Shown: piece by piece, positions 1-64,000 of the stretch
Numbering within the stretch: position 1 is the stretch's first letter
How the letters are laid out: each line of letters opens with the position of its first letter
Source of the DNA: an uncultured Paracoccaceae bacterium
GTDB lineage: Bacteria > Pseudomonadota > Alphaproteobacteria > Rhodobacterales > Rhodobacteraceae
DNA length: 64,000 nt
Assembly (NCBI GenBank): GCA_938005545.1
Contig: CALKXV010000009.1
Span: forward strand, 186,001-250,000
Reading direction: 5' to 3'
Notes under the pieces: model-generated
Told to the model about the DNA's origin: nothing
Seen by the model: only the letters and a program-made list of their open reading frames with translations
Database searches by the model: none
Program-made: the position numbers and the translations under genes

Positions 1-513
1 CGTTTGAAGGCTCAGTCAAAGGACTATCACTCGCTCGGTCACGCGGGCCACGTTATCCGGGGCCAGCCTGGCTGGGACGATATTCAGGGGCTGCGCGATC
101 TATGGGACGGACCGATGTTGGTCAAAGGCGTGCAGAAAGGCGAAGACGCCAAACGGCTTGTTGGTATGGGGATTGACGCCATTTGGGTTTCGAACCATTC
201 AGGCCGTCAATTTGACGGAGGGCCTGCCTCTATTTCCTGCTTGCCTGCGATCCGTGCGGCCGTGCCTGACACCCCTTTGGTGTTCGATAGTGGCGTGATG
301 GGCGGGCTCGACATCCTGCGCGCCCTTGCTTTAGGGGCTGACTTTGTCATGCTGGGCCGCGCGTTTCACTATGCGGTCGGTGCATTGGGCGAAAAAGGCC
401 CACCTCATCTGATCAAAATGCTGCGTGATGATATGGTGTCGAACATGGGCCAGATGGGCGCACGCACCTTGGGTGATCTCTCTGCTCGCCTTATCCCGGA
501 AACAATGCCTTAA
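1..513 (+). CDS. FMN-dependent alpha-hydroxy-acid (L-lactate) dehydrogenase, C-terminal part
   Basis: The gene enters from the left edge, so only about the last 170 residues are present. Members of this (beta/alpha)8-barrel flavoprotein family oxidise L-2-hydroxy acids, typically L-lactate to pyruvate, at the inner membrane. Visible are the segment LVKGVQKGEDAKRLVGMG, the catalytic His/Arg motif in VSNHSGRQFDGGPAS, and the FMN-phosphate-binding end of the barrel (FDSGVMGGLDILRALA, then GADFVMLGR). These are diagnostic of the LldD/glycolate-oxidase family. The substrate could be lactate, glycolate or another 2-hydroxy acid, and the missing N-terminus prevents a finer call. A pyruvate carboxylase gene follows nearby, which fits lactate use but does not prove it. 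Confidence 0.93.
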   Translation, partial: RLKAQSKDYHSLGHAGHVIRGQPGWDDIQGLRDLWDGPMLVKGVQKGEDAKRLVGMGIDAIWVSNHSGRQFDGGPASISCLPAIRAAVPDTPLVFDSGVMGGLDILRALALGADFVMLGRAFHYAVGALGEKGPPHLIKMLRDDMVSNMGQMGARTLGDLSARLIPETMP

Positions 514-565
514 ATCTGCCAGCTTTTCGGACGAACCTCCCGACCTGAGGGGATGGAGAAACGTT

Positions 566-733
566 ATGTCCGACAAAATTACCAAACGCTTGCGGCTGGT
601 CGACAAGGCCTTAAAAAGCAAGCCTAACGCCACGCCCGACTTCTCGGAAGACGACGATTATTTGGAACCTGTGGCCAAGTCCGACCCCAAAATGCTCCGT
701 TTTCTGTCAAGCCGCGCCACACCGTCTAAATAA
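566..733 (+). CDS. small charged hypothetical protein (55 aa)
   Basis: This ORF begins 52 bases after the lactate-dehydrogenase-type gene, with ATG at 566 preceded by a purine-rich GGGGATGGAG ribosome-binding site. The product is highly charged (N-terminal KITKRLRLVDKALKSK, then an acidic patch SEDDDYLEP) and has no signal peptide or membrane segment. I do not recognise a family. The good ribosome-binding site, sensible amino-acid composition and position at the end of the upstream operon suggest a real small gene. A longer in-frame extension upstream overlaps the lactate-dehydrogenase frame and looks like shadow sequence. Confidence 0.55.
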   Translation: MSDKITKRLRLVDKALKSKPNATPDFSEDDDYLEPVAKSDPKMLRFLSSRATPSK

Positions 734-737
734 CTGA

Positions 738-779
738 ATTTGCGGTAAATTCCCTAAACGACGTCCGCAAATGTCGTTT
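738..779 (+). other. two overlapping hairpins after the small gene, before pyc
   Basis: Two perfect inverted repeats interlock immediately after the small gene's stop codon. ATTTGCGG (738-745) pairs with CCGCAAAT (765-772), and AAACGAC (756-762) pairs with GTCGTTT (773-779). The second 3' arm abuts the first with no spacer, so both stems are unlikely to form together and they look mutually exclusive. The second ends in TTT and could be a weak intrinsic terminator of the upstream operon. A regulatory switch in the pyc leader is the alternative reading. Confidence 0.4.
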
Positions 780-943
780 CAAGTCGGCCGCCGCTCAGTT
801 TCGGGCAACTCTGGCGCATATCCGCAGAAATCATAACAGCCCCACTCCCCCATTCGCCTTAAGGCTCCCGCCTTATTTCTGTGATTGCTCATTCGGCCCG
901 TGACCGATAACACATGCTGCAACTGCGAAAAGAGGGTGTATCT

Positions 944-3900
944 ATGGCCGAGTTCAAAAAAATCCTGATTGCAAACCGTGGCGAAATCGCAATTCGAGTA
1001 ATGCGCGCCGCAAATGAACTTGGGAAACGAACGGTCGCGGTTTATGCCGAGGAAGACAAGCTTAGTCTGCATCGTTTTAAGGCTGATGAAGCCTATCTGA
1101 TCGGCAAGGGCTTGGGGCCGGTTGCTGCCTATCTGTCCATCGACGAGATCATCCGAGTTGCCGTGAATGCAGGCGCAGACGCCATTCACCCCGGTTATGG
1201 TTTGTTATCGGAAAACCCCGATCTGGTCGATGCCTGCACCAAAAACGGCATCACATTCATTGGCCCTAAAGCGGAAACCATGCGCTCGTTGGGTGACAAA
1301 GCCAGTGCGCGTCAGGTTGCGATCAAGGCTGGCGTTCCGGTCATCCCGGCAACCGACGTTCTGGGCGACGACATGAAAGAGATCGCCAAACAGGCGAAAG
1401 ACGTTGGTTATCCGCTGATGCTGAAAGCATCGTGGGGTGGCGGCGGTCGCGGCATGCGGCCCATCGGGTCAGAAGACGAATTAGAAGAAAAGGTGCTGGA
1501 AGGCCGCCGCGAAGCAGAAGCCGCGTTTGGCAATGGCGAAGGTTATCTTGAAAAGATGATCCTGCGTGCCCGCCACGTGGAAGTGCAAATCCTTGGGGAT
1601 TCACAAGGCAATATCTATCACCTCTGGGAACGCGACTGTTCGGTCCAACGTCGGAACCAAAAGGTCGTTGAACGCGCGCCCGCACCTTATCTGTCGGGCG
1701 CACAGCGCGAAAAAATTGCCAATCTTGGTAAAAAAATCGCCGAAGAGGTCGGCTATGAATGTGCGGGCACCATCGAATTCTTGATGGATATGGACAACGG
1801 CGAATTCTACTTCATCGAAGTAAACCCCCGAGTTCAGGTCGAACACACTGTCACCGAAGAAGTCACCGGCATTGATATTGTTCAGGCGCAAATCAAGATT
1901 GCCGAAGGAAAACCCTTGGTCGAAGCCACAGGCAAAGCTTCGCAATACGATGTCACGCTGAATGGCCACGCGATCCAGTGCCGGATCACAACCGAAGACC
2001 CGTCCAACAATTTCATCCCCGACTACGGTCGCATCACTGCTTACCGGGGTGCCACCGGCATGGGCATCCGTCTGGACGGCGGCACGGCCTATTCGGGCGC
2101 GGTCATCACGCGGTATTACGATTCACTTCTGGAAAAAGTCACCGCATGGGCCCCCACGCCCGAAGCCGCGATTGCCCGGATGGATCGTGCCTTGCGCGAA
2201 TTCCGTATCCGGGGTGTTTCGACCAACATCGCCTTTGTCGGAAATCTTTTGAAGCACCCAACGTTCTTATCCTATGAATACCACACCAAATTCATTGACG
2301 AAACGCCGGAACTGTTCGAATTCAAGGCCAACCGCGACCGCGCGACCCGGCTTCTGACATACCTTGCCGACGTCACTGTGAATGGCCACCCGGAAATCAA
2401 AGACCGCCCCCTGCCCCTGCCAAATCTGCACACGCCCGTGCCGCCGAAATTGCGGGAAAAGGCACCTAAGTCAGGCACCAAACACATCTTCGAAGCCGAA
2501 GGCCCAAAGGGCTTAGCCGATTGGATGTTGGCTCAAAAACAAGTGCTGATTACCGACACCACCATGCGCGATGGCCCGCAATCCCTGCTCGCCACCCGTA
2601 TGCGTTCGATTGATATGATCAATGTGGCCCCTGTTTATGCCGCCAATCTGCCGGAAATGTTCTCGATGGAATGTTGGGGCGGAGCGACATTTGATGTTGC
2701 TTATCGCTTCTTGCAGGAATGCCCATGGCAGCGGTTGCGGGATCTGCGGGCTGCTATGCCGAACCTTCTGACACAAATGCTGGTCAGGGGGTCTAATGGA
2801 GTTGGCTATACCAACTATCCTGACAACGTCGTCGAATTCTTCATCCAGCAGGCCGCCAACAGCGGAATGGATCTGTTCCGCGTCTTCGACCCTTTGAACT
2901 GGACCGAAAACATGCGCGTCGCGATGGACGCCGTTTTGGACACCGGCAAAATCCTTGAAGCTTCGATCTGTTACACCGGTGACATCCACGACCCAAATCG
3001 CGCCAAGTACGACCTGAAATATTATGTCGGCATGGCCAAAGAATTGCAAAAGGCAGGCACCCATATCTTGGGTCTGAAAGACATGGCCGGTCTTGTGAAA
3101 CCCGGTGCCGCCCGCGTTCTAGTGAAGGCATTGAAAGAAGAAACAGGCCTGCCCGTTCATTTCCACACCCATGACACGGCCGGTATTGCATGTGCCTCGA
3201 TTCTAGCTGCCGCCGAAGCGGGCGTGGACGCTGTTGATTGCGCGATGGATGCGTTTTCCGGCAACACGAGCCAAGCCACCCTTGGCACCGTTGTCGAAAG
3301 CCTGAAGGGCGATGATCGCGATACCGGGCTTGATATTTCGGCCATTCGCGAGATTTCCAATTACTGGGAAGCCGTCCGCCATCACTACGCCGCGTTCGAA
3401 ACCGGTCTGCAAGCCCCTGCATCGGAAGTCTACCTGCACGAAATGCCCGGCGGTCAATTCACCAACCTGAAAGCCCAAGCGCGCAGCCTCGGCCTTGAGG
3501 AACGCTGGCACGAAGTAGCTCAAACCTATGCCGACGTGAACCAGATGTTCGGCGACATCATCAAAGTGACGCCCACCTCGAAAGTTGTCGGTGACATGGC
3601 TCTTATGATGGTCAGCCAAGGGCTCACCACCGAAGAAGTCCTCGATCCTAATCGCGACGTTGCCTTCCCTGAAAGCGTGGTCGGCATGATGCGCGGTGAA
3701 ATCGGTCAACCCACGGGCGGCTGGCCCAAGGACATCCAGAAAAAAGTACTGAAGGGCGACAAACCTTTCACCAAACGCCCCGGTGCCGATCTGAAACCGG
3801 TAGATCTGGAAAAGACCCGCGCCGAGATCAATGCCAAATTCGACCAAGAATTCGACGATGAAGATTTGGCGGGTTATCTCATGTACCCCAAAGTTTTCGC

Positions 3901-4384
3901 CGATTACACTGCGCGCCACGACACCTATGGCCCTGTGCGCACCTTGCCGACGAACATCTACTTTTATGGCATGAAACCCGCTCAGGAAATCTCGGTCGAA
4001 ATCGACCCCGGCGTGACGCTTGAAATCCGCTTGCAAGCGATTGCCGACACCAATGCCGAAGGCGAAGCCAAGGTCTTTTTCGAACTGAATGGCCAGCCAC
4101 GCCAGATCCGCGTTCCCGATCGTTCGGTCTCGAATGTGGCAACAGCCCGGGCAAAAACTGATCCCGCCAACGACAACCATGTCGGGGCTCCAATGCCCGG
4201 CGTCGTCGCAACCATCGCCGCGCAAGAAGGCGCTCCTGTGAAACAAGGCGATCTGTTGCTGACCATCGAAGCCATGAAAATGGAAACTGGCATCCACGCA
4301 GATCGCGACGGCGTGATCAAAAAACTCCACGTAACGGCGGGCGCGCAGATCGACGCGAAAGACCTGCTGGTCGAATTTGAATAA
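944..4384 (+). CDS. pyc: pyruvate carboxylase
   Basis: This biotin-dependent enzyme carboxylates pyruvate to oxaloacetate using ATP and bicarbonate (anaplerosis, gluconeogenesis). At 1146 residues it has the normal single-chain length. In order it has a biotin carboxylase domain (starts FKKILIANRGEIAIRVMR, glycine loop SWGGGGRGMR), a carboxyltransferase barrel from about residue 530 (ITDTTMRDGPQSLLATR, and GLKDMAGL with the family's catalytic lysine), and a biotinyl carrier domain at the C-terminus with biotinyl-lysine K1112 in AMKME. I chose ATG 944 because AAAAGAGGG lies just upstream. An in-frame ATG at 914 would add ten unconserved residues. It appears monocistronic, with 314 bases before the next gene. 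Confidence 0.98.
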   Translation: MAEFKKILIANRGEIAIRVMRAANELGKRTVAVYAEEDKLSLHRFKADEAYLIGKGLGPVAAYLSIDEIIRVAVNAGADAIHPGYGLLSENPDLVDACTKNGITFIGPKAETMRSLGDKASARQVAIKAGVPVIPATDVLGDDMKEIAKQAKDVGYPLMLKASWGGGGRGMRPIGSEDELEEKVLEGRREAEAAFGNGEGYLEKMILRARHVEVQILGDSQGNIYHLWERDCSVQRRNQKVVERAPAPYLSGAQREKIANLGKKIAEEVGYECAGTIEFLMDMDNGEFYFIEVNPRVQVEHTVTEEVTGIDIVQAQIKIAEGKPLVEATGKASQYDVTLNGHAIQCRITTEDPSNNFIPDYGRITAYRGATGMGIRLDGGTAYSGAVITRYYDSLLEKVTAWAPTPEAAIARMDRALREFRIRGVSTNIAFVGNLLKHPTFLSYEYHTKFIDETPELFEFKANRDRATRLLTYLADVTVNGHPEIKDRPLPLPNLHTPVPPKLREKAPKSGTKHIFEAEGPKGLADWMLAQKQVLITDTTMRDGPQSLLATRMRSIDMINVAPVYAANLPEMFSMECWGGATFDVAYRFLQECPWQRLRDLRAAMPNLLTQMLVRGSNGVGYTNYPDNVVEFFIQQAANSGMDLFRVFDPLNWTENMRVAMDAVLDTGKILEASICYTGDIHDPNRAKYDLKYYVGMAKELQKAGTHILGLKDMAGLVKPGAARVLVKALKEETGLPVHFHTHDTAGIACASILAAAEAGVDAVDCAMDAFSGNTSQATLGTVVESLKGDDRDTGLDISAIREISNYWEAVRHHYAAFETGLQAPASEVYLHEMPGGQFTNLKAQARSLGLEERWHEVAQTYADVNQMFGDIIKVTPTSKVVGDMALMMVSQGLTTEEVLDPNRDVAFPESVVGMMRGEIGQPTGGWPKDIQKKVLKGDKPFTKRPGADLKPVDLEKTRAEINAKFDQEFDDEDLAGYLMYPKVFADYTARHDTYGPVRTLPTNIYFYGMKPAQEISVEIDPGVTLEIRLQAIADTNAEGEAKVFFELNGQPRQIRVPDRSVSNVATARAKTDPANDNHVGAPMPGVVATIAAQEGAPVKQGDLLLTIEAMKMETGIHADRDGVIKKLHVTAGAQIDAKDLLVEFE

Positions 4385-4698
4385 TTCGTTCAACTGCTTC
4401 GCGACCTAACCGACCGTTGCTTGGCTGTGTATCGGCAAATTTGTGCTTTTTAGAAGGTACTTTCTCAAACGGTTTTGTTTTCATTCGTGTCGAGTAGCTT
4501 TGCACTGATCATCCGAGCGATGCTTGCGAGACGCAGTTGGCTTTTTTTGTTGAGATTGTTGCGCAACGAGGAAATTGATCACGGAAGGATGGCCTTCGCG
4601 GGGTTGATCTGCTATCGCGCGGGTGGTTTGGTCGGACAAATCCGAAGCGGCTCCGCTGGCAGAAAAGCCCCAACCACGGACGGTGGGAAAGCAGGCGC
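4385..4698. other. intergenic region between pyc and the acyl-AMP ligase operon
   Basis: This 314-base gap has no convincing ORF on either strand. It contains AT-rich stretches suited to a promoter for the downstream operon and a T-run (GGCTTTTTTT near 4540), but no clear stem precedes the run, so I cannot call a terminator. A short hairpin AGCGG-CT-CCGCT lies near 4650. Confidence 0.5.
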
Positions 4699-6225
4699 GT
4701 GCAGATTAATTGGCCCGAAGACTTTGGCTTCATAAGCAAAATCCATCCGGACGGAGTGCGGGTTTCTTCTGATGTGATTGCAAGCTATGCATCTTCGATT
4801 GCGGACCTATTGAAGACGCAAGGTGTTAAACCCGGCGAGCGCGTGGCCCTCTGGCTGACGGACGGGCCTGATAAAATTGCGGCAGTTTTGGGATGTTGGA
4901 TGACGGGGGCTGTCTTTTGCGTCCTGCCCTCCTTTGCGGGCAACACAAAAACCGAGCGATCCCAAGCCCGCATTCAGGGTGTTTTTTCGGTCCTTGATCC
5001 GAAGCTATTGTTGCAAAGCGCCGGTAGTGAATTGCCGCCCGAAGCCTATGGAAATGTCTCGTCAGTAACGCTCGGCGGCCACCTAACATCGCCTGCAGAA
5101 ACCACCGACATCCGCCCAAAGCTTGCAGAGCGGAACGCCGATGATCTGGCCTTCATTCAGTTCACATCCGGCAGCACCGGCGGCAAGGCCAAGGGCGCGG
5201 AAGTACGATTTCGCCAGCTTGAGGCGAACCTTGAGGCGTTGGCCAAAAGGACAGAACTGTCGGCGAAGGATCACATGGTGTCCTGGGCCCCGATGTATCA
5301 TGACATGGGGTTGATGGCGGTTTTGTTGGCGTTTCGTGCGGGGGCCGATCTGACATTGATGGAAACCGATCATTTCGTGCGTCGACCGTCAGCTTGGCTA
5401 GAGGCCATATCCAAGTGCAAAGGCACGGTCACGACGGCGCCGCCGACCGCCCTAAAACTTTTAACCCGACGACGCGCGGTTGACGTTGACTTGTCTTCCT
5501 TGCGCTATGCTTGGATCGGTGGCGAAGCGGTGTTTCCCAAAGTGGCATCGGAATTTGAAGACGCCTATGCTCAGGCGGGTCTTGCGCGTGGCGTAATCCA
5601 GCCGACTTATGGCATGGCGGAAACTGTCGTGGGCATTTCCTGTGGCGTGCCGGGTACGGAATGGATCACGCGAAATGGGGTGATTTCCTGCGGGAAAACC
5701 CTTGATGGGATGGAGGTGCAGATCCAAAGCGGTGACGGTGCCGCTCTACCGGATGGAACCGAAGGCAAAATCATGACCCGCGGAGCGTCGGTAATTGACG
5801 GTTACTTGGGTCTTGAACGGTTTGAGAAGGGTAGCTGGTATGACACCGGCGACCTTGGATTTTTGGACGACGGCTATCTGTTCGTGACGGGACGGATGAA
5901 AGACTTGTTGAAGCGCGGTGCGGAAAGTTATCCCGCATCACTGGTTGAAGCCATCGCCGAAATGGCACTGGAATTGCGCACGGGACGGGTCGCGGCGTTC
6001 GCGAACTTCCGCGCGGATCTTGGCAAAGAAGAGATTGTTCTTTTGGTCGAAAGCCGAGCTTGGGATGATAGTCAAACGCGAGTGGTTGCTTCGGCAGTGC
6101 TTGGTGAACTGGGATTGCAAGTGGACGTCATCAGACCGGCAAAAGGCGGGCGCTTACCACGCACATCCAGCGGAAAAATTATGCGTCAGATGACAGCAAA
6201 GCAATATCTGGAAGGAACAATATGA
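4699..6225 (+). CDS. fatty-acyl-AMP ligase (FAAL-type, ANL superfamily)
   Basis: Predicted to activate a fatty acid as its acyl-adenylate and pass it to an acyl carrier protein rather than CoA. The 508-residue protein has the ANL P-loop FTSGSTGGKAKG (residues 155-166), the FAAL/FadD-like APMYHDMGLMA, YGMAET, the ATP-binding YDTGDLGF, the hinge KDLLKRGAESYP and the C-terminal catalytic lysine region PRTSSGKIMR. The start is GTG at 4699, since no ATG precedes the conserved region. Its stop overlaps the ATG of a free ACP gene (ATGA), which strongly suggests that ACP is the acceptor. A plain acyl-CoA ligase is the alternative, but the motifs and neighbour favour FAAL. Confidence 0.85.
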   Translation: MQINWPEDFGFISKIHPDGVRVSSDVIASYASSIADLLKTQGVKPGERVALWLTDGPDKIAAVLGCWMTGAVFCVLPSFAGNTKTERSQARIQGVFSVLDPKLLLQSAGSELPPEAYGNVSSVTLGGHLTSPAETTDIRPKLAERNADDLAFIQFTSGSTGGKAKGAEVRFRQLEANLEALAKRTELSAKDHMVSWAPMYHDMGLMAVLLAFRAGADLTLMETDHFVRRPSAWLEAISKCKGTVTTAPPTALKLLTRRRAVDVDLSSLRYAWIGGEAVFPKVASEFEDAYAQAGLARGVIQPTYGMAETVVGISCGVPGTEWITRNGVISCGKTLDGMEVQIQSGDGAALPDGTEGKIMTRGASVIDGYLGLERFEKGSWYDTGDLGFLDDGYLFVTGRMKDLLKRGAESYPASLVEAIAEMALELRTGRVAAFANFRADLGKEEIVLLVESRAWDDSQTRVVASAVLGELGLQVDVIRPAKGGRLPRTSSGKIMRQMTAKQYLEGTI

Positions 6226-6506
6226 CAGGCGAAACAGAAACGTGGACGGCAGATCGCGTGATCCAGATCATGCGCGATCTGGCTCGGGAAGATGATCTGC
6301 CAAACCATTTGGTGACCGGCGAAATCACAGGCAAAGACACCGTTGAGACACTTGGCATCGATTCACTTGGGGGCGCTTATTTGATCGAGCGGCTTGAAGA
6401 TACAACTGGCGTTCAGATGCCCGATGATTTTCTGGATCTGACGGACGACATCGACCGGATCGCCGCCCGGCTAACTGATCTCATCAAAAGTGCGGGGTCG
6501 ACATGA
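6222..6506 (+). CDS. stand-alone acyl carrier protein
   Basis: A 94-residue acidic carrier protein with the phosphopantetheine attachment motif GIDSLGG, where Ser48 is the expected 4'-phosphopantetheine site. It is longer than housekeeping AcpP (about 78 residues) and shows little similarity to it beyond the motif, so it is probably dedicated. The gene overlaps the ligase upstream and the methyltransferase downstream, each by four bases, implying translational coupling. By context it would hold the acyl chain loaded by the ligase and present it to the methyltransferase. A PPTase acting on it is not in the window. Confidence 0.9.
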   Translation: MTGETETWTADRVIQIMRDLAREDDLPNHLVTGEITGKDTVETLGIDSLGGAYLIERLEDTTGVQMPDDFLDLTDDIDRIAARLTDLIKSAGST

Positions 6507-7363
6507 CCCAATCCACAAACGCCGGAGCTTCGCAAGAAGCCATCGAGTTTCACTACGACATGCCCGCCGATTTCTTTGCGCTGTGGCTGGGTGAAAGCAT
6601 GACCTATACGGCCGCGCGTTATGCGGAACCTGGCATGTCGATGGACGAAGCACAGCTGAACAAGATCAACTATCACCTCGATTCCGCTCGTGTTTCTGAA
6701 GGCGGACGGATGTTGGACATTGGTTGCGGATGGGGAACTTTGCTAAAGACCGCTGTTACCAAACGCGGCGCGGCTGCGGCTCATGGTCTGACGCTTAGCC
6801 CACTTCAGAACAAATATATTACCGGTCTTGGCATCCCGAATGTCAGCGCCGAATTGAAAAGTTACGAAGATTATGAACCCGATGCGCCGTTTTCATCGAT
6901 TGTAAGTGTGGGCGCGTTCGAACACTTTGTGCAGCCTGAAAGCACCAAAGAAGAACGCCACGATACTTATTCTGCTTTGTTCGAGCGTGTTGCGAGATGG
7001 CTGGAACCCGGCGGTCAGTTTTCTTTGCAAACCATGGCATGGGGCGACGCCAATGCGACCGAACGCAACCTCATCAAAATCCATGACATTTTTCCTGAAA
7101 GCGACTTGCCCGAGATTGCCGAGGTGATCCACTCCGCCCATCCTTATCTGGAATTGGTGACGATGGAGAACCGGCCACAGGATTACGGCGATACACTGGC
7201 CGCTTGGGCCGACGGTTTGAAGGCAAACAAGGATCGCGCCATCAAAATCGTCGGACCTGAGCGGTACAAGTTTTTCCTTGATAGCTGCAAGGGTGGCGCA
7301 CTTTTGTATCGGCGCCGACGCTTTTATCTATGTCGCTTTGTGTTCAAACATCGCGGCCGCTAA
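6503..7363 (+). CDS. cyclopropane/mycolic-acid-type SAM methyltransferase
   Basis: The 286-residue product matches in length the mycobacterial cyclopropane/mycolic-acid methyltransferases (about 287 residues) rather than E. coli Cfa (about 380). Visible are the N-terminal YDMPADFFALWLGESMTYT, the SAM-binding LDIGCGWG (71-78), GLTLSPLQ, and GAFEHF, whose glutamate is expected to hold the active-site bicarbonate. The lipid-binding stretch IHDIFPESDLP is also present. Family enzymes transfer a methylene or methyl group to a double bond of an acyl chain. Here the substrate is probably an acyl-ACP made by the two upstream genes. The C-terminus carries an arginine cluster (YRRRR) but shows no frameshift. 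The gene ends four bases before a convergent gene. Confidence 0.88.
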   Translation: MTQSTNAGASQEAIEFHYDMPADFFALWLGESMTYTAARYAEPGMSMDEAQLNKINYHLDSARVSEGGRMLDIGCGWGTLLKTAVTKRGAAAAHGLTLSPLQNKYITGLGIPNVSAELKSYEDYEPDAPFSSIVSVGAFEHFVQPESTKEERHDTYSALFERVARWLEPGGQFSLQTMAWGDANATERNLIKIHDIFPESDLPEIAEVIHSAHPYLELVTMENRPQDYGDTLAAWADGLKANKDRAIKIVGPERYKFFLDSCKGGALLYRRRRFYLCRFVFKHRGR

Positions 7364-7367
7364 CGTG

Positions 7368-8069
7368 CTAGACTGACCGGGTGATGCCTCCGTCAACGCG
7401 GATGTTTTGCCCGGTAATATAGGCTCCGCCCTCGCCCGCCAAAAATGCAACCGTTGCACCGATTTCGTTTCGCGACGATCCATAGCGGCCCATAGGGATT
7501 TGCGTGCGGAATTCTTCTTTCTCCGGCAGGCTATCGATAAATCCCGGCAACACGTTGTTCATTCGGATGTTTTCGGCGGCGTAAGCGTCGGCGAAAAGTT
7601 TTGTGAAACTCGCGAGACCAGCCCGCATCACACCACTCGTCGGGAAAACAGGGCTCGGTTCGAATGCAGCGAAAGTGGAGATGTTGATGATGGCACCGCC
7701 GCCTTGGCTTTGCATTATTGGAGTGACCAAACGGGTCGGGCGTACGGCGTTCAGAAAGTAAACTTCCATCCCTTCGTGCCAATCGTCATCGGTCAATTCA
7801 AGGATCGGTGCACGTGGGCCATGCCCCGCCGAATTGACCAAAACGTCGACGCGGCCCCAGTGCGACATTGCGGCATCGACCAGTTTTTGTAGATCGGCGT
7901 CGGAACGGTTCGTACCAGTAATACCGACGCCGCCCAATTCCTTTGCCAGGGCTTTGCCCTTGCCTGAAGATGACAGAATGCCTACTTTGAAGCCATCTGC
8001 CGCCAATGCACGCGCGCTATCCGCGCCCATGCCGCTACCTCCGGCGGTGATCAAAGCAACTTTGGTCAT
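7368..8069 (-). CDS. SDR-family oxidoreductase with non-canonical active site
   Basis: A 233-residue Rossmann protein of the classical SDR fold: cofactor motif ITAGGSGMG, the NSAG segment (79-82), and the C-terminal ITGQNIRVDGG. The usual catalytic Tyr-x-x-x-Lys is replaced. In the segment VFPTSGVMRAG the Tyr position is Phe142 and the Lys position is Gly146. It may therefore use a different mechanism or act as a non-classical enzyme. It is the last gene of the minus-strand hyu cluster, 12 bases after the aldolase. Its role is unknown, though reduction or oxidation of an aldolase product is a reasonable guess. Confidence 0.85.
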   Translation of the reverse strand: MTKVALITAGGSGMGADSARALAADGFKVGILSSSGKGKALAKELGGVGITGTNRSDADLQKLVDAAMSHWGRVDVLVNSAGHGPRAPILELTDDDWHEGMEVYFLNAVRPTRLVTPIMQSQGGGAIINISTFAAFEPSPVFPTSGVMRAGLASFTKLFADAYAAENIRMNNVLPGFIDSLPEKEEFRTQIPMGRYGSSRNEIGATVAFLAGEGGAYITGQNIRVDGGITRSV

Positions 8070-8081
8070 AGTGTTTCCTTT

Positions 8082-8855
8082 TCAATCCATCTTGTCTTTG
8101 ACATTGGCCAAGAGCGCATCAGTTCCGCGAGCCAAAATCGACGTGTCGGTGCCGCAAGCCACAAAGCTGAAACCTTCATTCAACAGTTCAGCGGCAAACC
8201 CCGCATCCAACACCAACGTTCCAACCGGCATGCCCTTTGCAATCAGTTTTTGCGCAGCCGGTTTAATCAATTCCCAAACTTCCGGGTCCATGGGCTTTCC
8301 CATCTTTCCGATGTCTGCTGAAATGTCGCCGGGGCCAAAGAAGATGCCGTCGACCCCATCGACGCCGGCGATTGCCTCGGCCTGTTCAACGGCTGCGCGG
8401 GTTTCCAATTGCAACAGAACTGCCGTTTCATCCTCCACGCGAGCAACGTAATCCGTGACCCGTCCGAATTTCGTCGCACGTGTCGACCCAGCTGCCCCAC
8501 GAATACCACGCGGTGGATATCGGGTTGCCGCGACGGCGGCTTCGGCTTCGGCAACGGATTGGATCATCGGAAATAGAATGCCCGGTGCGCCAATATCCAA
8601 CACGCGTTTCACGGCAATTGGATCATTCCATTCGACGCGCACAATCGCTGTTGTTTCCGTCCCTGCAAAGGCCTGTAACTGACCGATAATGCTAAAATAA
8701 TCGTTCGGGCTGTGCTCCATGTCCAAAAGCACCCAATGGTATCCGGCAGGCGCAATCACATCAGCCACAAAATTATTCGACAAGGTCACCCATAACCCGA
8801 TCTGTTTTTCGCCTGCGGCAATCGCGTGGGTAAATGGATTTGGTTCCAGCTTCAT
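8082..8855 (-). CDS. HpcH/HpaI aldolase family protein
   Basis: A 257-residue class II, metal-dependent aldolase related to 4-hydroxy-2-oxoheptanedioate and 2-dehydro-3-deoxyglucarate aldolases, which cleave 2-oxo-4-hydroxy acids to pyruvate (or oxaloacetate) and an aldehyde. Seen are GLWVTLSNNFVADVIA, the barrel strand VLLDMEHSPND, the metal-ligand region VLLQLETRAAVEQAEAI, and GVDGIFFGPGDISAD. Its start codon shares one base with the stop of the upstream FAD oxidase gene (TGATG), so the two are translationally coupled. The substrate is not deducible. A keto-deoxy sugar acid would suit the surrounding sugar genes. Confidence 0.9.
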   Translation of the reverse strand: MKLEPNPFTHAIAAGEKQIGLWVTLSNNFVADVIAPAGYHWVLLDMEHSPNDYFSIIGQLQAFAGTETTAIVRVEWNDPIAVKRVLDIGAPGILFPMIQSVAEAEAAVAATRYPPRGIRGAAGSTRATKFGRVTDYVARVEDETAVLLQLETRAAVEQAEAIAGVDGVDGIFFGPGDISADIGKMGKPMDPEVWELIKPAAQKLIAKGMPVGTLVLDAGFAAELLNEGFSFVACGTDTSILARGTDALLANVKDKMD

Positions 8856-10063
8856 CAGATGATTGCCTTTTCGATTATGGGTTCATTGCGGACCAGTCGG
8901 TCATATCCAAATTGCGACAGATCGAGCGACCGGAATTCACCATACGTCAGCCATTCCGCAGTGCCTCGGCCCATGGCAGGGGATTGTTGAAGACCGTGCC
9001 CGGAAAACCCGTTGAGGAAAATGAAGTTTTCGATCTGATCATGCGGCCCGACAATTGCGTTTTGATCGAATGTATTAAATGCATAATGCCCCGCCCATTC
9101 GGTAACGACCTTAATTGCTTCAAACTGCGGGATACGTGTCGCGATAATTGGCCAGACATGATTTTCCCACCGATTGAAATCCATCGCGAAGTCATCGAAA
9201 TCGACCGCTGGATCTGGATCAGCGGGACACCCCGCCAAATACGTTTTGGGGCCATCCTGACGGAAATGAACGCCCGAGGGATCAATCGTCAGCGGCAAAT
9301 CTTGGTCCAAAGGTTGTTCGGCACTGAAAATCCAGGTGAAGCGTTTTCGAGGTTCCACCGGTAATTCGATACCCGCAAATGCGGCTGTGCGTGCGCCACG
9401 CGGCCCCGAGGCATTCACGACTTGACCGCACGAAACCACATCGCCGGAGGCCAATGTGACGCTGTCCACTCGAGTACCGTTTGCGTTCTTGGTGATCGCC
9501 ACAACTTCGTTGTCAATGTATTCGACACCCCGTTCGCGCGCAGAACGTCGCCACCAATCGAACACTGTACCGCCGTCCCAGTACCCTTCGTCTTTCAGGT
9601 TGATCGAGCCCAAAACAATATCGTCGACAGCATAAAACGGATATCGTGCGGTGATTTCTTCTGCCGATAGAAGCTCGGTCTCGGCACCAGCCGCCAATTG
9701 AATTTTCTGGTTTTCACGGAGTGTGTCGGCGAAACCTTCATCGTCGGCAAGATACATATATCCATAGTTCTGGATGTGCTGTTCGGGCACACGGTCGTCA
9801 CCGATGTTTGCGCGCAGGTTTTTGACAAACTCGGCCGCGAACTGGCTGATTTCTATGTTTAGGCTGTTGGAAAACTGCTGACGCATGCAAGAATTGGTGT
9901 GTGCAGTCGAACACTTCTCGTAGCTTGAATCCCGTTCCACCACCAAGACTGAGCCATTAAAATCGTCCAGCTCTGTTAAGAACCAAGCCGTCGATGAGCC
10001 CATGATCGCACCGCCAATGATCACAATGTCATAGCTTCGGGCGGTTGGGTTCTTGTGTGGCAT
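8855..10063 (-). CDS. FAD-dependent oxidoreductase (DAO/glycine-oxidase family)
   Basis: A 402-residue flavoprotein of the D-amino-acid-oxidase/sarcosine-oxidase fold. The N-terminal dinucleotide motif is IVIIGGAIMGSSTAWFL, the mid-domain reads VVNASGPRGARTAAFAG, and the C-terminal FAD motif is FIFLNGFSGHGLQQSPAMGRG. ATG 10063 is preferred because it overlaps the hyuB stop (TGATG). A GTG one codon upstream is also possible. The family oxidises amines or amino acids, releasing imines. Next to the hydantoinase genes it may act on the amino acid or N-alkyl amino acid released by ring opening, which is inference from context. Confidence 0.88.
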   Translation of the reverse strand: MPHKNPTARSYDIVIIGGAIMGSSTAWFLTELDDFNGSVLVVERDSSYEKCSTAHTNSCMRQQFSNSLNIEISQFAAEFVKNLRANIGDDRVPEQHIQNYGYMYLADDEGFADTLRENQKIQLAAGAETELLSAEEITARYPFYAVDDIVLGSINLKDEGYWDGGTVFDWWRRSARERGVEYIDNEVVAITKNANGTRVDSVTLASGDVVSCGQVVNASGPRGARTAAFAGIELPVEPRKRFTWIFSAEQPLDQDLPLTIDPSGVHFRQDGPKTYLAGCPADPDPAVDFDDFAMDFNRWENHVWPIIATRIPQFEAIKVVTEWAGHYAFNTFDQNAIVGPHDQIENFIFLNGFSGHGLQQSPAMGRGTAEWLTYGEFRSLDLSQFGYDRLVRNEPIIEKAII

Positions 10064-11769
10064 CACACCGGTTCTCCTCTGCGCACTGCGTCTTCCACAT
10101 CTGCGATCTCGGATTGTGAAAGTCCATAGTACTCGGCTGCGTGATCGGCCGATATATATCCCCGCGCCAAATCCCGCTTGACGTTATCCGGATCGCGCAT
10201 CTTTGGATCGCCGTAACCAGCACCGCCTGGAAAAGCCATCACTACTTTGCGTCCATGGGGCACAAATTGCTTACCCTTGGCCTGCATTTCACTGCCATCG
10301 TCTCGCGCAATTGTAGTCTTTCCACCAGCATGACCGCCACGCCGACCCCGAGCGGGATGCTGGCTGCGATCGAACATGGCTTGGATATCAAATTCATGTC
10401 CATCCATCGCACTGACTTCCATATACTGCCCTAAACCGCCGCGCATTCTTCCCGCACCGCCGCTGTCAGGGCGGAGTTCTTTTCGCCAGATAATGACAGG
10501 GCCCGCGTGTTCCGTCGCTTCAATCGGCATTGTCATCACGCCTGAAGGGAAGGCCGTTGCGTTCAAGCCATCGTGCTGTGGGCGCGCGCCAGATCCACCC
10601 GAATTAAACATCAGCACTTCGGACCGTCGCGCGTCTTCTGGCGCGGGTGCATCGGTACGTGGACGTAACGAAACCTGGAAGTTGCACAAACATCCGGCCC
10701 CTTCGGCGGGGACCACATCGGGGACGATCTTGTCGAAGGCATCAAACACGGCGTCTGGCACAAAATGCCCGATGATGTGACGCAAAGCGACCGGTGCGGG
10801 ATGCTGTGCGTTGACGATCGTGTTGGCTGGCGCAGTAACTTCGAAGGGCGCGAGTGAGGCTGCGTTGTTCGGAATCTCGGGCGCGATGGCAACTTTCAAG
10901 GCGTAGCAGGCGTAGGCCTTGGTATAGACCATCGGACAGTTTATGCCTTTTTTGTCAACGGGTGACGTGCCAGAAAAATCAGTTACGATCCGATCCTCAA
11001 GAACGCTGACTTTCACTTTGAGCGTAATCGGAACATCAAAACCGTCGACAGTCATTTCACCTGTCGCCTCTTTTCGGGGCAACGCATTTATGCGCTCAAT
11101 CGTCGCGCGGCGAGAGTTTTCCAGAATGAATTCGGCCACACCGTCAAGATCGGTTAGCCCAAACTCCTTCATCATATCCGTCAGTCGTCGATGGCCAATT
11201 TCGTTACATGTCGCGAGCGCGTAGACATCCCCGATCAATTGATCTGGTTCGCGAACATTGCCACGAATAATCCGGGTCAGGGTTTCATCCACTTCACCAC
11301 GTTCGGCAAATTTCATGATCGGGATGTACAATCCTTCTTCATAGACACTGTGGGCATCTGCGCCAAAGCCACGCCCACCGATATCGACAATATGGGCAGT
11401 ACAGGCAAAAAATCCGATCAGCGTACCGTTGAAAAATGACGGTGTGACCATGGTGATATCGTGTAGATGGCCTGTGCCTTCCCATGGATCGTTGGTGATA
11501 TAGACATCGCCTTCGAACATGTTTTGCCGCCCGATCCGGCGGATGAAATGTGCCACGGCATCTGCCATCGCGTTGACGTGCCCCGGCGTGCCTGTGACGG
11601 CTTGCGCCAGCATTCTTCCCCGAGGGTCGTAAACACCCGCCGACAGATCACCGGCCTCTCGAACAGAAGTTGAAAAGGCTGTTCGCACAAGGGCTTGCGC
11701 TTGTTCTTCAACGACCGAGATCAAGCGGTTCCACATCACTTGGAAAGCAACGTTTGAAGTCTTTGCCAT
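10063..11769 (-). CDS. hyuB: hydantoinase B / 5-oxoprolinase beta-type subunit
   Basis: A 568-residue HyuB-family subunit, the partner of HyuA in ATP-dependent opening of hydantoins or 5-oxoproline and in the related acetone-carboxylase family. Characteristic segments are TAFSTSVREAGDLSAGVYD, GTPGHVNAMADAV, VYITNDPWEGTGHLHDI, and the C-terminal GGRGGHAGGKTTI and FPGGAGYGDP. The gene follows hyuA by three bases and overlaps the FAD oxidase gene. The substrate within the family cannot be told from sequence alone. Hydantoin, 5-oxoproline, creatinine-derived N-methylhydantoin and acetone-like ketones are all possible. Confidence 0.93.
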   Translation of the reverse strand: MAKTSNVAFQVMWNRLISVVEEQAQALVRTAFSTSVREAGDLSAGVYDPRGRMLAQAVTGTPGHVNAMADAVAHFIRRIGRQNMFEGDVYITNDPWEGTGHLHDITMVTPSFFNGTLIGFFACTAHIVDIGGRGFGADAHSVYEEGLYIPIMKFAERGEVDETLTRIIRGNVREPDQLIGDVYALATCNEIGHRRLTDMMKEFGLTDLDGVAEFILENSRRATIERINALPRKEATGEMTVDGFDVPITLKVKVSVLEDRIVTDFSGTSPVDKKGINCPMVYTKAYACYALKVAIAPEIPNNAASLAPFEVTAPANTIVNAQHPAPVALRHIIGHFVPDAVFDAFDKIVPDVVPAEGAGCLCNFQVSLRPRTDAPAPEDARRSEVLMFNSGGSGARPQHDGLNATAFPSGVMTMPIEATEHAGPVIIWRKELRPDSGGAGRMRGGLGQYMEVSAMDGHEFDIQAMFDRSQHPARGRRGGHAGGKTTIARDDGSEMQAKGKQFVPHGRKVVMAFPGGAGYGDPKMRDPDNVKRDLARGYISADHAAEYYGLSQSEIADVEDAVRRGEPV

Positions 11770-11772
11770 GAC

Positions 11773-13851
11773 TTAATCCCCTTTCAAAATATCGATGCAG
11801 CCGTCCGGCTGACATAGGGCCGTGCGCCCGGCGGGTACAATTATGGTCGTTTCATTTTCGGTAATTACAGCTGGGCCTTTAACGGATCGACCGGGGCTTA
11901 AAGCGTCACGCGATATAACCTGAGCATCGAGAAATTTTGTACTGACCGGATCGAAAACCTGCCGAACGCCTTCAGCCGAAGCGGGCTCGGCATGGGCTGC
12001 AATCTGAACGGGTGCAACCGTTTCCGGCGGCGTCGTTGCATTCACCGACCAAACCGTGATCTCGACGTCCATGCCTGCAACGGTGCGTCCGAACAGCTTT
12101 GCGTAGTCTTCTTCGAACCGCGCGAGGAACGTGTCAGCGTCAGGCGACATTGCTTGGATCTCGGTTAGTCTGATCGGGATTTCCCACCCCTGCCCGGTAT
12201 ATCGCATATAAACTTTGAATTCGGAGAGTACGTCGCTCTCGGCGTCGCAAGAGCGTACGAAACCAGTTGCTTCATTTTGCAGTTCACTCAATATTTTCTT
12301 GATCGCGCCTGCGTCAAAGTCGGACAGTTTCATATAGACGGATCGGTTGGCCTCGAAACTGAACGGGGCGCGTAAGAACCCAATAGCCGAACCAACACCC
12401 GCACCGGGAGGTACTATCAAACGCTCGACACCCAGCTTTTCGCAAAGCCGACCGGCGTGCAAAGGGGCGGCACCGCCGAAAGCGATCATCGTGTATTCCG
12501 ACAGATCCTCGCCATTTTCGACTGCATGAACGCGGGCGGCATTTGCCATGTTTTCGTCAACAACTTCGGATACTCCGAATGCCGCTTCGCTGGCATCCAT
12601 TTCCAGTGGGATGCCAACATGGTCTTTCAAAGCCGATTTGGCGCTTTCGGGATGTAGAGGGATCGTGCCGCCCGCAAAGTTTTCGGGATCAAGTTTGCCC
12701 AACACCAAATCGGCGTCCGTCACACCAGGACGTTCGCCACCCCGACCGTAACAAGCGGGGCCCGGTTCCGAACCAGCGCTTTCTGGCCCAACCCGGATTT
12801 GTCGCAGCGCATCGACGTGGGCCAGGCTTCCGCCACCGGCGCCAATTTCCACCATATCAATGACGGGGATAGAAATCGGCATGCCGGAGCCTTTTTTAAA
12901 CCGATAGGTTCGAGCCACTTCAAACACACGGGCCGTCTTGGGCGTTTGGTCTTTGATCAGACAAATTTTGGCTGTCGTCCCGCCCATGTCGAATGACAAA
13001 ACTTTGTCGATACCATAGCGAGCCGCGATGTGAGCCGCAAAAACCGCGCCGCCGGCGGGACCTGATTCCACCAACCGAACCGGAAACTCTGCCGCGTTCT
13101 GGATTGAGATTATGCCGCCGCCGGAGTGCATCAGGAAAATTCGGCAATCGACACCTTCACCTTTGAGCCGGTCTTCCAAACGTCCGAGGTACGACGCCAT
13201 CAACGGTTTGATGTAGGCGTTGGCGACAACTGTATTGAACCGTTCGTATTCTCGCATTTGCGGACTGACTTCGGATGAGATTGATACGGCCACTTCGGGC
13301 AGTTTTTCCGCCAAAACGTCGCGCACCAATTCTTCGTGAGACGGGTTCAAGTAGGAATGGATCAACCCAACTGCGACCGAGTTGAAACCTGCTTCGGCAA
13401 TCCGTTCGACGACGCGTTCCACATCGGAACGTTCGAGGGGGATCATCACGTCGCCTTTCGCATTCACGCGTTCTTCTACGGTGAACCGCATCTGGCGTGG
13501 TAACAAAGGCTCGGGCAGTTCAAGGTTCAGGTCGTATTGTTCAAACCGGGATTCCGTCCGCATTTCAATAACATCACGGAACCCTTGGGTCGTGATCAGA
13601 GCCGTTTTCGCACCGCGCCTTTCAATCAGCGCATTGGTCGCAAGGGTTGTTCCGTGGATGATTTGCCCAATTGCGCTTGGGGCCACGTCAGCCTTTTCGC
13701 AGACTTGGTGCATGCCTTCGATAATCGCGTTCTCTGGCGCGGAATAGGTCGTCAGCACTTTCGTTGAAAACGAAGCGCCGTCACTTTCAAGAACCACATC
13801 CGTAAATGTGCCGCCAATATCCACGCCGAGGCGAACCGAGCTAGACTTCAT
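11773..13851 (-). CDS. hyuA: hydantoinase A / 5-oxoprolinase alpha-type subunit
   Basis: A 692-residue ATP-binding HyuA-family subunit. The N-terminus carries the actin-fold phosphate motif GVDIGGTFTDVV. Also seen are HGTTLATNALIERRGAKTA, the glycine-rich VESGPAGGAVFAA, LSFDMGGTTAK, and the C-terminal GPAVITENETTIIVP. With HyuB it is expected to phosphorylate and open a lactam or imide ring in the cytoplasm. It is the first gene of a five-gene operon (hyuA, hyuB, oxidase, aldolase, SDR), preceded by an AT-rich inverted repeat and a LysR gene on the same strand, which is presumably its regulator. Confidence 0.94.
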   Translation of the reverse strand: MKSSSVRLGVDIGGTFTDVVLESDGASFSTKVLTTYSAPENAIIEGMHQVCEKADVAPSAIGQIIHGTTLATNALIERRGAKTALITTQGFRDVIEMRTESRFEQYDLNLELPEPLLPRQMRFTVEERVNAKGDVMIPLERSDVERVVERIAEAGFNSVAVGLIHSYLNPSHEELVRDVLAEKLPEVAVSISSEVSPQMREYERFNTVVANAYIKPLMASYLGRLEDRLKGEGVDCRIFLMHSGGGIISIQNAAEFPVRLVESGPAGGAVFAAHIAARYGIDKVLSFDMGGTTAKICLIKDQTPKTARVFEVARTYRFKKGSGMPISIPVIDMVEIGAGGGSLAHVDALRQIRVGPESAGSEPGPACYGRGGERPGVTDADLVLGKLDPENFAGGTIPLHPESAKSALKDHVGIPLEMDASEAAFGVSEVVDENMANAARVHAVENGEDLSEYTMIAFGGAAPLHAGRLCEKLGVERLIVPPGAGVGSAIGFLRAPFSFEANRSVYMKLSDFDAGAIKKILSELQNEATGFVRSCDAESDVLSEFKVYMRYTGQGWEIPIRLTEIQAMSPDADTFLARFEEDYAKLFGRTVAGMDVEITVWSVNATTPPETVAPVQIAAHAEPASAEGVRQVFDPVSTKFLDAQVISRDALSPGRSVKGPAVITENETTIIVPAGRTALCQPDGCIDILKGD

Positions 13852-13905
13852 CGATTAGAATCCTTGTTGCTGCCGGTTACTGTCGAATGCACTCATGCAA
13901 AAATC

Positions 13906-13937
13906 AAATTGATAAAATTTTTGTGGTTGATCAATTT
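13906..13937 (-). promoter_or_regulatory. probable LysR operator upstream of hyuA
   Basis: A perfect 8-base inverted repeat, AAATTGAT (13906-13913) and ATCAATTT (13930-13937), sits in a conspicuously AT-rich 89-base gap between the LysR gene and hyuA. LysR-type sites are interrupted dyads of this kind. The position 55-86 bases upstream of the hyuA start codon suits activation of hyuA. The assignment to this particular LysR protein is inferred from adjacency. Confidence 0.5.
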
Positions 13938-13940
13938 TAT

Positions 13941-14846
13941 TTATCCTACCTCGGTGCGAGAAATTTGTTGGGCCAGTTTCGCTGCGTCGCGCACAAAACC
14001 TGGCACGCGGGCGTCGTCAAAGCGTGCGAAGACTTCCAATCGTTTGGGTGACCACTTGCATCGGACTTCGCTGAGTTTACCCCGTTCGATGGCGTCGGAT
14101 ACAATCTGGCGTGGCAATAATGAAATCCCCATACCGTCGATGGCCATCGGCACACAGGACGCCAAACTGTTCGAATAACCGATCCGATCCGTCGGCAAGC
14201 CTTCAGCTTTAGCGGCCTTCAACAATTCGGACGATGCACCGGCATGGCGTGCATGGGTCAGGATTGAGTGATCGAACAACGTGCGAAGGTTTGGCTTTGG
14301 TCCAAGCATTTTCGCCATCTCGGGCGTTGCCACCCAAGCGTATTTAGATTGCCCCAATGGCAAAGTTCCTGACATCGCTTGTGTGAACGGCCCGGTTTGA
14401 AGCGCCAGATCGAGTTGATGCGCGATCAGTTGGCGCTCGATTTCGCGTGACAGGTTCACATCCAACTCGACACTGACTGATGAGTATTCCGCATTGAAGG
14501 CGCGCAGAAATTTATGAAGCCAGGTGCAGGCGACCAACTCGGTGACACCCAACCGCAAGCGTTCTTCGATAAGGTCTTTGCGATCAGCGGTTTCAAGAAA
14601 CCGTTCAGCAGACAAAAGCGCATTGCGGGCTGCGGGTAACAGTTTCGTTCCAGTTTCAGTCAGGCGGACAGAGCCTGCATCGCGGTACAGCAGGACAACA
14701 TCCAGCGTTCGTTCCAATGCGGACATGCGGGCGGAGATGTTTGGCTGTGTTGTTCCAAGCGCGTCAGCTGCCTGCCGGAACGTGCCGCGATCTACGACAA
14801 AGACGAAGGCTTCCAGCTGTTTTAGGGTAACGCGACTTTTTATCAT
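13941..14846 (-). CDS. LysR-family transcriptional regulator
   Basis: A 301-residue LTTR with a typical N-terminal winged helix-turn-helix (LKQLEAFVFVVDRGTFRQAA, then TTQPNISARMSALE) and a periplasmic-binding-protein-like effector domain. It is transcribed in the same direction as the hyu genes and lies directly upstream of them, unlike the common divergent arrangement. An AT-rich inverted repeat lies between it and hyuA. The effector is probably an intermediate of the hyu pathway. A hairpin precedes it, separating it from the SDR upstream. Confidence 0.93.
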   Translation of the reverse strand: MIKSRVTLKQLEAFVFVVDRGTFRQAADALGTTQPNISARMSALERTLDVVLLYRDAGSVRLTETGTKLLPAARNALLSAERFLETADRKDLIEERLRLGVTELVACTWLHKFLRAFNAEYSSVSVELDVNLSREIERQLIAHQLDLALQTGPFTQAMSGTLPLGQSKYAWVATPEMAKMLGPKPNLRTLFDHSILTHARHAGASSELLKAAKAEGLPTDRIGYSNSLASCVPMAIDGMGISLLPRQIVSDAIERGKLSEVRCKWSPKRLEVFARFDDARVPGFVRDAAKLAQQISRTEVG

Positions 14847-14855
14847 TTTGTGCTC

Positions 14856-14884
14856 GGGCGATAAGATTTGGTGATCTTAAGCCC
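14856..14884 (-). terminator. hairpin between the SDR and lysR genes
   Basis: An imperfect stem: GGGC (14856-14859) and TAAGAT (14862-14867) pair with ATCTTA (74-79) and GCCC (81-84) around the loop TTGGTG. It lies just downstream of the SDR stop codon on the minus strand. There is no strong U-tract, so it may be a weak or Rho-assisted terminator separating the sugar operon from lysR. Confidence 0.4.
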
Positions 14885-14892
14885 AACGACAC

Positions 14893-15666
14893 TTAAACAC
14901 CAAGCCCTGCCGTCAGGCCACCATCAATCAGATAGTCACCGCCCGTACAGAACCCGGCACGGTCTCCGCACAGAAACGCGATGATCGCGCTTGTTTCCGC
15001 AACGGTTCCAACGCGCCCTATAGGATGGGCAGCACCAAATTCTGCGATCACATCTTCGATTGGGTTCCCTTCACCCACCACGGTCTGAGCGGCAAACTCA
15101 AGCAAAGGTGTGCGTACAGACCCGGGCGAAATCGAGTTCACCCGTATCCCGTCTTTGGCAGCATCGACGGCTTGCGCGCGAACCATCGCGTGAATACCGC
15201 CCTTGCTGGTGGCATATGCCAGCACGCCGTTTTGGTTCGCATGCCCTTGCACCGACGAAACATGTAAGATGGCACCGCCGCCTTTCGCTTTCATATAAGG
15301 ATAGGCGAAATGCGATGTCAGGAAACAGGACGTTAAGTTGATACCGATCACCCGCGTCCAATGGGCGATGTCAGTGGTCTCCGTTGTGCCATAGGTTTGA
15401 ACAGCGGCGGCATTCACAAGGATATCAATGCCGTTTTGGTCACCAATCGAATTGATCCAACGCTCGACATCTTCTGCGTCTGACACGTCAACCAACGAAA
15501 CACTCAGGTTTAAATCTTTGGCGGCGGCTTCGGCTTTCGTGTTGTGCGCAGTGTCGTTCCCGCAAAGATGCACGGTGGCACCTGCCTTTGCAAAGTACAG
15601 TGCCGCGCCAAACCCGATGCCACTAGACCCCGTGACAACGGCCACCTTCCCCGAGAAATCATCCAT
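14893..15666 (-). CDS. SDR-family oxidoreductase, sugar dehydrogenase-like
   Basis: A 257-residue classical SDR: cofactor loop VVTGSSGIGFG, the NAAA motif, catalytic Ser in HVSSVQGHAN and the Tyr-x-x-x-Lys in YATSKGG, ending with GGDYLIDGGLTAG. Similar enzymes oxidise sugars (for example L-fucose or L-rhamnose) or reduce 3-oxo intermediates. It is transcribed 11 bases after a lactonase-like amidohydrolase and behind a pfkB kinase. A sugar-to-lactone oxidation followed by hydrolysis by the neighbour is the simplest reading, but the substrate is not proven. Confidence 0.9.
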   Translation of the reverse strand: MDDFSGKVAVVTGSSGIGFGAALYFAKAGATVHLCGNDTAHNTKAEAAAKDLNLSVSLVDVSDAEDVERWINSIGDQNGIDILVNAAAVQTYGTTETTDIAHWTRVIGINLTSCFLTSHFAYPYMKAKGGGAILHVSSVQGHANQNGVLAYATSKGGIHAMVRAQAVDAAKDGIRVNSISPGSVRTPLLEFAAQTVVGEGNPIEDVIAEFGAAHPIGRVGTVAETSAIIAFLCGDRAGFCTGGDYLIDGGLTAGLGV

Positions 15667-15677
15667 CTGTCACCCTC

Positions 15678-16514
15678 TCAAGCCGCCACGCCGGGATAGG
15701 CCCGCAATGCGGTTCCGCCCCAGATCGCATCCTGTTCCGCCCCGCTAAGTTCTGACAAAAGTGTATCGGTCGTTTCAACCCAGCGACCATATGTGCTTGC
15801 CAAGGTCGCCACCGGCCAATCGCTGCCCCAAATCAACCGATCCGGGCCAAAGGTTTTTAGTAAGTGATCCACATAGGGACGCAGATCGTCGATAGACCAA
15901 TCCGCGGCTGCCTCGGTTACAAGTCCGGACAGCTTGCAAAACGCACAGGTGTCGCGCGCCAAAGCTGCCATGTCTTCCTTCCAGCCCGTTATTACGCCTT
16001 CACCTATCAGCGGCTTTGACCCATGATCGATGACAACACGCATTTCTGGGTGCCGCTCCAACAAGCGGCGTAGGTACGGCAGATGCTGTGGTAAGGTCAG
16101 TGCATCGAACGTCAGATTGGCTGCTTGAAGCGCCTCAAACGCCGGCGTCAGATTCTCACCCAACATCCAAGCGTCATCAGCGATATCCTGGATCATCGGC
16201 CTTAGTCCAACCAAGCCAGACCGGCTGGAAAGACGCGCAATGTCATCTGCGGTATTGGCGGCTTCGAAATCCACCCAACCGACGACACCTAAGACGATGT
16301 CTTGTGCAGCGGCGATGTCCAGCAGGAATTCGGTTTCTGCCACCGTCGGAGCAGCCTGCACAAGAATGGTGCCGTCGACGTTGGCGTCGTCCAGCAGTGG
16401 ACTTATGTCGTTCGGTCCAAAGTCGCGATAGATGGGTACCAGTTCCGGCGTCAGCCAGCCATAGTCCCCACGCGCCAGTGTCCAAAAATGTTGATGCGCG
16501 TCGATCCGAAGCAT
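15678..16514 (-). CDS. amidohydrolase family 2, sugar lactonase-like
   Basis: A 278-residue TIM-barrel metal hydrolase beginning MLRIDAHQHFW, the signature of the L-fuconolactonase/L-rhamnonolactonase/2-pyrone-dicarboxylate lactonase group (COG3618). Other recognisable parts are VGLRPMIQDIADDAWM, RVVIDHGSKP, KLSGLVTEA and DRLIWGSDWPVA, which includes the family's catalytic aspartate. It should open a sugar-acid lactone in the cytoplasm. It lies nine bases after pfkB and eleven before the SDR, so the three are probably co-transcribed. Confidence 0.9.
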   Translation of the reverse strand: MLRIDAHQHFWTLARGDYGWLTPELVPIYRDFGPNDISPLLDDANVDGTILVQAAPTVAETEFLLDIAAAQDIVLGVVGWVDFEAANTADDIARLSSRSGLVGLRPMIQDIADDAWMLGENLTPAFEALQAANLTFDALTLPQHLPYLRRLLERHPEMRVVIDHGSKPLIGEGVITGWKEDMAALARDTCAFCKLSGLVTEAAADWSIDDLRPYVDHLLKTFGPDRLIWGSDWPVATLASTYGRWVETTDTLLSELSGAEQDAIWGGTALRAYPGVAA

Positions 16515-16523
16515 TTCTTTTCC

Positions 16524-17447
16524 TTACAAGGTCGCCAACACGGCATCTAGACGTGGCGGGTTGCATCCATTTTCCAGACAATTCAGAGCGGCGGCAGCGG
16601 AAGCCAGTTCTAGACTTCGACGCAGAATATTTTCGTCGAGGTGGTTTAGTCCATCGAATGACAAACGTCTTTCCCGAGAGAGACCGGTCAAGACACCTGC
16701 ATGGAATGTGTCGCCTGCGCCGATGCTATCGCAAACCACCACATTTCGGGCTGACACATCCAATCGACCATCGCTCCAATAGGCGGTCGCACCTTTTGAA
16801 CCGCGGGATACGATTACGAGTTTCGTCTTTCCTTTCAAAAGATTGGCGATCACATCTACTTCTTCCGTGTCTGAAAAAATGTAATGCAAGTCTTCCTCGG
16901 ACATGCGGACGATATGGCTGACGGTGGCAATTCTACGAATTCGGGCACGGTATATTGCGACGTCGGCAATTAATCCGGGGCGGCAATTCGGATCTAAAGA
17001 AATCACCGTTTCATCCGCCAATCGTTCGGCCATCGTTGTGTAAGCGCTGGCGGCTGGGTCGGCGATCAAGGTCACCGATCCGATGTGAAGCGCATCGGCA
17101 AATGGCAATGGCCCCGGTCCGCGCCAAAGCCTGCCCGCCGAAGTCCGATCATAAAACGCATACTTCGCTTCGCCGCTTTCCAGAGTGACGAATGCCAAGG
17201 TGCTATCGTCGTCTGTTCGATCGACGTGGTCCGTTTCAATGCCTTCACGTTCCATATGTTGATGCAGCAAATCGCCAAACATATCCGACGACAACGCGCC
17301 GACGAATGAAACTTCTTCACCCAATCGGCGCAGGGCGGTTGCAGCATTCAAGACCGCTCCGCCAATGCGCGGAACAAACCCCGTGGCACCGTCTGAACCA
17401 ACTACGGGTACAAAATCGATCAACGCATCGCCACCGCAAAGGATCAT
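16524..17447 (-). CDS. PfkB-family carbohydrate kinase (fructokinase-like)
   Basis: A 307-residue ribokinase-fold kinase. The N-terminus is typical of fructokinases (MILCGGDALIDFVP), a glycine-rich segment GGAVLNAATALRRLG follows, and the C-terminal anion hole with catalytic aspartate reads DSIGAGDTFHAG. Its product would be a phosphorylated hexose or keto-deoxy sugar acid. It is the first gene of the minus-strand sugar operon, divergent from the fused dehydrogenase gene, and a plausible promoter lies 26-56 bases upstream. Fructose, mannitol-derived fructose and keto-deoxy sugar acids are candidate substrates. Confidence 0.9.
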   Translation of the reverse strand: MILCGGDALIDFVPVVGSDGATGFVPRIGGAVLNAATALRRLGEEVSFVGALSSDMFGDLLHQHMEREGIETDHVDRTDDDSTLAFVTLESGEAKYAFYDRTSAGRLWRGPGPLPFADALHIGSVTLIADPAASAYTTMAERLADETVISLDPNCRPGLIADVAIYRARIRRIATVSHIVRMSEEDLHYIFSDTEEVDVIANLLKGKTKLVIVSRGSKGATAYWSDGRLDVSARNVVVCDSIGAGDTFHAGVLTGLSRERRLSFDGLNHLDENILRRSLELASAAAALNCLENGCNPPRLDAVLATL

Positions 17448-17473
17448 GTCCGTCCCTCCCGAAATCTTTGCAC

Positions 17474-17503
17474 TATAAGGTAAGCACTTTGCCCAAAGGT
17501 CAA
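17474..17503 (-). promoter_or_regulatory. candidate promoter for the pfkB operon
   Basis: On the minus strand TTGACC (17503-17498) and CTTATA (17479-17474) are separated by 18 bases, close to a sigma-70 promoter. A small dyad, CTTTG-CC-CAAAG (17487-17498), sits inside the spacer and could be an operator. The 123-base gap is divergent, so the plus-strand dehydrogenase operon presumably starts here as well, but I could not pick its promoter. Confidence 0.4.
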
Positions 17504-17570
17504 TCTACCTCTTGCCTGTCGGGACACTGGGATATTTAGTCGCCAACACCTACCACGGAGTCCGCGTTTC

Positions 17571-20024
17571 ATGCCGAAGTCGATCCATATTGATCCAAGC
17601 GAAACCCGAACGCGTGGTGTGCTTGATGCGGCCAGCATTCAAATCCACGCCTATGATCGTTCGATCTCGGATGAACAGAGCGTCCGAGGCGATGCCGAAT
17701 TGATCGAAGCCTATCGACACATGCTACTTTTGCGCGCCTTTGAAAGCGGGATCGCCTCTCTAAAGGCCACGGGCAGTTTTGGTGATCTGACTTACGCTTA
17801 TAAAGGTCCGGCGCATCTATCCATTGGCCAAGAAGCCGCCGCCGTCGGTGCTGCCATGGCATTGGCACCGGGCGATCACATTTATGGGTCGCATCGATCT
17901 CACAGTGAATTTCTGGCCAAGGGTTTTTCGGCGATCCGCCGTTTGGGTGACAATGAACTGACCTCGATCATGGAGGGCCACGCGAGCGGCCAATTGCTGC
18001 GCAGTGTCGAAACACATCTATCAGGTGCAACCCCGACTGAGATGGCTGAAAACTTTCTCCTGCTTGGATTCTTGGCAGAAATCTTTATGCGAGCAAACGG
18101 CTTTAACGGCGGCATGGGGGGCAGCATGCACGCCTTCTTCCCGCCTTTTGGAGCTTACCCGAACAACGCAATCGTTGGTGCTTCTGCCGGCATCGCAACG
18201 GGTGCTGCCCTTTGGATGAAATCGGAGAAACGCGACAGCATCGCGGTTTCAATGTTGGGCGACGGATCAACCGGCTGTGGCCCTGTTTGGGAAGCGATGA
18301 ATTTTGCCGGCATGGCCCAGTTTGATCACCTTTGGGACACCAAAGGTGGTTTGCCGGTCTTGTTCTTTTTCACCAACAATTTTTATGCCATGGGCGGACA
18401 AACCAATGGCGAAACAATGGCTTGGGATCGATTGGCGCGGATCGGATCGGGCTTTCGTGCCGATGCATTCCATGCCGAAACGGTCGACGGAACCAACCCT
18501 TTGGCCGTCGCGGACGCCGTGTCGCGCCAACGCGCGCACCTGCTAGAAGGACGTGGCCCCGCCATTCTGGACATCGAATGCTACCGATTTTCTGGCCATT
18601 CAACGACCGATGTGAACGCCTATCGCACGAAGGACGAAATCGCCGCTTGGCAAGCGGTTGACCCGATACAAAGCTACCGCACGTCATTGATCGACGCTGG
18701 ACTTATCGAGGACGCTGCGGCGGTTGAAATGGAACGGCAGACAGACGCGCTGATCCAGGCCGTTTTCCGAGCCGCAGCCGACCCAGATGTCTCGCCAATC
18801 GTTAATATCGCCCAGGATCCGACGCTGATCGGACGCAAAATGTTCACCCATGGCTCTACACCGCCCGCACACGCGCCTTCTTCGCCGCTTATCGAACCCG
18901 CGAAAGTCGTGCGCATTCGACAGAACGCCAAAAAGTCACGAAGTGGATTTGACAACGACGGCGCGCTTTTGTCGCCGCTAAAGGCGATCACACTTCGTGA
19001 TGGATTGTTCGAAGCCACATTGCACCACATGCTTACCGATCCGCGGATCCTCATCTATGGCGAGGAATGCCGGGAATGGGGCGGGGCGTTCGGCGTCTAC
19101 CGTGGGTTGTCGGAGCTTTTCCCCAACGACCGTGTGTTCAATTCACCAATCTCAGAGGCGGCTATTGTCGCCACCGCCATCGGTGCGGCCATGGAGGGCG
19201 CGCGCCCCGTGATCGAATTGATGTATGCCGATTTTATTGGACGTGCGGGTGACGAAATCTTCAACCAACTTGCGAAATGGCAGGCAATGTCGGATCAAAG
19301 TTTGAGTATTCCAGTTGTTCTTAGATGCTCGGTCGGATCGAAATACGGCGCGCAACATAGTCAGGATTGGTCGGGGCTTGCCGCGCATATTCCCGGATTA
19401 AAGGTCGTTTATCCGGCGACCCCTTTTGATGCGAAAGGATTGTTATCTGCATCCATTGCGTGCGATGACCCAGTGGTATTTTTCGAAAGCCAGCGGCTAT
19501 ACGACCGCGTGGAACAATTCCAGAGTGCGGTTCCGCCTGAGGATTACCACATTGATATTGGCATTCCTGACATCAAGCGCATCGGCTCGGATGTGACGAT
19601 CCTGACAATTGGGCCATCTCTGTACCCAGCACTTGAGGCAGCCGAACTTTTGGCAGCCAAAAGAATCGAAGCCGAAGTGATTGACGCCCGCACTCTGGTG
19701 CCATTTGACTACGATAAGATTATAAAATCGCTAGAGAAAACTGGTCTCCTATTGATTGTGAGCGAAGCCTGTGAACGAGGAAGTTTTGCAATGACGTTGG
19801 CGAGCAACCTTACGCGCTTTGCCTTCAGCGTTCTTAATGCAGCACCGCATGTTTTGGGCAGTCCGAACTGGATCGTTCCCGGAGCCGACATGGAAGATAC
19901 ATATTTCCCCCAGCCCGCAGATATTGTCGATACGGTTATGATTGATCTAATAAATGATCAGAAACACACCCAAATTGGCGTACGCAAGTGGAACGATATA
20001 TCCCTTGCCAAGGAAGGCCTATAA
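17571..20024 (+). CDS. fused E1 alpha-beta thiamine-diphosphate dehydrogenase
   Basis: An 817-residue fusion of both E1 subunits of a 2-oxo-acid or acetoin-type dehydrogenase. The alpha half has the thiamine-diphosphate motif starting GDGSTGCG at residue 230, preceded by HIYGSHRSHSEFLAKG. The beta half begins around residue 470 (LRDGLFEATLHHML, EECREWGGAFGVYRGL, FNSPISEAAIVATAIGAAMEG). E1 decarboxylates a 2-oxo acid, or cleaves acetoin, and acylates a lipoyl group. A lipoyl-domain gene follows after 14 bases, supplying the acceptor. No E3 gene is in the window. The substrate may be a sugar-derived oxo compound, given the sugar genes on both sides. Confidence 0.9.
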   Translation: MPKSIHIDPSETRTRGVLDAASIQIHAYDRSISDEQSVRGDAELIEAYRHMLLLRAFESGIASLKATGSFGDLTYAYKGPAHLSIGQEAAAVGAAMALAPGDHIYGSHRSHSEFLAKGFSAIRRLGDNELTSIMEGHASGQLLRSVETHLSGATPTEMAENFLLLGFLAEIFMRANGFNGGMGGSMHAFFPPFGAYPNNAIVGASAGIATGAALWMKSEKRDSIAVSMLGDGSTGCGPVWEAMNFAGMAQFDHLWDTKGGLPVLFFFTNNFYAMGGQTNGETMAWDRLARIGSGFRADAFHAETVDGTNPLAVADAVSRQRAHLLEGRGPAILDIECYRFSGHSTTDVNAYRTKDEIAAWQAVDPIQSYRTSLIDAGLIEDAAAVEMERQTDALIQAVFRAAADPDVSPIVNIAQDPTLIGRKMFTHGSTPPAHAPSSPLIEPAKVVRIRQNAKKSRSGFDNDGALLSPLKAITLRDGLFEATLHHMLTDPRILIYGEECREWGGAFGVYRGLSELFPNDRVFNSPISEAAIVATAIGAAMEGARPVIELMYADFIGRAGDEIFNQLAKWQAMSDQSLSIPVVLRCSVGSKYGAQHSQDWSGLAAHIPGLKVVYPATPFDAKGLLSASIACDDPVVFFESQRLYDRVEQFQSAVPPEDYHIDIGIPDIKRIGSDVTILTIGPSLYPALEAAELLAAKRIEAEVIDARTLVPFDYDKIIKSLEKTGLLLIVSEACERGSFAMTLASNLTRFAFSVLNAAPHVLGSPNWIVPGADMEDTYFPQPADIVDTVMIDLINDQKHTQIGVRKWNDISLAKEGL

Positions 20025-20038
20025 AAAGGAAATCTTGC

Positions 20039-20278
20039 ATGTCGCAGGTTGAACTAATAATGCCCGAACTTGGAAACGAAATAACCGAAGCGCAAGTGGA
20101 TCTTTGGCATAAGAGCGTTGGCGATTCCGTGGCCGAAGGCGAAGAAATTCTGACGATAACAACGCCCAAAGTGACGATGGATTTAGAAGCTCCGGCGACT
20201 GGCACCTTAACCAAGATATTAGTTGAAGAAGACGACATCGCAGCTATCGGTGCCGTCCTTGCCATCATAGACCGTTGA
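20039..20278 (+). CDS. free-standing lipoyl-domain protein
   Basis: A 79-residue protein consisting only of a biotinyl/lipoyl domain, VELIMPELGNEITEAQVDLW, with the lipoyl-lysine K44 in ITTPKVTMDLEAP. It lacks the linker, peripheral-subunit-binding and acyltransferase domains of an E2. It should be the swinging arm acylated by the upstream fused E1. I chose ATG 20039, which has AAAAGGAAA upstream. A GTG at 19988 would extend into the E1 gene. Its stop overlaps the TTG start of the hydrolase gene, so E1, lipoyl carrier and hydrolase are a coupled set. Confidence 0.92.
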   Translation: MSQVELIMPELGNEITEAQVDLWHKSVGDSVAEGEEILTITTPKVTMDLEAPATGTLTKILVEEDDIAAIGAVLAIIDR

Positions 20279-20982
20279 CCCGCGCAGTCTTTCTTCACGG
20301 CTACGGCGCTGATAAACTTACATGGGCAGGTGTACGACCTGTTTTGGAGAATGTTGACATCGTTTCGCCGGATCTGCCCGGACACAGTTCAGCTGTGGGC
20401 GATCTTGGCGATGGATCGATTGATGACTTGGGAACACGGGTGCTGACCAATCTGGACAGCGGTCCACCAGCTTGGCTTGTCGGTCATTCGCTCGGGGGTG
20501 GCATCGCGCTTTGGCTGGCAAATCAAGCCCCCGAACTCTGGAAAGGGCTGATTTTGCTGGCCCCACTTGGATTGGGAAAAAACGTCGACCAAACCCGACT
20601 TCTGGATTACCCATCCATCCGGACTGAAGAGCAAATGCGAAGTTTCCTTGAAAGTCTCGTTACTGATACGAATTTGATAAAGAAAGCTTTTTCTCAATAT
20701 GCGCTTTTGCAACTTGATGTGCCGGGTGGACGCGCCTCAATGGAAAAAATCGTCAGGCGCCTGCCGAAGTCTGAGGATCACATCCAAACGATTTTGCCAA
20801 ATGTCGCGCGTCATCGGCTAGACATAACTGTGATTTGGGGCATCGAAGATACCGTCATGCAGCCCGACGCCAGCCGCATCGAAACACTGGGCAAGCTCGT
20901 GCGAATTCCGAACATCGGACATATCCCTCACGTCGAAGCCATGAAGGACGTCAACGCAATCCTGAAAGCCAAAATATTATGA
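20275..20982 (+). CDS. alpha/beta hydrolase, likely separated catalytic partner of the lipoyl protein
   Basis: A 235-residue alpha/beta hydrolase with nucleophile elbow LVGHSLGGG (Ser72), the acid region VIWGIEDTVMQPDA and the final His in NIGHIPHVEA. It starts with TTG overlapping the lipoyl gene's stop. Acetoin-dehydrogenase E2 proteins are fusions of a lipoyl domain with just such a hydrolase fold, so this pair looks like the same E2 split into two genes. It may transfer an acyl group from lipoate to CoA. An ordinary esterase is the alternative. Confidence 0.88.
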   Translation: MTRAVFLHGYGADKLTWAGVRPVLENVDIVSPDLPGHSSAVGDLGDGSIDDLGTRVLTNLDSGPPAWLVGHSLGGGIALWLANQAPELWKGLILLAPLGLGKNVDQTRLLDYPSIRTEEQMRSFLESLVTDTNLIKKAFSQYALLQLDVPGGRASMEKIVRRLPKSEDHIQTILPNVARHRLDITVIWGIEDTVMQPDASRIETLGKLVRIPNIGHIPHVEAMKDVNAILKAKIL

Positions 20983-22061
20983 GACTTCATTTAACCAAGG
21001 CAATGTTCAAACGCAATGAAGTGCCTCTCATTACAAGCGGCAACGTGACGGTGAGCACCTTCAAGTATGCATCCGGCACTGCCGCACTCCGCATCCAGAC
21101 GCCGCGTGCCGAATTGATTATTTTGCCGTTTAAAGGTCAACAGATTTGGCGTGCCCGTTTTGACAACGTTGATGTTACAATGGGTTCAATGTTTCCCGAA
21201 CCTGTTGATACGCAAAATTATCTGGAAACTTATGGCGCGTTTTTGATCCATTGCGGGCTCACTGCAATGGGTGGCCCGGGGCCAAGTGATACTCATCCGC
21301 TCCACGGTGAATTACCGAACGCGCCATTCCAGACCGCGTATGTCGAACTGCGCGACGGGCAAATCGTTATTGGCGGCACTTATCAATTCACCGTTGCCTT
21401 TACCGTAAATTATTGCGCAACAACCGAAATATCAATTGCGCCAGAAACAACCGCGATCTGCGTCACAGTTAACGTGGAAAATTTGCGACACGCGCCAATG
21501 GAACTCATGTATTTGGCCCATGCAAATTTCCGACCCGTCGACATGGGTGAATTGATCTATGCTGCCAAACCCACGTCCGAAAACGTGCGAGTTCGTCAAT
21601 CAATCCCTGCGCATATTTCGCCGCCGCCAGGATATACGGACTTCATTGCCGAATTGGCAGAACACCCTGATCGCCATCATGTCCTATCTCCCGATCTCGC
21701 ATTTGATCCGGAAGTTGTTTTTGAACTCGATATGTTGCCCGGAACTGATGGCTGGACACACGCGATGCAACGCCACCCAAATGGAACGGCCGACTTTATA
21801 TCCTATGTGCAAGCCCAAGGTCCTTGCGCAACGCGATGGATCTGTCGCACGCCTGATCAGCAGGGGCTTGGAATTGCCTTCCCTTCGACTGCGGGCGTCG
21901 AAGGTTACACGGCAGAAAAAAGGAAAAACCGGATCGTTCACATTGCGGCGCGCGACACATGGTCGATCAATATGCAAATGGGCCGACTGGACGCCAAGGA
22001 TGCTGATCAACTGGTTCGCAAAGTTAACCAGATCATCGCAAAATTCGAAATGAGCTCTTGA
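20979..22061 (+). CDS. DUF4432 aldose-1-epimerase-like protein
   Basis: A 360-residue protein of the galactose-mutarotase-like DUF4432 group. Characteristic segments are LIILPFKGQQIWRARFD, the active-site-like HCGLTAMGGPGPSDTHPLHG, and LMYLAHANFRPVD. Family members are thought to interconvert anomers or ketose/aldose forms of sugars. ATG 20979 overlaps the hydrolase stop (ATGA), and any longer version would run antiparallel to codon use in the hydrolase gene. It connects the dehydrogenase genes to the sugar importer downstream, so the substrate is probably a sugar. Exact chemistry is unknown. Confidence 0.85.
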   Translation: MRLHLTKAMFKRNEVPLITSGNVTVSTFKYASGTAALRIQTPRAELIILPFKGQQIWRARFDNVDVTMGSMFPEPVDTQNYLETYGAFLIHCGLTAMGGPGPSDTHPLHGELPNAPFQTAYVELRDGQIVIGGTYQFTVAFTVNYCATTEISIAPETTAICVTVNVENLRHAPMELMYLAHANFRPVDMGELIYAAKPTSENVRVRQSIPAHISPPPGYTDFIAELAEHPDRHHVLSPDLAFDPEVVFELDMLPGTDGWTHAMQRHPNGTADFISYVQAQGPCATRWICRTPDQQGLGIAFPSTAGVEGYTAEKRKNRIVHIAARDTWSINMQMGRLDAKDADQLVRKVNQIIAKFEMSS

Positions 22062-22113
22062 CCTTGGGGCACCTGCGGACTTTGATCGTGCGAATAAAAC
22101 TGGGAGGAATATC

Positions 22114-23583
22114 ATGAAATACACAGCTTTAGGGCTGGGTCTTGGTGTGGCCATGGCCACCGCATTGCCCGCGACTGCCCAAGACTATAACGGCGTGACC
22201 ATCGAAATTCTAACACGCCCCGGACCGGTTATTGCGCAACGTCTTGTTGAACGTGGCGAAGAATTTACCGCCGCAACCGGAGCTGAAATCCGGGTCAACG
22301 AAGTGCCTTTCGCCGAGTTATTCCAAAAAATTCTGACCGATTGGGCGACCGGAACTAACTCGATCGACGTCGGGGTATTCGCATCAGGTTGGGCAACGGA
22401 ATTGGTGGACGGCGATCTTGTCGAGCCGCTTGATGATTACATCGCAGCCGACAGCAAGATCGACATCGACGACATCGCGCCCTATTTCCGCGAATTCAAC
22501 CAAAAGATTGGCGGTCAAACGTATCTGATCACCGTCGATGGCGATTTTCAGATGCTGTACTACCGTCGCGACATCTTGGAGGAATTGGGGCTAGAGCCGC
22601 CGCGCACCTGGGCCGAGTATATGACCGTAGCGGGCGCCATGCATGGCAAAGACCTGAACGGCGATGGCGAAGGCGACTTTGGCTCCTGCATCTTTAAAAA
22701 GCGAAACGCGCAATCCTATTTCGCAATGGGGTCAATTGCTGCTGGTTTTGTTCAGTCGAAGGGCACCGGCGAAGGTATTTTCTTTGACAACGACACAATG
22801 AAGCCAAAGGTCAACAACGAAGCTTGGCAAGAAGCCTTCCGCATTTACAAAGCGACTGGCGAGTTTGGCCCACCTGACGAATTGAACCACGACATCGGCG
22901 ACACCCGTGGTCTGGTTCAAGCAGGACGTTGCGGCATGGTCATTGATTGGGGTGACATTGGTCCACTTTCAATCGACGAAAGCGGTGCAGCCATCAAAGA
23001 CAAAATGGGCGCTGTTATTATGCCGGGTTCGACCAAGGTGTTGAACACGGCAACCGGGAAACTGGAAGCCTGTAACGCCGACAACTGCCCACATGCGATT
23101 GACGGCATCAACTATGCCCCTTTCGCGGCCTTCGGTGGCTGGGCCGGTGCGATCAACAAGAATGCGGACGACAAGAAAAAGCAGGCGGCTTATGATTTCC
23201 TGTCATACGTCAACCAAGCTGAGCAATCGAATGTTGACGTGACCATGGGCTGGACGGGCTATAACCCTTACCGGAACTCACAGCTTGAAAACACCGAGAA
23301 GTGGATCGAAGCGGGCTTTAGCCCGGAGTTCGCCGCCAATTACCTAGGTGCGATCAAAGACAGTCTGAATCATCCGAACATGGCGTCCGACATCAAGATC
23401 CCCGGCGCACAACAGTACACGGGCGTTGTTCTTGACCGCGAATTGGCCCGCTTCCTTGCTGGCGAAATCACCGAAGAACAGGCCACGGCAAACATTGAAG
23501 AAGCCTGGGAAGAGATCACCGAAGACTTCGGACGTGACAGCCAAAAGACGATGTACAACCTGTCGCTTGGCATCACCAACTAA
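22114..23583 (+). CDS. sugar ABC transporter substrate-binding protein
   Basis: A 489-residue extracellular solute-binding protein family 1 member with a clear signal peptide (MKYTALGLGLGVAMATALPA, cleavage after ATA). Recognisable parts are the hinge segment MLYYRRDILEELGLEPPRTWAEY and DFLSYVNQAEQSN. It captures a carbohydrate or polyol in the periplasm for the two permeases that follow. The ribosome-binding site is strong (TGGGAGGAAT). It is long for the family, similar to polyol-type binding proteins of Rhodobacterales. Ligand unknown. Confidence 0.92.
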   Translation: MKYTALGLGLGVAMATALPATAQDYNGVTIEILTRPGPVIAQRLVERGEEFTAATGAEIRVNEVPFAELFQKILTDWATGTNSIDVGVFASGWATELVDGDLVEPLDDYIAADSKIDIDDIAPYFREFNQKIGGQTYLITVDGDFQMLYYRRDILEELGLEPPRTWAEYMTVAGAMHGKDLNGDGEGDFGSCIFKKRNAQSYFAMGSIAAGFVQSKGTGEGIFFDNDTMKPKVNNEAWQEAFRIYKATGEFGPPDELNHDIGDTRGLVQAGRCGMVIDWGDIGPLSIDESGAAIKDKMGAVIMPGSTKVLNTATGKLEACNADNCPHAIDGINYAPFAAFGGWAGAINKNADDKKKQAAYDFLSYVNQAEQSNVDVTMGWTGYNPYRNSQLENTEKWIEAGFSPEFAANYLGAIKDSLNHPNMASDIKIPGAQQYTGVVLDRELARFLAGEITEEQATANIEEAWEEITEDFGRDSQKTMYNLSLGITN

Positions 23584-23586
23584 GTC

Positions 23587-24741
23587 GTGACTGTGACTGA
23601 CAACACCGAACGGCCCGGGTCACCTCGGGCCGTTCCCTCCAAAGGGGCACGCGAACGGTTTGCCGATTGGCTTGACCTTCACGCTGCACATGTTTTCATT
23701 TGGCCTGCGGTCATTATGATCTTGGTCTTTTCCATTTTCCCACTGGTCGCGTCCGCCATTATGGCAATGAGCCGCATACGGCTTCGCGCGGGGTCATACC
23801 AAGTTCGCTTCGTCTGGTTTCAGAACTTTGAAAAGCAAATGTTCGGTTCAGAACAATTCCATTTCCTTGGAACATTCGCCGGAATGTCTGCATTGGGCTG
23901 GGTCGTCGCAATTGTTGTCACTGCGTTGATTGTCTGGTGGATTCAGCGCTATGTGCGCACAAGTTTCACCGTTCTCGGCTTTACCGGGCGACTATTCACT
24001 TGGAGTTTGGTCCTTGGCATCGGCTGGCTTGCCGCGGCCACATTTTTTTCGGGCCACCACTTCGGCACCTTGGGGACAACGCTGTTCTATGTGATCATTG
24101 GCTGCAGCATCCAGTTCCTCATTGGCCTCGGCCTCGCGTTCCTCTGCTCAATGCCAATCCGAGGGCGGACCTTTTTTCGCGTCGTCTTTTTCATCCCCTT
24201 AATGATAACGCCTATCGGGGTTGGATACGCGTTTCGCATGATGGCGGATACGACCAAAGGGCCCTTTTCGCCGGCGTGGCAATGGGCGGGATTGGGCGAC
24301 TTTTCTTGGGCGTCCAGCGCCTGGACCGCACGGTCATTCATTATGATCGGCGACAGCTGGCAGTGGATCCCCTTTATCTTCGTTGTGATGCTGGCCGCCC
24401 TTGAAAGCGTGCCGCGCGACTATGTGGAAGCCGCGCAAGTCGATGGCGCTTCCAGCTGGGAAATCTTCAAAGATATCACCTGGTCACAAGTCGTTCCGGT
24501 AGCGGCCACCGTTTTGTTGATCCGGGTGATCGAAGGTTTCAAGATTGTCGATCTACCCAACATCATGACGGCAGGCGGCCCTGGAATTGCGACAGAATCT
24601 ATGACGCTTCATTCGTTGTTTGCGTGGCGTTCGCTTGATCTTGGCCAATCCGCCGCCGTGGCTTATCTGTTGTTATTCATCACCGTTGTCACCTGCGTGT
24701 CGTTCTTCAACCTTGTTGTGTTGAAAAGGATCCGCGCATGA
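23587..24741 (+). CDS. sugar ABC transporter permease (MalF-type)
   Basis: A 384-residue inner-membrane permease. The EAA loop that contacts the ATPase is visible as DYVEAAQVDGASSWEIFKDI, followed by LLIRVIEGFKIVDLPNIMT. After the first membrane segment there is an additional hydrophobic block (about residues 95-165, including GWVVAIVVTALIVWW and WSLVLGIGWLAAATFF) that ordinary MalF-like sugar permeases of about 300 residues lack. Translation appears to start at GTG 23587, three bases after the binding-protein stop. It overlaps the second permease gene by four bases. Confidence 0.92.
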   Translation: MTVTDNTERPGSPRAVPSKGARERFADWLDLHAAHVFIWPAVIMILVFSIFPLVASAIMAMSRIRLRAGSYQVRFVWFQNFEKQMFGSEQFHFLGTFAGMSALGWVVAIVVTALIVWWIQRYVRTSFTVLGFTGRLFTWSLVLGIGWLAAATFFSGHHFGTLGTTLFYVIIGCSIQFLIGLGLAFLCSMPIRGRTFFRVVFFIPLMITPIGVGYAFRMMADTTKGPFSPAWQWAGLGDFSWASSAWTARSFIMIGDSWQWIPFIFVVMLAALESVPRDYVEAAQVDGASSWEIFKDITWSQVVPVAATVLLIRVIEGFKIVDLPNIMTAGGPGIATESMTLHSLFAWRSLDLGQSAAVAYLLLFITVVTCVSFFNLVVLKRIRA

Positions 24742-25784
24742 GCCGCACTTTGAAACAAAAACTTTTCGAACCACCATCGATCCGACAGATGGCCCCCGGA
24801 ACCAAGATTATCGTCTATTCGATCCTGTTGCTTTGGACGCTTTTTGTTTTGTTCCCAATCTATTGGGTGTTTATCACCAGCTTCAAAACCGCCGTGGACG
24901 TAAACGCGGGGCCCGTCTTTTTGCCCTTTATTGATTTCCAACCCAGCCTTCATGCGTGGAAAGAGCTTTTCGTGTTTGACTATAAGGACACGCTGAAAGC
25001 CTATTCCAATTCCCTGATCATTGCTTTGTCATCAACCATCGCAAGCGTCTTGATCGGATCGATGGCCGCCTATGCGTTGGCGCGTTTCGAATACAAACCC
25101 AAATTCGGCGTGATCTTGATGTTCGTCATAATGATGATCATCGTCTTTTTCGCCGTTGGGCGGTATGGCGTTGATTGGCGGCTTTCGTGTGCCGTCGGCG
25201 TCGCGATCTTCGTCTTTCTTGCGCGCGCTCTTGGTCACCATTTCACCAAGCACCTCAGCAATGGTGACATTCTGTTCTGGATGATTTCGCAACGTATCCT
25301 GGCACCGATCGTCGTCGTTGTTCCAATCTATCTTATGTTCCAACAGGTGCGCCTTTTGGACACGCACCTTGCCATCATCTTGACGTACACGGTCGTAAAC
25401 CTGCCGATTGTCATCTGGCTAATGTACGATTTCTTCCGCTCGATCCCATACGATCTGGAAGAAAGCGCGCAACTCGACGGCGCGACCCGTCTTGGCGTCT
25501 TTTGGGACATCGTTTTACCGCTGTCACGCACAGGGCTCGCCGCGACCACTCTGTTGGTGATGATCCTTGCGTGGAACGAATATCTTTTGGCCCTGTTCCT
25601 ATCGACATCCAAAGCTCAAACCATGCCGATCCTCGTCGCTGCCATGAATGCCGGCGAGCGAGGCATTTTGTGGTGGTCGATGTCTGTCGTGATTATCGTG
25701 ATGATTATCCCGGTGATCGTTCTTGCGATCGTTCTGCAACGCTACATCTCGAAGGGGCTCCTTCTTGGGGCCGTTAAAGGGTAA
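24738..25784 (+). CDS. sugar ABC transporter permease (MalG-type)
   Basis: A 348-residue partner permease. The EAA loop reads DLEESAQLDGATRLGVFWDI and the C-terminus has the usual WWSMSVVIIVMIIPVIVLAI helix. Like its partner it carries extra hydrophobic sequence (about residues 120-165, VILMFVIMMIIVFFAVG and a following helix) between the first periplasmic-loop helices and the conserved core, so it exceeds the typical 270-280 residues. It starts at ATG 24738 overlapping the first permease gene and is followed after three bases by the ATPase gene. Confidence 0.92.
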   Translation: MSRTLKQKLFEPPSIRQMAPGTKIIVYSILLLWTLFVLFPIYWVFITSFKTAVDVNAGPVFLPFIDFQPSLHAWKELFVFDYKDTLKAYSNSLIIALSSTIASVLIGSMAAYALARFEYKPKFGVILMFVIMMIIVFFAVGRYGVDWRLSCAVGVAIFVFLARALGHHFTKHLSNGDILFWMISQRILAPIVVVVPIYLMFQQVRLLDTHLAIILTYTVVNLPIVIWLMYDFFRSIPYDLEESAQLDGATRLGVFWDIVLPLSRTGLAATTLLVMILAWNEYLLALFLSTSKAQTMPILVAAMNAGERGILWWSMSVVIIVMIIPVIVLAIVLQRYISKGLLLGAVKG

Positions 25785-25787
25785 TCC

Positions 25788-26843
25788 ATGACTGTCGTTC
25801 TTGATGCCGTTTCAAAATCATTTGGTGCCGTAAAGGTGCTGCACGATCTTTCACTTGAGGTGCAAGACGGTGAGTTCCTTGTTCTTCTAGGCGCATCTGG
25901 TTCGGGTAAATCGACAGCCCTTCGGATGATCGCCGGACTGGAAACCGTGTCTCAGGGTCAGATTTCAATCTCGGGCCGCGATGTCACCGAAGAGCTTCCC
26001 AAGAACCGTGATGTCGCCATGGTGTTCCAAAGCTACGCGCTTTATCCCCATAAAACCGTGGCCGAAAACATCGGGTACCCACTTAAAATCCGCCGCCTAA
26101 ATCGCATCGATATGGAGGCTCAAGTTCGCGACGTCGCATCCCAAGTGCAACTGGACGAACTGCTTGAACGATACCCCCGTGAATTATCGGGTGGCCAGCG
26201 TCAACGTGTTGCTTTGGCGCGTGCGATGGTTCGTCGGCCTGCCGTGTTCCTAATGGACGAACCGCTCTCCAACCTTGATGCCAAACTTCGCGGCCATATG
26301 CGCGCCGAACTGAAACACATGCAGCACGAACTTGGCATCACGACAATCTATGTCACCCACGACCAAGTCGAAGCCATGACGTTGGCTCACCGCGTCGCCT
26401 TGCTGGAAGGCGGCAAGCTTCAGCAATTGGCAACGCCACGCACGATCTACGAAGACCCCGCAAACCTCTTTGTCGCTCAGTTTATCGGCTCACCGCCCAT
26501 GAACGTGGCGCATGGAACTTTGGATGCCGGTACTTTTATCTCAGGCGAAAACCGCGTAGCAACGGGTGGCAATGACACGGTCAAAAATGCGGTTATCGGT
26601 TTACGTGCAGAGGATTGCCGCGTGGTCGCACCCGAAGATGGTGACATCAAAGCACGCCTTTTTGCCAACGAATTGATCGGCGATCACACCTTGGTCACCG
26701 CCAAAGTTGGCGAAGACATGCTATCAATCAAAGCACACAAAGACTTTGAGGCAAGCTTCGATCAACCTATCGGGATCGCGTTTGATTCAGAAAAAATCTA
26801 TCTTTTTGACAAAGACACGGGCGCGCGCATTCGCAACGTTTAG
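25788..26843 (+). CDS. sugar ABC transporter ATP-binding protein (UgpC/MsmK type)
   Basis: A 351-residue ATPase with Walker A GASGSGKST, Q-loop VFQSYALYPHKTVAENI, signature LSGGQRQRVALARA, Walker B VFLMDEPLSNLD and switch His in YVTHDQVEAM. A C-terminal OB-fold (TOBE) regulatory domain follows, from about residue 240. It energises the importer formed by the three preceding genes. Its last four bases overlap the end of the convergent aldo/keto reductase gene, so no terminator separates the two operons. Confidence 0.94.
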   Translation: MTVVLDAVSKSFGAVKVLHDLSLEVQDGEFLVLLGASGSGKSTALRMIAGLETVSQGQISISGRDVTEELPKNRDVAMVFQSYALYPHKTVAENIGYPLKIRRLNRIDMEAQVRDVASQVQLDELLERYPRELSGGQRQRVALARAMVRRPAVFLMDEPLSNLDAKLRGHMRAELKHMQHELGITTIYVTHDQVEAMTLAHRVALLEGGKLQQLATPRTIYEDPANLFVAQFIGSPPMNVAHGTLDAGTFISGENRVATGGNDTVKNAVIGLRAEDCRVVAPEDGDIKARLFANELIGDHTLVTAKVGEDMLSIKAHKDFEASFDQPIGIAFDSEKIYLFDKDTGARIRNV

Positions 26844-27880
26844 GCAGACACCGGCACTGGTGCGTCGCTTCGAATAAGGCCTTCGCCTTTCAGATCGCTC
26901 CACAACTCGTCTGGCACTTGCGTTTCCAAAACTTCAACGTTCGCAGTTACTTGTGCTGGGTTTACCGCACCCGGAATAACGGTTTTCACCGCCGGATGCC
27001 CGAACACAAATTGCAGGGCTGCTGCGATCAACGGAGTATTGTGAGCCGCACACACAGCCTCAATCCGACGCACCCGCTCCAGAATTTCCGGCGGCGCATC
27101 CGAATAGTTATACTTCGCGCCCTTCACCGCACCCGTTGCCAAAATGCCCGAGTTATATGGCCCGCCCAAAATCACGCCCACGTCCTTTTCAACGCAAAGT
27201 GGCAGGAATGAATCCAAAGCTTCCTGCTCCAAAAGCGTATAGCGGCCGGCCAACAGGAACCCGTCAAAATCGCCAAGCCCCATCAAACGCTCACAGACTT
27301 GCCACTCATTCACGCCTGCCCCGATGGCCGCAATCTCGCCCGCACTTCGCAATTCGGTCAATGCCCGATAACCGCCGTCGTCGAACAGCTCGCGCACCTT
27401 GGCATCACTTAATTCCTGACTGCCCTGACTGAATACATCGACATCGTGGATCAAAAGAATGTCGGCATTTGCGACGCCAATCCGTTCGCGGCTGGCCTCA
27501 TAAGATCGCATGACACCGTCATAGGTATAGTCGAACACAATACGCTTTTGCGGGACATCGATGAAATGCTCAGGCGTTACTTCGTCTGGTTCACAATCCA
27601 GTAATAGCCGCCCGATCTTGGTCGACAGTTGCACGTTCTCGCGTCCGAACCGATTGAACGCAACGCCGAAGCGCCCCTCGGATATGCCCAAGCCATATTG
27701 CGGCGCCGTGTCGAAATATCGGATACCCGCGTCATAGGCAGCTTGCAAAGCGGCCTGTGCATCTTGCTCCGAAATCTTCTTGTAAAGATTGCCCAAAGGC
27801 GCGCCCCCAAACCCCATTCGCGTTAGGGGAACCCGACGATTTGTACGCTCGTTCAAGGGAACGACATCGGTAACTTTCAT
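26840..27880 (-). CDS. aldo/keto reductase (D-threo-aldose / pyridoxal dehydrogenase group)
   Basis: A 346-residue AKR with the N-terminal TRMGFGGAPLGNLYK, catalytic Asp/Tyr in GIRYFDTAPQYGLG and the late NADP-site helix region VIPGAVNPAQVTANVE. The closest type known to me is the L-fucose (D-threo-aldose) 1-dehydrogenase / pyridoxal 4-dehydrogenase group, which oxidises the substrate to a lactone. It ends the long minus-strand run but lies tail-to-tail against the sugar importer, so it could belong functionally to either region. The substrate cannot be settled from sequence. Confidence 0.9.
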   Translation of the reverse strand: MKVTDVVPLNERTNRRVPLTRMGFGGAPLGNLYKKISEQDAQAALQAAYDAGIRYFDTAPQYGLGISEGRFGVAFNRFGRENVQLSTKIGRLLLDCEPDEVTPEHFIDVPQKRIVFDYTYDGVMRSYEASRERIGVANADILLIHDVDVFSQGSQELSDAKVRELFDDGGYRALTELRSAGEIAAIGAGVNEWQVCERLMGLGDFDGFLLAGRYTLLEQEALDSFLPLCVEKDVGVILGGPYNSGILATGAVKGAKYNYSDAPPEILERVRRIEAVCAAHNTPLIAAALQFVFGHPAVKTVIPGAVNPAQVTANVEVLETQVPDELWSDLKGEGLIRSDAPVPVSA

Positions 27881-27924
27881 GAGCTGAGATCCTTCGATTG
27901 GCTGGAGATGCCAAGTATGCCTGC

Positions 27925-29685
27925 CTAGGCTCGCGCAAGCAACTGGTCAAAAACCCGAACCAACTCGCTCGTCGGGTCAGCCAACATTTCCGACGTGCGC
28001 CACGCGACGTGATGATCAGGTCTGACCAGAAGACATCCTGTATCTGCAATCTCGCGTGCCCGCGCCCAATCACCAGAGTGATCTGCATAAATTTGGCGTG
28101 GTCCGATTATGTGAGTTCGGATCGACATACCCAAGTTGCGCGCCACAGCCTCGGCTGCTGTCCCCCAAGCCTCGCCACCGATGCCTGTGAATAGTGTGAA
28201 CTGACCGCCACCGCAAAGATCAAGCGTCGACACCTGTTCGCCGCTGTCGCCATTGAACACCCAAACATGCGGCAGACGCGCGCCGGGGAACGTCGTTGGC
28301 TGATAATACAATTCGGGATCATCTTTGAAACCGGGTGCCTCTTGCTCTGCGTCAACAACCGCGGAGGACACATACCGTTGGTTCATTTCGACACCATGGG
28401 CATCAAATTCGTATTTCTTGAATGCGATCGCTTGCCGCAATGCCTCACGTTGGGCTTCACCCGCTGCACCGGGGTCACATCGGGCATCCATGCTGGCTTT
28501 GATCTGTGCGATATCCGATCCACCGGTCATGCCAAGTGCTTCAAAAATGGGGCCAAATTCGCCAATTGACTGGTTCGCTCGTGTTACAATCTGCTTGGCA
28601 ATCGGCGCACGTTCTTCGCTATAACTGTCCAGCAACGACGCACCCGCATGGCCCTTCAGGACAGCCGCCAACTTCCAACACAGATTAAATGCATCCTGAA
28701 TTGACGTGTTCGATCCAAGCCCGTTTGACGGTGGGTGCCGATGCGCGGCATCGCCCATGATGAACACGCGATCCTTCTGCATGTGGGTCGCATAGGCATC
28801 GTTGACCGTCCAAGTGTTGGCTGAGATCAGCTCTATCTCAAGTTCGGGATCACCGACCAGTTGACGCGCGACGTTTGTAGCCATCTCTGCGTCAACGACC
28901 GGCGCCGGTTCGTTGATGTCATACCCCCAAACAATCAGCCATTCATTCCAAGGCCGGATCATACGGACCAATCCCATGCCGATCCCGCCGACGTCCGCAC
29001 CGGGTTGCATGATCCAGTACAAAACCGAGGGTCGGTGTGCGACGTACTTAGAAAGATCCGCGCGGAACAGAATGTTCATCGATCCACCGACACCCATGCT
29101 GCCTTCAATTGGCGTGCCGATATGTTCGGCCACCGCCGAATTTCCACCATCCGCACCGATCAGATATTTCGAGTGCACGTCAAACTCACGCCCCGACAAA
29201 CGATCCACCAGCGTTGTTGTTACGCCATCCTTGTCTTGCACATGACTAAGGTACTCAGTTGACATTCGCGCTTGTGCGCCGCGCTGACATGCCGTCGAAA
29301 ACAGGATGGGTTCCATAAAGGTTTGTGGCAGGTCATTCATGTAGCAGGGCGACGCCATCTGGTGGGCCGCCCGGCTTAACGGATGTTTTCCCCAGCTTTT
29401 CATCCGCCCGATTTCTTCACCCGCCAGACTTTCACAGAACACGTTCTCTCCCATCATGTCCTGTTCGGTCGCATGCATATAGGCTTCAGCTTCGACTTCG
29501 GAGCCAAGATCGCGCAGAACCTCCATTGTGCGTTGATTGGTGATATGGGCGCGCGGCGTGTTGGCCAACCAACGGTACTGGTTCACGACCATCACATTGA
29601 TCCCATAGCTTGCCAGCAAGGCCGCCGATGCTGACCCGGCAGGGCCGGTACCAATAACCAAGACATCGGTTGTGATCTCAGCCAT
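27925..29685 (-). CDS. FAD-dependent aromatic hydroxylase (phenol/2,4-dichlorophenol monooxygenase type)
   Basis: A 586-residue class A flavoprotein monooxygenase. The N-terminal FAD motif is VIGTGPAGSASAALLASYGI, the middle motif reads FIMGDAAHRHPPSNGLGSNT, and the C-terminus is the thioredoxin-like domain found in phenol hydroxylases and TfdB. The length suits TfdB/PheA (about 590-600). It should hydroxylate a phenolic ring using NAD(P)H and oxygen. It lies 11 bases downstream of the TAXI-TRAP permease gene, so the imported acid may be its substrate or precursor. Confidence 0.9.
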   Translation of the reverse strand: MAEITTDVLVIGTGPAGSASAALLASYGINVMVVNQYRWLANTPRAHITNQRTMEVLRDLGSEVEAEAYMHATEQDMMGENVFCESLAGEEIGRMKSWGKHPLSRAAHQMASPCYMNDLPQTFMEPILFSTACQRGAQARMSTEYLSHVQDKDGVTTTLVDRLSGREFDVHSKYLIGADGGNSAVAEHIGTPIEGSMGVGGSMNILFRADLSKYVAHRPSVLYWIMQPGADVGGIGMGLVRMIRPWNEWLIVWGYDINEPAPVVDAEMATNVARQLVGDPELEIELISANTWTVNDAYATHMQKDRVFIMGDAAHRHPPSNGLGSNTSIQDAFNLCWKLAAVLKGHAGASLLDSYSEERAPIAKQIVTRANQSIGEFGPIFEALGMTGGSDIAQIKASMDARCDPGAAGEAQREALRQAIAFKKYEFDAHGVEMNQRYVSSAVVDAEQEAPGFKDDPELYYQPTTFPGARLPHVWVFNGDSGEQVSTLDLCGGGQFTLFTGIGGEAWGTAAEAVARNLGMSIRTHIIGPRQIYADHSGDWARAREIADTGCLLVRPDHHVAWRTSEMLADPTSELVRVFDQLLARA

Positions 29686-29696
29686 GACGCTTGCTC

Positions 29697-32057
29697 CTAA
29701 GATGTTGTTGGTTGCTTTTTTCCGAAACCGTAGCGATGGAACGCGATCAAGGCGATCCCCGCAATCACAGCAGGTCCAAAAAAGAATGCCGATTTAAATA
29801 GGATAAGTATTGCAATACAGAGGCGAATAATAATTTCCCATACAGCCAAACGTCGCGCGTCGTATCCGTTCAAAGCACTGGACACCAAATAAAGTGCCAG
29901 GACGAGACGCGCCAGCAATGCACCGAGCGCGGCCCAATCCACGGAACCGTCATACCCCGGAAGATAGGTCGTGCCGCCGCCGGCAGAAGCGACTGGATCG
30001 ATGACTGCGTCTTCAATCAACAGAATCTCGGGGTATAATGCGAAAACGAACGGAATAAGGAAAATCACAAAACCCGACTTGACCGCCGAAACACCAGTCG
30101 ACATCGCTTCGGCTTTTGTGATCGAAGCTGCTGCGAAGGCCGCAACTGCGACCGGCGGCGTGATCGCACTGGCAACCGCGAAATAGAAGATGAACATATG
30201 TGCGGTGAAAAGCGATACCCCAAGACCCGCCAATACCGGGCCCATCAAAAGTGCAACATTCACATAGGCCGGAACCGCGGGCATCCCCATTCCCAGAATG
30301 ATCGCGATCAACATGGTCACCATCAGCGCGACCAGTTGGATACCCACCGATCCCCCTTGACCTAGGTTCAGCGTTTGCAGCCAGCCGAGAACGTCCAGCG
30401 ATATGAACGTCGGCAATCCAGTAAACGATAGACAAAAGTCGATGACCGAAACAGCAAGAAACATTAGGTATAGTGTCGACACCAATATGCCGGCATCCGA
30501 CAATCCATCGACGACTTTGCGCGGCTTGGCACGCACTTCGGGGTCAAGAAACAACAGGGCGATCAACAGCATAACGGCCCACCAACCTGCACTACCGGCG
30601 TCGCCCGATGCATTTTGCCAAACTTGTTGCAGCCACGATAGTGATGTGACCTGACACCCGGTTTCGGAAAAGACCCGTTCGGCACCAAGCACTCCGCCGA
30701 ATATTCCGCAGCCAACACTTTCTTTCGTTGAAATCAGCAACAACAGGATCAATACGATCGGGCCAAAAATCATCAACAGGTTCAAAATGTCCTGTCCGCG
30801 AAGACGCATGTCTTCGGTCAATTCTCCAATTGCCATGATACCCTGTTTGCGTGACTGGAAAACGACCGACAAGAAAAGACAGAAGAAATAGGCAACCGCC
30901 GGAATGATCGCCGCGACGATCACTTCGGAGTAAGGCACCACAGTTAAAGCTGCCAGAACGAAGGCCGCAACGCCCATCACCGGTGGCATGATCGACCCGC
31001 CAGAAGACGCTGCTGCTTCGACGCCACCTGCAAATACCGCATTGAAACCGCGTTTGAGCATCATCGGAATGGTCAACACGCCGGTTGATAAGACATTCAC
31101 AATCGGCCCGCCCGAAATCGTTCCGAACATCGCAGATGAGACAATCGCCGCGTGAGCGGGCCCACCACGCAATCTCCGCGTCCAACGAAACGCAAGTTTG
31201 ATCAGGGATTGCCCGCCAGCTGACGTTCCGAATAGTGAGCCCAGCACGAGGTAAGGAAAGATGGTGTTCAACATGATGTCCAGAAATCGGCCCAACAGGC
31301 CGGAGGAATTGTTGACCAAAATGTCGTGTACTTTCGGTCGCCCGTCCGACAGCAAACGCGGCTCACCGGCTAATTTCGTCATCAGGTATTTGTTGATGTC
31401 GTCTGGGCCGTGAACATACCAAACCAAGACGGTCGCGATTGTGTAAATCGCAATTCCCAAAGCCACCAACACCAACGGCAGCCCCCACACCTTGATGTTG
31501 TAGGCCAAAAAAATCAGGATCGTCACGCCGACAATCGTCACCAAAAACCCACCTGTGGTGCTGACGCATTGCGGATCTTCAACTGTTGTCGGTTCCGGCA
31601 ACCCCATCAAATCGGCGATCTCTTTTTCGCGCCCAAGCGAGTCTGCCAGCAGCCGCGCGCGATCACCTGTGATTTGATCAATCAGACAAATACTTTCAAT
31701 TTCAATAAGGTAAGTCAAACCAACCCCAAAGGCGGCAACGACCAGGGCAACGTCCATGAAAAGCCCGAACCGCCGACGCAAGGTTGAACGGCCCGCCCAA
31801 GCCTTCCACATGGAATGCTTCAAGGCCACGCAAAGCATCATCGCGCTAAACGCAATCGGATAGAACCATTCGGTCGGGTATTTGCGGATGGCGAACCAGT
31901 CAAATCCAGTTACGTTCTGCACGCCTGCGTCCAAACCCGGAATACCGGGCGTCGCGTTCATCAACCCGGCCAGAACAATAACAACCGACAGTAGATACAA
32001 TAGCCAAGTCGGCTTGCCAGCCGCCGCGTTGTCGGTATCCGCCGTCTCGGCCATCAT
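29697..32057 (-). CDS. TRAP transporter permease, 4TM/12TM fusion (TAXI type)
   Basis: A roughly 786-residue integral membrane protein joining the small (DctQ-like) and large (DctM-like) TRAP subunits, as is typical of TAXI systems. The large-subunit hallmark GGPIVNVLSTGVLTIPMMLK precedes the family glycine-rich segment AAASSGGSIMPPVMG, and AIILGMGMPAVPAYVN and ITPPVAVAAFAAASI occur near the end. It drives sodium- or proton-coupled import of an organic acid with the binding protein upstream. Two adjacent ATGs at 32057 and 32054 are likely starts. A TTG at 32066 is possible. Confidence 0.93.
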   Translation of the reverse strand: MMAETADTDNAAAGKPTWLLYLLSVVIVLAGLMNATPGIPGLDAGVQNVTGFDWFAIRKYPTEWFYPIAFSAMMLCVALKHSMWKAWAGRSTLRRRFGLFMDVALVVAAFGVGLTYLIEIESICLIDQITGDRARLLADSLGREKEIADLMGLPEPTTVEDPQCVSTTGGFLVTIVGVTILIFLAYNIKVWGLPLVLVALGIAIYTIATVLVWYVHGPDDINKYLMTKLAGEPRLLSDGRPKVHDILVNNSSGLLGRFLDIMLNTIFPYLVLGSLFGTSAGGQSLIKLAFRWTRRLRGGPAHAAIVSSAMFGTISGGPIVNVLSTGVLTIPMMLKRGFNAVFAGGVEAAASSGGSIMPPVMGVAAFVLAALTVVPYSEVIVAAIIPAVAYFFCLFLSVVFQSRKQGIMAIGELTEDMRLRGQDILNLLMIFGPIVLILLLLISTKESVGCGIFGGVLGAERVFSETGCQVTSLSWLQQVWQNASGDAGSAGWWAVMLLIALLFLDPEVRAKPRKVVDGLSDAGILVSTLYLMFLAVSVIDFCLSFTGLPTFISLDVLGWLQTLNLGQGGSVGIQLVALMVTMLIAIILGMGMPAVPAYVNVALLMGPVLAGLGVSLFTAHMFIFYFAVASAITPPVAVAAFAAASITKAEAMSTGVSAVKSGFVIFLIPFVFALYPEILLIEDAVIDPVASAGGGTTYLPGYDGSVDWAALGALLARLVLALYLVSSALNGYDARRLAVWEIIIRLCIAILILFKSAFFFGPAVIAGIALIAFHRYGFGKKQPTTS

Positions 32058-32074
32058 CGCCCCCAACCCAAAGT

Positions 32075-32099
32075 AGGAGACCGATCACGCCGGTCTCCT
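32075..32099 (-). terminator. hairpin between TAXI binding-protein and permease genes
   Basis: A perfect 9-bp stem AGGAGACCG / CGGTCTCCT with loop ATCACGC lies in the 65-base gap. On the minus strand it is followed by ACTTTGGG rather than a long U-run, so it probably attenuates transcription or protects the upstream mRNA. That would make the abundant binding protein in excess over the permease, a common design in such operons. Confidence 0.6.
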
Positions 32100-32122
32100 T
32101 TGTTGTTGTGATTACGTCAAAC

Positions 32123-33163
32123 TTACTTGGCGCAATCAGGCAGCGTATATCCGGCTTCTTCCCAAGCACGTACAGCACCAGGGTGGTACTTGATCGGCAT
32201 CGGACCACAAAGGCCAGTGATGCCTTGATCCGTTTCACCGACCCAGCTTGCCTCCATCAACGGTGCTTTGGCCTTCACACTTTCCAACTCATCGACAAAG
32301 ACTTTCGTCAGTTGATAGGCCAATTCTTCGTCCATAGAGGCGCTGACAATCTCACCGCCAACTTCAGCAATGCCGCGAAAGTTTCCATCTTCGGACTGAA
32401 CCGTAACGTTCGCGCCGAACATTCCCTCTTCGATTGGCAGCTCAACGCCAGCAGTACCGGGGGCGTTCAGATACTTTTGCGTCGCCTCACTTTCGTAGGC
32501 CGCTTTCGGCATCGAAAAAGCGATCATCTTGCCCGAAGCCGAGGCCTGCGCGAGGCGACCATCGGGAAAATTGGTGGGCAGAATGAACCCATCCGCACTT
32601 CCATCGGTCATGGTCTTAACGGCCTGGCCCCAGTTTACCTGAATGCCCGTATAGCCTTTGCCATCTTCCAAACCGACCGTCAGATTGGTCAAAGCACGCG
32701 CTCGGTTCAACGCAGCACCACGCGGGGGGCCGTTATAGATCGTTGCGCCTTCAACCGAATTCCATCCATCGAAGCCGTTGCTTTCAAATGACGTTAGCAC
32801 ATAAGTTCCAAAGCGGTAGGTATAGAGGACCGCAAGATTTTCGACCAACTCCGCACCCTTTTCGGGCCCAAGCGCCGCATATGGTCCCGCCCCGCGTGAC
32901 ATTAGAAACGGGAGCAGGAATGGTGCAGCTGCAATATCAGTTTTGCCCTCGGCAACGTTTTGAACCGAATTGGTTAGCGTTTGGCCAGTCGCCACCTGAA
33001 TGTCAGCGATGCCGGCGCCCTGTGCAAGTTCGCCCAAGGCCAGAACCGTGATACCCGGCACAGTTACCGGAGCCGCCGTTTCCGCTGTCAGGTTCGCTTG
33101 TGCAATTGCGCCGGTTGCCGTCAAGCAAGCGATCACCGCACCTGTGATTGTCTTCATCTTCAT
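32123..33163 (-). CDS. TAXI-family TRAP solute-binding protein
   Basis: A 346-residue periplasmic protein with signal peptide MKMKTITGAVIACLTATGAIA and the TAXI fold. Characteristic pieces are NVAEGKTDIAAAPFLLPFLM, GPPRGAALNRARALTN and QVNWGQAVKTMTDGSADGFI. It binds a small organic acid, classically glutamate, 2-oxoglutarate or aromatic acids, for the fused permease. The ribosome-binding site (GGGAGGAGAT) is very strong. A 221-base gap separates it from the sulfatase, so it likely starts its own transcript inside the larger cluster. Confidence 0.9.
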   Translation of the reverse strand: MKMKTITGAVIACLTATGAIAQANLTAETAAPVTVPGITVLALGELAQGAGIADIQVATGQTLTNSVQNVAEGKTDIAAAPFLLPFLMSRGAGPYAALGPEKGAELVENLAVLYTYRFGTYVLTSFESNGFDGWNSVEGATIYNGPPRGAALNRARALTNLTVGLEDGKGYTGIQVNWGQAVKTMTDGSADGFILPTNFPDGRLAQASASGKMIAFSMPKAAYESEATQKYLNAPGTAGVELPIEEGMFGANVTVQSEDGNFRGIAEVGGEIVSASMDEELAYQLTKVFVDELESVKAKAPLMEASWVGETDQGITGLCGPMPIKYHPGAVRAWEEAGYTLPDCAK

Positions 33164-33273
33164 TTTTATCTCCTCCCAAAATTCGCAGACGGCTTTTCGG
33201 TCACGTCAGCCTGCTTTCTTTGATTCCCATGATCCGAACGGCTTTAGGATTGGTTTCCTACCGTTTCGCATGG

Positions 33274-33293
33274 CCCGGAATAGTATTTCCGGG
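33274..33293. promoter_or_regulatory. inverted repeat upstream of the TAXI-TRAP genes
   Basis: CCCGGAA-TAGTAT-TTCCGGG is a perfect 7-base dyad with a 6-base centre, placed 111-130 bases upstream of the binding-protein start in the 221-base gap. It has the look of an operator for a dimeric regulator. A second dyad, TAGGA-TTGGTT-TCCTA, lies immediately beside it (about 33245-33260). No terminator with a U-tract is evident in the gap. Confidence 0.35.
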
Positions 33294-33384
33294 TTCCTCC
33301 CATACATGTACAGTCTCAGATTGGCATTTCATCGGCACCGCGCGGCAGAGTCCAGTCAATGCCTCATCATATTTCCTCCTATCC

Positions 33385-34995
33385 CTAGCCACTGACGTGG
33401 TCGGGCAGGGCCAAACCGTCACGGTCTGTCTCTGCTTTGTTCCAATAACCGATCGTGATTCCCGGCGGTTCCTTGGCGTCAGTCATCAACTCGATGACCT
33501 CAGGTGTTCGGGTGATCCGTGAATGGTGTTTCCGGGTCCATTCAAAATGTAAGTCACGCAACCGATTAATTTGATCCTCAAACGCCGGATCATCCCCCAA
33601 TTCCACCAGTTCGCCCGGATCGTTTTCCAAATCGAACAGCATTGGGCGCATGGTTTCCACATGGATGTATTTCCATCGCCCATCAAAGATCATCGTAAGA
33701 CGCGCGTCAGTCTGATCGACGCCGATGTCGCGGCGCGCGTCACGGGTCGCGTAGTCATACTCCGACACGCAATATTCCCGCCACTCTACTTGTTCACCAT
33801 GTAACAAAGGATCTAGCGAACGGCCTTCCAGAATGTGTGGCTTGCTCGCGCCGCCCATTGCTTCGATGAACGTTGGCAACAGATCAATGCTTTCAACCAG
33901 TTGATCCGTTGCGGTGCCGCGCGTTTTGTCCGCTTTGCTCCGGGGATCATAAATGATCAACGGCACCCGCGCTGAGCAATCGTAGAATAAGTCTTTCTCG
34001 CCCAACCAATGGTCGCCCATGTTGTCGCCGTGGTCCGAGCAAAACACGATCATCGTGTCTTGCTCGCGGCCACTTTCCTCAAGGAAATCGAACAGACGGC
34101 CCAATTGGTCATCCAGTTCCTGGATCAAGCCCATGTAAACTGGGCCCACAACATCACGCACGCTTTGCCGCGCAAAACTTTTGCAAATTCGCGTTTCAGC
34201 CCAGGCCTTCATCAATGGATGTTTATGCTCGCCGGGCCGTCCGTTTACGGGCGGCATGTCAGCCGCGGAATACATGTCGTTGTAAGGCGCCGGCGCCAAA
34301 TACGGCCAATGTGGTTTGATGTAACTCAGATGACAAAGCCAGGGCGTGTCGCCTTGAGCTTCGATAAACTCAATGCCCCGTGTCGTCAGCCAAGCCGTCT
34401 CCGAATGCTCTTTCGGCACGCGCGCTGGCAGCGGAGCATTTTCCAATAACCAACCGGTTCGCAACGCACCATCTGGATCAACGCCAGTGTTCGCCCATTC
34501 CTCCCATGGATTCGCGCCATCCATGTTATGTGATCGAAGGTAAGCGTCGTAATCCGCTCCATCCCGGTGTGCATCAAGCGTCGCATTTGTTCCGTCATCG
34601 CGAACGAATACGTCGAAACCCGCTTCACTCAACCGCTGGCCGACAACAGTATCGGCTGCGATCCCAAGTCGTCCCATCGCTTCACGATCCGGGCGGGCGT
34701 GCGTCTTTCCAACCAAGGTGCAAGTCGCCCCCAATTCGCGCAGGTGGTCGCCCAAAGTCGGCTCTCCCACACGCAAGGGAAACCCGTTCCACGTTGCGCC
34801 GTGACTACGCACATACCGCCCCGTGTAAGAACTCATACGACTTGGCCCACAAATTGGCGACTGCACATAGGCTTTGTTGAACCGTACACCCTTGGACGCC
34901 AACCGGTCCAAATTCGGCGTCTGCATGTGCTTCGCCCCATAGCAACTAAGGTAATCCCAGCGAAGCTGGTCAGCCATGATCCAAAGAACATTCAC
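33385..34995 (-). CDS. cytoplasmic sulfatase (arylsulfatase/choline-sulfatase superfamily)
   Basis: A 536-residue alkaline-phosphatase-superfamily sulfatase. The Cys-type signature ICGPSRMSSYTG places the formylglycine precursor at Cys49, and the metal ligands include MADQ near the N-terminus and FCSDHGDNMGDH later. There is no signal peptide, so it acts in the cytoplasm on an imported sulfate ester, or possibly a phosphonate ester, since that subfamily is close. It starts with GTG directly abutting the BKACE stop codon (TAAGTG), so the two are co-translated. A sulfatase-modifying enzyme is not in the window. Confidence 0.9.
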   Translation of the reverse strand: MNVLWIMADQLRWDYLSCYGAKHMQTPNLDRLASKGVRFNKAYVQSPICGPSRMSSYTGRYVRSHGATWNGFPLRVGEPTLGDHLRELGATCTLVGKTHARPDREAMGRLGIAADTVVGQRLSEAGFDVFVRDDGTNATLDAHRDGADYDAYLRSHNMDGANPWEEWANTGVDPDGALRTGWLLENAPLPARVPKEHSETAWLTTRGIEFIEAQGDTPWLCHLSYIKPHWPYLAPAPYNDMYSAADMPPVNGRPGEHKHPLMKAWAETRICKSFARQSVRDVVGPVYMGLIQELDDQLGRLFDFLEESGREQDTMIVFCSDHGDNMGDHWLGEKDLFYDCSARVPLIIYDPRSKADKTRGTATDQLVESIDLLPTFIEAMGGASKPHILEGRSLDPLLHGEQVEWREYCVSEYDYATRDARRDIGVDQTDARLTMIFDGRWKYIHVETMRPMLFDLENDPGELVELGDDPAFEDQINRLRDLHFEWTRKHHSRITRTPEVIELMTDAKEPPGITIGYWNKAETDRDGLALPDHVSG

Positions 34996-35925
34996 TTAGA
35001 AATTCACCCGATCACCGCCCTTAAGATCCAGAATCTCACGGGCCTCATCAGGCGTTGCCACCTCGCATCCCAAATCTTCGACAATTCGCCGGATCTTTGT
35101 GACTTGCTGCGCGTTGCTTTCCGCCAATTCTCCGCGCCTGATAAACAGACTGTCTTCCAGTCCTACGCGCACGTTACCGCCCATTTGACTGGCGGTCGTG
35201 GCCAAAGGCATCTGTGCACCGCCCGCCCCCAACACCGACCACCGATAGTCATCGCCGAACAACCGATCTGCCGTCTGTTTCATAAAGATCAGGTTTTCAA
35301 CGTCTGACCCAATGCCCCCAAGGATACCGAAAATAAATTGCAGGAAAATTGGCGCTTTAAAGAGCCCTATGTCCATACAGTGTTTTAGATTATACAAGTG
35401 CCCGACATCATAACATTCGTGCTCAAATTTGATACTATGTGGCGCCAAACGTTCAGCGGCTTCGCGAATATCTGCAAATGTATTTCGAAAGATATTGGAT
35501 TCGGACCCTTCGATATAATCCTTCTCCCAATCGAATTTCCAATCATCGTACCGCTTGGCCAATGGATGGAACGCAAAGTTCATCGATCCCATGTTCAACG
35601 AACACATCTCTGGGCTGAATTGTTCAGCAGCCTTTAGACGCTCCTTGATCAACATTGTCGGTGCGCCGCCGGTTGTGATGTTCACCACAGCGTTCGTCGC
35701 TTGCTTCACGCGTGGCAGAAAGGGCGCATAATGTTCGGGTTCAACCGAAGGGCGGCCAACATCCGGGTGACGTGTGTGCAAATGCAAGATCGAAGCACCA
35801 GCCTCGGCGGCCTCAACCGCCTGACTTGCAATGTCGTCGAATGTGATAGGCAAAGCGTCCGACATCGTCGGTGTATGTATCGAGCCGGTGATGGCGCAGG
35901 TGATAATTGTTTTCTGTCTTGCCAT
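34996..35925 (-). CDS. BKACE-family beta-keto acid cleavage enzyme
   Basis: A 309-residue TIM-barrel zinc enzyme related to 3-keto-5-aminohexanoate cleavage enzyme (Kce). The family combines a beta-keto acid with acetyl-CoA to give acetoacetate and a new acyl-CoA. Visible are the zinc-binding HLHTRHPDVGRPS, NITTGGAPTM, KFEHECYDVGHL and GGNVRVGLEDSLF. I chose ATG 35925 because upstream residues are not conserved and the previous gene ends at 35930. An upstream dehydrogenase resembling 3-hydroxyacyl-CoA dehydrogenase could supply its beta-keto acid, as in carnitine degradation. Confidence 0.92.
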   Translation of the reverse strand: MARQKTIITCAITGSIHTPTMSDALPITFDDIASQAVEAAEAGASILHLHTRHPDVGRPSVEPEHYAPFLPRVKQATNAVVNITTGGAPTMLIKERLKAAEQFSPEMCSLNMGSMNFAFHPLAKRYDDWKFDWEKDYIEGSESNIFRNTFADIREAAERLAPHSIKFEHECYDVGHLYNLKHCMDIGLFKAPIFLQFIFGILGGIGSDVENLIFMKQTADRLFGDDYRWSVLGAGGAQMPLATTASQMGGNVRVGLEDSLFIRRGELAESNAQQVTKIRRIVEDLGCEVATPDEAREILDLKGGDRVNF

Positions 35926-35929
35926 GCAG

Positions 35930-36937
35930 TCAGTCCTTGTTGCGCACCCGGTAGCTGAGCGGGAAAAATTCAAGATCGTAGCGGTCGCGGATTAAGCCCC
36001 AAACGCCCCTCGGAGCTTTCAACATCACGACGATGGCAACAACCCCCAGAACCATCAAATAGATCGTGCCAAAATCTGCGAGGACTTCACGTAAGGCGAA
36101 GAACAAAAGCGTCCCGATGATGGGCCCTTCCAGCGTTCCAATTCCGCCGATCACGACGATGAAAATCACGAACGCCGTCCAATCGTTCACGCTGAATGCG
36201 GCATCCGGTGATATCCTAAGTTTCTGCAAAAATATTAACCCGCCGATTACCGCAGTAAAGGCCGAAGCAACAACGTAGACTTCCAACTTAGTCCGCCAGA
36301 TATCGATGCCAAGCCCGGCTGCTGCCGTCTCGCTATCTCGGATGGCCGTCAACGCAAGTCCCCGTCGAGACCGCAAAAAAAGGTATACTGAAAGCATCAC
36401 AATCAAGGCTGCTCCAAGCGCCAACCAGTAACTCATTGCTTCGCGCGCCGCCTTTTTGGCCCCGATCTCTTTGACGATAGCCACCGGCAGAGACGACCCT
36501 GACCCACCTCCAAGCGCTTGAATTTGCGCAAAACTCAAACGAAACACCTCGGCGATCACCCACGTGCCTATGGCGAAATATGCCCCTCGCAACCTAAAAA
36601 TAAGTGCCGCAACCGGAACCGAAACCAACGCCGCCAAGACGCCGCCCAGCACGATTGCCGTTACCGGATGAAAGCCACCGAACACCGTCAAGGCAAACAA
36701 CATGTAACCGCCAAACCCGACGTAAGCCTGCTGCCCAACACTGACCAAACCCGCATAACCAGCCATCAAATTCCAAAGGCAGGCCAATGACAAATATAGG
36801 TAAATCTCACCCATCAACCGCAGGTCTGCGCGCCCGGCCCACCAAGGTGCCGCCGCCAATACGACCATTGCGAAAAGCCCAATGACCATCGCTGCACGCG
36901 ACGCGCGAGTTGACCGCGTAACGACCCAGCCACTCAA
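35930..36937 (-). CDS. livM: branched-chain-type ABC transporter permease LivM
   Basis: A 335-residue inner-membrane permease of the Liv (HAAT) family with about ten hydrophobic segments and the landmarks AYVGFGGYMLFALTVFGG, RLRGAYFAIGTWVIAEVFRL and the ATPase-contact loop SRRGLALTAIRDSETAAAGLG. The start is probably TTG 36937, which overlaps the livH stop (TTGA). An ATG 16 codons later is possible. It pairs with LivH to import the ligand captured by the binding protein at the head of the operon. Confidence 0.92.
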   Translation of the reverse strand: MSGWVVTRSTRASRAAMVIGLFAMVVLAAAPWWAGRADLRLMGEIYLYLSLACLWNLMAGYAGLVSVGQQAYVGFGGYMLFALTVFGGFHPVTAIVLGGVLAALVSVPVAALIFRLRGAYFAIGTWVIAEVFRLSFAQIQALGGGSGSSLPVAIVKEIGAKKAAREAMSYWLALGAALIVMLSVYLFLRSRRGLALTAIRDSETAAAGLGIDIWRTKLEVYVVASAFTAVIGGLIFLQKLRISPDAAFSVNDWTAFVIFIVVIGGIGTLEGPIIGTLLFFALREVLADFGTIYLMVLGVVAIVVMLKAPRGVWGLIRDRYDLEFFPLSYRVRNKD

Positions 36938-37800
36938 TGTTCAACCCTCGGGAATAGGCCGTTGGGTCTGATTGCCAGCACAATCAAAAAGGCAATATGA
37001 CCCGCCAAGATTTGGAAACCGGGATCAATCTTCGCGCCAATTGTTTGCGCAACACCCAAGATCACACCACCGACCAACGTGCCCCAAAGGTTACCCAACC
37101 CGCCGATGATGACCGCTTCGAACCCAAAGATCAGACGCCCGCCCCCAATCGCCGGATCAAAGCTGGTGCGCATCCCCAATAGGATTCCGGCAATAGCGAC
37201 AACTGCGAGCGCCAATGCCATCGCAACGCCGAACACATGCGCTTTGTTCAACCCCATCAATTGCGCAATGTCTTGGTTGTCGCTCACGGCCCGAAACCCG
37301 CGGCCCAAGCTTGTGCGATAGAAAATAAATTGAAGAACAGCGATCACAGCCACTGCAATTCCGAACGTCAGCAATGGCAAAACACCTAAAGTGATCCCGC
37401 CCAGATCAACGCTTGCCGTTTCGATCGCGCCACCTGCCAATTTACGCGGATCAGCGGTATATGTTTCAAGCAATACGTTTTGAATGATCACCGACAATCC
37501 GAAGGTCACCAACAACGGCGGCAAAATGTCGTCGCCCAGTGTTCGGTTCAATATTCCGCGTTGCAATACATACCCAAGCCCTGCCATTACGGGAACCACA
37601 ATTAGAAGCGCCAGAAAGGGATGAACATCCAACAATACTGTTGTTGTTAACCCCATATAGGCCGCCAGAATAATCAGGTCACCATGGGCGATGTTCACCA
37701 AGCGCATCACACCAAATATCAATGATAACCCAGCGGCAAAAAGCGCATAGAGCCCACCCAATAGAATGCCCTGAACAATGGCTCCGGTCCATTCAATCAT
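36934..37800 (-). CDS. livH: branched-chain-type ABC transporter permease LivH
   Basis: A 288-residue permease beginning with the usual GILLGGLYALFAAGLSLIFG and containing MRLVNIAHGDLIILAAY and the cytoplasmic loop SLGRGFRAVSDNQDIAQLMG. The C-terminus GGLGNLWGTLVGGVILGVAQ is typical of LivH. It overlaps livF upstream by four bases and livM downstream, so the transporter genes are translationally coupled. The order here is binding protein, livG, livF, livH, livM. Confidence 0.93.
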   Translation of the reverse strand: MIEWTGAIVQGILLGGLYALFAAGLSLIFGVMRLVNIAHGDLIILAAYMGLTTTVLLDVHPFLALLIVVPVMAGLGYVLQRGILNRTLGDDILPPLLVTFGLSVIIQNVLLETYTADPRKLAGGAIETASVDLGGITLGVLPLLTFGIAVAVIAVLQFIFYRTSLGRGFRAVSDNQDIAQLMGLNKAHVFGVAMALALAVVAIAGILLGMRTSFDPAIGGGRLIFGFEAVIIGGLGNLWGTLVGGVILGVAQTIGAKIDPGFQILAGHIAFLIVLAIRPNGLFPRVEH

Positions 37801-38504
37801 GATGCCAAACCGAAATAGGCAGCTGTTATTTGGTCGTGAGTAATATCGTTTGTCGCGCCCTCCAAAGACACGCGGCCTTCCTGCAAGCAGTAAACACGCG
37901 AAGACACAGATAATGCTTTTTTGATGTCCTGTTCTACAATCATCGCCGTCATGCCGTCGCCGACAATGCCAGGCAATGCATCGTAAATCTGGCGGATAAT
38001 GACTGGTGCCAACCCCAATGAAACTTCGTCAAACAAGATCAATTCCGGATTCGCCATCAATGCGCGTCCAATGGCCACCATCTGTTGCTGACCACCTGAC
38101 AAGGATGTTGACGCTTGGTTTCGCCGCTCTAGCAAAATGGGAAAAAGGTCATAGACCTTCTTCAATGACCAAGGACCAGATCGTCCCAGTTTCCCACCAA
38201 TCATCAGGTTTTCTTCGACGGATAATGAGGGAAACAATTGCCGCCCCTCTGGCACAAGTGCAATTCCAAAGCCTGCAACCTGATCCGCGCGCAAAGCGCC
38301 AATTGGCTGTCCCCGATAGTTTACCGCTTCAGAAGCATTCTGAAGCAGCCCGGATATCGAGCGCATCAACGTCGTCTTCCCTGCCCCATTCGCGCCGATG
38401 ATTGCAACAACCTCGCCCTCGGAAACCGACATATCCAACCCATAAAGCGCCTGAAAGTCCCCATAGTGGGCATTCAATCCGACGAGTGCCAAGAGCTCAG
38501 ACAT
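37797..38504 (-). CDS. livF: branched-chain-type ABC transporter ATPase LivF
   Basis: A 235-residue ATPase with Walker A IGANGAGKTTLM, signature SLSGGQQQMVAIGRAL and Walker B ELILFDEVSLGLAP. ATG 38504 starts the conserved ELLALVGLNAHYGDFQALYG. An upstream GTG in livG sequence is unlikely. It overlaps the end of livG by eight bases. One LivF and one LivG should drive the LivHM pore. Confidence 0.94.
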   Translation of the reverse strand: MSELLALVGLNAHYGDFQALYGLDMSVSEGEVVAIIGANGAGKTTLMRSISGLLQNASEAVNYRGQPIGALRADQVAGFGIALVPEGRQLFPSLSVEENLMIGGKLGRSGPWSLKKVYDLFPILLERRNQASTSLSGGQQQMVAIGRALMANPELILFDEVSLGLAPVIIRQIYDALPGIVGDGMTAMIVEQDIKKALSVSSRVYCLQEGRVSLEGATNDITHDQITAAYFGLAS

Positions 38505-39225
38505 CAGGATCCACACCCAGATAAATCTCTTTAACTTCAGCGCTTTCCATGATTACCTTTGGTTCGCCTTCTGCAATCTTCTTTCCAAAATCGATGACGA
38601 TGAGCCGTTCGACAACCGCCAGAAGCGCGTGCACCACATGTTCGATCCAGATGATCGTCGTGCCGCGTGAATGGATGGATTTGATTGTGTCAATTAACGA
38701 ATGACATTCGGCCTCGGTCAGCCCGCCCGCGATTTCGTCCAGTAGCAGTAGCTTGGGTTTTGCGGCCAACGCGCGCGTCAATTCGAGACGCTTTCGCTCT
38801 AGCAATGTCAACGTCCCCGCTCGTGCATTTGCCCTAGCCAACAGTCCGGTTTCTTCCAGAACGCCCAAGGCGTGGTCTTCCGCATCGCGCCCACTCAGGC
38901 CAGCGCCTTGGGTTGCGCCGACCAATGCGTTCTCAAACACAGTCATCCCGCCAAACGGTTGCGGGATCTGGAACGAGCGCGCGATGCCCATCTTGCACCG
39001 CGCTGCCGCCGAGGATGTCGTAACGTCCGTCCCGTTAAATCCGATTGATCCTGCGTCCGATCGCAGGGATCCCGTGATCAGGTTGAACAGGGATGTCTTG
39101 CCCGCGCCGTTCGGTCCAAGGATTCCGACGGCTTCACCGGACGAGACATCGAAGGATGTCTTGTCGGCGACGACGACAGCGCCAAAGGATTTTTGCAACC
39201 CTGAAACAGACAATAACGCGGGCAT
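38497..39225 (-). CDS. livG: branched-chain-type ABC transporter ATPase LivG
   Basis: A 242-residue ATPase: N-terminal SGLQKSFGAVVVADKTSF, Walker A GPNGAGKTSLF, Walker B LLLLDEIAGGLTEAE and switch region IIWIEHVVHAL. The ABC signature is degenerate, reading TLTLLERKRLELTRAL instead of LSGGQ, a variation seen in part of the LivG family. ATG 39225 is chosen because the longer reading frame overlaps the binding-protein gene with unconserved sequence. It starts five bases after the binding-protein stop. Confidence 0.93.
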   Translation of the reverse strand: MPALLSVSGLQKSFGAVVVADKTSFDVSSGEAVGILGPNGAGKTSLFNLITGSLRSDAGSIGFNGTDVTTSSAAARCKMGIARSFQIPQPFGGMTVFENALVGATQGAGLSGRDAEDHALGVLEETGLLARANARAGTLTLLERKRLELTRALAAKPKLLLLDEIAGGLTEAECHSLIDTIKSIHSRGTTIIWIEHVVHALLAVVERLIVIDFGKKIAEGEPKVIMESAEVKEIYLGVDPDV

Positions 39226-39229
39226 AGCT

Positions 39230-40498
39230 TTAGCCAAGCAACGTGAGTTCGCCGCCCACTGGTATCTCGGGCGCATGAGCATTGTTTGTGATGACCAGTT
39301 CGACGGCATCGCCCGGCTTTTGCCATTGCCCCGAAACAAGCGGTGTCTTCGACACATTCGGCACAGGTCCGTTCGACCAATCGACACCCCCTACAATCGT
39401 AGACATCTGCGTGCCCTTGATTGCCGCAGCAATCGCATCAGCATCGTCCAGATCATCAGCGCGCCCAATCACATCTGCAACGACTTCGAATAAAGCGTGT
39501 TTAAATCCAATGGGTTGCGTCCAAGGGCGGCCAGTTGCAGCGGTATATCCGCCTGCCAAATCCTTCGCTGATGCGCCCGTCAGCGATGAGCTAAACGGAT
39601 GATTTGGAGACCACCAAATCTCAGATGTTAGACCGACACCGCGATCGCCTAAAGCCTCGATCACCGAAGGGAACAAGATCGCCTTACCAATGGTCGCGAC
39701 CTTTGGATTGAACCCTTGTTGCGCAGCCTGTGCCCAGAACGTACCAAAGTCAGGCGGAATCATGACGCCCGTTACGATCTCGCATCCCGCATCTTTGAAC
39801 GCGGAAATGAAGTTTGAGAAATCGTCCGACAATGGCTGATATCGACCGGGATCGGTCAGATCGAAGCCCTGCGCTGCCAAAGCGGGCGGCAAACCAAGAT
39901 TGGCGTCGCCCCAAGCATTGCCGTCCGCATCATTCGGGAACAGCCCCCCAACTTTTTTGGCCACGCCTGCATCATTCCACAAGCCTGTGAAATTGGCGAT
40001 GATGTCTTCAAGGCCCCAAAAGAAGTGATAGGTGTATGCAAATCCTTCAGCAGGGTTACCGCCACGCCCAAAGAAGTAAGGCTGCCAAGGTGCGTCCGTT
40101 GTGATGCACGGGATTTCATTGATCTCGGCCTGATCCGCCACAGGGTTCGTCGTGTCGGGTGTTGCCGCAGCGGTGATAATGTCAACTTCGTCATCCAGGA
40201 TCAGCCCAGCCGCAACTTCTGCCGCACGGTTTGGGTTCGACTGGCTATCTTTCTTGATGATCTCAATGTTGTAGGCTTTGCCGTTGTTCGTCACACCGCC
40301 TGCAAAATGGGCACGCAAGCCTTCCAGAATATAGTCATCTGCCTCAGCAAAACCGGCCAATGGGCCAGTGGACGGTGTGACAAATCCCACTTTGATGGTT
40401 GGTGATTGCGCATAGGCCCGCGTCGAACGCAGAATGGCCGGTGCCGCAACACTCGCTGTCAAACCGCCAAGTACGTAACGTCTGTTGGTATTTTTCAT
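39230..40498 (-). CDS. Liv-type ABC substrate-binding protein (Tat signal)
   Basis: A 422-residue periplasmic-binding-fold-I protein. The N-terminus NRRYVLGGLTASVAAPAI carries a twin arginine followed by a hydrophobic stretch, suggesting Tat export. The mature part begins IKVGFVTPSTGPLAGFAEAD, typical of HAAT binding proteins, many of which bind amino acids, amides or aromatic acids. The ribosome-binding site TTGGGAGGAC is strong. Located at the head of the Liv genes and just after the hydroxyacyl-CoA-dehydrogenase-like gene, it presumably recognises the compound degraded by this cluster. Confidence 0.92.
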   Translation of the reverse strand: MKNTNRRYVLGGLTASVAAPAILRSTRAYAQSPTIKVGFVTPSTGPLAGFAEADDYILEGLRAHFAGGVTNNGKAYNIEIIKKDSQSNPNRAAEVAAGLILDDEVDIITAAATPDTTNPVADQAEINEIPCITTDAPWQPYFFGRGGNPAEGFAYTYHFFWGLEDIIANFTGLWNDAGVAKKVGGLFPNDADGNAWGDANLGLPPALAAQGFDLTDPGRYQPLSDDFSNFISAFKDAGCEIVTGVMIPPDFGTFWAQAAQQGFNPKVATIGKAILFPSVIEALGDRGVGLTSEIWWSPNHPFSSSLTGASAKDLAGGYTAATGRPWTQPIGFKHALFEVVADVIGRADDLDDADAIAAAIKGTQMSTIVGGVDWSNGPVPNVSKTPLVSGQWQKPGDAVELVITNNAHAPEIPVGGELTLLG

Positions 40499-40521
40499 TG
40501 TCGTCCTCCCAAACGATTGGA

Positions 40522-41433
40522 TCAATCGGGCAGTATTGCCTCTAGTTTTTGCAGATGATCCGCCACTCTCGCTTTAGTGGCAGCAAGATCACCCTCCTCC
40601 CAATCTCTAAATCCAGCGCCTGCGGCCATGCCGGTGCGGCCTTGATCGCGCAACTCTTGCAAGTAAGGCGACGGCACTGGCGTATTGTCCAGATCATAGA
40701 ACACCTGTGCATGGACATCCTGCGTCAACTCGATGCTGACTAGGTCAGCATTTTCCAAAGGGCCAAGCACAGCCAACCGTCGTCCAAAACTCGCCTTTAC
40801 CACATCGTCCACGGCCTTGGCGGAACAGATCCCTTTCTCGACGAGTGAGATCGCCTCGCGCCACATAGCGTGCTGCAATCGGTTTCCGATGAATCCGGGC
40901 ACATCCTTTTCGACCATCACCGGTGTTTTTCCAGCGTCAGCCAAAAGATCGAACATCGCCCGTGCCAAATCCGGATCGCTCCATTCTGTTTTCACAACTT
41001 CCACCAGCGGAATCATATGTGGCGGGTTCCACCAATGGGTGCCCACGGTGCGATGACGTGTGGCCAGTCCAGACATGATTTTACTGATCTGAATGACGCT
41101 CGTATTCGACGCAAGTATTGCGCTTTCAGGTGCATGTGTTTCGATCTCGGCAAAAATTGCTTGCTTCAATTCCAGCTTTTCCGGCGCTGCTTCAAACACA
41201 AAATCCGCATCAGTGACGGCGTCAGGTGTCGTTTCAATCAACGATATTCGAGCCAAAGTCGCCTTTATCTCATCACCGGCTCCCAGCAATTCCATACTTT
41301 CGCCGATCCGCTCTGGAACTGACGCTAACATCTTAGCCGAAGGGTCTGTCACGGCAACCGAATGACCGGCCCGCGCAAATGTCAGGGCAATCCCGTGCCC
41401 CATCAAGCCTCCACCGATCACAGCAATCTTCAC
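40522..41433 (-). CDS. 3-hydroxyacyl-CoA dehydrogenase-family oxidoreductase
   Basis: A 303-residue NAD-dependent dehydrogenase with the N-terminal Rossmann motif VIGGGLMGHGIALTFARAG, the catalytic region GTHWWNPPHMIPLVEVV and the substrate-domain start FIGNRLQHAMWREAISLV. Relatives include 3-hydroxybutyryl-CoA dehydrogenase, L-gulonate 3-dehydrogenase and carnitine dehydrogenase. The short single-domain architecture and the BKACE gene in the same operon suggest oxidation of a free beta-hydroxy acid to a beta-keto acid. Translation starts at GTG 41433. Confidence 0.9.
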   Translation of the reverse strand: MKIAVIGGGLMGHGIALTFARAGHSVAVTDPSAKMLASVPERIGESMELLGAGDEIKATLARISLIETTPDAVTDADFVFEAAPEKLELKQAIFAEIETHAPESAILASNTSVIQISKIMSGLATRHRTVGTHWWNPPHMIPLVEVVKTEWSDPDLARAMFDLLADAGKTPVMVEKDVPGFIGNRLQHAMWREAISLVEKGICSAKAVDDVVKASFGRRLAVLGPLENADLVSIELTQDVHAQVFYDLDNTPVPSPYLQELRDQGRTGMAAGAGFRDWEEGDLAATKARVADHLQKLEAILPD

Positions 41434-41478
41434 GTCACCAACTCCCTCGTCGATCTACTCGATTTGACCCAACCGCCA

Positions 41479-42264
41479 TCATCCTGCCGTGTACCCACCG
41501 TCCGCATAAAGAATATGCCCGGTGTAAAAATCCGACGCGGCGGACGATAGAAACAACAGCGGCCCCGCCAAATCTTCCGGCTCACCCAAGCGTCCCTTTG
41601 GCACCCGCGCCAGAAACCCCGACCGAACAGCGGTTGCATTTTCGTCCTCGCCGAACATCCACGATGTTAATGGCGAGCGAAACACTGTCGGTGCAATCGC
41701 ATTCACCGTGATACCTGTCGGCCCCAACTCACAGCCTAAGGCCTTGGTGATGCCGTCGACCGCGGATTTCGAAGCACAATAGGCCGTGTACCCTGCCGGA
41801 TGTCCCAAAAGCCCGCGCGCCGAAGACATCAAAACGATCTTTCCACCACCGCCTTGTGCCTTCATTTGTTTGGTCACAGCGCGTGCCATCAGCCAAGATT
41901 GCGTGACGTTCGCATCCATAACATCGGTGAATGTTTCGGCTTCCATGTCCTCAATCTTGGCGACTTTGTTCATGCCGCTGGCCACCACCAAAATATCGAC
42001 GCTGCCAAAAGCCTCAACGGCCTTGGCAACAATCGCCTCGCACGCCGCCTCACTATCGGGTCGCGCGTTGATCTCGGCCGTCTCGCCTTTGCACTTTGCC
42101 GCAACTTCCGCCATTGCCTCTGCGTTGCCAGTTGCCAAAGCCACCTTGCATCCGGCGCCAGACAAACACTCCGCCGCCACAGCGCCAAAAGCCCCCGAAG
42201 CACCAGTGATCAAAGCCACCTTGCCCGAGACATCAAAGAACTTCAGTGGATCGCTTAAACTCAT
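41479..42264 (-). CDS. SDR-family oxidoreductase
   Basis: A 261-residue classical SDR. The cofactor loop is unusual but functional-looking (ITGASGAFGAVAAE), the catalytic serine is in LMSSARGLLGH and the Tyr-x-x-x-Lys is YCASKSA, with the C-terminal FYTGHILYADGGY. The start codon overlaps the stop of the cupin gene by four bases. It presumably oxidises or reduces an intermediate of the IclR-linked pathway. Family resemblance to gluconate 5-dehydrogenase and 3-oxoacyl-ACP reductases does not settle the substrate. Confidence 0.92.
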   Translation of the reverse strand: MSLSDPLKFFDVSGKVALITGASGAFGAVAAECLSGAGCKVALATGNAEAMAEVAAKCKGETAEINARPDSEAACEAIVAKAVEAFGSVDILVVASGMNKVAKIEDMEAETFTDVMDANVTQSWLMARAVTKQMKAQGGGGKIVLMSSARGLLGHPAGYTAYCASKSAVDGITKALGCELGPTGITVNAIAPTVFRSPLTSWMFGEDENATAVRSGFLARVPKGRLGEPEDLAGPLLFLSSAASDFYTGHILYADGGYTAG

Positions 42265-42614
42265 TTCGGACGTCCCCCGTCTGGGTAGGGGATCACTACA
42301 AGCATCTTGCAGATGTGGTTGGACTTGTTTTCGATCCGGCGTTCAAGCCCCGCTGGCACTGTGCAGGAATCCATCGCTCCCAAGACGTCAGTCTTGCCAT
42401 CCCACTCAACGGTCATTTCGCCCTCTAGCACCACATAGACTTTCTCAAACGGCGTTGAATCCGGCCCGGCACCACCGCCGGGCAGGAATTGCGAAAACCC
42501 GATCCACTGATTTTCTGGGCCACCATCTTCAAACCCTTGCAAGCGGAGCCCCGTGACGCCCCAATGGTTCGGAGCTTTATAGACCTCAGCCTCTTCAAAC
42601 CGCTTTATCAACAT
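42261..42614 (-). CDS. small cupin-domain protein
   Basis: A 117-residue single-domain cupin. The beta-barrel core is seen in KVYVVLEGEMTVEWDGK and DSCTVPAGLERRIENKSN, but the first cupin motif lacks the usual HxH pair, so metal binding is doubtful. ATG 42614 follows a strong ribosome-binding site (TTGGGAGGAC). It sits between the cyclase-family hydrolase and the SDR and is translationally coupled to the latter. It might isomerise, bind or protect a pathway intermediate. Confidence 0.85.
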   Translation of the reverse strand: MLIKRFEEAEVYKAPNHWGVTGLRLQGFEDGGPENQWIGFSQFLPGGGAGPDSTPFEKVYVVLEGEMTVEWDGKTDVLGAMDSCTVPAGLERRIENKSNHICKMLVVIPYPDGGRPK

Positions 42615-42658
42615 GGCTTGTCCTCCCAAACAATCGCGATCTCAGCCGACAACCGAAA

Positions 42659-43498
42659 TTAAAAGTTCTCGCCGGGTTCAATCCGATAGCCCTGTCCTTT
42701 GTCGGCCATAGCCACCAAACGGATGATACAACCGTCACCCCGGTCCCAGTTCCATGGGAAGAACGCAAACGTCACGCGCTTTCCGGTCACCGCATCCAGA
42801 TCGCCACCAACATTTTCGATGCCCAGAATACCTTTCGAGAACAACATATTGTGCACTGGCTCCCATTCCGGAAAGGCCTCATCCCAAGCGATACCACCTG
42901 ACCATTCTTTGTACTCTTCGGCCAAATGAGGGTGCAGTGGGCCATTGCGGTGCGGACCGATTGCGGTTGCCAGAGGGTGGTCGTTGGCTTGCGTGTCATG
43001 ACCGACAACCTTTACACCTTTTTCGATCATCCATGCCGCAGCCGAAGGCACCAGACCCGGACAATGGGTGAAGTAATCCCCGTCCTCATATTGCTTATGC
43101 CAGCCAGTATTAATGATCAGCACGTCGTTCTTACGAATCGCGTGACCACAAGCTTTTTCCAAATCATCCCCGGTGATCTGTTCCCATTTCTTCTTTGGGA
43201 TCGACACAACCAGCCCCGATCCGAAAAAGTGTGGAAGCGGTACTTCGTCGATAAAAGGCGTGCCCTGAACCACGTGCGCCGGTGCATCGATGTGGGTGGT
43301 CACGTGCATCGTGGTGGTCAGCGTCTGGCTAAGAACACCTGACTTTGCCATGTAGTGCATCCGCTCGATCTGCACGTCGCGAAAATACGGCCAGTTCGGA
43401 CATTGGAACCCATAACGATGGCTGAGGTTATAGAACTCAAGCCCCATGTCGTTGTTGGTGTTTTCCTGAAACTCGATGCCGCGAACTGTGATTGCCAT
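42659..43498 (-). CDS. cyclase-family metal-dependent hydrolase (kynurenine formamidase / isatin hydrolase-like)
   Basis: A 279-residue Cyclase (PF04199-type) protein. The metal site is visible as HVTTHIDAPAHVV with downstream VGHDTQANDHPLA. The family hydrolyses amide or lactam-like bonds, as in N-formylkynurenine and isatin. ATG 43498 is preferred, since it precedes the conserved core and follows a purine-rich site (GGAGGACGG). It is the first gene of the minus-strand run and faces the iclR gene across 139 bases, so it is the likely entry point of the regulated operon. Confidence 0.9.
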   Translation of the reverse strand: MAITVRGIEFQENTNNDMGLEFYNLSHRYGFQCPNWPYFRDVQIERMHYMAKSGVLSQTLTTTMHVTTHIDAPAHVVQGTPFIDEVPLPHFFGSGLVVSIPKKKWEQITGDDLEKACGHAIRKNDVLIINTGWHKQYEDGDYFTHCPGLVPSAAAWMIEKGVKVVGHDTQANDHPLATAIGPHRNGPLHPHLAEEYKEWSGGIAWDEAFPEWEPVHNMLFSKGILGIENVGGDLDAVTGKRVTFAFFPWNWDRGDGCIIRLVAMADKGQGYRIEPGENF

Positions 43499-43637
43499 AT
43501 CCGTCCTCCAAAGACTCATCAGTTGTTTCGCATTATGGTGCACATGTACCGCATTCCGGTCAACTGTTGATTTGCACCGCATGGTGGGCTACGCAATAAG
43601 CGAACTGCGTCTTATCAAAACCAACGAAGCCGGGTAA
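43499..43637. promoter_or_regulatory. divergent control region between the catabolic cluster and iclR
   Basis: The 139-base gap has clustered short repeats: CGCATTATGGTGCAC and CGCATTCCGGTCAAC are partly alike, and CACC-GCAT-GGTG is a dyad. Such dyads in an intergenic region shared with an IclR gene are the usual binding sites of that regulator. I cannot assign the promoters precisely. Confidence 0.45.
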
Positions 43638-44393
43638 ATGACCACTCAGACGGACCACAAAAACAACGGAATTCAAGTGATTTCTCGCGCGGCTGACATC
43701 CTCCGCGCACTCGGCGAAGCCTCCCATGGGTTAAGCCTTGGACAGATCGCTCGAAAGGTCGAACTGCCCCGCTCTACGGTACAGCGCATTGTTGGCGCGC
43801 TGTCGTCTGAGGGCCTCGTGTCCACCGAAAACGGTGGCGGTGTTCGTTTGGGTCCACAGATACAAAGCTTAGCCCAAGCCTCAAAACGCGACACCAAGGA
43901 ACAATTGCGCCCGACGCTGCAACGCATCGCGAAAGAGACCGGTGAAACCGTTGATCTCGCCGTTCTCGACGGCAACAAGATGCTGTTCATTGATCAAGTC
44001 GTCGGTGGCCAGCGCCTGCGTACCGTTTCCAGCATCGGTGAACGCTTTCCGTTAACGACAACGGCAAATGGCAAAGCGGCGCTCGCTTGTCTGGACGAAG
44101 CCGAAGCCGCGCGGCTGGTGATTTCAGAGGTTGAAACGTCTGGCGACAAATCCCGCAACCTGCACGAAACCTTGGGCGAAATCGAAGCCATCCGAAGCGG
44201 CGCGCTGGCAGAAGACGCCAATGAGCATACCGAAGGCATCTCGGCATTTGGATTTGCCCTGAAAGATGACCAAGGCGACATTTACGCCATCTCGGTCCCT
44301 GTACCCAGCAGCCGGTTCGAGCGTCTTAAGCCAATGCTGACCGAAATATTAACCCGTCATAACCTGGAACTTGCAGCCAAACCAAATCCTTAG
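43638..44393 (+). CDS. IclR-family transcriptional regulator
   Basis: A 251-residue regulator with an N-terminal winged helix (GLSLGQIARKVELPRSTVQR, then IVGALSSEGLVS) and a C-terminal GAF-like effector domain (ETVDLAVLDGNKMLFIDQVV, FPLTTTANGKAALACL, ISVPVPSSRFERL). It is transcribed away from the large catabolic cluster on the minus strand and is therefore its likely controller, probably a repressor released by a pathway intermediate. It ends 13 bases from the convergent gluconokinase gene. Confidence 0.94.
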   Translation: MTTQTDHKNNGIQVISRAADILRALGEASHGLSLGQIARKVELPRSTVQRIVGALSSEGLVSTENGGGVRLGPQIQSLAQASKRDTKEQLRPTLQRIAKETGETVDLAVLDGNKMLFIDQVVGGQRLRTVSSIGERFPLTTTANGKAALACLDEAEAARLVISEVETSGDKSRNLHETLGEIEAIRSGALAEDANEHTEGISAFGFALKDDQGDIYAISVPVPSSRFERLKPMLTEILTRHNLELAAKPNP

Positions 44394-44406
44394 ATGGCCC
44401 CTCGGC

Positions 44407-44907
44407 TTAGGCCAAAGTCTCATTCACATAGGCTTCCGATCCATCGACCACCGCGTCAAATGAACGATCAATGTCGATCTCGCGTCCCAATTCGTCTGGC
44501 TCCAAACGCTCAAGCGTCGCGAACTGGCTGTCCAACAAAGACGGCGGCATAAAGTGGCCTGGGCGTTCGGCAACGCGTTCGGCCAACACGGATTTCGGCG
44601 CGTGCAAGTGAATGAACCCAACGGGTGCACCTGCCTCGTGTCTTATCCAATCGCGATAGGTTCGCTTTAACGACGAACACCCGATGACAACTGGTCCGGT
44701 CGTATGCGCAAGTGCACGCCCGACATCCGCCAACCATGGCGCGCGGTCTTCATCGGTCAAAGACACGCCGCTCGCCATCTTTTCGATGTTCGCGGGCGGG
44801 TGTAACGCATCACCGTCAATGAAAGTGAGTTTGGACCGTTTCGCCAATGCTTCGCCGACGGTTGTCTTTCCGCACCCCGACACGCCCATCAAGACATAGC
44901 ACCGCAT
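44407..44907 (-). CDS. gntK: gluconokinase
   Basis: A 166-residue small P-loop kinase, the standard length for GntK/IdnK, which phosphorylates D-gluconate to 6-phosphogluconate. Visible are Walker A LMGVSGCGKTTVGEAL, the substrate segment FIDGDALHPPANIEKMASG, and CSSLKRTYRDWIR. ATG 44907 shares a base with the stop of the gluconate 5-dehydrogenase gene (TGATG), indicating co-translation. The pair is a typical gluconate/5-ketogluconate module. Confidence 0.96.
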   Translation of the reverse strand: MRCYVLMGVSGCGKTTVGEALAKRSKLTFIDGDALHPPANIEKMASGVSLTDEDRAPWLADVGRALAHTTGPVVIGCSSLKRTYRDWIRHEAGAPVGFIHLHAPKSVLAERVAERPGHFMPPSLLDSQFATLERLEPDELGREIDIDRSFDAVVDGSEAYVNETLA

Positions 44908-45668
44908 CAAAGCGACGCCGTTATGCCGCCATCCACATAAAGCGTGTGGCCATTTACAAAACTCGACGCATCAGAAGACAAGAACACAGCTGCACCGACG
45001 AGTTCTTCGACTTGCCCCCAACGACCTGCGGGCGTTCGTTTTTCCAGCCAAGCGCTGAACTCTGGGTCTGAAACAAGTGCGGCATTCAACGGCGTATCAA
45101 AATAGCCGGGCGCAATGGCGTTACACTGTAATCCGTGCTGCGCCCAGTCCGTTGCCATGCCCTTGGTCAGATTACCCACCGCCCCTTTTGTGGCGGTATA
45201 GGGAGCGATACCCGGACGGGCCAAAGCGGTCTGAACTGAGCCGATATTGATAATCTTTCCCTTACCGCGTTTGATCATATGACGCGCAACTGCTTGACCT
45301 ACATGGAAAACACTCGCGACATTCGTTTGCAAAAGCTTCTCAAAAGCCTCAGGCGGAAAATTCTCCAGCTCGGCGCGATGCTGCATGCCTGCGTTATTGA
45401 TCAATATGTCGATGCTGCCTGTCCCGGCTTCAAAACTGTCGACTGCCGCACGTACCCCGTCGTGGTCCGTGGCGTCGAAGGCAAGAGTATGAACCGTGGC
45501 ACCCTTTTCAACCAGCACCGCAGCCGCATCGGCCAGTTTTGAAACGTCGCGCCCGTTCAACACGATCTCGGCGCCCGCCGCTGCCAGGCCTTTGGCCAAG
45601 GCGAAACCGATGCCCTGCGACGATCCAGTGATCAATACACGTTTCGAACTGAGTGAGAATAAGTCCAT
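44907..45668 (-). CDS. gluconate 5-dehydrogenase (SDR)
   Basis: A 253-residue SDR closely resembling Gno/IdnO, which interconverts 5-keto-D-gluconate and D-gluconate with NADP(H). The N-terminus LFSLSSKRVLITGSSQGIG is typical of that group, as are GSVQTALARPGIAPYTATKG (Ser, Tyr and Lys of the active site) and YFDTPLNAALVSDPEFSAWL. ATG 45668 has AAAAGG nine bases upstream. A TTG three codons earlier is also in frame. It feeds gluconate to the kinase immediately downstream. Confidence 0.93.
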   Translation of the reverse strand: MDLFSLSSKRVLITGSSQGIGFALAKGLAAAGAEIVLNGRDVSKLADAAAVLVEKGATVHTLAFDATDHDGVRAAVDSFEAGTGSIDILINNAGMQHRAELENFPPEAFEKLLQTNVASVFHVGQAVARHMIKRGKGKIINIGSVQTALARPGIAPYTATKGAVGNLTKGMATDWAQHGLQCNAIAPGYFDTPLNAALVSDPEFSAWLEKRTPAGRWGQVEELVGAAVFLSSDASSFVNGHTLYVDGGITASL

Positions 45669-45687
45669 GACGTCCAACCTTTTCGTG

Positions 45688-45713
45688 CGAAGGCCCCGAG
45701 GTTGAGGCCTTCG
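45688..45713. other. strong hairpin just upstream of the gluconate 5-dehydrogenase gene
   Basis: CGAAGGCC (45688-45695) and GGCCTTCG (45706-45713) form a perfect 8-bp GC-rich stem with a 10-base loop, only 20 bases upstream of the start codon and immediately before the ribosome-binding site. A U-run is absent on either side, so a 5' leader structure seems more likely than a terminator. About 32 bases further upstream lies another dyad, GGTTG-TCAAG-CAACC (45745-45759), a possible operator. Confidence 0.4.
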
Positions 45714-45830
45714 TGATGTCCGCGACCGTGTTAACGATAAGACTGGTTGTCAAGCAACCGGCGGCGTTCACCATCAACGTACGCCAAAACCTTAGCGGCT
45801 ATAAGGTTGTCAATGGAATCGAACCGGAAT

Positions 45831-47213
45831 TCACCCTGACCAAAGCTCTGTTCCCGGATAGAATTGCGACCACGCGAACCAAAATGCCTGATGGCTCCCA
45901 AGATCGGATCCATCTGCATCAACGGCTTTGATGCCACCAGCATCAAGCTCTAGGTGAACGTTCTCAAATTCGATCTTGGAACCGCTTTGCAAAGCCACGA
46001 CAGCAGCGCTTCGCTGAAACGCGATTGGTTTACCAGACGCTGTAACAACCCCGATGATGTCCTCGTGAACTGACAATCGCGGATCAACATCGCCAACGGG
46101 AAAAATCGGGCCATTGGCATCGCGCCCATTGCGGAAATCCGGATCGCGGCCCAGTGCATAGCGCTCTAGAAGAACCGTCGTTTCCGGGTGTTCCTTCTTC
46201 CACGTACCCCAGTCGGTTGTAATGACCGTCGCTTGTTTAAGCTGAACATTCTTTTTGGCAAGCGGTCCTGTCACCGCTTTACCCAGAAACGTATCAAAGA
46301 CCGAGAACGTCCTAAGATCATACATCACCTTGTTTGATCGAATTAAGAGCCCCGATGTTCTCAAAATTGGCCTTTCAATTCCAGGAGCCAGTTGATCGGT
46401 GAAATACGCCTGCGCCGCGCCACATAAGGTGCAATAGGGAATACCAAGATCACGTCCACCCAAAGTGTCGTTGACCATCTCGCGAACTTCCATAATCCGT
46501 CGCGGGTATGCCCGAAATTCGCCATTCACTTCGATCCCGAATACGATGTCGTCGTCTTTAAGCCATGTGGCGTCTTCGGCGCTACTGACCTCGGGATTGT
46601 CTGCGGCTGGAATGCAATTGCAGACGTCGTCTGTCGTGTCATAGGCACGGTCGTCAATCAGCACGCCGCCCCAAGACACAAGCCGCCAGTCAATGTCGCC
46701 CTCAACAAAGATCTTTTCCCAGCCGGGGATAACACTCGTAAACACATTGCGTTTCAATTCAAGGTAATCAGGCGGAGCTGGAATGCCCCATGCAATCAGG
46801 TGATCCGTCACGATCCCCCACGGGTTTCGTGTTTGCATATCTTTGCCGAGCAATTCAGAAGCCGTCTCGGCCAATTGATTGGATAAACCCCTTGAACTGG
46901 CAAAGCGCATCATATCGCTGATGACCCAGACCAGCCGTGGGTCTTTTGACTCGCCAATTTCAGCTAAAGCAATTGCCTGATCCCGCCCCCAAGTCGATTG
47001 TGCCATACTATCAATAAACGCCACCTTCACGGCGGCTTGCAGCTGTTCCGACAGCGGCCCCATTGGCACTTCAGGCGGTGTGCCGAATTCTTCGATCACG
47101 TAATCCGGAAGTCCGCCATTCTCGGCACGCAGTGCGTTCGTCCAGAACAGGGACAGCACAATCATAACCGCAACAAATAGTAAGCGAGATCGATAGCTGA
47201 TTAAGGTTGCCAT
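45831..47213 (-). CDS. DUF3179-domain protein, membrane-anchored or exported
   Basis: A 460-residue protein with an N-terminal hydrophobic segment (LLFVAVMIVLSLFW) ending near NALRAEN, a signal peptide or anchor. The DUF3179 core is clear: FGIEVNGEFRAYPRRIM, the conserved GIPYCTLCGAAQAY with its Cys-x-x-Cys, and SGLLIRSNKVMYDLRTFSVF. Function is unknown in the family. The CxxC suggests a redox or metal role outside the cytoplasm. It is separated from its neighbours by gaps of more than 100 bases and appears monocistronic. Confidence 0.9.
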   Translation of the reverse strand: MATLISYRSRLLFVAVMIVLSLFWTNALRAENGGLPDYVIEEFGTPPEVPMGPLSEQLQAAVKVAFIDSMAQSTWGRDQAIALAEIGESKDPRLVWVISDMMRFASSRGLSNQLAETASELLGKDMQTRNPWGIVTDHLIAWGIPAPPDYLELKRNVFTSVIPGWEKIFVEGDIDWRLVSWGGVLIDDRAYDTTDDVCNCIPAADNPEVSSAEDATWLKDDDIVFGIEVNGEFRAYPRRIMEVREMVNDTLGGRDLGIPYCTLCGAAQAYFTDQLAPGIERPILRTSGLLIRSNKVMYDLRTFSVFDTFLGKAVTGPLAKKNVQLKQATVITTDWGTWKKEHPETTVLLERYALGRDPDFRNGRDANGPIFPVGDVDPRLSVHEDIIGVVTASGKPIAFQRSAAVVALQSGSKIEFENVHLELDAGGIKAVDADGSDLGSHQAFWFAWSQFYPGTELWSG

Positions 47214-47427
47214 GGGTCAAAAGCCTTTCGCGTGGCATTTTCTTATCGAAACGCATAGACCGTCAATTGCCCATGCCACCAGTTGCGTACAATTGGAATC
47301 CGCACGCGTCGGCTTAAGCAAATATGACTTCAAAGCACCATGCGACCAATCACGATTGCATCAGCAACCCGTTATCTGCCCCTGAAACTACGGATTGCAG
47401 TACCAGACTATTTTTTCCGACCCGCAA

Positions 47428-47453
47428 GTCAAGCAATCCAGTGATTGCTCGAC
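47428..47453 (-). terminator. probable terminator after the SDR gene
   Basis: A stem of ten pairs with one mismatch, GTC-a-AGCAATC / GATTGCT-c-GAC around the loop CAGT, lies a few bases beyond the stop of the SDR gene at 47460. The base of the stem is not followed by a clean U-run on the minus strand (a run of A follows about 12 bases later), so termination efficiency is uncertain. Confidence 0.45.
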
Positions 47454-47459
47454 CTGACA

Positions 47460-48209
47460 TTAAACTGTGTAATTCAGGCCCAAACGTCCGCCATCGACAT
47501 AAATCGTCTCGCCAGTGATATAGCTGGCTTTCTTGCTTGCCAAAAAAGCAACAACGTCACCAATTTCACGTGCGGAACCAGCTCGGCCAAGCGGTGTTCG
47601 CGACATCGCTTTTTTAAAGGCCTCAGGATCGGCGTTCACTCCAGCCATCATCGCCGTATCGATTGAACCCGGCCCAACAGCATTGACGCGAATGTTGTGT
47701 TTTGCCAGCGCGATCGCCGCAACTTTTGTCAGCTGCATGACCCCACCTTTCGACGCGCAATAGGCCGGGATCGCGGGGATCGCCACTTGCGCATTGATCG
47801 ACGACATATTGACGATTGCGCCTTCGATGCCGTTGGCGATCATCGACTTCGCCGCGCGTTGCGTGGCCAGAAATACACCATTCAGATTGATCGCTATGAC
47901 CTTGTTAAAGGTTTCCAGTTCGTACTCCAGAAAATCCCCCGGCATGGCGACGCCTGCGTTGTTAACCAAGGCGGCCAAGGGGCCAATTTCGGCTTCGACG
48001 TGATCAAATAGCGCCGTGATCGCATCTGGATCACCCATGTCACAGGCCAACCCGATTGCACCGCTGATCGATGCCGCCGCCTCATTGACCCCAGTTTCGT
48101 TGATGTCGACCATGACCAACTGAAAGCCATCTTCGGCCAATGCCTCGGCGCAGGCCAGGCCAATGCCTTGCGCAGCCCCTGTTACAAGAGCGATTTTTTT
48201 ATCTGTCAT
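47460..48209 (-). CDS. SDR-family oxidoreductase
   Basis: A 249-residue classical SDR with VTGAAQGIGLACAEAL, NNAG, active-site NMSSINAQVAIPAI and YCASKGG, and the C-terminal YITGETIYVDGGR. ATG 48209 follows AAGGAAAAA, and a longer frame upstream has no conserved residues. It stands alone between DUF3179 and the ParB-domain gene, with an ATCAGA-AA-TCTGAT dyad 41 bases upstream (48250-48263) that may be an operator. The substrate is unknown. A sugar or polyol dehydrogenase near the gluconate genes is plausible. Confidence 0.92.
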   Translation of the reverse strand: MTDKKIALVTGAAQGIGLACAEALAEDGFQLVMVDINETGVNEAAASISGAIGLACDMGDPDAITALFDHVEAEIGPLAALVNNAGVAMPGDFLEYELETFNKVIAINLNGVFLATQRAAKSMIANGIEGAIVNMSSINAQVAIPAIPAYCASKGGVMQLTKVAAIALAKHNIRVNAVGPGSIDTAMMAGVNADPEAFKKAMSRTPLGRAGSAREIGDVVAFLASKKASYITGETIYVDGGRLGLNYTV

Positions 48210-48328
48210 CGTTTTTTCCTTGATGCCCAAAGAACTCAAATCCTGTCTCATCAGAAATCTGATCAACTACAAGACCGTTTTAGGTATTTCTTTCCCACGC
48301 GAACGCCCGCCACGCCTGTAATTGGCGT

Positions 48329-48577
48329 CTAATGTAGTCGCGCTTTCACTCTGTAGCCTTCGATTGTTTCTTCGCCCAAGGCACTCAAAGCTTCAAGTCG
48401 GTGCAGGCCTTCAATCAAGACAAACCCAGCACCGTCTGCGCGAACCCGGATGGGCGTGGTCTGGCCGTTCTCAAGAATATCCTCGGCCAAAGCGAGCACT
48501 CTGTCTTCATCAAGTGTCTTCTTGCGTTTGACTGGCACGCGGATCGATGCGATCGGGAACATCTCTTTTTTGAGCAT
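48329..48577 (-). CDS. ParB/sulfiredoxin-like single-domain protein
   Basis: An 82-residue protein made of one ParB-N/Srx fold: IASIRVPVKRKKTLDEDRV, then ENGQTTPIRVRADG and the hallmark IEGLHRLEALSALGEE. No helix-turn-helix or dimerisation domain follows, so it is not a partitioning ParB. Stand-alone domains of this type include sulfiredoxin-like and nucleotide-hydrolysing proteins of uncertain role. The start is ambiguous: ATG 48577 is given, a GTG at 48592 would add five residues, and no clear ribosome-binding site decides. It lies 119 bases upstream of the SDR gene on the same strand. Confidence 0.75.
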   Translation of the reverse strand: MLKKEMFPIASIRVPVKRKKTLDEDRVLALAEDILENGQTTPIRVRADGAGFVLIEGLHRLEALSALGEETIEGYRVKARLH

Positions 48578-48592
48578 GCCAAATGTGTGCAC

Positions 48593-49199
48593 GCTGTAGT
48601 CAATTTTTACCAGCGTTTTCGAAAAAGTGCCCCTGCGTGCCGGTCGACACGTGATGGGTCACGCATCGTAACACACTGATGTTTCGTATCTTTTCCTTAT
48701 GTCAGAATCCATCGCCCAAACGATAATGTTCAGCACAATTTGCCAAACTCCGATGTCAATCTATGCGGCAATATCGTATCGGCATCCCGTCGAAGACGCT
48801 CGGTTCGAAAGCGCTGCGTAAACTTGCAGAGTTGTAATGTCTGGCAAAACAGACTAAGTAAACCTAGCGAGAGCTGCTGTTCACGTTCCTTCGGGCGTAT
48901 CGCCCCCCGTTCGTCCATCGCAGCTCATTATCAAGAAAATTCAGCTGTCATTCCCGGCCAGGGGTTGGTGTTTGGAAAGGGTGCCGAAGTCTTCGTGCAC
49001 GGACACACCAGTTGTGACGTACGCCAGCGCGACCCGTCGACCATAAGTCGGCGGATACAAACGGGGCACGAAATCACTTCGTTTCGAAATGTCAAAAATG
49101 CGCGGCGGTGCGTGCTCAGCACCTGAATTGCGACAACACCGGCGTCGGCGCTGCCGCGGGTCAATTCGCCGAGCAATCGAACTCAAATAAGGACTGAAC
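48593..49199. other. long intergenic region without a recognisable gene
   Basis: This gap of about 600 bases is divergent between the ParB-domain gene and the DUF1611 gene. Frames of 60-130 codons exist, but their translations are rich in Arg, Cys and Ser with no family resemblance and no ribosome-binding site, so I treat them as chance. A TAAGGACTG ribosome-binding site for the DUF1611 gene lies at its end. I see no RNA gene or repeat. Confidence 0.5.
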
Positions 49200-50399
49200 A
49201 TGGACACGGACCACACGACCATAGGCATTATTCAGCACGCCGTTGAAGTCGCAAGGGCACCACCTGCGGAAAAACTGAGCGGCGCTCAATCCAATTCGCC
49301 TTCGCAGGCAATCCAAGCCCCAAGCGCGATCGTGTATTGCGAGGGGAACTTTGCACAAATTGACGGAAAAACTGCAAACGGTCTCATTCGGAATTCGCAG
49401 GCCTATCGCATCGTCGCGGTGATCGACAGCCACTGCGACGGCGGTGATAGCGGTATGATCCTTGATGGCGTTGTGAACAACATTCAGATTTACGGCGATC
49501 TTGAAACGGCGATCACAGGTCAAACGTTCGTCCCGGACACATTGATCTACGGGATGGCTCCCTCAACGGGAAAACTCTCGCAAACCGACCGCGACGTCGT
49601 GCTGGATGCAATTTCGCGTGGAATGAACATCGTGTGCGGTCTGCATGAATATCTGGGCGAGGATGCTGAAATAGCCGCAACTGCGCTAAGCTGCGGTGTA
49701 ACCATTCGCGACATCCGCAAACCAAAAGCCAGCAAAAATATGCGCTTGTTCGACGGTTCGGTCGGTGACGTTCCGGCGCTTAGAATTGCTGTTCTCGGAA
49801 CCGATTGTGCAATTGGGAAACGCACAACCGCAACCATTCTTGCTAGTGCACTGAACACGAAAGGCATCAAAACAGTGCTTATTGGCACCGGTCAAACGGG
49901 CTTGATGCAAGGTGCGAAATTTGGTGTTGCTATGGATGCCGTACCGCCTCAATTCTGTTGTGGAGAGTTGGAAGGCGCGATTGTTGCCGCCTCGGATGCC
50001 GAACAACCCGATGTTATTCTAATCGAGGGACAAGGCGCGCTTAGCCATCCGGCATTTTGCACATCGGCCTTTATTCTTCGCGGAAGCCAGCCCGATGCGG
50101 TCATCCTTCAACATGCGCCCAAACGCGTCCATCGTTGCGACTTTCCCAAAATGCCGATGCCAGAACCGGCAGACGAAATCGCACTGATCGAAACTTTTTC
50201 CGACGCGAAAGTCATCGGGCTGACAATAAATCACGAAGGTATGTCCGAAGCCGAGATCGGCGCAACCATCACCGAACAATCACATATCTTGGGCCTTCCG
50301 GTAACTGATCCGCTAAGCAGACCGGCCGCCACTCTGCTCGCCCTTGTCGCAGAAGCCTATCCCGGACTATTTGAGAAAAAATTCGCGACGGCCCTATGA
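49200..50399 (+). CDS. DUF1611-family P-loop protein (DgcN-like)
   Basis: A 399-residue protein of the DUF1611 family. After an unconserved N-terminus of about 45 residues comes AIVYCEGNFAQIDGKTANGL, then the P-loop GTDCAIGKRT at residues 200-209, LIGTGQTGLMQGAKFG and LIEGQGALSHPAFCTS. From memory, one family member (DgcN) acylates D-glutamate in marine Alphaproteobacteria. Others are uncharacterised. The stop overlaps the start of a PLP racemase gene (ATGA), tying it to D/L-amino-acid metabolism. The natural start could lie downstream of 49200. Confidence 0.88.
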   Translation: MDTDHTTIGIIQHAVEVARAPPAEKLSGAQSNSPSQAIQAPSAIVYCEGNFAQIDGKTANGLIRNSQAYRIVAVIDSHCDGGDSGMILDGVVNNIQIYGDLETAITGQTFVPDTLIYGMAPSTGKLSQTDRDVVLDAISRGMNIVCGLHEYLGEDAEIAATALSCGVTIRDIRKPKASKNMRLFDGSVGDVPALRIAVLGTDCAIGKRTTATILASALNTKGIKTVLIGTGQTGLMQGAKFGVAMDAVPPQFCCGELEGAIVAASDAEQPDVILIEGQGALSHPAFCTSAFILRGSQPDAVILQHAPKRVHRCDFPKMPMPEPADEIALIETFSDAKVIGLTINHEGMSEAEIGATITEQSHILGLPVTDPLSRPAATLLALVAEAYPGLFEKKFATAL

Positions 50400-51517
50400 C
50401 TTCGCCTCGGGTCGAGGTCGATTTGAGCAAAATACGCCACAACACAAAGACGCTCGTAAGAAGACTTAAGGTCCACGGGATAAGTGTAACCGGCGTCACA
50501 AAGGCCGTCTGCGGGCACCCTGCCATAGCGCAGGCGATGCTTGATGGCGGTGTCGCAGGCCTTGCCGATGCCCGCATCGCCAATGTACGTCGGTTGCGTC
50601 TGGCCGGCATTACCTGCCCGGTCACGTTGATCCGAACACCGCTTCTCAGCCAAATCGACGACGTCGTTGAACTCTGCGACGCAAGCTACAATTCTGAGAG
50701 CGAAGTAATTGCCGCGCTCGGTGATGTGGCTGCGAAATCCGGAACGCTCCACAACATCCTATTGATGGTCGAAATGGGCGACATGCGCGAAGGGATCCTG
50801 CCGGGCAACGTCGCCTCAATCGCTCGGCACTGTGTCAAAACGAAAGGGATCGCGCTCACGGGACTGGCTGCCAATTTCGCCTGCCTTGGCGGTGAGCGCC
50901 CGAATGCTGCAAAGATGGCTGCCTTCTCGACGATTGCAGATAAGATTGAAGGTCAGTACGGGCCGTTTTCGGGCGTTGTTTCGGGCGGAAACTCCGCATG
51001 TTTGCCTTGGGTCGCGACGACCGAAGAAACGGGTCGCACCAACGATTTTCGGATCGGTGAGGCGATTTTGCTGGGTGTCGATCCCCTGAACGGCGAACAG
51101 ATTGGTGGGCTTTTCACCGATGCCTTTTCGCTGGTCGCGGAAGTCATAGAAGTGAAAGTTAAGTCCGAAACCATCGTGGCAGCCTTTGGCAGCGCGCCAC
51201 CGCCGAACATTCGACTTGTGGCTGACAACGATTGTTGCTCGCGCTCGATTTTGGCCCTTGGACGTCAGGACACAGATGTATTGGGGCTGACCATGCCATC
51301 CGGCACGACCTATTTGGGTGCAACCAGCGATCACATGGTCGTTCAAAGAGCCAAGCCCGAGATTGTCGTCGGATCAGAATTGAAATTTCAGATGAATTAC
51401 AGTGCCTTGATGCGGGTTATGGCCAACTCCGACGTTGTAATCAAACTGGTAAAACCGCCAGCTTCGAAAACAAGGCGCGTCGCCAAAACGAAAAAAACCC
51501 ATCTGGATCTGGTCTAA
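50396..51517 (+). CDS. alanine/ornithine-racemase-family PLP enzyme
   Basis: A 373-residue fold-type III PLP protein like ornithine racemase (Orr) and YhfX. The N-terminus VEVDLSKIRHNTKTLVRRL leads to the PLP-lysine K36 in GVTKAVCGHPAIAQ. Also seen are LLMVEMGDMREGILP and SGGNSACLP. The C-terminus is lysine/arginine-rich. It should racemise an amino acid, with alanine, ornithine or glutamate as candidates. Being co-translated with the DUF1611 gene, it probably shares an intermediate with it. No enolase-superfamily gene, which I recall beside dgcN, is present here. Confidence 0.88.
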   Translation: MTSPRVEVDLSKIRHNTKTLVRRLKVHGISVTGVTKAVCGHPAIAQAMLDGGVAGLADARIANVRRLRLAGITCPVTLIRTPLLSQIDDVVELCDASYNSESEVIAALGDVAAKSGTLHNILLMVEMGDMREGILPGNVASIARHCVKTKGIALTGLAANFACLGGERPNAAKMAAFSTIADKIEGQYGPFSGVVSGGNSACLPWVATTEETGRTNDFRIGEAILLGVDPLNGEQIGGLFTDAFSLVAEVIEVKVKSETIVAAFGSAPPPNIRLVADNDCCSRSILALGRQDTDVLGLTMPSGTTYLGATSDHMVVQRAKPEIVVGSELKFQMNYSALMRVMANSDVVIKLVKPPASKTRRVAKTKKTHLDLV

Positions 51518-51618
51518 CGTGTTAATGGTTGTGGTATCGGCGCTCCGTTGCATCTACTGCCACCGAAGCACTCACCGGCAACACCGCAGAAATTCGTATT
51601 CAGAAAGAAAGTCACCCA

Positions 51619-51834
51619 ATGACAAAGTCGAATAGGAATGACGCCCCCGGAAAATTCACGACCCCGAAGAAAGAAACCTTGATGGACAAGACGACGCGGG
51701 TCGCACAAGAGCTGATTGACGATGAGGCGAAGCAACGGCAAGCCAAGACCAAACGCCTCCGCGAAGCCCGCCTCAAAAGCGATGCCGCTACACCCGACAA
51801 ACCAGACAAGCCCGATGCGAAGACTTCAACTTAG
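51619..51834 (+). CDS. small lysine/arginine-rich hypothetical protein (71 aa)
   Basis: A 71-residue, very hydrophilic protein. The central part (MDKTTRVAQELIDDEAKQRQ, then AKTKRLREARL) looks like one amphipathic helix, followed by a Pro/Lys/Asp tail (PDKPDKPDAK). There is no signal peptide or membrane segment. AAGAAAG precedes ATG 51619, and an internal ATG at 51682 is an alternative start. I have no functional assignment. Good codon structure and intergenic position support it as a real gene. Confidence 0.6.
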   Translation: MTKSNRNDAPGKFTTPKKETLMDKTTRVAQELIDDEAKQRQAKTKRLREARLKSDAATPDKPDKPDAKTST

Positions 51835-51868
51835 AAAAGCGCATAGAATTCACAAGTCGCGTAATTGA

Positions 51869-52231
51869 ACTAACGACATAAACCTCTTCTCTGCACCCGC
51901 CGAGAGCCTTTTGGAAAACGGGTCTCTGCTCCATGAGGAACTGATCAAACTATCGCGCAACCCGTTCTTTCACATGGCGCTTCAGCGCGTGAACCTGATG
52001 CGCCGCCTGATGGAATACCGCACCGAGGTCAATCGCGAACGTCTCGTCGAACAATGCACGGAACACCTTGAAACTCTGACGTTGCTCAAAAGAGGAAACG
52101 TGGCCGATACATCCTATTTGATGTGCCAACGTCTTGGCGGCGCATTGAAACGCAAATCACCGCGCGCCTGGAACTGCGCCGCAGACCCGAAAAATACAGA
52201 CGACCATGCAATACAGGATCACGCAAAGTGA
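51869..52231 (+). pseudogene. GntR-family (FCD) regulator, N-terminally truncated
   Basis: The open frame has no proper start and encodes only the C-terminal effector half of a GntR/FadR-type regulator: LLHEELIKLSRNPFFHMAL, then LMRRLMEYRTEVNRERLVEQ and EHLETLTLLKRGNV match FCD helices. The helix-turn-helix domain is absent, the frame is closed by a stop at 51866-51868, and only 34 bases separate that from the preceding gene. The last metal-binding His expected near YLMCQRL is also missing. It is probably a decayed regulator of the TRAP operon that follows. Confidence 0.75.
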
Positions 52232-52386
52232 AGGTTGACTGACTTGCGACATCTTGGATGCCAAAGTAACGTTCGATCATACAAACGAACCCGCAGCGAC
52301 CCTGGTGTCGAAACGAATTGATGATTTCTGTTACATAATTCGGCGTCGAAATCGGGTTTGGTACACGCATTTCTGGGAGGGAATAG

Positions 52387-53370
52387 ATGAAACTGTTAGG
52401 AGCAATTGCGACCAGCGCGGCCTTGCTTTTGGGCACGGCTGCCGCGGCAAAAGACCTGAGCCTGTCCTACTTCATGGGCCCCAAACATCCGATGAATGGT
52501 GCGGTATTCACGCCGTTTTCTGAAAAGCTGGCCGAAGTGTCTGGCGGCGAGATGACTGTGACGCAGTTTGCCGGTGGCGCGTTAAACTCGGCACCACCCA
52601 AACAATACTCCATTCTGTTGGACGGCGTGGCGGACGTTGCATTCCATTTGCCCGGCTACACGGCACAGCTTTTTCCGATCGCAACATCAGTGACAACGCC
52701 AAATATGTGCGACACGGCAGTTGAATGTACCGAAGCCATGTGGCGCGCATACGACGTGATCGAACAGGAATTCGACGCCAAGATTTTGGCGCTCTGGGCC
52801 AATAGCCCTCAAGTCCTCTTTTCGAAAGATACGGCGATCCGAACGCTCGAGGATATGGAAGGCAAGATCGTTCGCGTTACCTCAGCGCAAGACATTCCGT
52901 TCACTGCGGCTTTGGGAGCATCCGCCGTGTCTCAACCCGTAAGCGTGATCAATCAGAACCTGTCAAACGGCGTTGTTGATATCGTCTCTATTGATCCTTC
53001 GGCGGCGTTGTCGTTCAAATTGCACGAACCAACAAACTACATCACAGTCGGCGTGCCCGGCGCGGGTTCGGCCTTTGTCTTATTGATGAACAAGGGCGTT
53101 TATGGCGCGCTTTCCGACCAAGAAAAAGCCTGGGTCGATGAGGCTTCGGGGAAATGGTTGTCGCTGGAAGGTGCCAAGCGTTATGACGCAATCGCACAAA
53201 AAGCACTGGATGTGTCCGCTCAGAACGGCGTCGAGATCATCACCCTATCGGATGAAGAAGCGGCCCGGTGGGACGCAGCTATTGAACCTGCGATGGAGGC
53301 TTGGCTGGCTTCCGAAGTGGGACAAGGCCTGACAGGTGCTGATGTCACGAAGCTGATGAAGGGGAATTAA
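52387..53370 (+). CDS. dctP: TRAP transporter solute-binding protein DctP
   Basis: A 327-residue periplasmic DctP-family protein with signal peptide MKLLGAIATSAALLLGTAAA. Visible features are FMGPKHPMNGAVFTPFSEKL, EDMEGKIVRVTSAQDIPFTA (the region holding the carboxylate-binding Arg) and SVINQNLSNGVVDIVSIDPS. It captures a carboxylate for the DctQM pore genes downstream. The ribosome-binding site TGGGAGGGAATAG is strong. The ligand is unknown, though an amino or hydroxy acid would match the racemase neighbours. Confidence 0.93.
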   Translation: MKLLGAIATSAALLLGTAAAAKDLSLSYFMGPKHPMNGAVFTPFSEKLAEVSGGEMTVTQFAGGALNSAPPKQYSILLDGVADVAFHLPGYTAQLFPIATSVTTPNMCDTAVECTEAMWRAYDVIEQEFDAKILALWANSPQVLFSKDTAIRTLEDMEGKIVRVTSAQDIPFTAALGASAVSQPVSVINQNLSNGVVDIVSIDPSAALSFKLHEPTNYITVGVPGAGSAFVLLMNKGVYGALSDQEKAWVDEASGKWLSLEGAKRYDAIAQKALDVSAQNGVEIITLSDEEAARWDAAIEPAMEAWLASEVGQGLTGADVTKLMKGN

Positions 53371-53375
53371 GCAGG

Positions 53376-53900
53376 TTGACCCCAACAAGCCTGAAGCGGG
53401 TTGAAAAAGGGCTCGGCATGTTGGCCGGGCTCTTTGCTATTGCGGGCGGTGTTGCGCTGCTGGTGCTCGCAATCGTTACCGGTGTGTCGGTGTTTTTCAG
53501 GTACATCCTGCGCGCGCCGATCTTCGGGATCGAAGACATAACCACAATGTCGCTGACCGTCATCGTCGCAGCGGCCATTGTCTGGGCGGCCGTGCAAAAG
53601 GGCCATGTTTCTGTGAACGTCATAACCATGGCGGCCGGTCGGTCCGTGACGCGGTTCACCGATGCTGTGGGTCGATTGGCGTCCTGTGCAATGCTGACTT
53701 TCGCCTCGTACGCGCTGTTTGTCAAAGGCAGCTGTGGTATGCCTTGCGGTGCAATGACGTCAAATCTGAGCATCATCCACAGCCCGTTTTACTACGTTCT
53801 TGGCCTTGCTATGGGTGTTTATGCTTTGTTGGTTCTCACGCATCTTCTCATCGGCTTCGCCCATTGGCGCGGCACCGACCCGAACGAGGCAACAGACTGA
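53376..53900 (+). CDS. dctQ: TRAP transporter small permease DctQ
   Basis: A 174-residue four-helix membrane protein (GVALLVLAIVTGVSVFFRYI, SLTVIVAAAIVWAAVQKGHV, and two further helices) with the small-subunit motif AVQKGHVSVNV. It starts at TTG 53376, five bases after the dctP stop. Its own stop shares a base with the dctM ATG (TGATG), so the two subunits are co-translated and form the inner-membrane complex. Confidence 0.92.
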   Translation: MTPTSLKRVEKGLGMLAGLFAIAGGVALLVLAIVTGVSVFFRYILRAPIFGIEDITTMSLTVIVAAAIVWAAVQKGHVSVNVITMAAGRSVTRFTDAVGRLASCAMLTFASYALFVKGSCGMPCGAMTSNLSIIHSPFYYVLGLAMGVYALLVLTHLLIGFAHWRGTDPNEATD

Positions 53901-55204
53901 TGGATCGCGAAACCATTGCGGCCACAGGGTTCATTGCGCTTTTTATCTTGTTGTTCATCCGTGTCCCCGTTGGGATTGCGATGATGATCGCTGGCGGACT
54001 GGGGATATACCTAATCCGTCCTCCCGCCGCGATGCCCGTTATTGCTGGCGAAATTTTCGGTGAGGCGTCAAATTACCCGCTCACAATCCTGCCTCTCTTT
54101 ATTCTGATGGGCAATTTGGCTGGCGTCTCGGGCATGAGCCGCGACCTGTATGATGCCGCGCACGGGTGGTTTGGACATCTCAAAGGCGGGCTCGCCTCTG
54201 CCACTATCGTTGGCTGCGCGGGTTTCTCGGCTTTGTCGGGATCATCGCTGGCCGCAGCGCTGACAATGGGCCGGGTCAGCCTGCCGGAAATGCAGCGCTA
54301 CAAATACGACGATGGTCTGGCAACAGGGGCTGTCGCAGCGGGCGGCACCCTTGGAATTCTAATTCCACCCTCGGCCGGATTTGTGGTCTATGCGATCCTC
54401 ACAGAAGAAAGCATCGGCAGGCTGTTCATGGCCGGTGTGCTTCCCGGCCTTCTTTTGACGCTGATGTTCATTCTGGCCATCTGGATTGTTGTCACCATCA
54501 CGCCCACAAAGGCCCCACGTGCCGCCGAACGTGAGGACATAGCCCTGCGCATGCGCAGACTTGGACGCGCCGGATGGATCATAGGCATTATTGTGATCAC
54601 CATCGGTGGCATTTACGCCGGTGTTTTTTCCGCAATCGAGGCCGCTGGCATCGGCGCAATCCTCGCATTTCTGGTCACATTAATGCGCCGCGCACTAAGC
54701 TGGGCAAACATCAAAGATGTCGTTCAGTCGACATTAAAATCCACCGGAACCGTCTTTCTCATTCTTTTCGGCGCATTCGTCTTTAAAACCTTTGTCGGCT
54801 TTACCGGTCTGCCGATCAAAATGACCGCTTGGGTCGAAATGCAGGGCTTCACCGGCCTGCAAGTTGTTATCGCGATCCTGATATTCTTCATGATACTGGG
54901 AACGTTTCTCGAAGGGTTCGCCATCTTGGTTCTGGCCGTTCCGTTGGTTCAACCCATACTCGAAACACTGGGCGTCGATATGATCTGGTTCGGCGTCCTC
55001 ATGGTCATCGTGCTTGAAATGGCGCTGATCTCGCCTCCGGTTGGTATCAACGTGTTCGTGGTCAAAGGCATCGCCCCCGACGTTCCACTTGGAACGATAT
55101 TTCGAGGCATCTGGCCATTTTGGTTTGCCATGGCAGCCGTCGTCATAATCATCGTCCTGTTTCCAAGCATTGCGCTCTTCCTGCCGAATACGATGTTTGG
55201 CTAA
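53900..55204 (+). CDS. dctM: TRAP transporter large permease DctM
   Basis: A 434-residue, roughly 12-helix DctM. Family landmarks include ILPLFILMGNLAGVSGMSRD, CAGFSALSGSSLAAALTMGR, GTLGILIPPSAGFVVYAILT and ALISPPVGINVFVVKGIAPD. ATG 53900 is chosen because it overlaps the dctQ stop. A longer frame runs through dctQ out of phase. It carries the sodium-coupled transport pathway. The next gene is 211 bases away. Confidence 0.94.
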   Translation: MDRETIAATGFIALFILLFIRVPVGIAMMIAGGLGIYLIRPPAAMPVIAGEIFGEASNYPLTILPLFILMGNLAGVSGMSRDLYDAAHGWFGHLKGGLASATIVGCAGFSALSGSSLAAALTMGRVSLPEMQRYKYDDGLATGAVAAGGTLGILIPPSAGFVVYAILTEESIGRLFMAGVLPGLLLTLMFILAIWIVVTITPTKAPRAAEREDIALRMRRLGRAGWIIGIIVITIGGIYAGVFSAIEAAGIGAILAFLVTLMRRALSWANIKDVVQSTLKSTGTVFLILFGAFVFKTFVGFTGLPIKMTAWVEMQGFTGLQVVIAILIFFMILGTFLEGFAILVLAVPLVQPILETLGVDMIWFGVLMVIVLEMALISPPVGINVFVVKGIAPDVPLGTIFRGIWPFWFAMAAVVIIIVLFPSIALFLPNTMFG

Positions 55205-55415
55205 GTGAAATGTATTCTGTAATGTGGGTCAGCGATAGGGATTGCCCCAATCCGGCATTTGGCGACCACCCGGAAGCTGCGGTGTGGGTCGCCGAAGGTG
55301 CTAAATGCGACTTGGTGAAAGCGGATTGGCGGATGATAAACCGATTTGTGTATTGACCTACCACAACACCATGAAAGTGTTGCAATAGCCAAAATTCCGA
55401 AAAGGAACTCATAGC

Positions 55416-55832
55416 ATGATTGCCTACGTCACTGTTGGTGCAGACGACATCTCGCGCGCGAAAAGGTTTTACGCCGCGTTCCTGCCAGCCCTTGGGTACG
55501 GGTTGAAAGAAGGCGTCGAAGGCCTGAGTTACGCGCTTCCTGTCGAACCGGGTCAATCTCCCGTTCTGCCGGATTTCTACGTCAAACCAACTTTCGATGG
55601 GCGCCCGGCCACAGCTGGGAACGGGACCATGATCGCATTCGAAGCCCGCAGCCAAAGCCAAGTTCGTGACCTTCACGCCGCCGCGCTTGCCGCAGGCGGT
55701 TCTGACGAAGGCCAGCCGGGATTTCGCGCGTCGTATGGACCTCACTTTTACGTCGGCTACCTTCGCGACCCTCAAGGCAACAAGATCGCGATGTTCTCCA
55801 GCAATCCAGACGAACCCGGACGCGATGGATAA
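55416..55832 (+). CDS. VOC-family (glyoxalase/dioxygenase-like) protein
   Basis: A 138-residue single VOC module pair: MIAYVTVGADDISRAKRFYA at the start and FYVGYLRDPQGNKIAMF at the end, typical of glyoxalase/bleomycin-resistance proteins, with a possible metal His/Glu set. Function cannot be deduced, since members include isomerases, dioxygenases and drug-binding proteins. AAAAGGAACTC precedes ATG 55416. It is probably monocistronic. Confidence 0.9.
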   Translation: MIAYVTVGADDISRAKRFYAAFLPALGYGLKEGVEGLSYALPVEPGQSPVLPDFYVKPTFDGRPATAGNGTMIAFEARSQSQVRDLHAAALAAGGSDEGQPGFRASYGPHFYVGYLRDPQGNKIAMFSSNPDEPGRDG

Positions 55833-56264
55833 TGCGAGTCTCAGGCCACGGCAGCGCATTGCTCGCATGACCGACCCGAAGACAATGCAGCAAAGTCTCA
55901 ATTGCAGAAAGTAACGTCGTCGCCCTTTCTTTCTCCAGTACAAATATTTCTCAAAATCAAATCAAGTGTCGCAGGCTTTTCCCACTCTTGATGGACACTA
56001 TTCGAGGCGTTGTAGAAGATCCGCAAAAAGGGGCTCAAATCAATCGTCTTGGTGCTGAACTCGGTCGAAGCTACCCGTACGCCACGCTTCACTGACACTC
56101 GGATCGTGCTTCACTCGTTACACATCATTCATTCTACCGCGCGCTCCTCTGTACAAAACGGATAAACGGCCCATCAAATCACGTACAAAATGCAACTTTT
56201 CGACCGTGCCTTAGTGTGACGTCCTGTAAACCCGTTGCGCGCACGCTGATGAAAGGATCACTTC
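55833..56264. other. intergenic region, possible gene remnant
   Basis: This 432-base gap separates the two VOC genes. An open minus-strand frame at 55898-56098 reads partly protein-like (RGVRVASTEFSTKTIDLSP, then FLRIFYNASNSVHQEWEKP), but it has no start signal or recognised family. It may be a fragment of an old repeated element. The last 50 bases carry a GAAAGGA ribosome-binding site for the next gene. No RNA gene is apparent. Confidence 0.4.
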
Positions 56265-56666
56265 ATGCCGCGCCGCCTTGCTCTCGTCTCGCTGGTCGTT
56301 CCCGATTATAACGAGGCCCTCGATTTCTTCACTGGTATTGGATTCGACTGTCTGGAAGATACCGATCTTGGTGGCGGCAAACGCTGGGTTCGTGTCGCAC
56401 CTCCAGGTGCTGAAACAGCTATTCTGTTGGCCCGTGCAAACACCAAAGACCAACAAGACGCCATCGGGGATCAAAGCGGCGGACGCGTCTGGTTGTTCCT
56501 CGAAACCGAAAATTTTGATCACGATTACAATCGGATGCGGCAATTGAACGTCACATTCGAAGAAAACCCTCGCGACGAACCCTATGGCCGTGTTGTGGTT
56601 TGGCGTGATCCATGGGGAAATCGCTGGGATCTGGTTGAATTCAAAGCGCAATCCGCCATCGAATAG
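56265..56666 (+). CDS. VOC-family protein
   Basis: A 133-residue VOC protein. It opens RLALVSLVVPDYNEALDFFT and continues with WVRVAPPGAETAILLARA and the closing VVVWRDPWGNRWDLVEF, a pattern common among uncharacterised glyoxalase-like proteins. It has no signal peptide. GAAAGGA lies eight bases before ATG 56265. It is not obviously co-transcribed with the other VOC gene, which is 432 bases upstream. The substrate is unknown. Confidence 0.9.
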   Translation: MPRRLALVSLVVPDYNEALDFFTGIGFDCLEDTDLGGGKRWVRVAPPGAETAILLARANTKDQQDAIGDQSGGRVWLFLETENFDHDYNRMRQLNVTFEENPRDEPYGRVVVWRDPWGNRWDLVEFKAQSAIE

Positions 56667-56736
56667 TCCAATCGGCGAAAAACATCCGCCACAGTTCTTT
56701 TCAATGGTCGTTGTAACGCGTTGGAAAGGATCAATT

Positions 56737-57069
56737 ATGACGTCAAACAAGATTTAAGGTTTTGTCTTTGCCGCAGCATTTGCAGCGGATTGGTAAATCA
56801 CCCGGCCGCAAAGCAATGCCGGTACATCGGATCCTGTCTATGAATTCGACTACAATGATCAAACCATGAATGGCGCTCGGGCTGAGGTCCGGGCAAATCT
56901 ACCAAAATTCTTTAAAAATCAAATGGATGAAAAAAGGATCCCGGCTCAAGGCGCCACGGTAATTGTGGCATTTGCAGTGACCGTAAACGGCTCGGATTCT
57001 GTCGAAGTGGTTTGGGCCGCACCTAAAGTCCCGCCATCCTTTAACGGTTTGCTTACTCTTCCGGCCTAG
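56737..57069 (+). pseudogene. DUF2314-family gene interrupted by two in-frame stops
   Basis: Reading from ATG 56737 (ribosome-binding site GGAAAGGA) gives MTSNKI, a TAA stop at 56755, a signal-like GFVFAAAFAADW, a second TAA at 56794, then DPVYEFDYNDQTMNGARAEV and further DUF2314-like sequence to a stop at 57069. The family's C-terminal part is missing. Only the piece from ATG 56866 could be translated today, as a 67-residue protein. The neighbouring intact gene is a paralogue. Two stops, a lost C-terminus and a still-perfect ribosome-binding site point to recent decay, unless the base calls are wrong. Confidence 0.7.
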
Positions 57070-57131
57070 ATCGCAGGAATGCCCTATTCCCGCAGCCAAA
57101 CTGCCGTAATTTAAGTGGATTTCAGTCCACG

Positions 57132-57671
57132 ATGAAACAGAAAACACCTCTTTCCTGGCGATCACATGGTCGGCGCTTTGCGTGGGCGATCCTGTCAATC
57201 AGCACCCTTTCGGCCAATGGCATCGCCGTCGCCCGCACAGGCGCACAACCCGAGCCCGACCAAACCAGCGCGCCCGAGTTCACCGAGCCACAAGTGGCCG
57301 CGCGCGTCCACTTAGATCAATTCTTTCAGTCTGTTCTGGGCGATGATGGTGTTGCGCGCATGGGGGCTGCGGTACGCGTTGCACTGCCTGCCCCCGAGGG
57401 GCGGCACATTCTGGTTTGGATCACGCCTTTTGCAGTCGATGGTGACCAATACTATGGTGCGGCCGGCGGAACAGCTGGCACCGTCAATACTTCCGAATTG
57501 ATCACCTTTGATCGCGCACAAGTGGTGGATTGGTCCTTTGTCGGCCAGGACGGGCTTATGTACGGCAACTTTGCAACCCGGTTGATCCTGCACACGGTAT
57601 TGCCTGCACAGGCCGCCGAAATTGCCGCAATCCTGTCAGACAGCCCCGCGCCGGAAGAATGGTTCCAGTAA
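57132..57671 (+). CDS. DUF2314-like exported protein
   Basis: A 179-residue protein with an N-terminal basic/hydrophobic export signal (RRFAWAILSISTLSANGIAV). The mature part matches the DUF2314 pattern: HLDQFFQSVLGDDGVARMGA, HILVWITPFAVDGDQYYG, GTVNTSELITFDRAQVVDW and GLMYGNFATRLIL. The family has no established biochemical role. It lies 62 bases after a decayed paralogue and ends 61 bases before tRNA-Gly. Confidence 0.8.
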   Translation: MKQKTPLSWRSHGRRFAWAILSISTLSANGIAVARTGAQPEPDQTSAPEFTEPQVAARVHLDQFFQSVLGDDGVARMGAAVRVALPAPEGRHILVWITPFAVDGDQYYGAAGGTAGTVNTSELITFDRAQVVDWSFVGQDGLMYGNFATRLILHTVLPAQAAEIAAILSDSPAPEEWFQ

Positions 57672-57732
57672 CCCTCATTTTTTGCTTGCAGAGACCGCGC
57701 GGAGCTTTTACCACCCCCTAACCCAAAAGGAC

Positions 57733-57807
57733 GCGGGCGTAGCTCAGGGGTAGAGCATAACCTTGCCAAGGTTAGGGTCGTGAGTTCGAATCTCATCGCC
57801 CGCTCCA
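57733..57807 (+). tRNA. tRNA-Gly (anticodon GCC)
   Basis: A complete cloverleaf of 75 bases including encoded CCA. The acceptor stem is GCGGGCG (57733-57739) with CGCCCGC (57797-57803), then T and CCA. The anticodon stem is TAACC/GGTTA around loop TTGCCAA with anticodon GCC at 57765-57767, and the T-arm contains GTTCGAATC. GCC reads GGC/GGT glycine codons. Confidence 0.97.
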
Positions 57808-58137
57808 ATGGGTCTTCTCACAGAAAATCATATCGCACTTAAACGGTTGATTTTTTGTGATATTTTTTCAAAGAGATTTTCGGAGGTGAACATACCCACT
57901 CAGGGTTCAACACCGATTTGTTGTACAGATGTTGTACAGATCGACCGTTTTCGGCGTATGGTTCGCGGGAAGCGCTTCGAATAATCGTACAACAATCGGT
58001 ACAACACATGCCTCTACCGTACCCAAGGTCGGTTTGGAGCCCAAATCGCAGGAATTCAGCAGCGTCGTCACTGTCAGCGATGGCTGTACGAAATGTTGAG
58101 CTAGGACAATTTATTTCGACAAGAGCACCGGTCTTGC
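57808..58137. other. region downstream of tRNA-Gly with no clear gene
   Basis: The 330 bases between the tRNA and the EAL-protein gene contain AT-rich DNA next to the tRNA and then paired GTTGTAC motifs (separate entry). A 56-codon frame starts at ATG 57808, directly after the tRNA CCA, but it lacks a ribosome-binding site. No integrase is present, although a position just 3' of a tRNA is a classic integration site. Confidence 0.45.
57920..58005. repeat. four GTTGTAC motifs, two direct and two inverted
   Basis: GTTGTACAGAT occurs at 57920 and 57931 on the plus strand, eleven bases apart. On the minus strand GTTGTACCGAT and GTTGTACGATT lie at 58005 and 57993, twelve bases apart. The pairs face each other across about 50 bases. 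One-turn spacing within each pair suggests a cooperatively bound protein site, such as integrase arm sites or an operator array. Confidence 0.55.
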
Positions 58138-60879
58138 TCACTTGAGAACCTGTACAGCCTGTGAGTTTGGTAAAAGTTGGTCGGCGGGCATTGGTTTGCC
58201 AAAGAAGTACCCCTGCGCCTCGGCGCAGCCTTCTTCCGCCAAGACTCGCAGTTGTTCAGCTGTTTCGACGCCCTCGCAAAGCAGACTGACGCCTAAGCCA
58301 CGGCATAGCTCGCTGGTGGAATGCAAAATTGGTCGCGCTGTCGGATCATCGCCCAATTTCATTGTGAAGGACTTGTCCAGTTTGATTTTGTCCAAGGGCA
58401 TTTTTGATAGATATTCCATCGACGAAAATCCTGTGCCAAAATCATCAAGCGCCCAGGTAAAACCGGAAAAACTTAGGTCTTGCATGGTTTCGATGATGGT
58501 TGCGGTAGACGCCAACAAGACGGTTTCCGTCAGCTCAAGACAAATGCGATTGGCGGGTAGGCCCACTTTGCGCAACACGGCATCCACGTCCCTGGAAAAA
58601 TCGCCGCGCATAATCTGAATCCCAGAGACGTTAACCGCAATCATGAGATCATCTGGTAAAGCCAATGCGTCTTTCGCCGCGCGCTCCAATGTCCATTTTC
58701 CCAACTCCACAATAAAGCCCGTGGATTCCGCGATCCCGATGAAATCGTCCGGGAAGACTTGGCCAAGCTTGGGGCTATTCCAACGTATCAGTGCTTCGGC
58801 ACCAACAAGTGCGCCGTCAGACACGCGATGTTGCGGTTGATACAAGAGGTGAAATTCCTCGTTAGCCAACGCGTCTTCCAATGCGCGCTCGATTTCACGT
58901 GCACGGCGTTGTTTTTCCCAAGCTGCATGATCATAGCACGCGATCCCGATGTCGATTTGCTTGGCCGTGCACATGGCTTCTTCGGCTTGTTCGAGCGCGG
59001 TTTCCGCTGTCAAGTCGCTGGCATCTTCAATCACAGTATATCCACAGCGTACACCCACATGCGCGTTTGCCTGAGGTAGCCGATAGGGCTGTGCAATATC
59101 GCCCAAGATCGCCTCGGCCATTTGATTTGCCTCCGGGCTTTCGACCGTGCTTTCCGCATAAAAGGCAAAGCTTGTTCCACCTAACCTTGCGACAGCTGAT
59201 AGTTGGAATGGCGATACATCGAGACGCGCAACAACTTCTTTCAAAAGCGCATCACCAACGTCACGGCCAAGCGTGACATTGATCGTTTTAAAACGGTGCA
59301 GGGTTAAGGCAAACACAACCGTGCTGCGGTTTTCTTCGAGTCGTAGTCCGAGGAAAGCGAGAAAGGCGCCACGTCGAAGCGCGCCTGTCCGTTCGTCATA
59401 ATTCGACAGGTAAGCAATGTCTTGCTCCTGCTCTTTCAGCTTTGTGATATCCCGCACGACCAGCGTTGTGATCTTTTGAGTGGTCGTGTCTTTGCCAAAT
59501 CTAGCTGGCAGACTTACGTCTGATTGAGTGGCCTGGTATTCAAGAAGCTTGATTTTTCCATGGCGAGAAAATTCGGCCACACACGATTGCATGCGGCTTG
59601 ATTGCGTCGATGCGGTTTGGTTCGATTTCCCAAGATTAGACAATCTTGTAGGAATGTTCAGTTCCCCATCGTCATTTAGGCCGAATATGTTTTTCGCGGA
59701 TGCACTGGAACGAATGGCGGTTCCATCATCGCCAAGAATGACAATGCCGTCTGAACTATCGTCGAACACACGCTCAAGCAAACTGAGCGTGTTGCGTGCA
59801 TTTGCATCCGCTTCTTGGATGAGCCACCGCCCAAGGTCCAAGGCTTGCGCCAGTCGCCAAAAACTGAACCCGATCAGTGTCGGATAGAGCAAGGCGCTTG
59901 GCACCTGAATGGCACTGCTGCGAAAAAGCATAAGCGCACTAAGTTCGATTGCAACCAGACCTATTCCGGGCAAAACAAGGCTCAGCCAAGGTGAACGCTG
60001 AAGGCCGATCTGCAGCAGTCCGAAAAGTCCAAGAAGGGTTAAGACAACGATTTCCGGGCGCATCATCCGTGGCGCGATACCCCGCACTAATGTTTCGGCG
60101 GCCATAGCGTGAATGAGCGGACCAGGAACAACACCGTGCACCGGAACGGCGAGCTGATCCGAGAGTTCAATGGCAGAGGCACCAACAATTACGGATCGAC
60201 CGACGAATGCATCGCGTGGGAAATTGCCTTTTAAAACGTCTATCGCAGACACGACAGGAATGCTGCTGGGTTGAATTGCAAAGTTAATTTCGAACGAGGG
60301 CTGCGCGCCGCCGAAATGACCAGCAAACAATGCACCGGCAGAGGAAATAAATGTCTCGCCAAGTTGCGCACCGAATGGATAATCGCGGACCAAGCCATCC
60401 GGGTCGGTGCCAACATTAACCAGTGCCGGCCAACTTCTTTCGCCAAAGCTTGGCAAGGGGAGATTGTAGTGAAGCGTCTCGGATTCCAGAACGCTTCCTT
60501 GTTGGGCAAAAGCGGCTAAAAACACCGCTCCTCCCGCACGCTCAAGCGCTTCCTCAAATGCGCGGTCACCTTCAAAATCGGCGGGAAATGTAAAATCGAT
60601 GTCAAACAACACATCGCCCGCACCGCCTTCTAAAAGGGTGTCTAAAACTACGGCATGGTTGGCACGTGTCCACGGCCACGCACCCACTTCAGACAAACTC
60701 TGCGCGTCAATGGCCACAAACACAAATTGACCTTGGGACGCCTTTGGCGACCAGGCCATTCTGGTGTCACCAATGCTGCGGTTCAAAAACGAAAAGACAC
60801 CAGCATATTGAGCAGCGAGGGACAAAGCGCAGATGATCGCGATGAAAATTGCTCTGTGGAAGATTTTAGTATGAGGCAC
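58138..60879 (-). CDS. CHASE2-PAS-GGDEF(degenerate)-EAL c-di-GMP phosphodiesterase
   Basis: A 913-residue membrane sensor. After an N-terminal helix comes a periplasmic CHASE2 domain (about residues 40-290, VFVAIDAQSLSEVGAWPWTR), then membrane helices (about 290-345), a PAS-like region (SLLERVFDDSSDGIVILGDD), a GGDEF domain and a C-terminal EAL domain. The GGDEF active site reads GGTSF at about 567-571, so cyclase activity is unlikely. The EAL site is intact (AEALIRW, Glu695; DDFGTGFSSMEYL). It should degrade c-di-GMP in response to a periplasmic cue. The start appears to be GTG 60879. The adjacent FecR-domain gene is a known CHASE2 companion. Confidence 0.93.
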   Translation of the reverse strand: MPHTKIFHRAIFIAIICALSLAAQYAGVFSFLNRSIGDTRMAWSPKASQGQFVFVAIDAQSLSEVGAWPWTRANHAVVLDTLLEGGAGDVLFDIDFTFPADFEGDRAFEEALERAGGAVFLAAFAQQGSVLESETLHYNLPLPSFGERSWPALVNVGTDPDGLVRDYPFGAQLGETFISSAGALFAGHFGGAQPSFEINFAIQPSSIPVVSAIDVLKGNFPRDAFVGRSVIVGASAIELSDQLAVPVHGVVPGPLIHAMAAETLVRGIAPRMMRPEIVVLTLLGLFGLLQIGLQRSPWLSLVLPGIGLVAIELSALMLFRSSAIQVPSALLYPTLIGFSFWRLAQALDLGRWLIQEADANARNTLSLLERVFDDSSDGIVILGDDGTAIRSSASAKNIFGLNDDGELNIPTRLSNLGKSNQTASTQSSRMQSCVAEFSRHGKIKLLEYQATQSDVSLPARFGKDTTTQKITTLVVRDITKLKEQEQDIAYLSNYDERTGALRRGAFLAFLGLRLEENRSTVVFALTLHRFKTINVTLGRDVGDALLKEVVARLDVSPFQLSAVARLGGTSFAFYAESTVESPEANQMAEAILGDIAQPYRLPQANAHVGVRCGYTVIEDASDLTAETALEQAEEAMCTAKQIDIGIACYDHAAWEKQRRAREIERALEDALANEEFHLLYQPQHRVSDGALVGAEALIRWNSPKLGQVFPDDFIGIAESTGFIVELGKWTLERAAKDALALPDDLMIAVNVSGIQIMRGDFSRDVDAVLRKVGLPANRICLELTETVLLASTATIIETMQDLSFSGFTWALDDFGTGFSSMEYLSKMPLDKIKLDKSFTMKLGDDPTARPILHSTSELCRGLGVSLLCEGVETAEQLRVLAEEGCAEAQGYFFGKPMPADQLLPNSQAVQVLK

Positions 60880-60939
60880 GATACCGGCCTGCGTTGGGAA
60901 TTACCGGTCGCACTTAGTCATACCTAGGTTACAGGGGAA

Positions 60940-61701
60940 TTAATTCCCGTTACCGTTGCCACCAGCGTTCCCGTTACCGTTGCCACCTGCGTTCCCGTTA
61001 CCGTTGCCGCCCGCGTTGCTGTTACCGTTGCCACCCGCATTGCCATTGCCATTGCCGCCCGCATTGCTGTTGCCATTGCCAATGCCGCCCGCGTTGTTGT
61101 TCGATTTGATCGCCGCTAATTCGAGTCCGACCAACCCCGTAGAGGTCAGGCTCGTTTCCTCAGCCTCGGATATTGAAACTCCGGAACCAATCTGCCCGGC
61201 GGCCGCTTTCTTGCCCCTTGGCACATCGACAGTTTCGTCGCCGCTGGACACTTCGACCAACCCACGATCAACGCGCACATCCGACTTGGATTTGGAAACG
61301 GAGACTTCAAACACAGTCCCTTTTACAACGGCCGCCAAATGGGGCGTTACAACGCTTGTATGTTGAGTCCGACGCTTCTTAACAGCCAACAAAATCGACC
61401 CTGTTCTTTGTGTGACCCGCGTCTTTTGGCCCTTTGGTAAAGACACTGAAATAGCCGCAAGCGTGTTCGCGCGGTACAAAATCCGCTCCGCTCCCTTGGA
61501 GAGAAGGACGCGCGCGCGCGGGCCTGTCCTTATCCAATGGGCATTCGGAACGACTGTGCCGTTCGATACAGCACGCCACGATTTCCCATCTTCGGAAATT
61601 GTGACATCGGTCGTTGTGCGTTCAACGATCCAGTTCGCCGCGATCGCGGCGTTGGCAAACAGGGCAAAAATCAGGGAAAGCACAAACATTGATCCGCGCA
61701 T
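60940..61701 (-). CDS. secreted FecR-domain protein with C-terminal Gly/Asn octapeptide repeats
   Basis: A 253-residue protein with a signal peptide (MRGSMFVLSLIFALFANAAI). The FecR-type beta-rich domain covers about residues 25-160: GTVVPNAHWIRTGPRARVLL, TGSILLAVKKR, VVTPHLAAVVKGTVFEVSV. The last 50 residues (204-253) are tandem AGGNGNGN units. FecR domains of this kind are periplasmic or surface and often lie beside CHASE2 proteins. A perfect palindrome, GGGAATTAATTCCC (60935-60948), spans the stop codon. ATG 61701 follows GAGGTG. Function unknown, with signalling or matrix attachment likely. Confidence 0.9.
   Translation of the reverse strand: MRGSMFVLSLIFALFANAAIAANWIVERTTTDVTISEDGKSWRAVSNGTVVPNAHWIRTGPRARVLLSKGAERILYRANTLAAISVSLPKGQKTRVTQRTGSILLAVKKRRTQHTSVVTPHLAAVVKGTVFEVSVSKSKSDVRVDRGLVEVSSGDETVDVPRGKKAAAGQIGSGVSISEAEETSLTSTGLVGLELAAIKSNNNAGGIGNGNSNAGGNGNGNAGGNGNSNAGGNGNGNAGGNGNGNAGGNGNGN
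60943..61092 (-). repeat. in-frame 24-base repeats encoding AGGNGNGN
   Basis: The 3' end of the FecR-domain gene contains one longer first unit (AGGIGNGNSN) and five 24-base units encoding AGGNGNGN or AGGNGNSN. They are closely similar in DNA sequence with scattered third-base differences. The array runs right up to the stop codon, so slippage could change the protein's tail length without shifting the frame. Confidence 0.9.
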
Positions 61702-61758
61702 AGGAACACCTCACACTCATTACTACGTCAGAGTGTTTACTTAAATTCCCTAAACAAA

Positions 61759-61950
61759 TCATGAAGACATCACGGTTTTCGCGGTGTTCAGGGCGATCGC
61801 AGCATCCAGCATTTCCGAACAGGACTCGGATTTCGCTTTGCGGATTGCGCGCGCAATGGCTTCTTCGGATTGTGGCATGGAGTGTTCTAAACAGAATTGC
61901 TCAAGGTCTTCGAGAACTGAGACGATCCACTCGGTTGAATATCTTGTCAT
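61759..61950 (-). CDS. small hypothetical protein (63 aa)
   Basis: A 63-residue predicted cytoplasmic, mostly helical protein (TEWIVSVLEDLEQFCLEHSM, then SEEAIARAIRKAKSE). ATG 61950 has an ideal ribosome-binding site, GGAGGAA, six bases upstream. No family is recognised. It lies between the coiled-coil gene and the FecR gene on the same strand, behind a hairpin that may attenuate transcription. Its compact helical pattern suggests a regulatory or adaptor peptide, but nothing proves this. Confidence 0.75.
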   Translation of the reverse strand: MTRYSTEWIVSVLEDLEQFCLEHSMPQSEEAIARAIRKAKSESCSEMLDAAIALNTAKTVMSS

Positions 61951-61981
61951 TCTAGGTTCCTCCACAATTTTTTAATTCGTT

Positions 61982-62022
61982 TGACCCTGACGCGGCGTGC
62001 GTCGGCAGGCGCGTCAGGGTCA
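61982..62022 (-). terminator. strong hairpin downstream of the coiled-coil gene
   Basis: TGACCCTGACGCG (61982-61994) and CGCGTCAGGGTCA (62010-62022) form a perfect 13-bp stem with a 15-base loop, 19 bases after the stop codon. On the minus strand the downstream DNA is AACGAATTAAAAAATTG, not a U-run, so it is either an inefficient terminator or an mRNA-stabilising end. The next gene's ribosome-binding site begins about 20 bases further on. Confidence 0.6.
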
Positions 62023-62040
62023 GTGCCGTTTAAGGAAAAA

Positions 62041-63072
62041 TCAATCCAAAGCGGTGACATCCACTTCAAGAAGAATATCGTCTTCCGGTGTGGTCTCTTG
62101 ATTAAGTCCGAGAAGAGATTGAACGGCGTCTTCGACTTCATCCGTCACCTCTTTGTTGGCTGCCGCTTCTAGGGCTGCGCGCTGTGTATCGCTTTGGTTC
62201 GCCAATGCGTCATCGAGAGACGCCAGATCTTCTTCTGCTGCCTCGTATGCTGCATTGTCTTCACGCTCTTGCTCAAGGGCAGAGATTTGTTCGTCCAGTT
62301 CGACAATGTCGTCCGTGACGGATGCAATATCGCCTTCGATAGCCTCGTCAGTACCACCGGCCTCTTCCAGCGCGGCGAGCAAATCATCCAATTCATCCAG
62401 ACGAGCCGCCTTTTCCGCATCAGTCTCTGTCAGCGCAAGATCGATTTCTGCACTGCCACGCTCTGGGGCTTCCAAGGCGTCAAGAATGGCCTGCGCCTCA
62501 GCGCGTTCGGCTTCGAGCGCACGGGTCGCTTCGACTTCTTGAGCGTAAAGTGCCAACAAACCGACACGCGAGTTGGGAGACGCGTTGGCCAAGGCATTTG
62601 GTGATGCATTGGCGGCGTTCAACGCACCCAATTCGCTGGGGTGCACGCCCAATGTCCGTGCCAACTTGTTTCCGCGGGGTTTGGGAGCGGTTGCCCCTGC
62701 AGGGGCCTTAGCCACTTTGGTAACCGACTTGGTTTTCGCAACGCGCTTTACCTTTGGCGCGTCTTCTTTCTTCTTAAACAGATCACCAAGTGCTTTGATT
62801 GGGTTTTTAGATGTCTGACGCGCGGTCGATTTTTGCTTCCCGCCCGACTGCCCTCTGCTGGCCCTAGACTTTCCACTATTCCCTTTGTCAGACGATCCAG
62901 CGGACTTGCCGCTGTTTCCCTTGTCGCCGCTATTTCCGTTTCCTTTGCCGTTGCTCTTGTCTGAACCAGCATAGGCGGCGCCTGGCAGGGTGACTGTCGC
63001 TACAACGGCGGCACTTGCAAGAAGCGCCACAGACAGAGTTGAGATTTTCAAGAGGCCAGTGATAAAGTGCAT
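62041..63072 (-). CDS. secreted protein with Gly/Asn/Ser-rich region and coiled coil
   Basis: A 343-residue protein. The signal peptide (ISTLSVALLASAAVVATVTL, cleavage near AYA) is followed by a low-complexity segment with the units NGKGNGNSG, DKGNSGKS and SDKGNSGKS, then a basic stretch (about 85-145). From about residue 165 comes an acidic, Ala/Glu-rich coiled coil (ATRALEAERAEAQAILDALE, DELDDLLAALEEAGG). It resembles no family I know. ATG 63072 has TTTGGAGA upstream. It is divergent from the PepSY-like gene and may be exported or attached to the cell surface. Confidence 0.85.
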   Translation of the reverse strand: MHFITGLLKISTLSVALLASAAVVATVTLPGAAYAGSDKSNGKGNGNSGDKGNSGKSAGSSDKGNSGKSRASRGQSGGKQKSTARQTSKNPIKALGDLFKKKEDAPKVKRVAKTKSVTKVAKAPAGATAPKPRGNKLARTLGVHPSELGALNAANASPNALANASPNSRVGLLALYAQEVEATRALEAERAEAQAILDALEAPERGSAEIDLALTETDAEKAARLDELDDLLAALEEAGGTDEAIEGDIASVTDDIVELDEQISALEQEREDNAAYEAAEEDLASLDDALANQSDTQRAALEAAANKEVTDEVEDAVQSLLGLNQETTPEDDILLEVDVTALD

Positions 63073-63117
63073 AATTGTCTCCAAAATTTGTCGCGACCGT
63101 GCCATTTGGTTGCCGCG

Positions 63118-63146
63118 TTGACCGTCAATAATCACATTGCATATGA
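63118..63146 (+). promoter_or_regulatory. candidate promoter for the PepSY-like gene
   Basis: TTGACC (63118-63123), a 17-base spacer and ATATGA (63141-63146) resemble a sigma-70 promoter, giving a leader of about 50 bases before ATG 63206. The same 133-base gap also drives the coiled-coil gene in the opposite direction. No dyad clear enough to call an operator was seen. Confidence 0.35.
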
Positions 63147-63205
63147 ACGCCGACGCAACGCGCCGTTCATCCTGGGTTCAACTTGGGTGGTGTAGACCAA
63201 TTGGT

Positions 63206-63745
63206 ATGAAACGTTTTGTGTTGCCCATAGTCGTGATCATGTCAGGATCGTTTAGCAGCCCGGCATTTTCGGATGTACGCGAACTTGCGCGCAGCGAGTT
63301 GCGCGAAAGTGTACGCTTGGGGCACAGCATGAGTCTGTCCCGCTTGATGAAAGTTATGGATTCTAAAACGGACGGAAAACTTGTCGATGTTCGTGCGTTT
63401 GACGTCGGCGAAATCTATTACCATGTTCTTTTGAAGAAACCTGATGGAAGGCTGACAGTCGCCGTCGTCAACGCCAGAACTGGCAATTTCATGTCCAGGA
63501 ATTCTTCGGTTGTGAAAGACGTGATTCTAGCGACCAAAACAAAGAGCAATTCCAACAGAACCACGAATGCAAGTAATGCGGGCGGCAACGGAAACGGCAA
63601 CTCTCGCGGCAACGGAAATGGCAACTCTGGCGGGAACGGAAACGGCAACTCTGGCGGGAATGGAAACGGCAACTCTGGCGGGAATGGCGGAGGCAACTCT
63701 GGCGGCGGTGGTGGCGGCAACTCCGGCGGTAACGGAAAAAAGTAA
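63206..63745 (+). CDS. secreted PepSY-like protein with C-terminal Gly/Asn octapeptide repeats
   Basis: A 179-residue exported protein with signal peptide MKRFVLPIVVIMSGSFSSPA. A short PepSY-type domain follows (about 35-105: LMKVMDSKTDGKLVDVRAFD, YYHVLLKKPDGRLTVAVVNA). The last third is six GGNGNGNS-type units plus GGNGKK. Small PepSY proteins commonly sit next to two-component regulators, and a response-regulator gene follows 61 bases later. ATG 63206 is chosen because it starts the signal peptide. Function unknown. Confidence 0.88.
   Translation: MKRFVLPIVVIMSGSFSSPAFSDVRELARSELRESVRLGHSMSLSRLMKVMDSKTDGKLVDVRAFDVGEIYYHVLLKKPDGRLTVAVVNARTGNFMSRNSSVVKDVILATKTKSNSNRTTNASNAGGNGNGNSRGNGNGNSGGNGNGNSGGNGNGNSGGNGGGNSGGGGGGNSGGNGKK
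63581..63742 (+). repeat. in-frame 24-base repeats encoding GGNGNGNS
   Basis: Six tandem 24-base units at the 3' end of the PepSY-like gene encode GGNGNGNS, with degenerate units RGNGNGNS, GGNGGGNS and GGGGGGNS. The unit length and consensus match the array in the FecR-domain gene on the other strand, about 2.5 kb away. The DNA units are similar enough for slippage or gene conversion. Confidence 0.9.
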
Positions 63746-63806
63746 AATCGCGATAAAAACCCATAAACGCCATACTCTCGCCGTGAGAAATGGCAACTAC
63801 CATTAG

Positions 63807-64000
63807 ATGCGAATCCTTATTGCCGAAGATGACGCGACGCTTGGTCAGCAAATCAAATCCGCTCTGGCAGAAGAAGGCCGTGCAGTTGATATTGCAACCG
63901 ACGGTGAAGAAGCGCTTTTTCTGGGATCAACCGAACCTTACGATCTTGTCGTTCTCGACGTCGGATTGCCCGAACGCGATGGCATTTCTGTCTTGAAAGA
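63807..64000 (+). CDS. OmpR-type response regulator, N-terminal part
   Basis: The gene runs off the right edge. The first 64 residues form a receiver domain: MRILIAEDDATLGQQIKSAL with the acidic pocket, and the phospho-acceptor Asp in LVVLDVGLPERDGISVL. This is typical of OmpR/PhoB-family regulators of the QseB/PmrA type. It is the first member of a presumptive two-component pair and follows the PepSY-like gene. The output domain and the sensor kinase lie outside the window. Confidence 0.9.
   Translation, partial: MRILIAEDDATLGQQIKSALAEEGRAVDIATDGEEALFLGSTEPYDLVVLDVGLPERDGISVLK

Follow-up and report, generated by a model that had tools for sequence, protein, structure and literature searches.

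A ligase, carrier protein, and CMAS-type methyltransferase operon in an uncultured Paracoccaceae bacterium: a likely cassette for methylating ACP-bound acyl chains

Cassettes that combine a fatty acyl-AMP ligase (FAAL) with an acyl carrier protein (ACP) are used in nature to place one chemical handle on a fatty acid, as in alkynes and polyynes. In a related arrangement, MbtM, MbtL, and MbtN load and dehydrogenate the acyl tail of mycobactin. Acyl chains are also the business of the methyltransferases of the Cfa type, which act on phospholipid, and of the mycolic acid methyltransferases (CmaA1, CmaA2, PcaA, and MmaA4, or Hma), which work within the FAS-II/mycolate pathway. According to the available portions of the sources, JamABC and the polyyne clusters carry a stand-alone FAAL and ACP, one or more desaturases, and a thioesterase/rubredoxin or a P450, with tailoring on the ACP-bound chain (PMC8406139, PMC11837247), and Proteobacteria are among the bacteria in which a FAAL/desaturase/ACP alkyne cassette has been described (PMC8406139). 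In those same portions, PMC8406139 has no instance of the word methyltransferase, and PMC11837247 has a single one, referring to another enzyme, and no instance of “cyclopropan.” A cassette of ACP, FAAL, and CMAS-type methyltransferase was not found described in the partial open-access texts searched, which is no proof of its absence from print.

The locus considered here lies in a stretch of 64,000 nucleotides (the window), positions 186,001 to 250,000 of contig CALKXV010000009.1 in assembly GCA_938005545.1. The original prediction, of a three-gene operon of FAAL, ACP, and methyltransferase (MT) with four-base overlaps, is confirmed by the open reading frames and by Pfam; all three genes are on the plus strand, with successive overlaps of 4 and 4 bases (Table 1). 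The same order is found in all five other close loci returned by a scan of contigs (L009–L013), in which the MT is 70–90% and the ligase 62–80% identical to those of the window. The flanks differ among these loci, and only L009, from the same genus, has downstream genes in common with the window. A consensus scan of positions 4300–7500 gave no sigma-70-like promoter (0 sites, 1.5 expected), terminator-like sites numbered 9 against 4.0 expected and fell mostly within genes, and Rfam gave 0 matches in 4000–8000. The GC content per operon gene (52.8–55.5%) resembles that of the window (53.9%), so base composition gives no sign of recent foreign origin.

Table 1. Features of the operon and its immediate flanks (positions in the window)
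Feature	Position	Strand	Remarks
Pyruvate carboxylase, upstream flank	914-4384		No counterpart beside the cassette in 5 close loci (some flanks short)
Gap upstream of operon	4385-4698	.	Follows pyruvate carboxylase
FAAL-like acyl-AMP ligase	4699-6225	+	508 aa, GTG start; motifs TSGSTGG, YHDMGL, TGD, C-terminal PRTSSGK; without FAAL-specific insertion
Stand-alone acyl carrier protein	6222-6506	+	94 aa; phosphopantetheine motif GIDSLG; PF00550
CMAS/mycolic-type SAM methyltransferase (MT)	6503-7363	+	286 aa; PF02353; without Cfa N-terminal domain
SDR, downstream flank	7368-8069	-	No counterpart beside the cassette in 5 close loci (some flanks short)

Like JamABC and the polyyne clusters, the window pairs a stand-alone FAAL with an ACP, and tailoring would again take place on the ACP-bound chain; here, however, tailoring would fall to a CMAS-type methyltransferase, and the desaturase by which a JamABC cassette is recognized is not seen beside the genes. 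The likeness to MbtM, MbtL, and MbtN is that of a FAAL, an ACP, and one acyl-ACP modifying enzyme, but the modification would be methylation rather than dehydrogenation, and no siderophore genes were seen by eye beside the operon. With the mycolic acid methyltransferases, the MT shares a single-domain CMAS fold that has no Cfa N-terminal domain, though at 23–28% identity in the Foldseek alignments. Cfa is of the same Pfam family but differs in its N-terminal domain, in the His and Cys that are Gln and Ala in the MT, and in its place on the other side of a tree branch with 100/99 support (20 of 71 rows were dropped from this tree: 15 viral rows, the fragment L038, L035, L091, and two near-copies of a Tistrella row).

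The operon is probably a self-contained cassette for acyl-ACP methylation, as read from its genes and those of its relatives. A free fatty acid would be adenylated by the ligase and then attached to the dedicated ACP through its phosphopantetheine arm, as the protein families and gene content suggest. The MT would then move a methyl group from SAM onto a double bond of the bound chain, which is consistent with its fold, its lack of the Cfa N-terminal domain, and the tight linkage of ACP and MT. Ordinary unsaturated fatty acids, for instance the cis-vaccenate typical of such bacteria, would probably supply the alkene, since no desaturase is seen beside the genes of the window or the five close loci, either by eye or with a crude His-box pattern (unchecked on a known desaturase; the L010 flanks cover only about 280 and 235 bases). 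More tentatively, since Gln and Ala replace the His and Cys at the CMAS bicarbonate site, a cyclopropane may be a less likely fate of the resulting cation than a methyl-branched, methylene, or hydroxy-methyl chain. With no release gene within or linked to the operon, release would presumably occur in trans, through an acyltransferase or thioesterase encoded at another place in the genome.

Methylation of an ACP-bound chain is the best reading because an ACP and a FAAL accompany the MT in 15 of 23 inspected relatives, the ACP directly upstream on the same strand, compared to 0 of 32 ordinary Cfa-type control loci. The 15 include three from the one genus Tistrella and two near-copy Sphingobium rows, and 6 of them came from a plasmid search with the MT alone; the control flanks (about 0.15–1.5 kb) are long enough to reveal an ACP lying within 30 bases, though too short for a more distant FAAL. 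Counted from mechanical ORF starts, the conserved HYD motif is preceded by 16 residues in the window MT and by 108–208 in the 32 controls. Thus far the route originally predicted, in which the ligase loads a dedicated ACP and the MT acts on the bound chain, is supported by inference from the recurrent ACP-MT unit and the missing N-terminal stretch; its cyclopropane product is doubtful.

The carrier itself matches the PP-binding family PF00550 at 26.5 bits (cut-off 20.8), and the GxDS serine motif is present in all six close copies. Among distant loci, 8 of 8 ACPs tested are at or over the Pfam cut-off, and four of six plasmid loci are annotated as “acyl carrier protein” in their records (L064 is given as hypothetical and L062 is unannotated). 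Most of the positives were among the 13 ACPs used to train a custom ACP model, which inflates the E-values it gives them; independent support comes from Pfam and from these annotations.

That the MT forms a true cyclopropane on the unsaturated chain, after the same loading route, is possible but rather unlikely. The MT belongs to the CMAS family PF02353 at 174 bits (cut-off 27), its best PDB match is CmaA2 (1kpi, E 1.8e-34, or 3.1e-42 with a six-row profile), and the cyclopropane synthases CmaA2 and PcaA are among its closest solved relatives. Foldseek also places 1kpi at the top, from an AF2 model that serves for the fold only (six-row alignments gave weak models of both MT and ligase, with mean pLDDT of 65.4 and 66.7). 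The mycolic methyltransferase model NF040660 gives 134 bits, under its cut-off of 390. The bicarbonate site of CMAS enzymes has five residues, which we take to include C35, E140, H167, and Y232 (numbering confirmed on the CmaA1 alignment). A37, V136, E140, Q176, and Y228 of the MT align with C35, I136, E140, H167, and Y232 of CmaA1, so Glu140 and Tyr228 are kept and two of the five are changed, which makes the predicted cyclopropane doubtful. The Cys35 position is Ala in all six close copies. At the His167 position, Gln is found in 22 of 23 relatives, in the solved hydroxymycolate synthase MmaA4 by alignment, and also in 10 of 32 controls. By themselves, the residues at these two sites do not appear to fix the product, since Gln occurs in those 10 controls and Cys is kept in 7 of the 23 relatives.

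The altered active site could also point to other chemistry, with an aryl, amino, or hydroxy acid on the carrier and O-, N-, or alpha-carbon methylation by the MT; plant N-methyltransferases have the same fold at low similarity, and the ligase has a weaker match (155 bits) to an NCBIfam amino-acid adenylation model. This is improbable given what else the ligase resembles. It is an AMP-binding protein (PF00501, 192 bits) whose best NCBIfam models are PRK09192 “fatty acyl-AMP ligase” (269 bits), PRK07768 “long-chain-fatty-acid--CoA ligase” (267 bits), and MbtM (230 bits, spanning ligase residues 49–505), and whose best PDB match is the E. coli FAAL 3pbk (E 4.6e-54). All three NCBIfam scores are far under the curated cut-offs (600 bits for PRK09192), and the distant-cluster FAALs tested are likewise under the FAAL cut-off. 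The acyl desaturases and LuxI found in distant clusters also speak against such substrates.

Several hallmarks of a FAAL are retained in the ligase, though it is not a textbook case because the FAAL-specific insertion is missing. The adenylation fold and motifs with the C-terminal Lys are present, TSGSTGG and PRTSSGK being invariant in all six close copies. By the hallmark criteria used here (from the available part of PMC8460268), W224 and M231 of the EcFAAL CoA pocket are kept and F279 is Thr; P226 is kept as well, and the stretch of the FAAL-specific helix, T252–P259, is identical at 4 of 8 positions on sequence comparison. None of the six close copies has the insertion; in all nine distant FAALs compared, the same stretch is longer by 17–49 residues (21–23 in seven). 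The missing insertion, the Thr, and a second-best model named for a CoA ligase therefore leave room for CoA ligation, in which case the ACP would serve another partner and the operon would be part of lipid catabolism. This is quite improbable in view of the kept pocket residues and helix positions, the overlap of the ACP and ligase genes, and the ranking of pocket elements above the insertion for rejecting CoA in the part of PMC8460268 available.

Some relatives of the MT lack an ACP. Neither an ACP nor a FAAL is present in 7 of the 23, nor in the visible DNA of L027 and L030, then L028, which are the outgroups closest to the window clade, so an ACP substrate is apparently not a rule across the wider clade. 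These outgroups, and the phospholipid substrate of Cfa-type members, would suit an MT that modifies phospholipid beside a mere fatty-acid salvage pair of FAAL and ACP, but this has little likelihood given the lack of the Cfa N-terminal domain, the linkage of the three genes in all six close loci, and a separate full-length Cfa-type gene (L001) already in the host genome.

Distant clusters, which contain acyl-lipid genes, likewise favor ACP-bound methylation. The plasmid records inspected were 7 of 30 listed among 59 with an MT match, a non-random choice guided by high list rank and by organism; six carry an ACP and a FAAL, and a Streptomyces record (L063) carries neither. Thalassospira and Pseudonocardia clusters read desaturase-ACP-MT-P450-thioesterase-FAAL, and a Rhodococcus cluster reads desaturase-ACP-MT-P450 with a FAAL and a hydrolase frame without Pfam match. 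In Tistrella, the order is desaturase-ACP-MT-FAAL-acyl-CoA dehydrogenase-crotonase; two Sphingobium plasmids have LuxI-ACP-MT-FAAL, with a LuxI-type synthase; and a Polaromonas cluster carries ketosynthases (PKS). Such a route had been called unusual outside actinobacteria, a view made doubtful by these ACP-MT-FAAL clusters with related MTs in Alpha- and Betaproteobacteria and by the alkyne cassettes of Proteobacteria (PMC8406139, in the part available). On viral contigs, 19 distant-relative MT loci (25–36% identity) were found, with an ACP or FAAL in 0 of the 15 tabulated.

Since distant relatives adjoin signal and natural-product genes, the window cassette may make a modified lipid. One could tentatively go further, at somewhat less than even chances, and consider a scattered, portable, and apparently undescribed “methyl-tagging” cassette, with an ACP, a CMAS-type MT with Gln for His, and a FAAL. 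The fate of its modified acyl chains would vary with the organism: they would go to a LuxI-type synthase in Sphingobium, to ketosynthases in Polaromonas, and to an acceptor not linked to the cassette in the window organism, and a thioesterase would release them in Thalassospira and Pseudonocardia. The chemistry would end in methyl, methylene, or hydroxy-methyl and not in cyclopropane. If true, the Sphingobium synthase would make chain-methylated acyl-homoserine lactones, an AHL class with a modified chain. A methylating form of the FAAL/ACP cassette would offer a compact means, with three genes, of making acyl-ACP that is branched or modified in other ways, as well as a natural test of the effect of His-to-Gln on CMAS chemistry. 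Some clusters whose double bond serves methylation may be counted in surveys that score FAAL, desaturase, and ACP as an alkyne cassette.

In the host genome (98.84% complete), there are 0 matches to the NRPS condensation domain and four to ketosynthases, three of them full, in frames of 412–454 aa, and one weak and partial, in a frame of 398 aa; the host ketosynthases are only fatty-acid-synthase-sized. The predicted absence of PKS and NRPS genes beside the operon thus holds by eye for the ORFs of 1–14846 and genome-wide for the domains searched. All four carriers searched have LuxI-type genes, but so do 87 of 100 family genomes, so the presence of these genes is uninformative about a link to quorum sensing in the host, in which a LuxR-LuxI-looking pair (L095) and a stand-alone PF00975 thioesterase (L105) are on contigs other than the operon’s. 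Nothing connects the N-acyl alanine methyl esters of roseobacters, which were weighed as a candidate product, to the operon either; the available part of PMC11580390 reports that no candidate synthase genes were found for them.

The MT is rare, being found in 5 of 394 family genomes with one copy broken. L035 has an in-frame stop near the MT N-terminus, and L038 is a fragment whose contig ends inside the MT, so the ACP/ligase region is out of view. As for the close loci, a DUF374 protein lies 97 bases upstream in L012, whose carrier is Phaeobacter marinintestinus UB-M7, and was not seen in the others, and in L010 and L011, the GC of the operon is above that of the short visible flanks.

The fatty acyl-AMP ligase (FAAL)-like gene, the acyl carrier protein (ACP) gene and the CMAS-family methyltransferase (MT) gene are a conserved unit, and the four-base overlaps claimed for them in the original prediction are present at both the ligase/ACP and ACP/MT junctions. 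When GTDB contigs were scanned with the MT as query, five further loci emerged, all in Rhodobacteraceae-type records and with MTs 70-89% identical. The order ligase-ACP-MT is present in 5/5, with junctions that overlap or nearly overlap; in one of them (L013), the ACP is covered by an antisense ORF and was recovered via direct translation. Within the flanking DNA covered, the surroundings of the cassette vary. For example, downstream hydantoinase-type genes are common to the window and L009, a locus from the same genus, only, and L009, unlike the window, has no pyruvate carboxylase upstream of the cassette.

Genes of the ligase-ACP-MT cassette (window positions)
Feature	Position	Strand	Evidence
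AMP-binding ligase, 508 aa	4699-6225	+	Pfam
ACP, 94 aa	6222-6506	+	Pfam
CMAS-family SAM methyltransferase (MT), 286 aa	6503-7363	+	Pfam

The cassette is also rare and patchy, since the MT is matched at E 1e-40 or better in 5/394 family genomes (its own included), four times at full length and once broken. In the broken copy (L038, 2568-3394, genome G390), the two halves lie in different frames, 49% and 68% identical, with one in-frame TAG counted; its upstream partners are out of view because the contig ends inside the MT gene. Such a distribution fits an accessory function that can be acquired and lost.

Among NCBIfam models, the window ligase scores highest against one for FAAL (269 bits), followed by a “long-chain-fatty-acid--CoA ligase” model (267 bits) and MbtM (230 bits, spanning residues 49-505), and none of the three reaches its curated cut-off. 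The closest solved structure is E. coli FAAL (EcFAAL, 3pbk). By the FAAL criteria of PMC8460268, EcFAAL W224, P226 and M231 are retained as W196, P198 and M203, four of the eight positions in the FAAL-specific-helix stretch T252-P259 are identical, and Thr250 stands in place of F279. The FAAL-specific insertion is missing in 6/6 close ligase copies; this stretch is 17-49 residues longer in 9/9 distant FAALs. Since pocket elements count more than the insertion in rejecting CoA, according to the same paper, the window ligase is expected from its sequence to form acyl-ACP, with CoA ligation a possible alternative.

The solved structure closest to the window MT is CmaA2, with further mycolic methyltransferases and Cfa enzymes ranking next; an AF2 model of the MT, itself weak, matches the same structures. 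Only 16 residues precede its HYD motif, compared to 108-208 in 32 Cfa-type control loci (mechanical starts), so the window MT is without the Cfa N-terminal domain, as are the mycolic enzymes. At the positions of the CmaA1 bicarbonate site (numbering verified by counting on the alignment), the MT retains Glu140 and Tyr232 and has Ala37 for Cys35 and Gln176 for His167. The MT is a CMAS member by profile but departs from the cyclopropane synthases at the last two of these residues. The Gln is seen in 22/23 relatives versus 10/32 controls; nine of those ten controls have EAVG replacing EHVG and are suspected to be UfaM-like methylases, and L068 alone has EHVG. The Cys is kept in 7/23 relatives, including the desaturase-bearing clusters L032, L059, L060 and L062. 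MmaA4/Hma, whose carbocation is described as ending up as a methyl alcohol (PMC8708032), likewise carries Gln at the position aligned with Gln176; because of this shared residue, we infer that the window MT product may be expected to be other than cyclopropane.

From the observed genes, their conservation, linkage and residue changes, we infer the reaction steps, substrate, product and release. The ligase would activate a free and probably unsaturated fatty acid, the ACP would carry the activated chain, the MT would methylate it, and an unlinked enzyme would release or transfer the methylated chain. The core of the original prediction, loading of the ACP by a FAAL and then methylation of the bound chain, is the best reading, and its cyclopropane part is doubtful. 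The cassette would work as the jamABC alkyne cassette and the polyyne clusters do (PMC8406139, PMC11837247), with the MT in the tailoring seat. It is not classed with them because no desaturase is seen beside its genes.

The linkage extends to wider relatives. A six-row MT profile at E 1e-40 matches 10/385 genomes in the class and 2/398 in the phylum (own genome counted in each), and tblastn of the MT against plasmids gives 59 records. Inspection covered 23 MT relatives: the window, the five close loci, 10 genome loci and seven plasmid loci among the 30 matches listed. In 15 of the 23, the MT is immediately preceded by a same-strand ACP gene and the cluster holds a FAAL; these 15 are partly dependent (three belong to a single genus, Tistrella, and the two Sphingobium rows nearly duplicate each other). 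Pfam PP-binding is over the cut-off in 8/8 distant ACPs tested. L036 (9186-10438) is the sole relative with an ACP downstream only, directly after a more distant MT (PF00550, 41 bits), and no FAAL is seen there. Neither partner is seen in the other seven (L027, L028, L029, L030, L031, L035, L063). Among the 32 controls (the 30 best PF02353 loci of 58 class genomes, the host's separate Cfa-type gene L001, which has the usual His, and L008), an ACP or FAAL occurs in none within the 0.15-1.5 kb of flanks covered.

In a tree of 51 rows, whose bootstrap had yet to converge and in which L063 sits on a long branch, 20 relatives are split from 31 Cfa-type rows by a branch with 100/99 support. The ACP+FAAL label requires three changes among the 20, and as few changes were seen in 2/500 shuffles. 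Counting against a simple story, the window clade's closest outgroups (L027 with L030, followed by L028) show no ACP and FAAL, so the partners were either lost there or gained anew in the window clade. The window ligase, lacking the insertion of the distant-cluster FAALs and only 24-31% identical to them, fits separate recruitment. At L027 (898-6390), the outgroup MT adjoins a PilZ + methyltransferase domain protein and an MMPL-family transporter.

The original prediction held that such a route would be unusual outside actinobacteria; this part does not stand, since ACP-MT-FAAL clusters occur in Alpha- and Betaproteobacteria (Thalassospira, Tistrella, Polaromonas and Sphingobium). Thalassospira marina (Alphaproteobacteria) and Pseudonocardia alni (Actinomycetota) share the order desaturase-ACP-MT-P450-thioesterase-FAAL (record annotation; thioesterases by Pfam), and the unannotated Rhodococcus opacus record has desaturase-ACP-MT-P450, followed by a frame with no Pfam match and then a FAAL. 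These plasmid-borne clusters (L058, L059, L062; Thalassospira, Pseudonocardia, Rhodococcus) are probably a lipid pathway common to both phyla, with no match to a known product. Tistrella has desaturase-ACP-MT-FAAL-acyl-CoA dehydrogenase-crotonase (L032, 7454-14003), and in Tistrella mobilis the cluster is on a 1.13 Mb plasmid. A Polaromonas conjugative plasmid carries a FAAL, an IS element, desaturase-ACP-MT-desaturase and two ketosynthase genes. Two Sphingobium plasmids carry LuxI-ACP-MT-FAAL (L061, 6884-10764; L064, 6878-10639), with LuxI-type genes matching PF00765 at 89 and 86 bits, respectively, and a preceding gene whose helix-turn-helix matches are all weak and below cut-off. In these loci, an acyl-homoserine lactone synthase seems to come with genes that supply it with modified acyl-ACP.

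The host genome (98.84% complete) has no condensation domain match; its four ketosynthase matches lie in frames the size of fatty-acid-synthase enzymes, and its two thioesterase-family matches are on contigs other than the cassette's. At L105 (263-2244), the gene of a stand-alone thioesterase (PF00975) and a FemAB-like/GNAT gene overlap; no PKS-sized ketosynthase or condensation domain was found in this genome, and the thioesterase is a possible release enzyme. In another carrier, G213, a ketosynthase lies in a 2159 aa frame, also on a contig other than that of its own cassette. The host has two LuxI-type genes on contigs other than the cassette's, and such genes are ordinary in the family (87/100 genomes).
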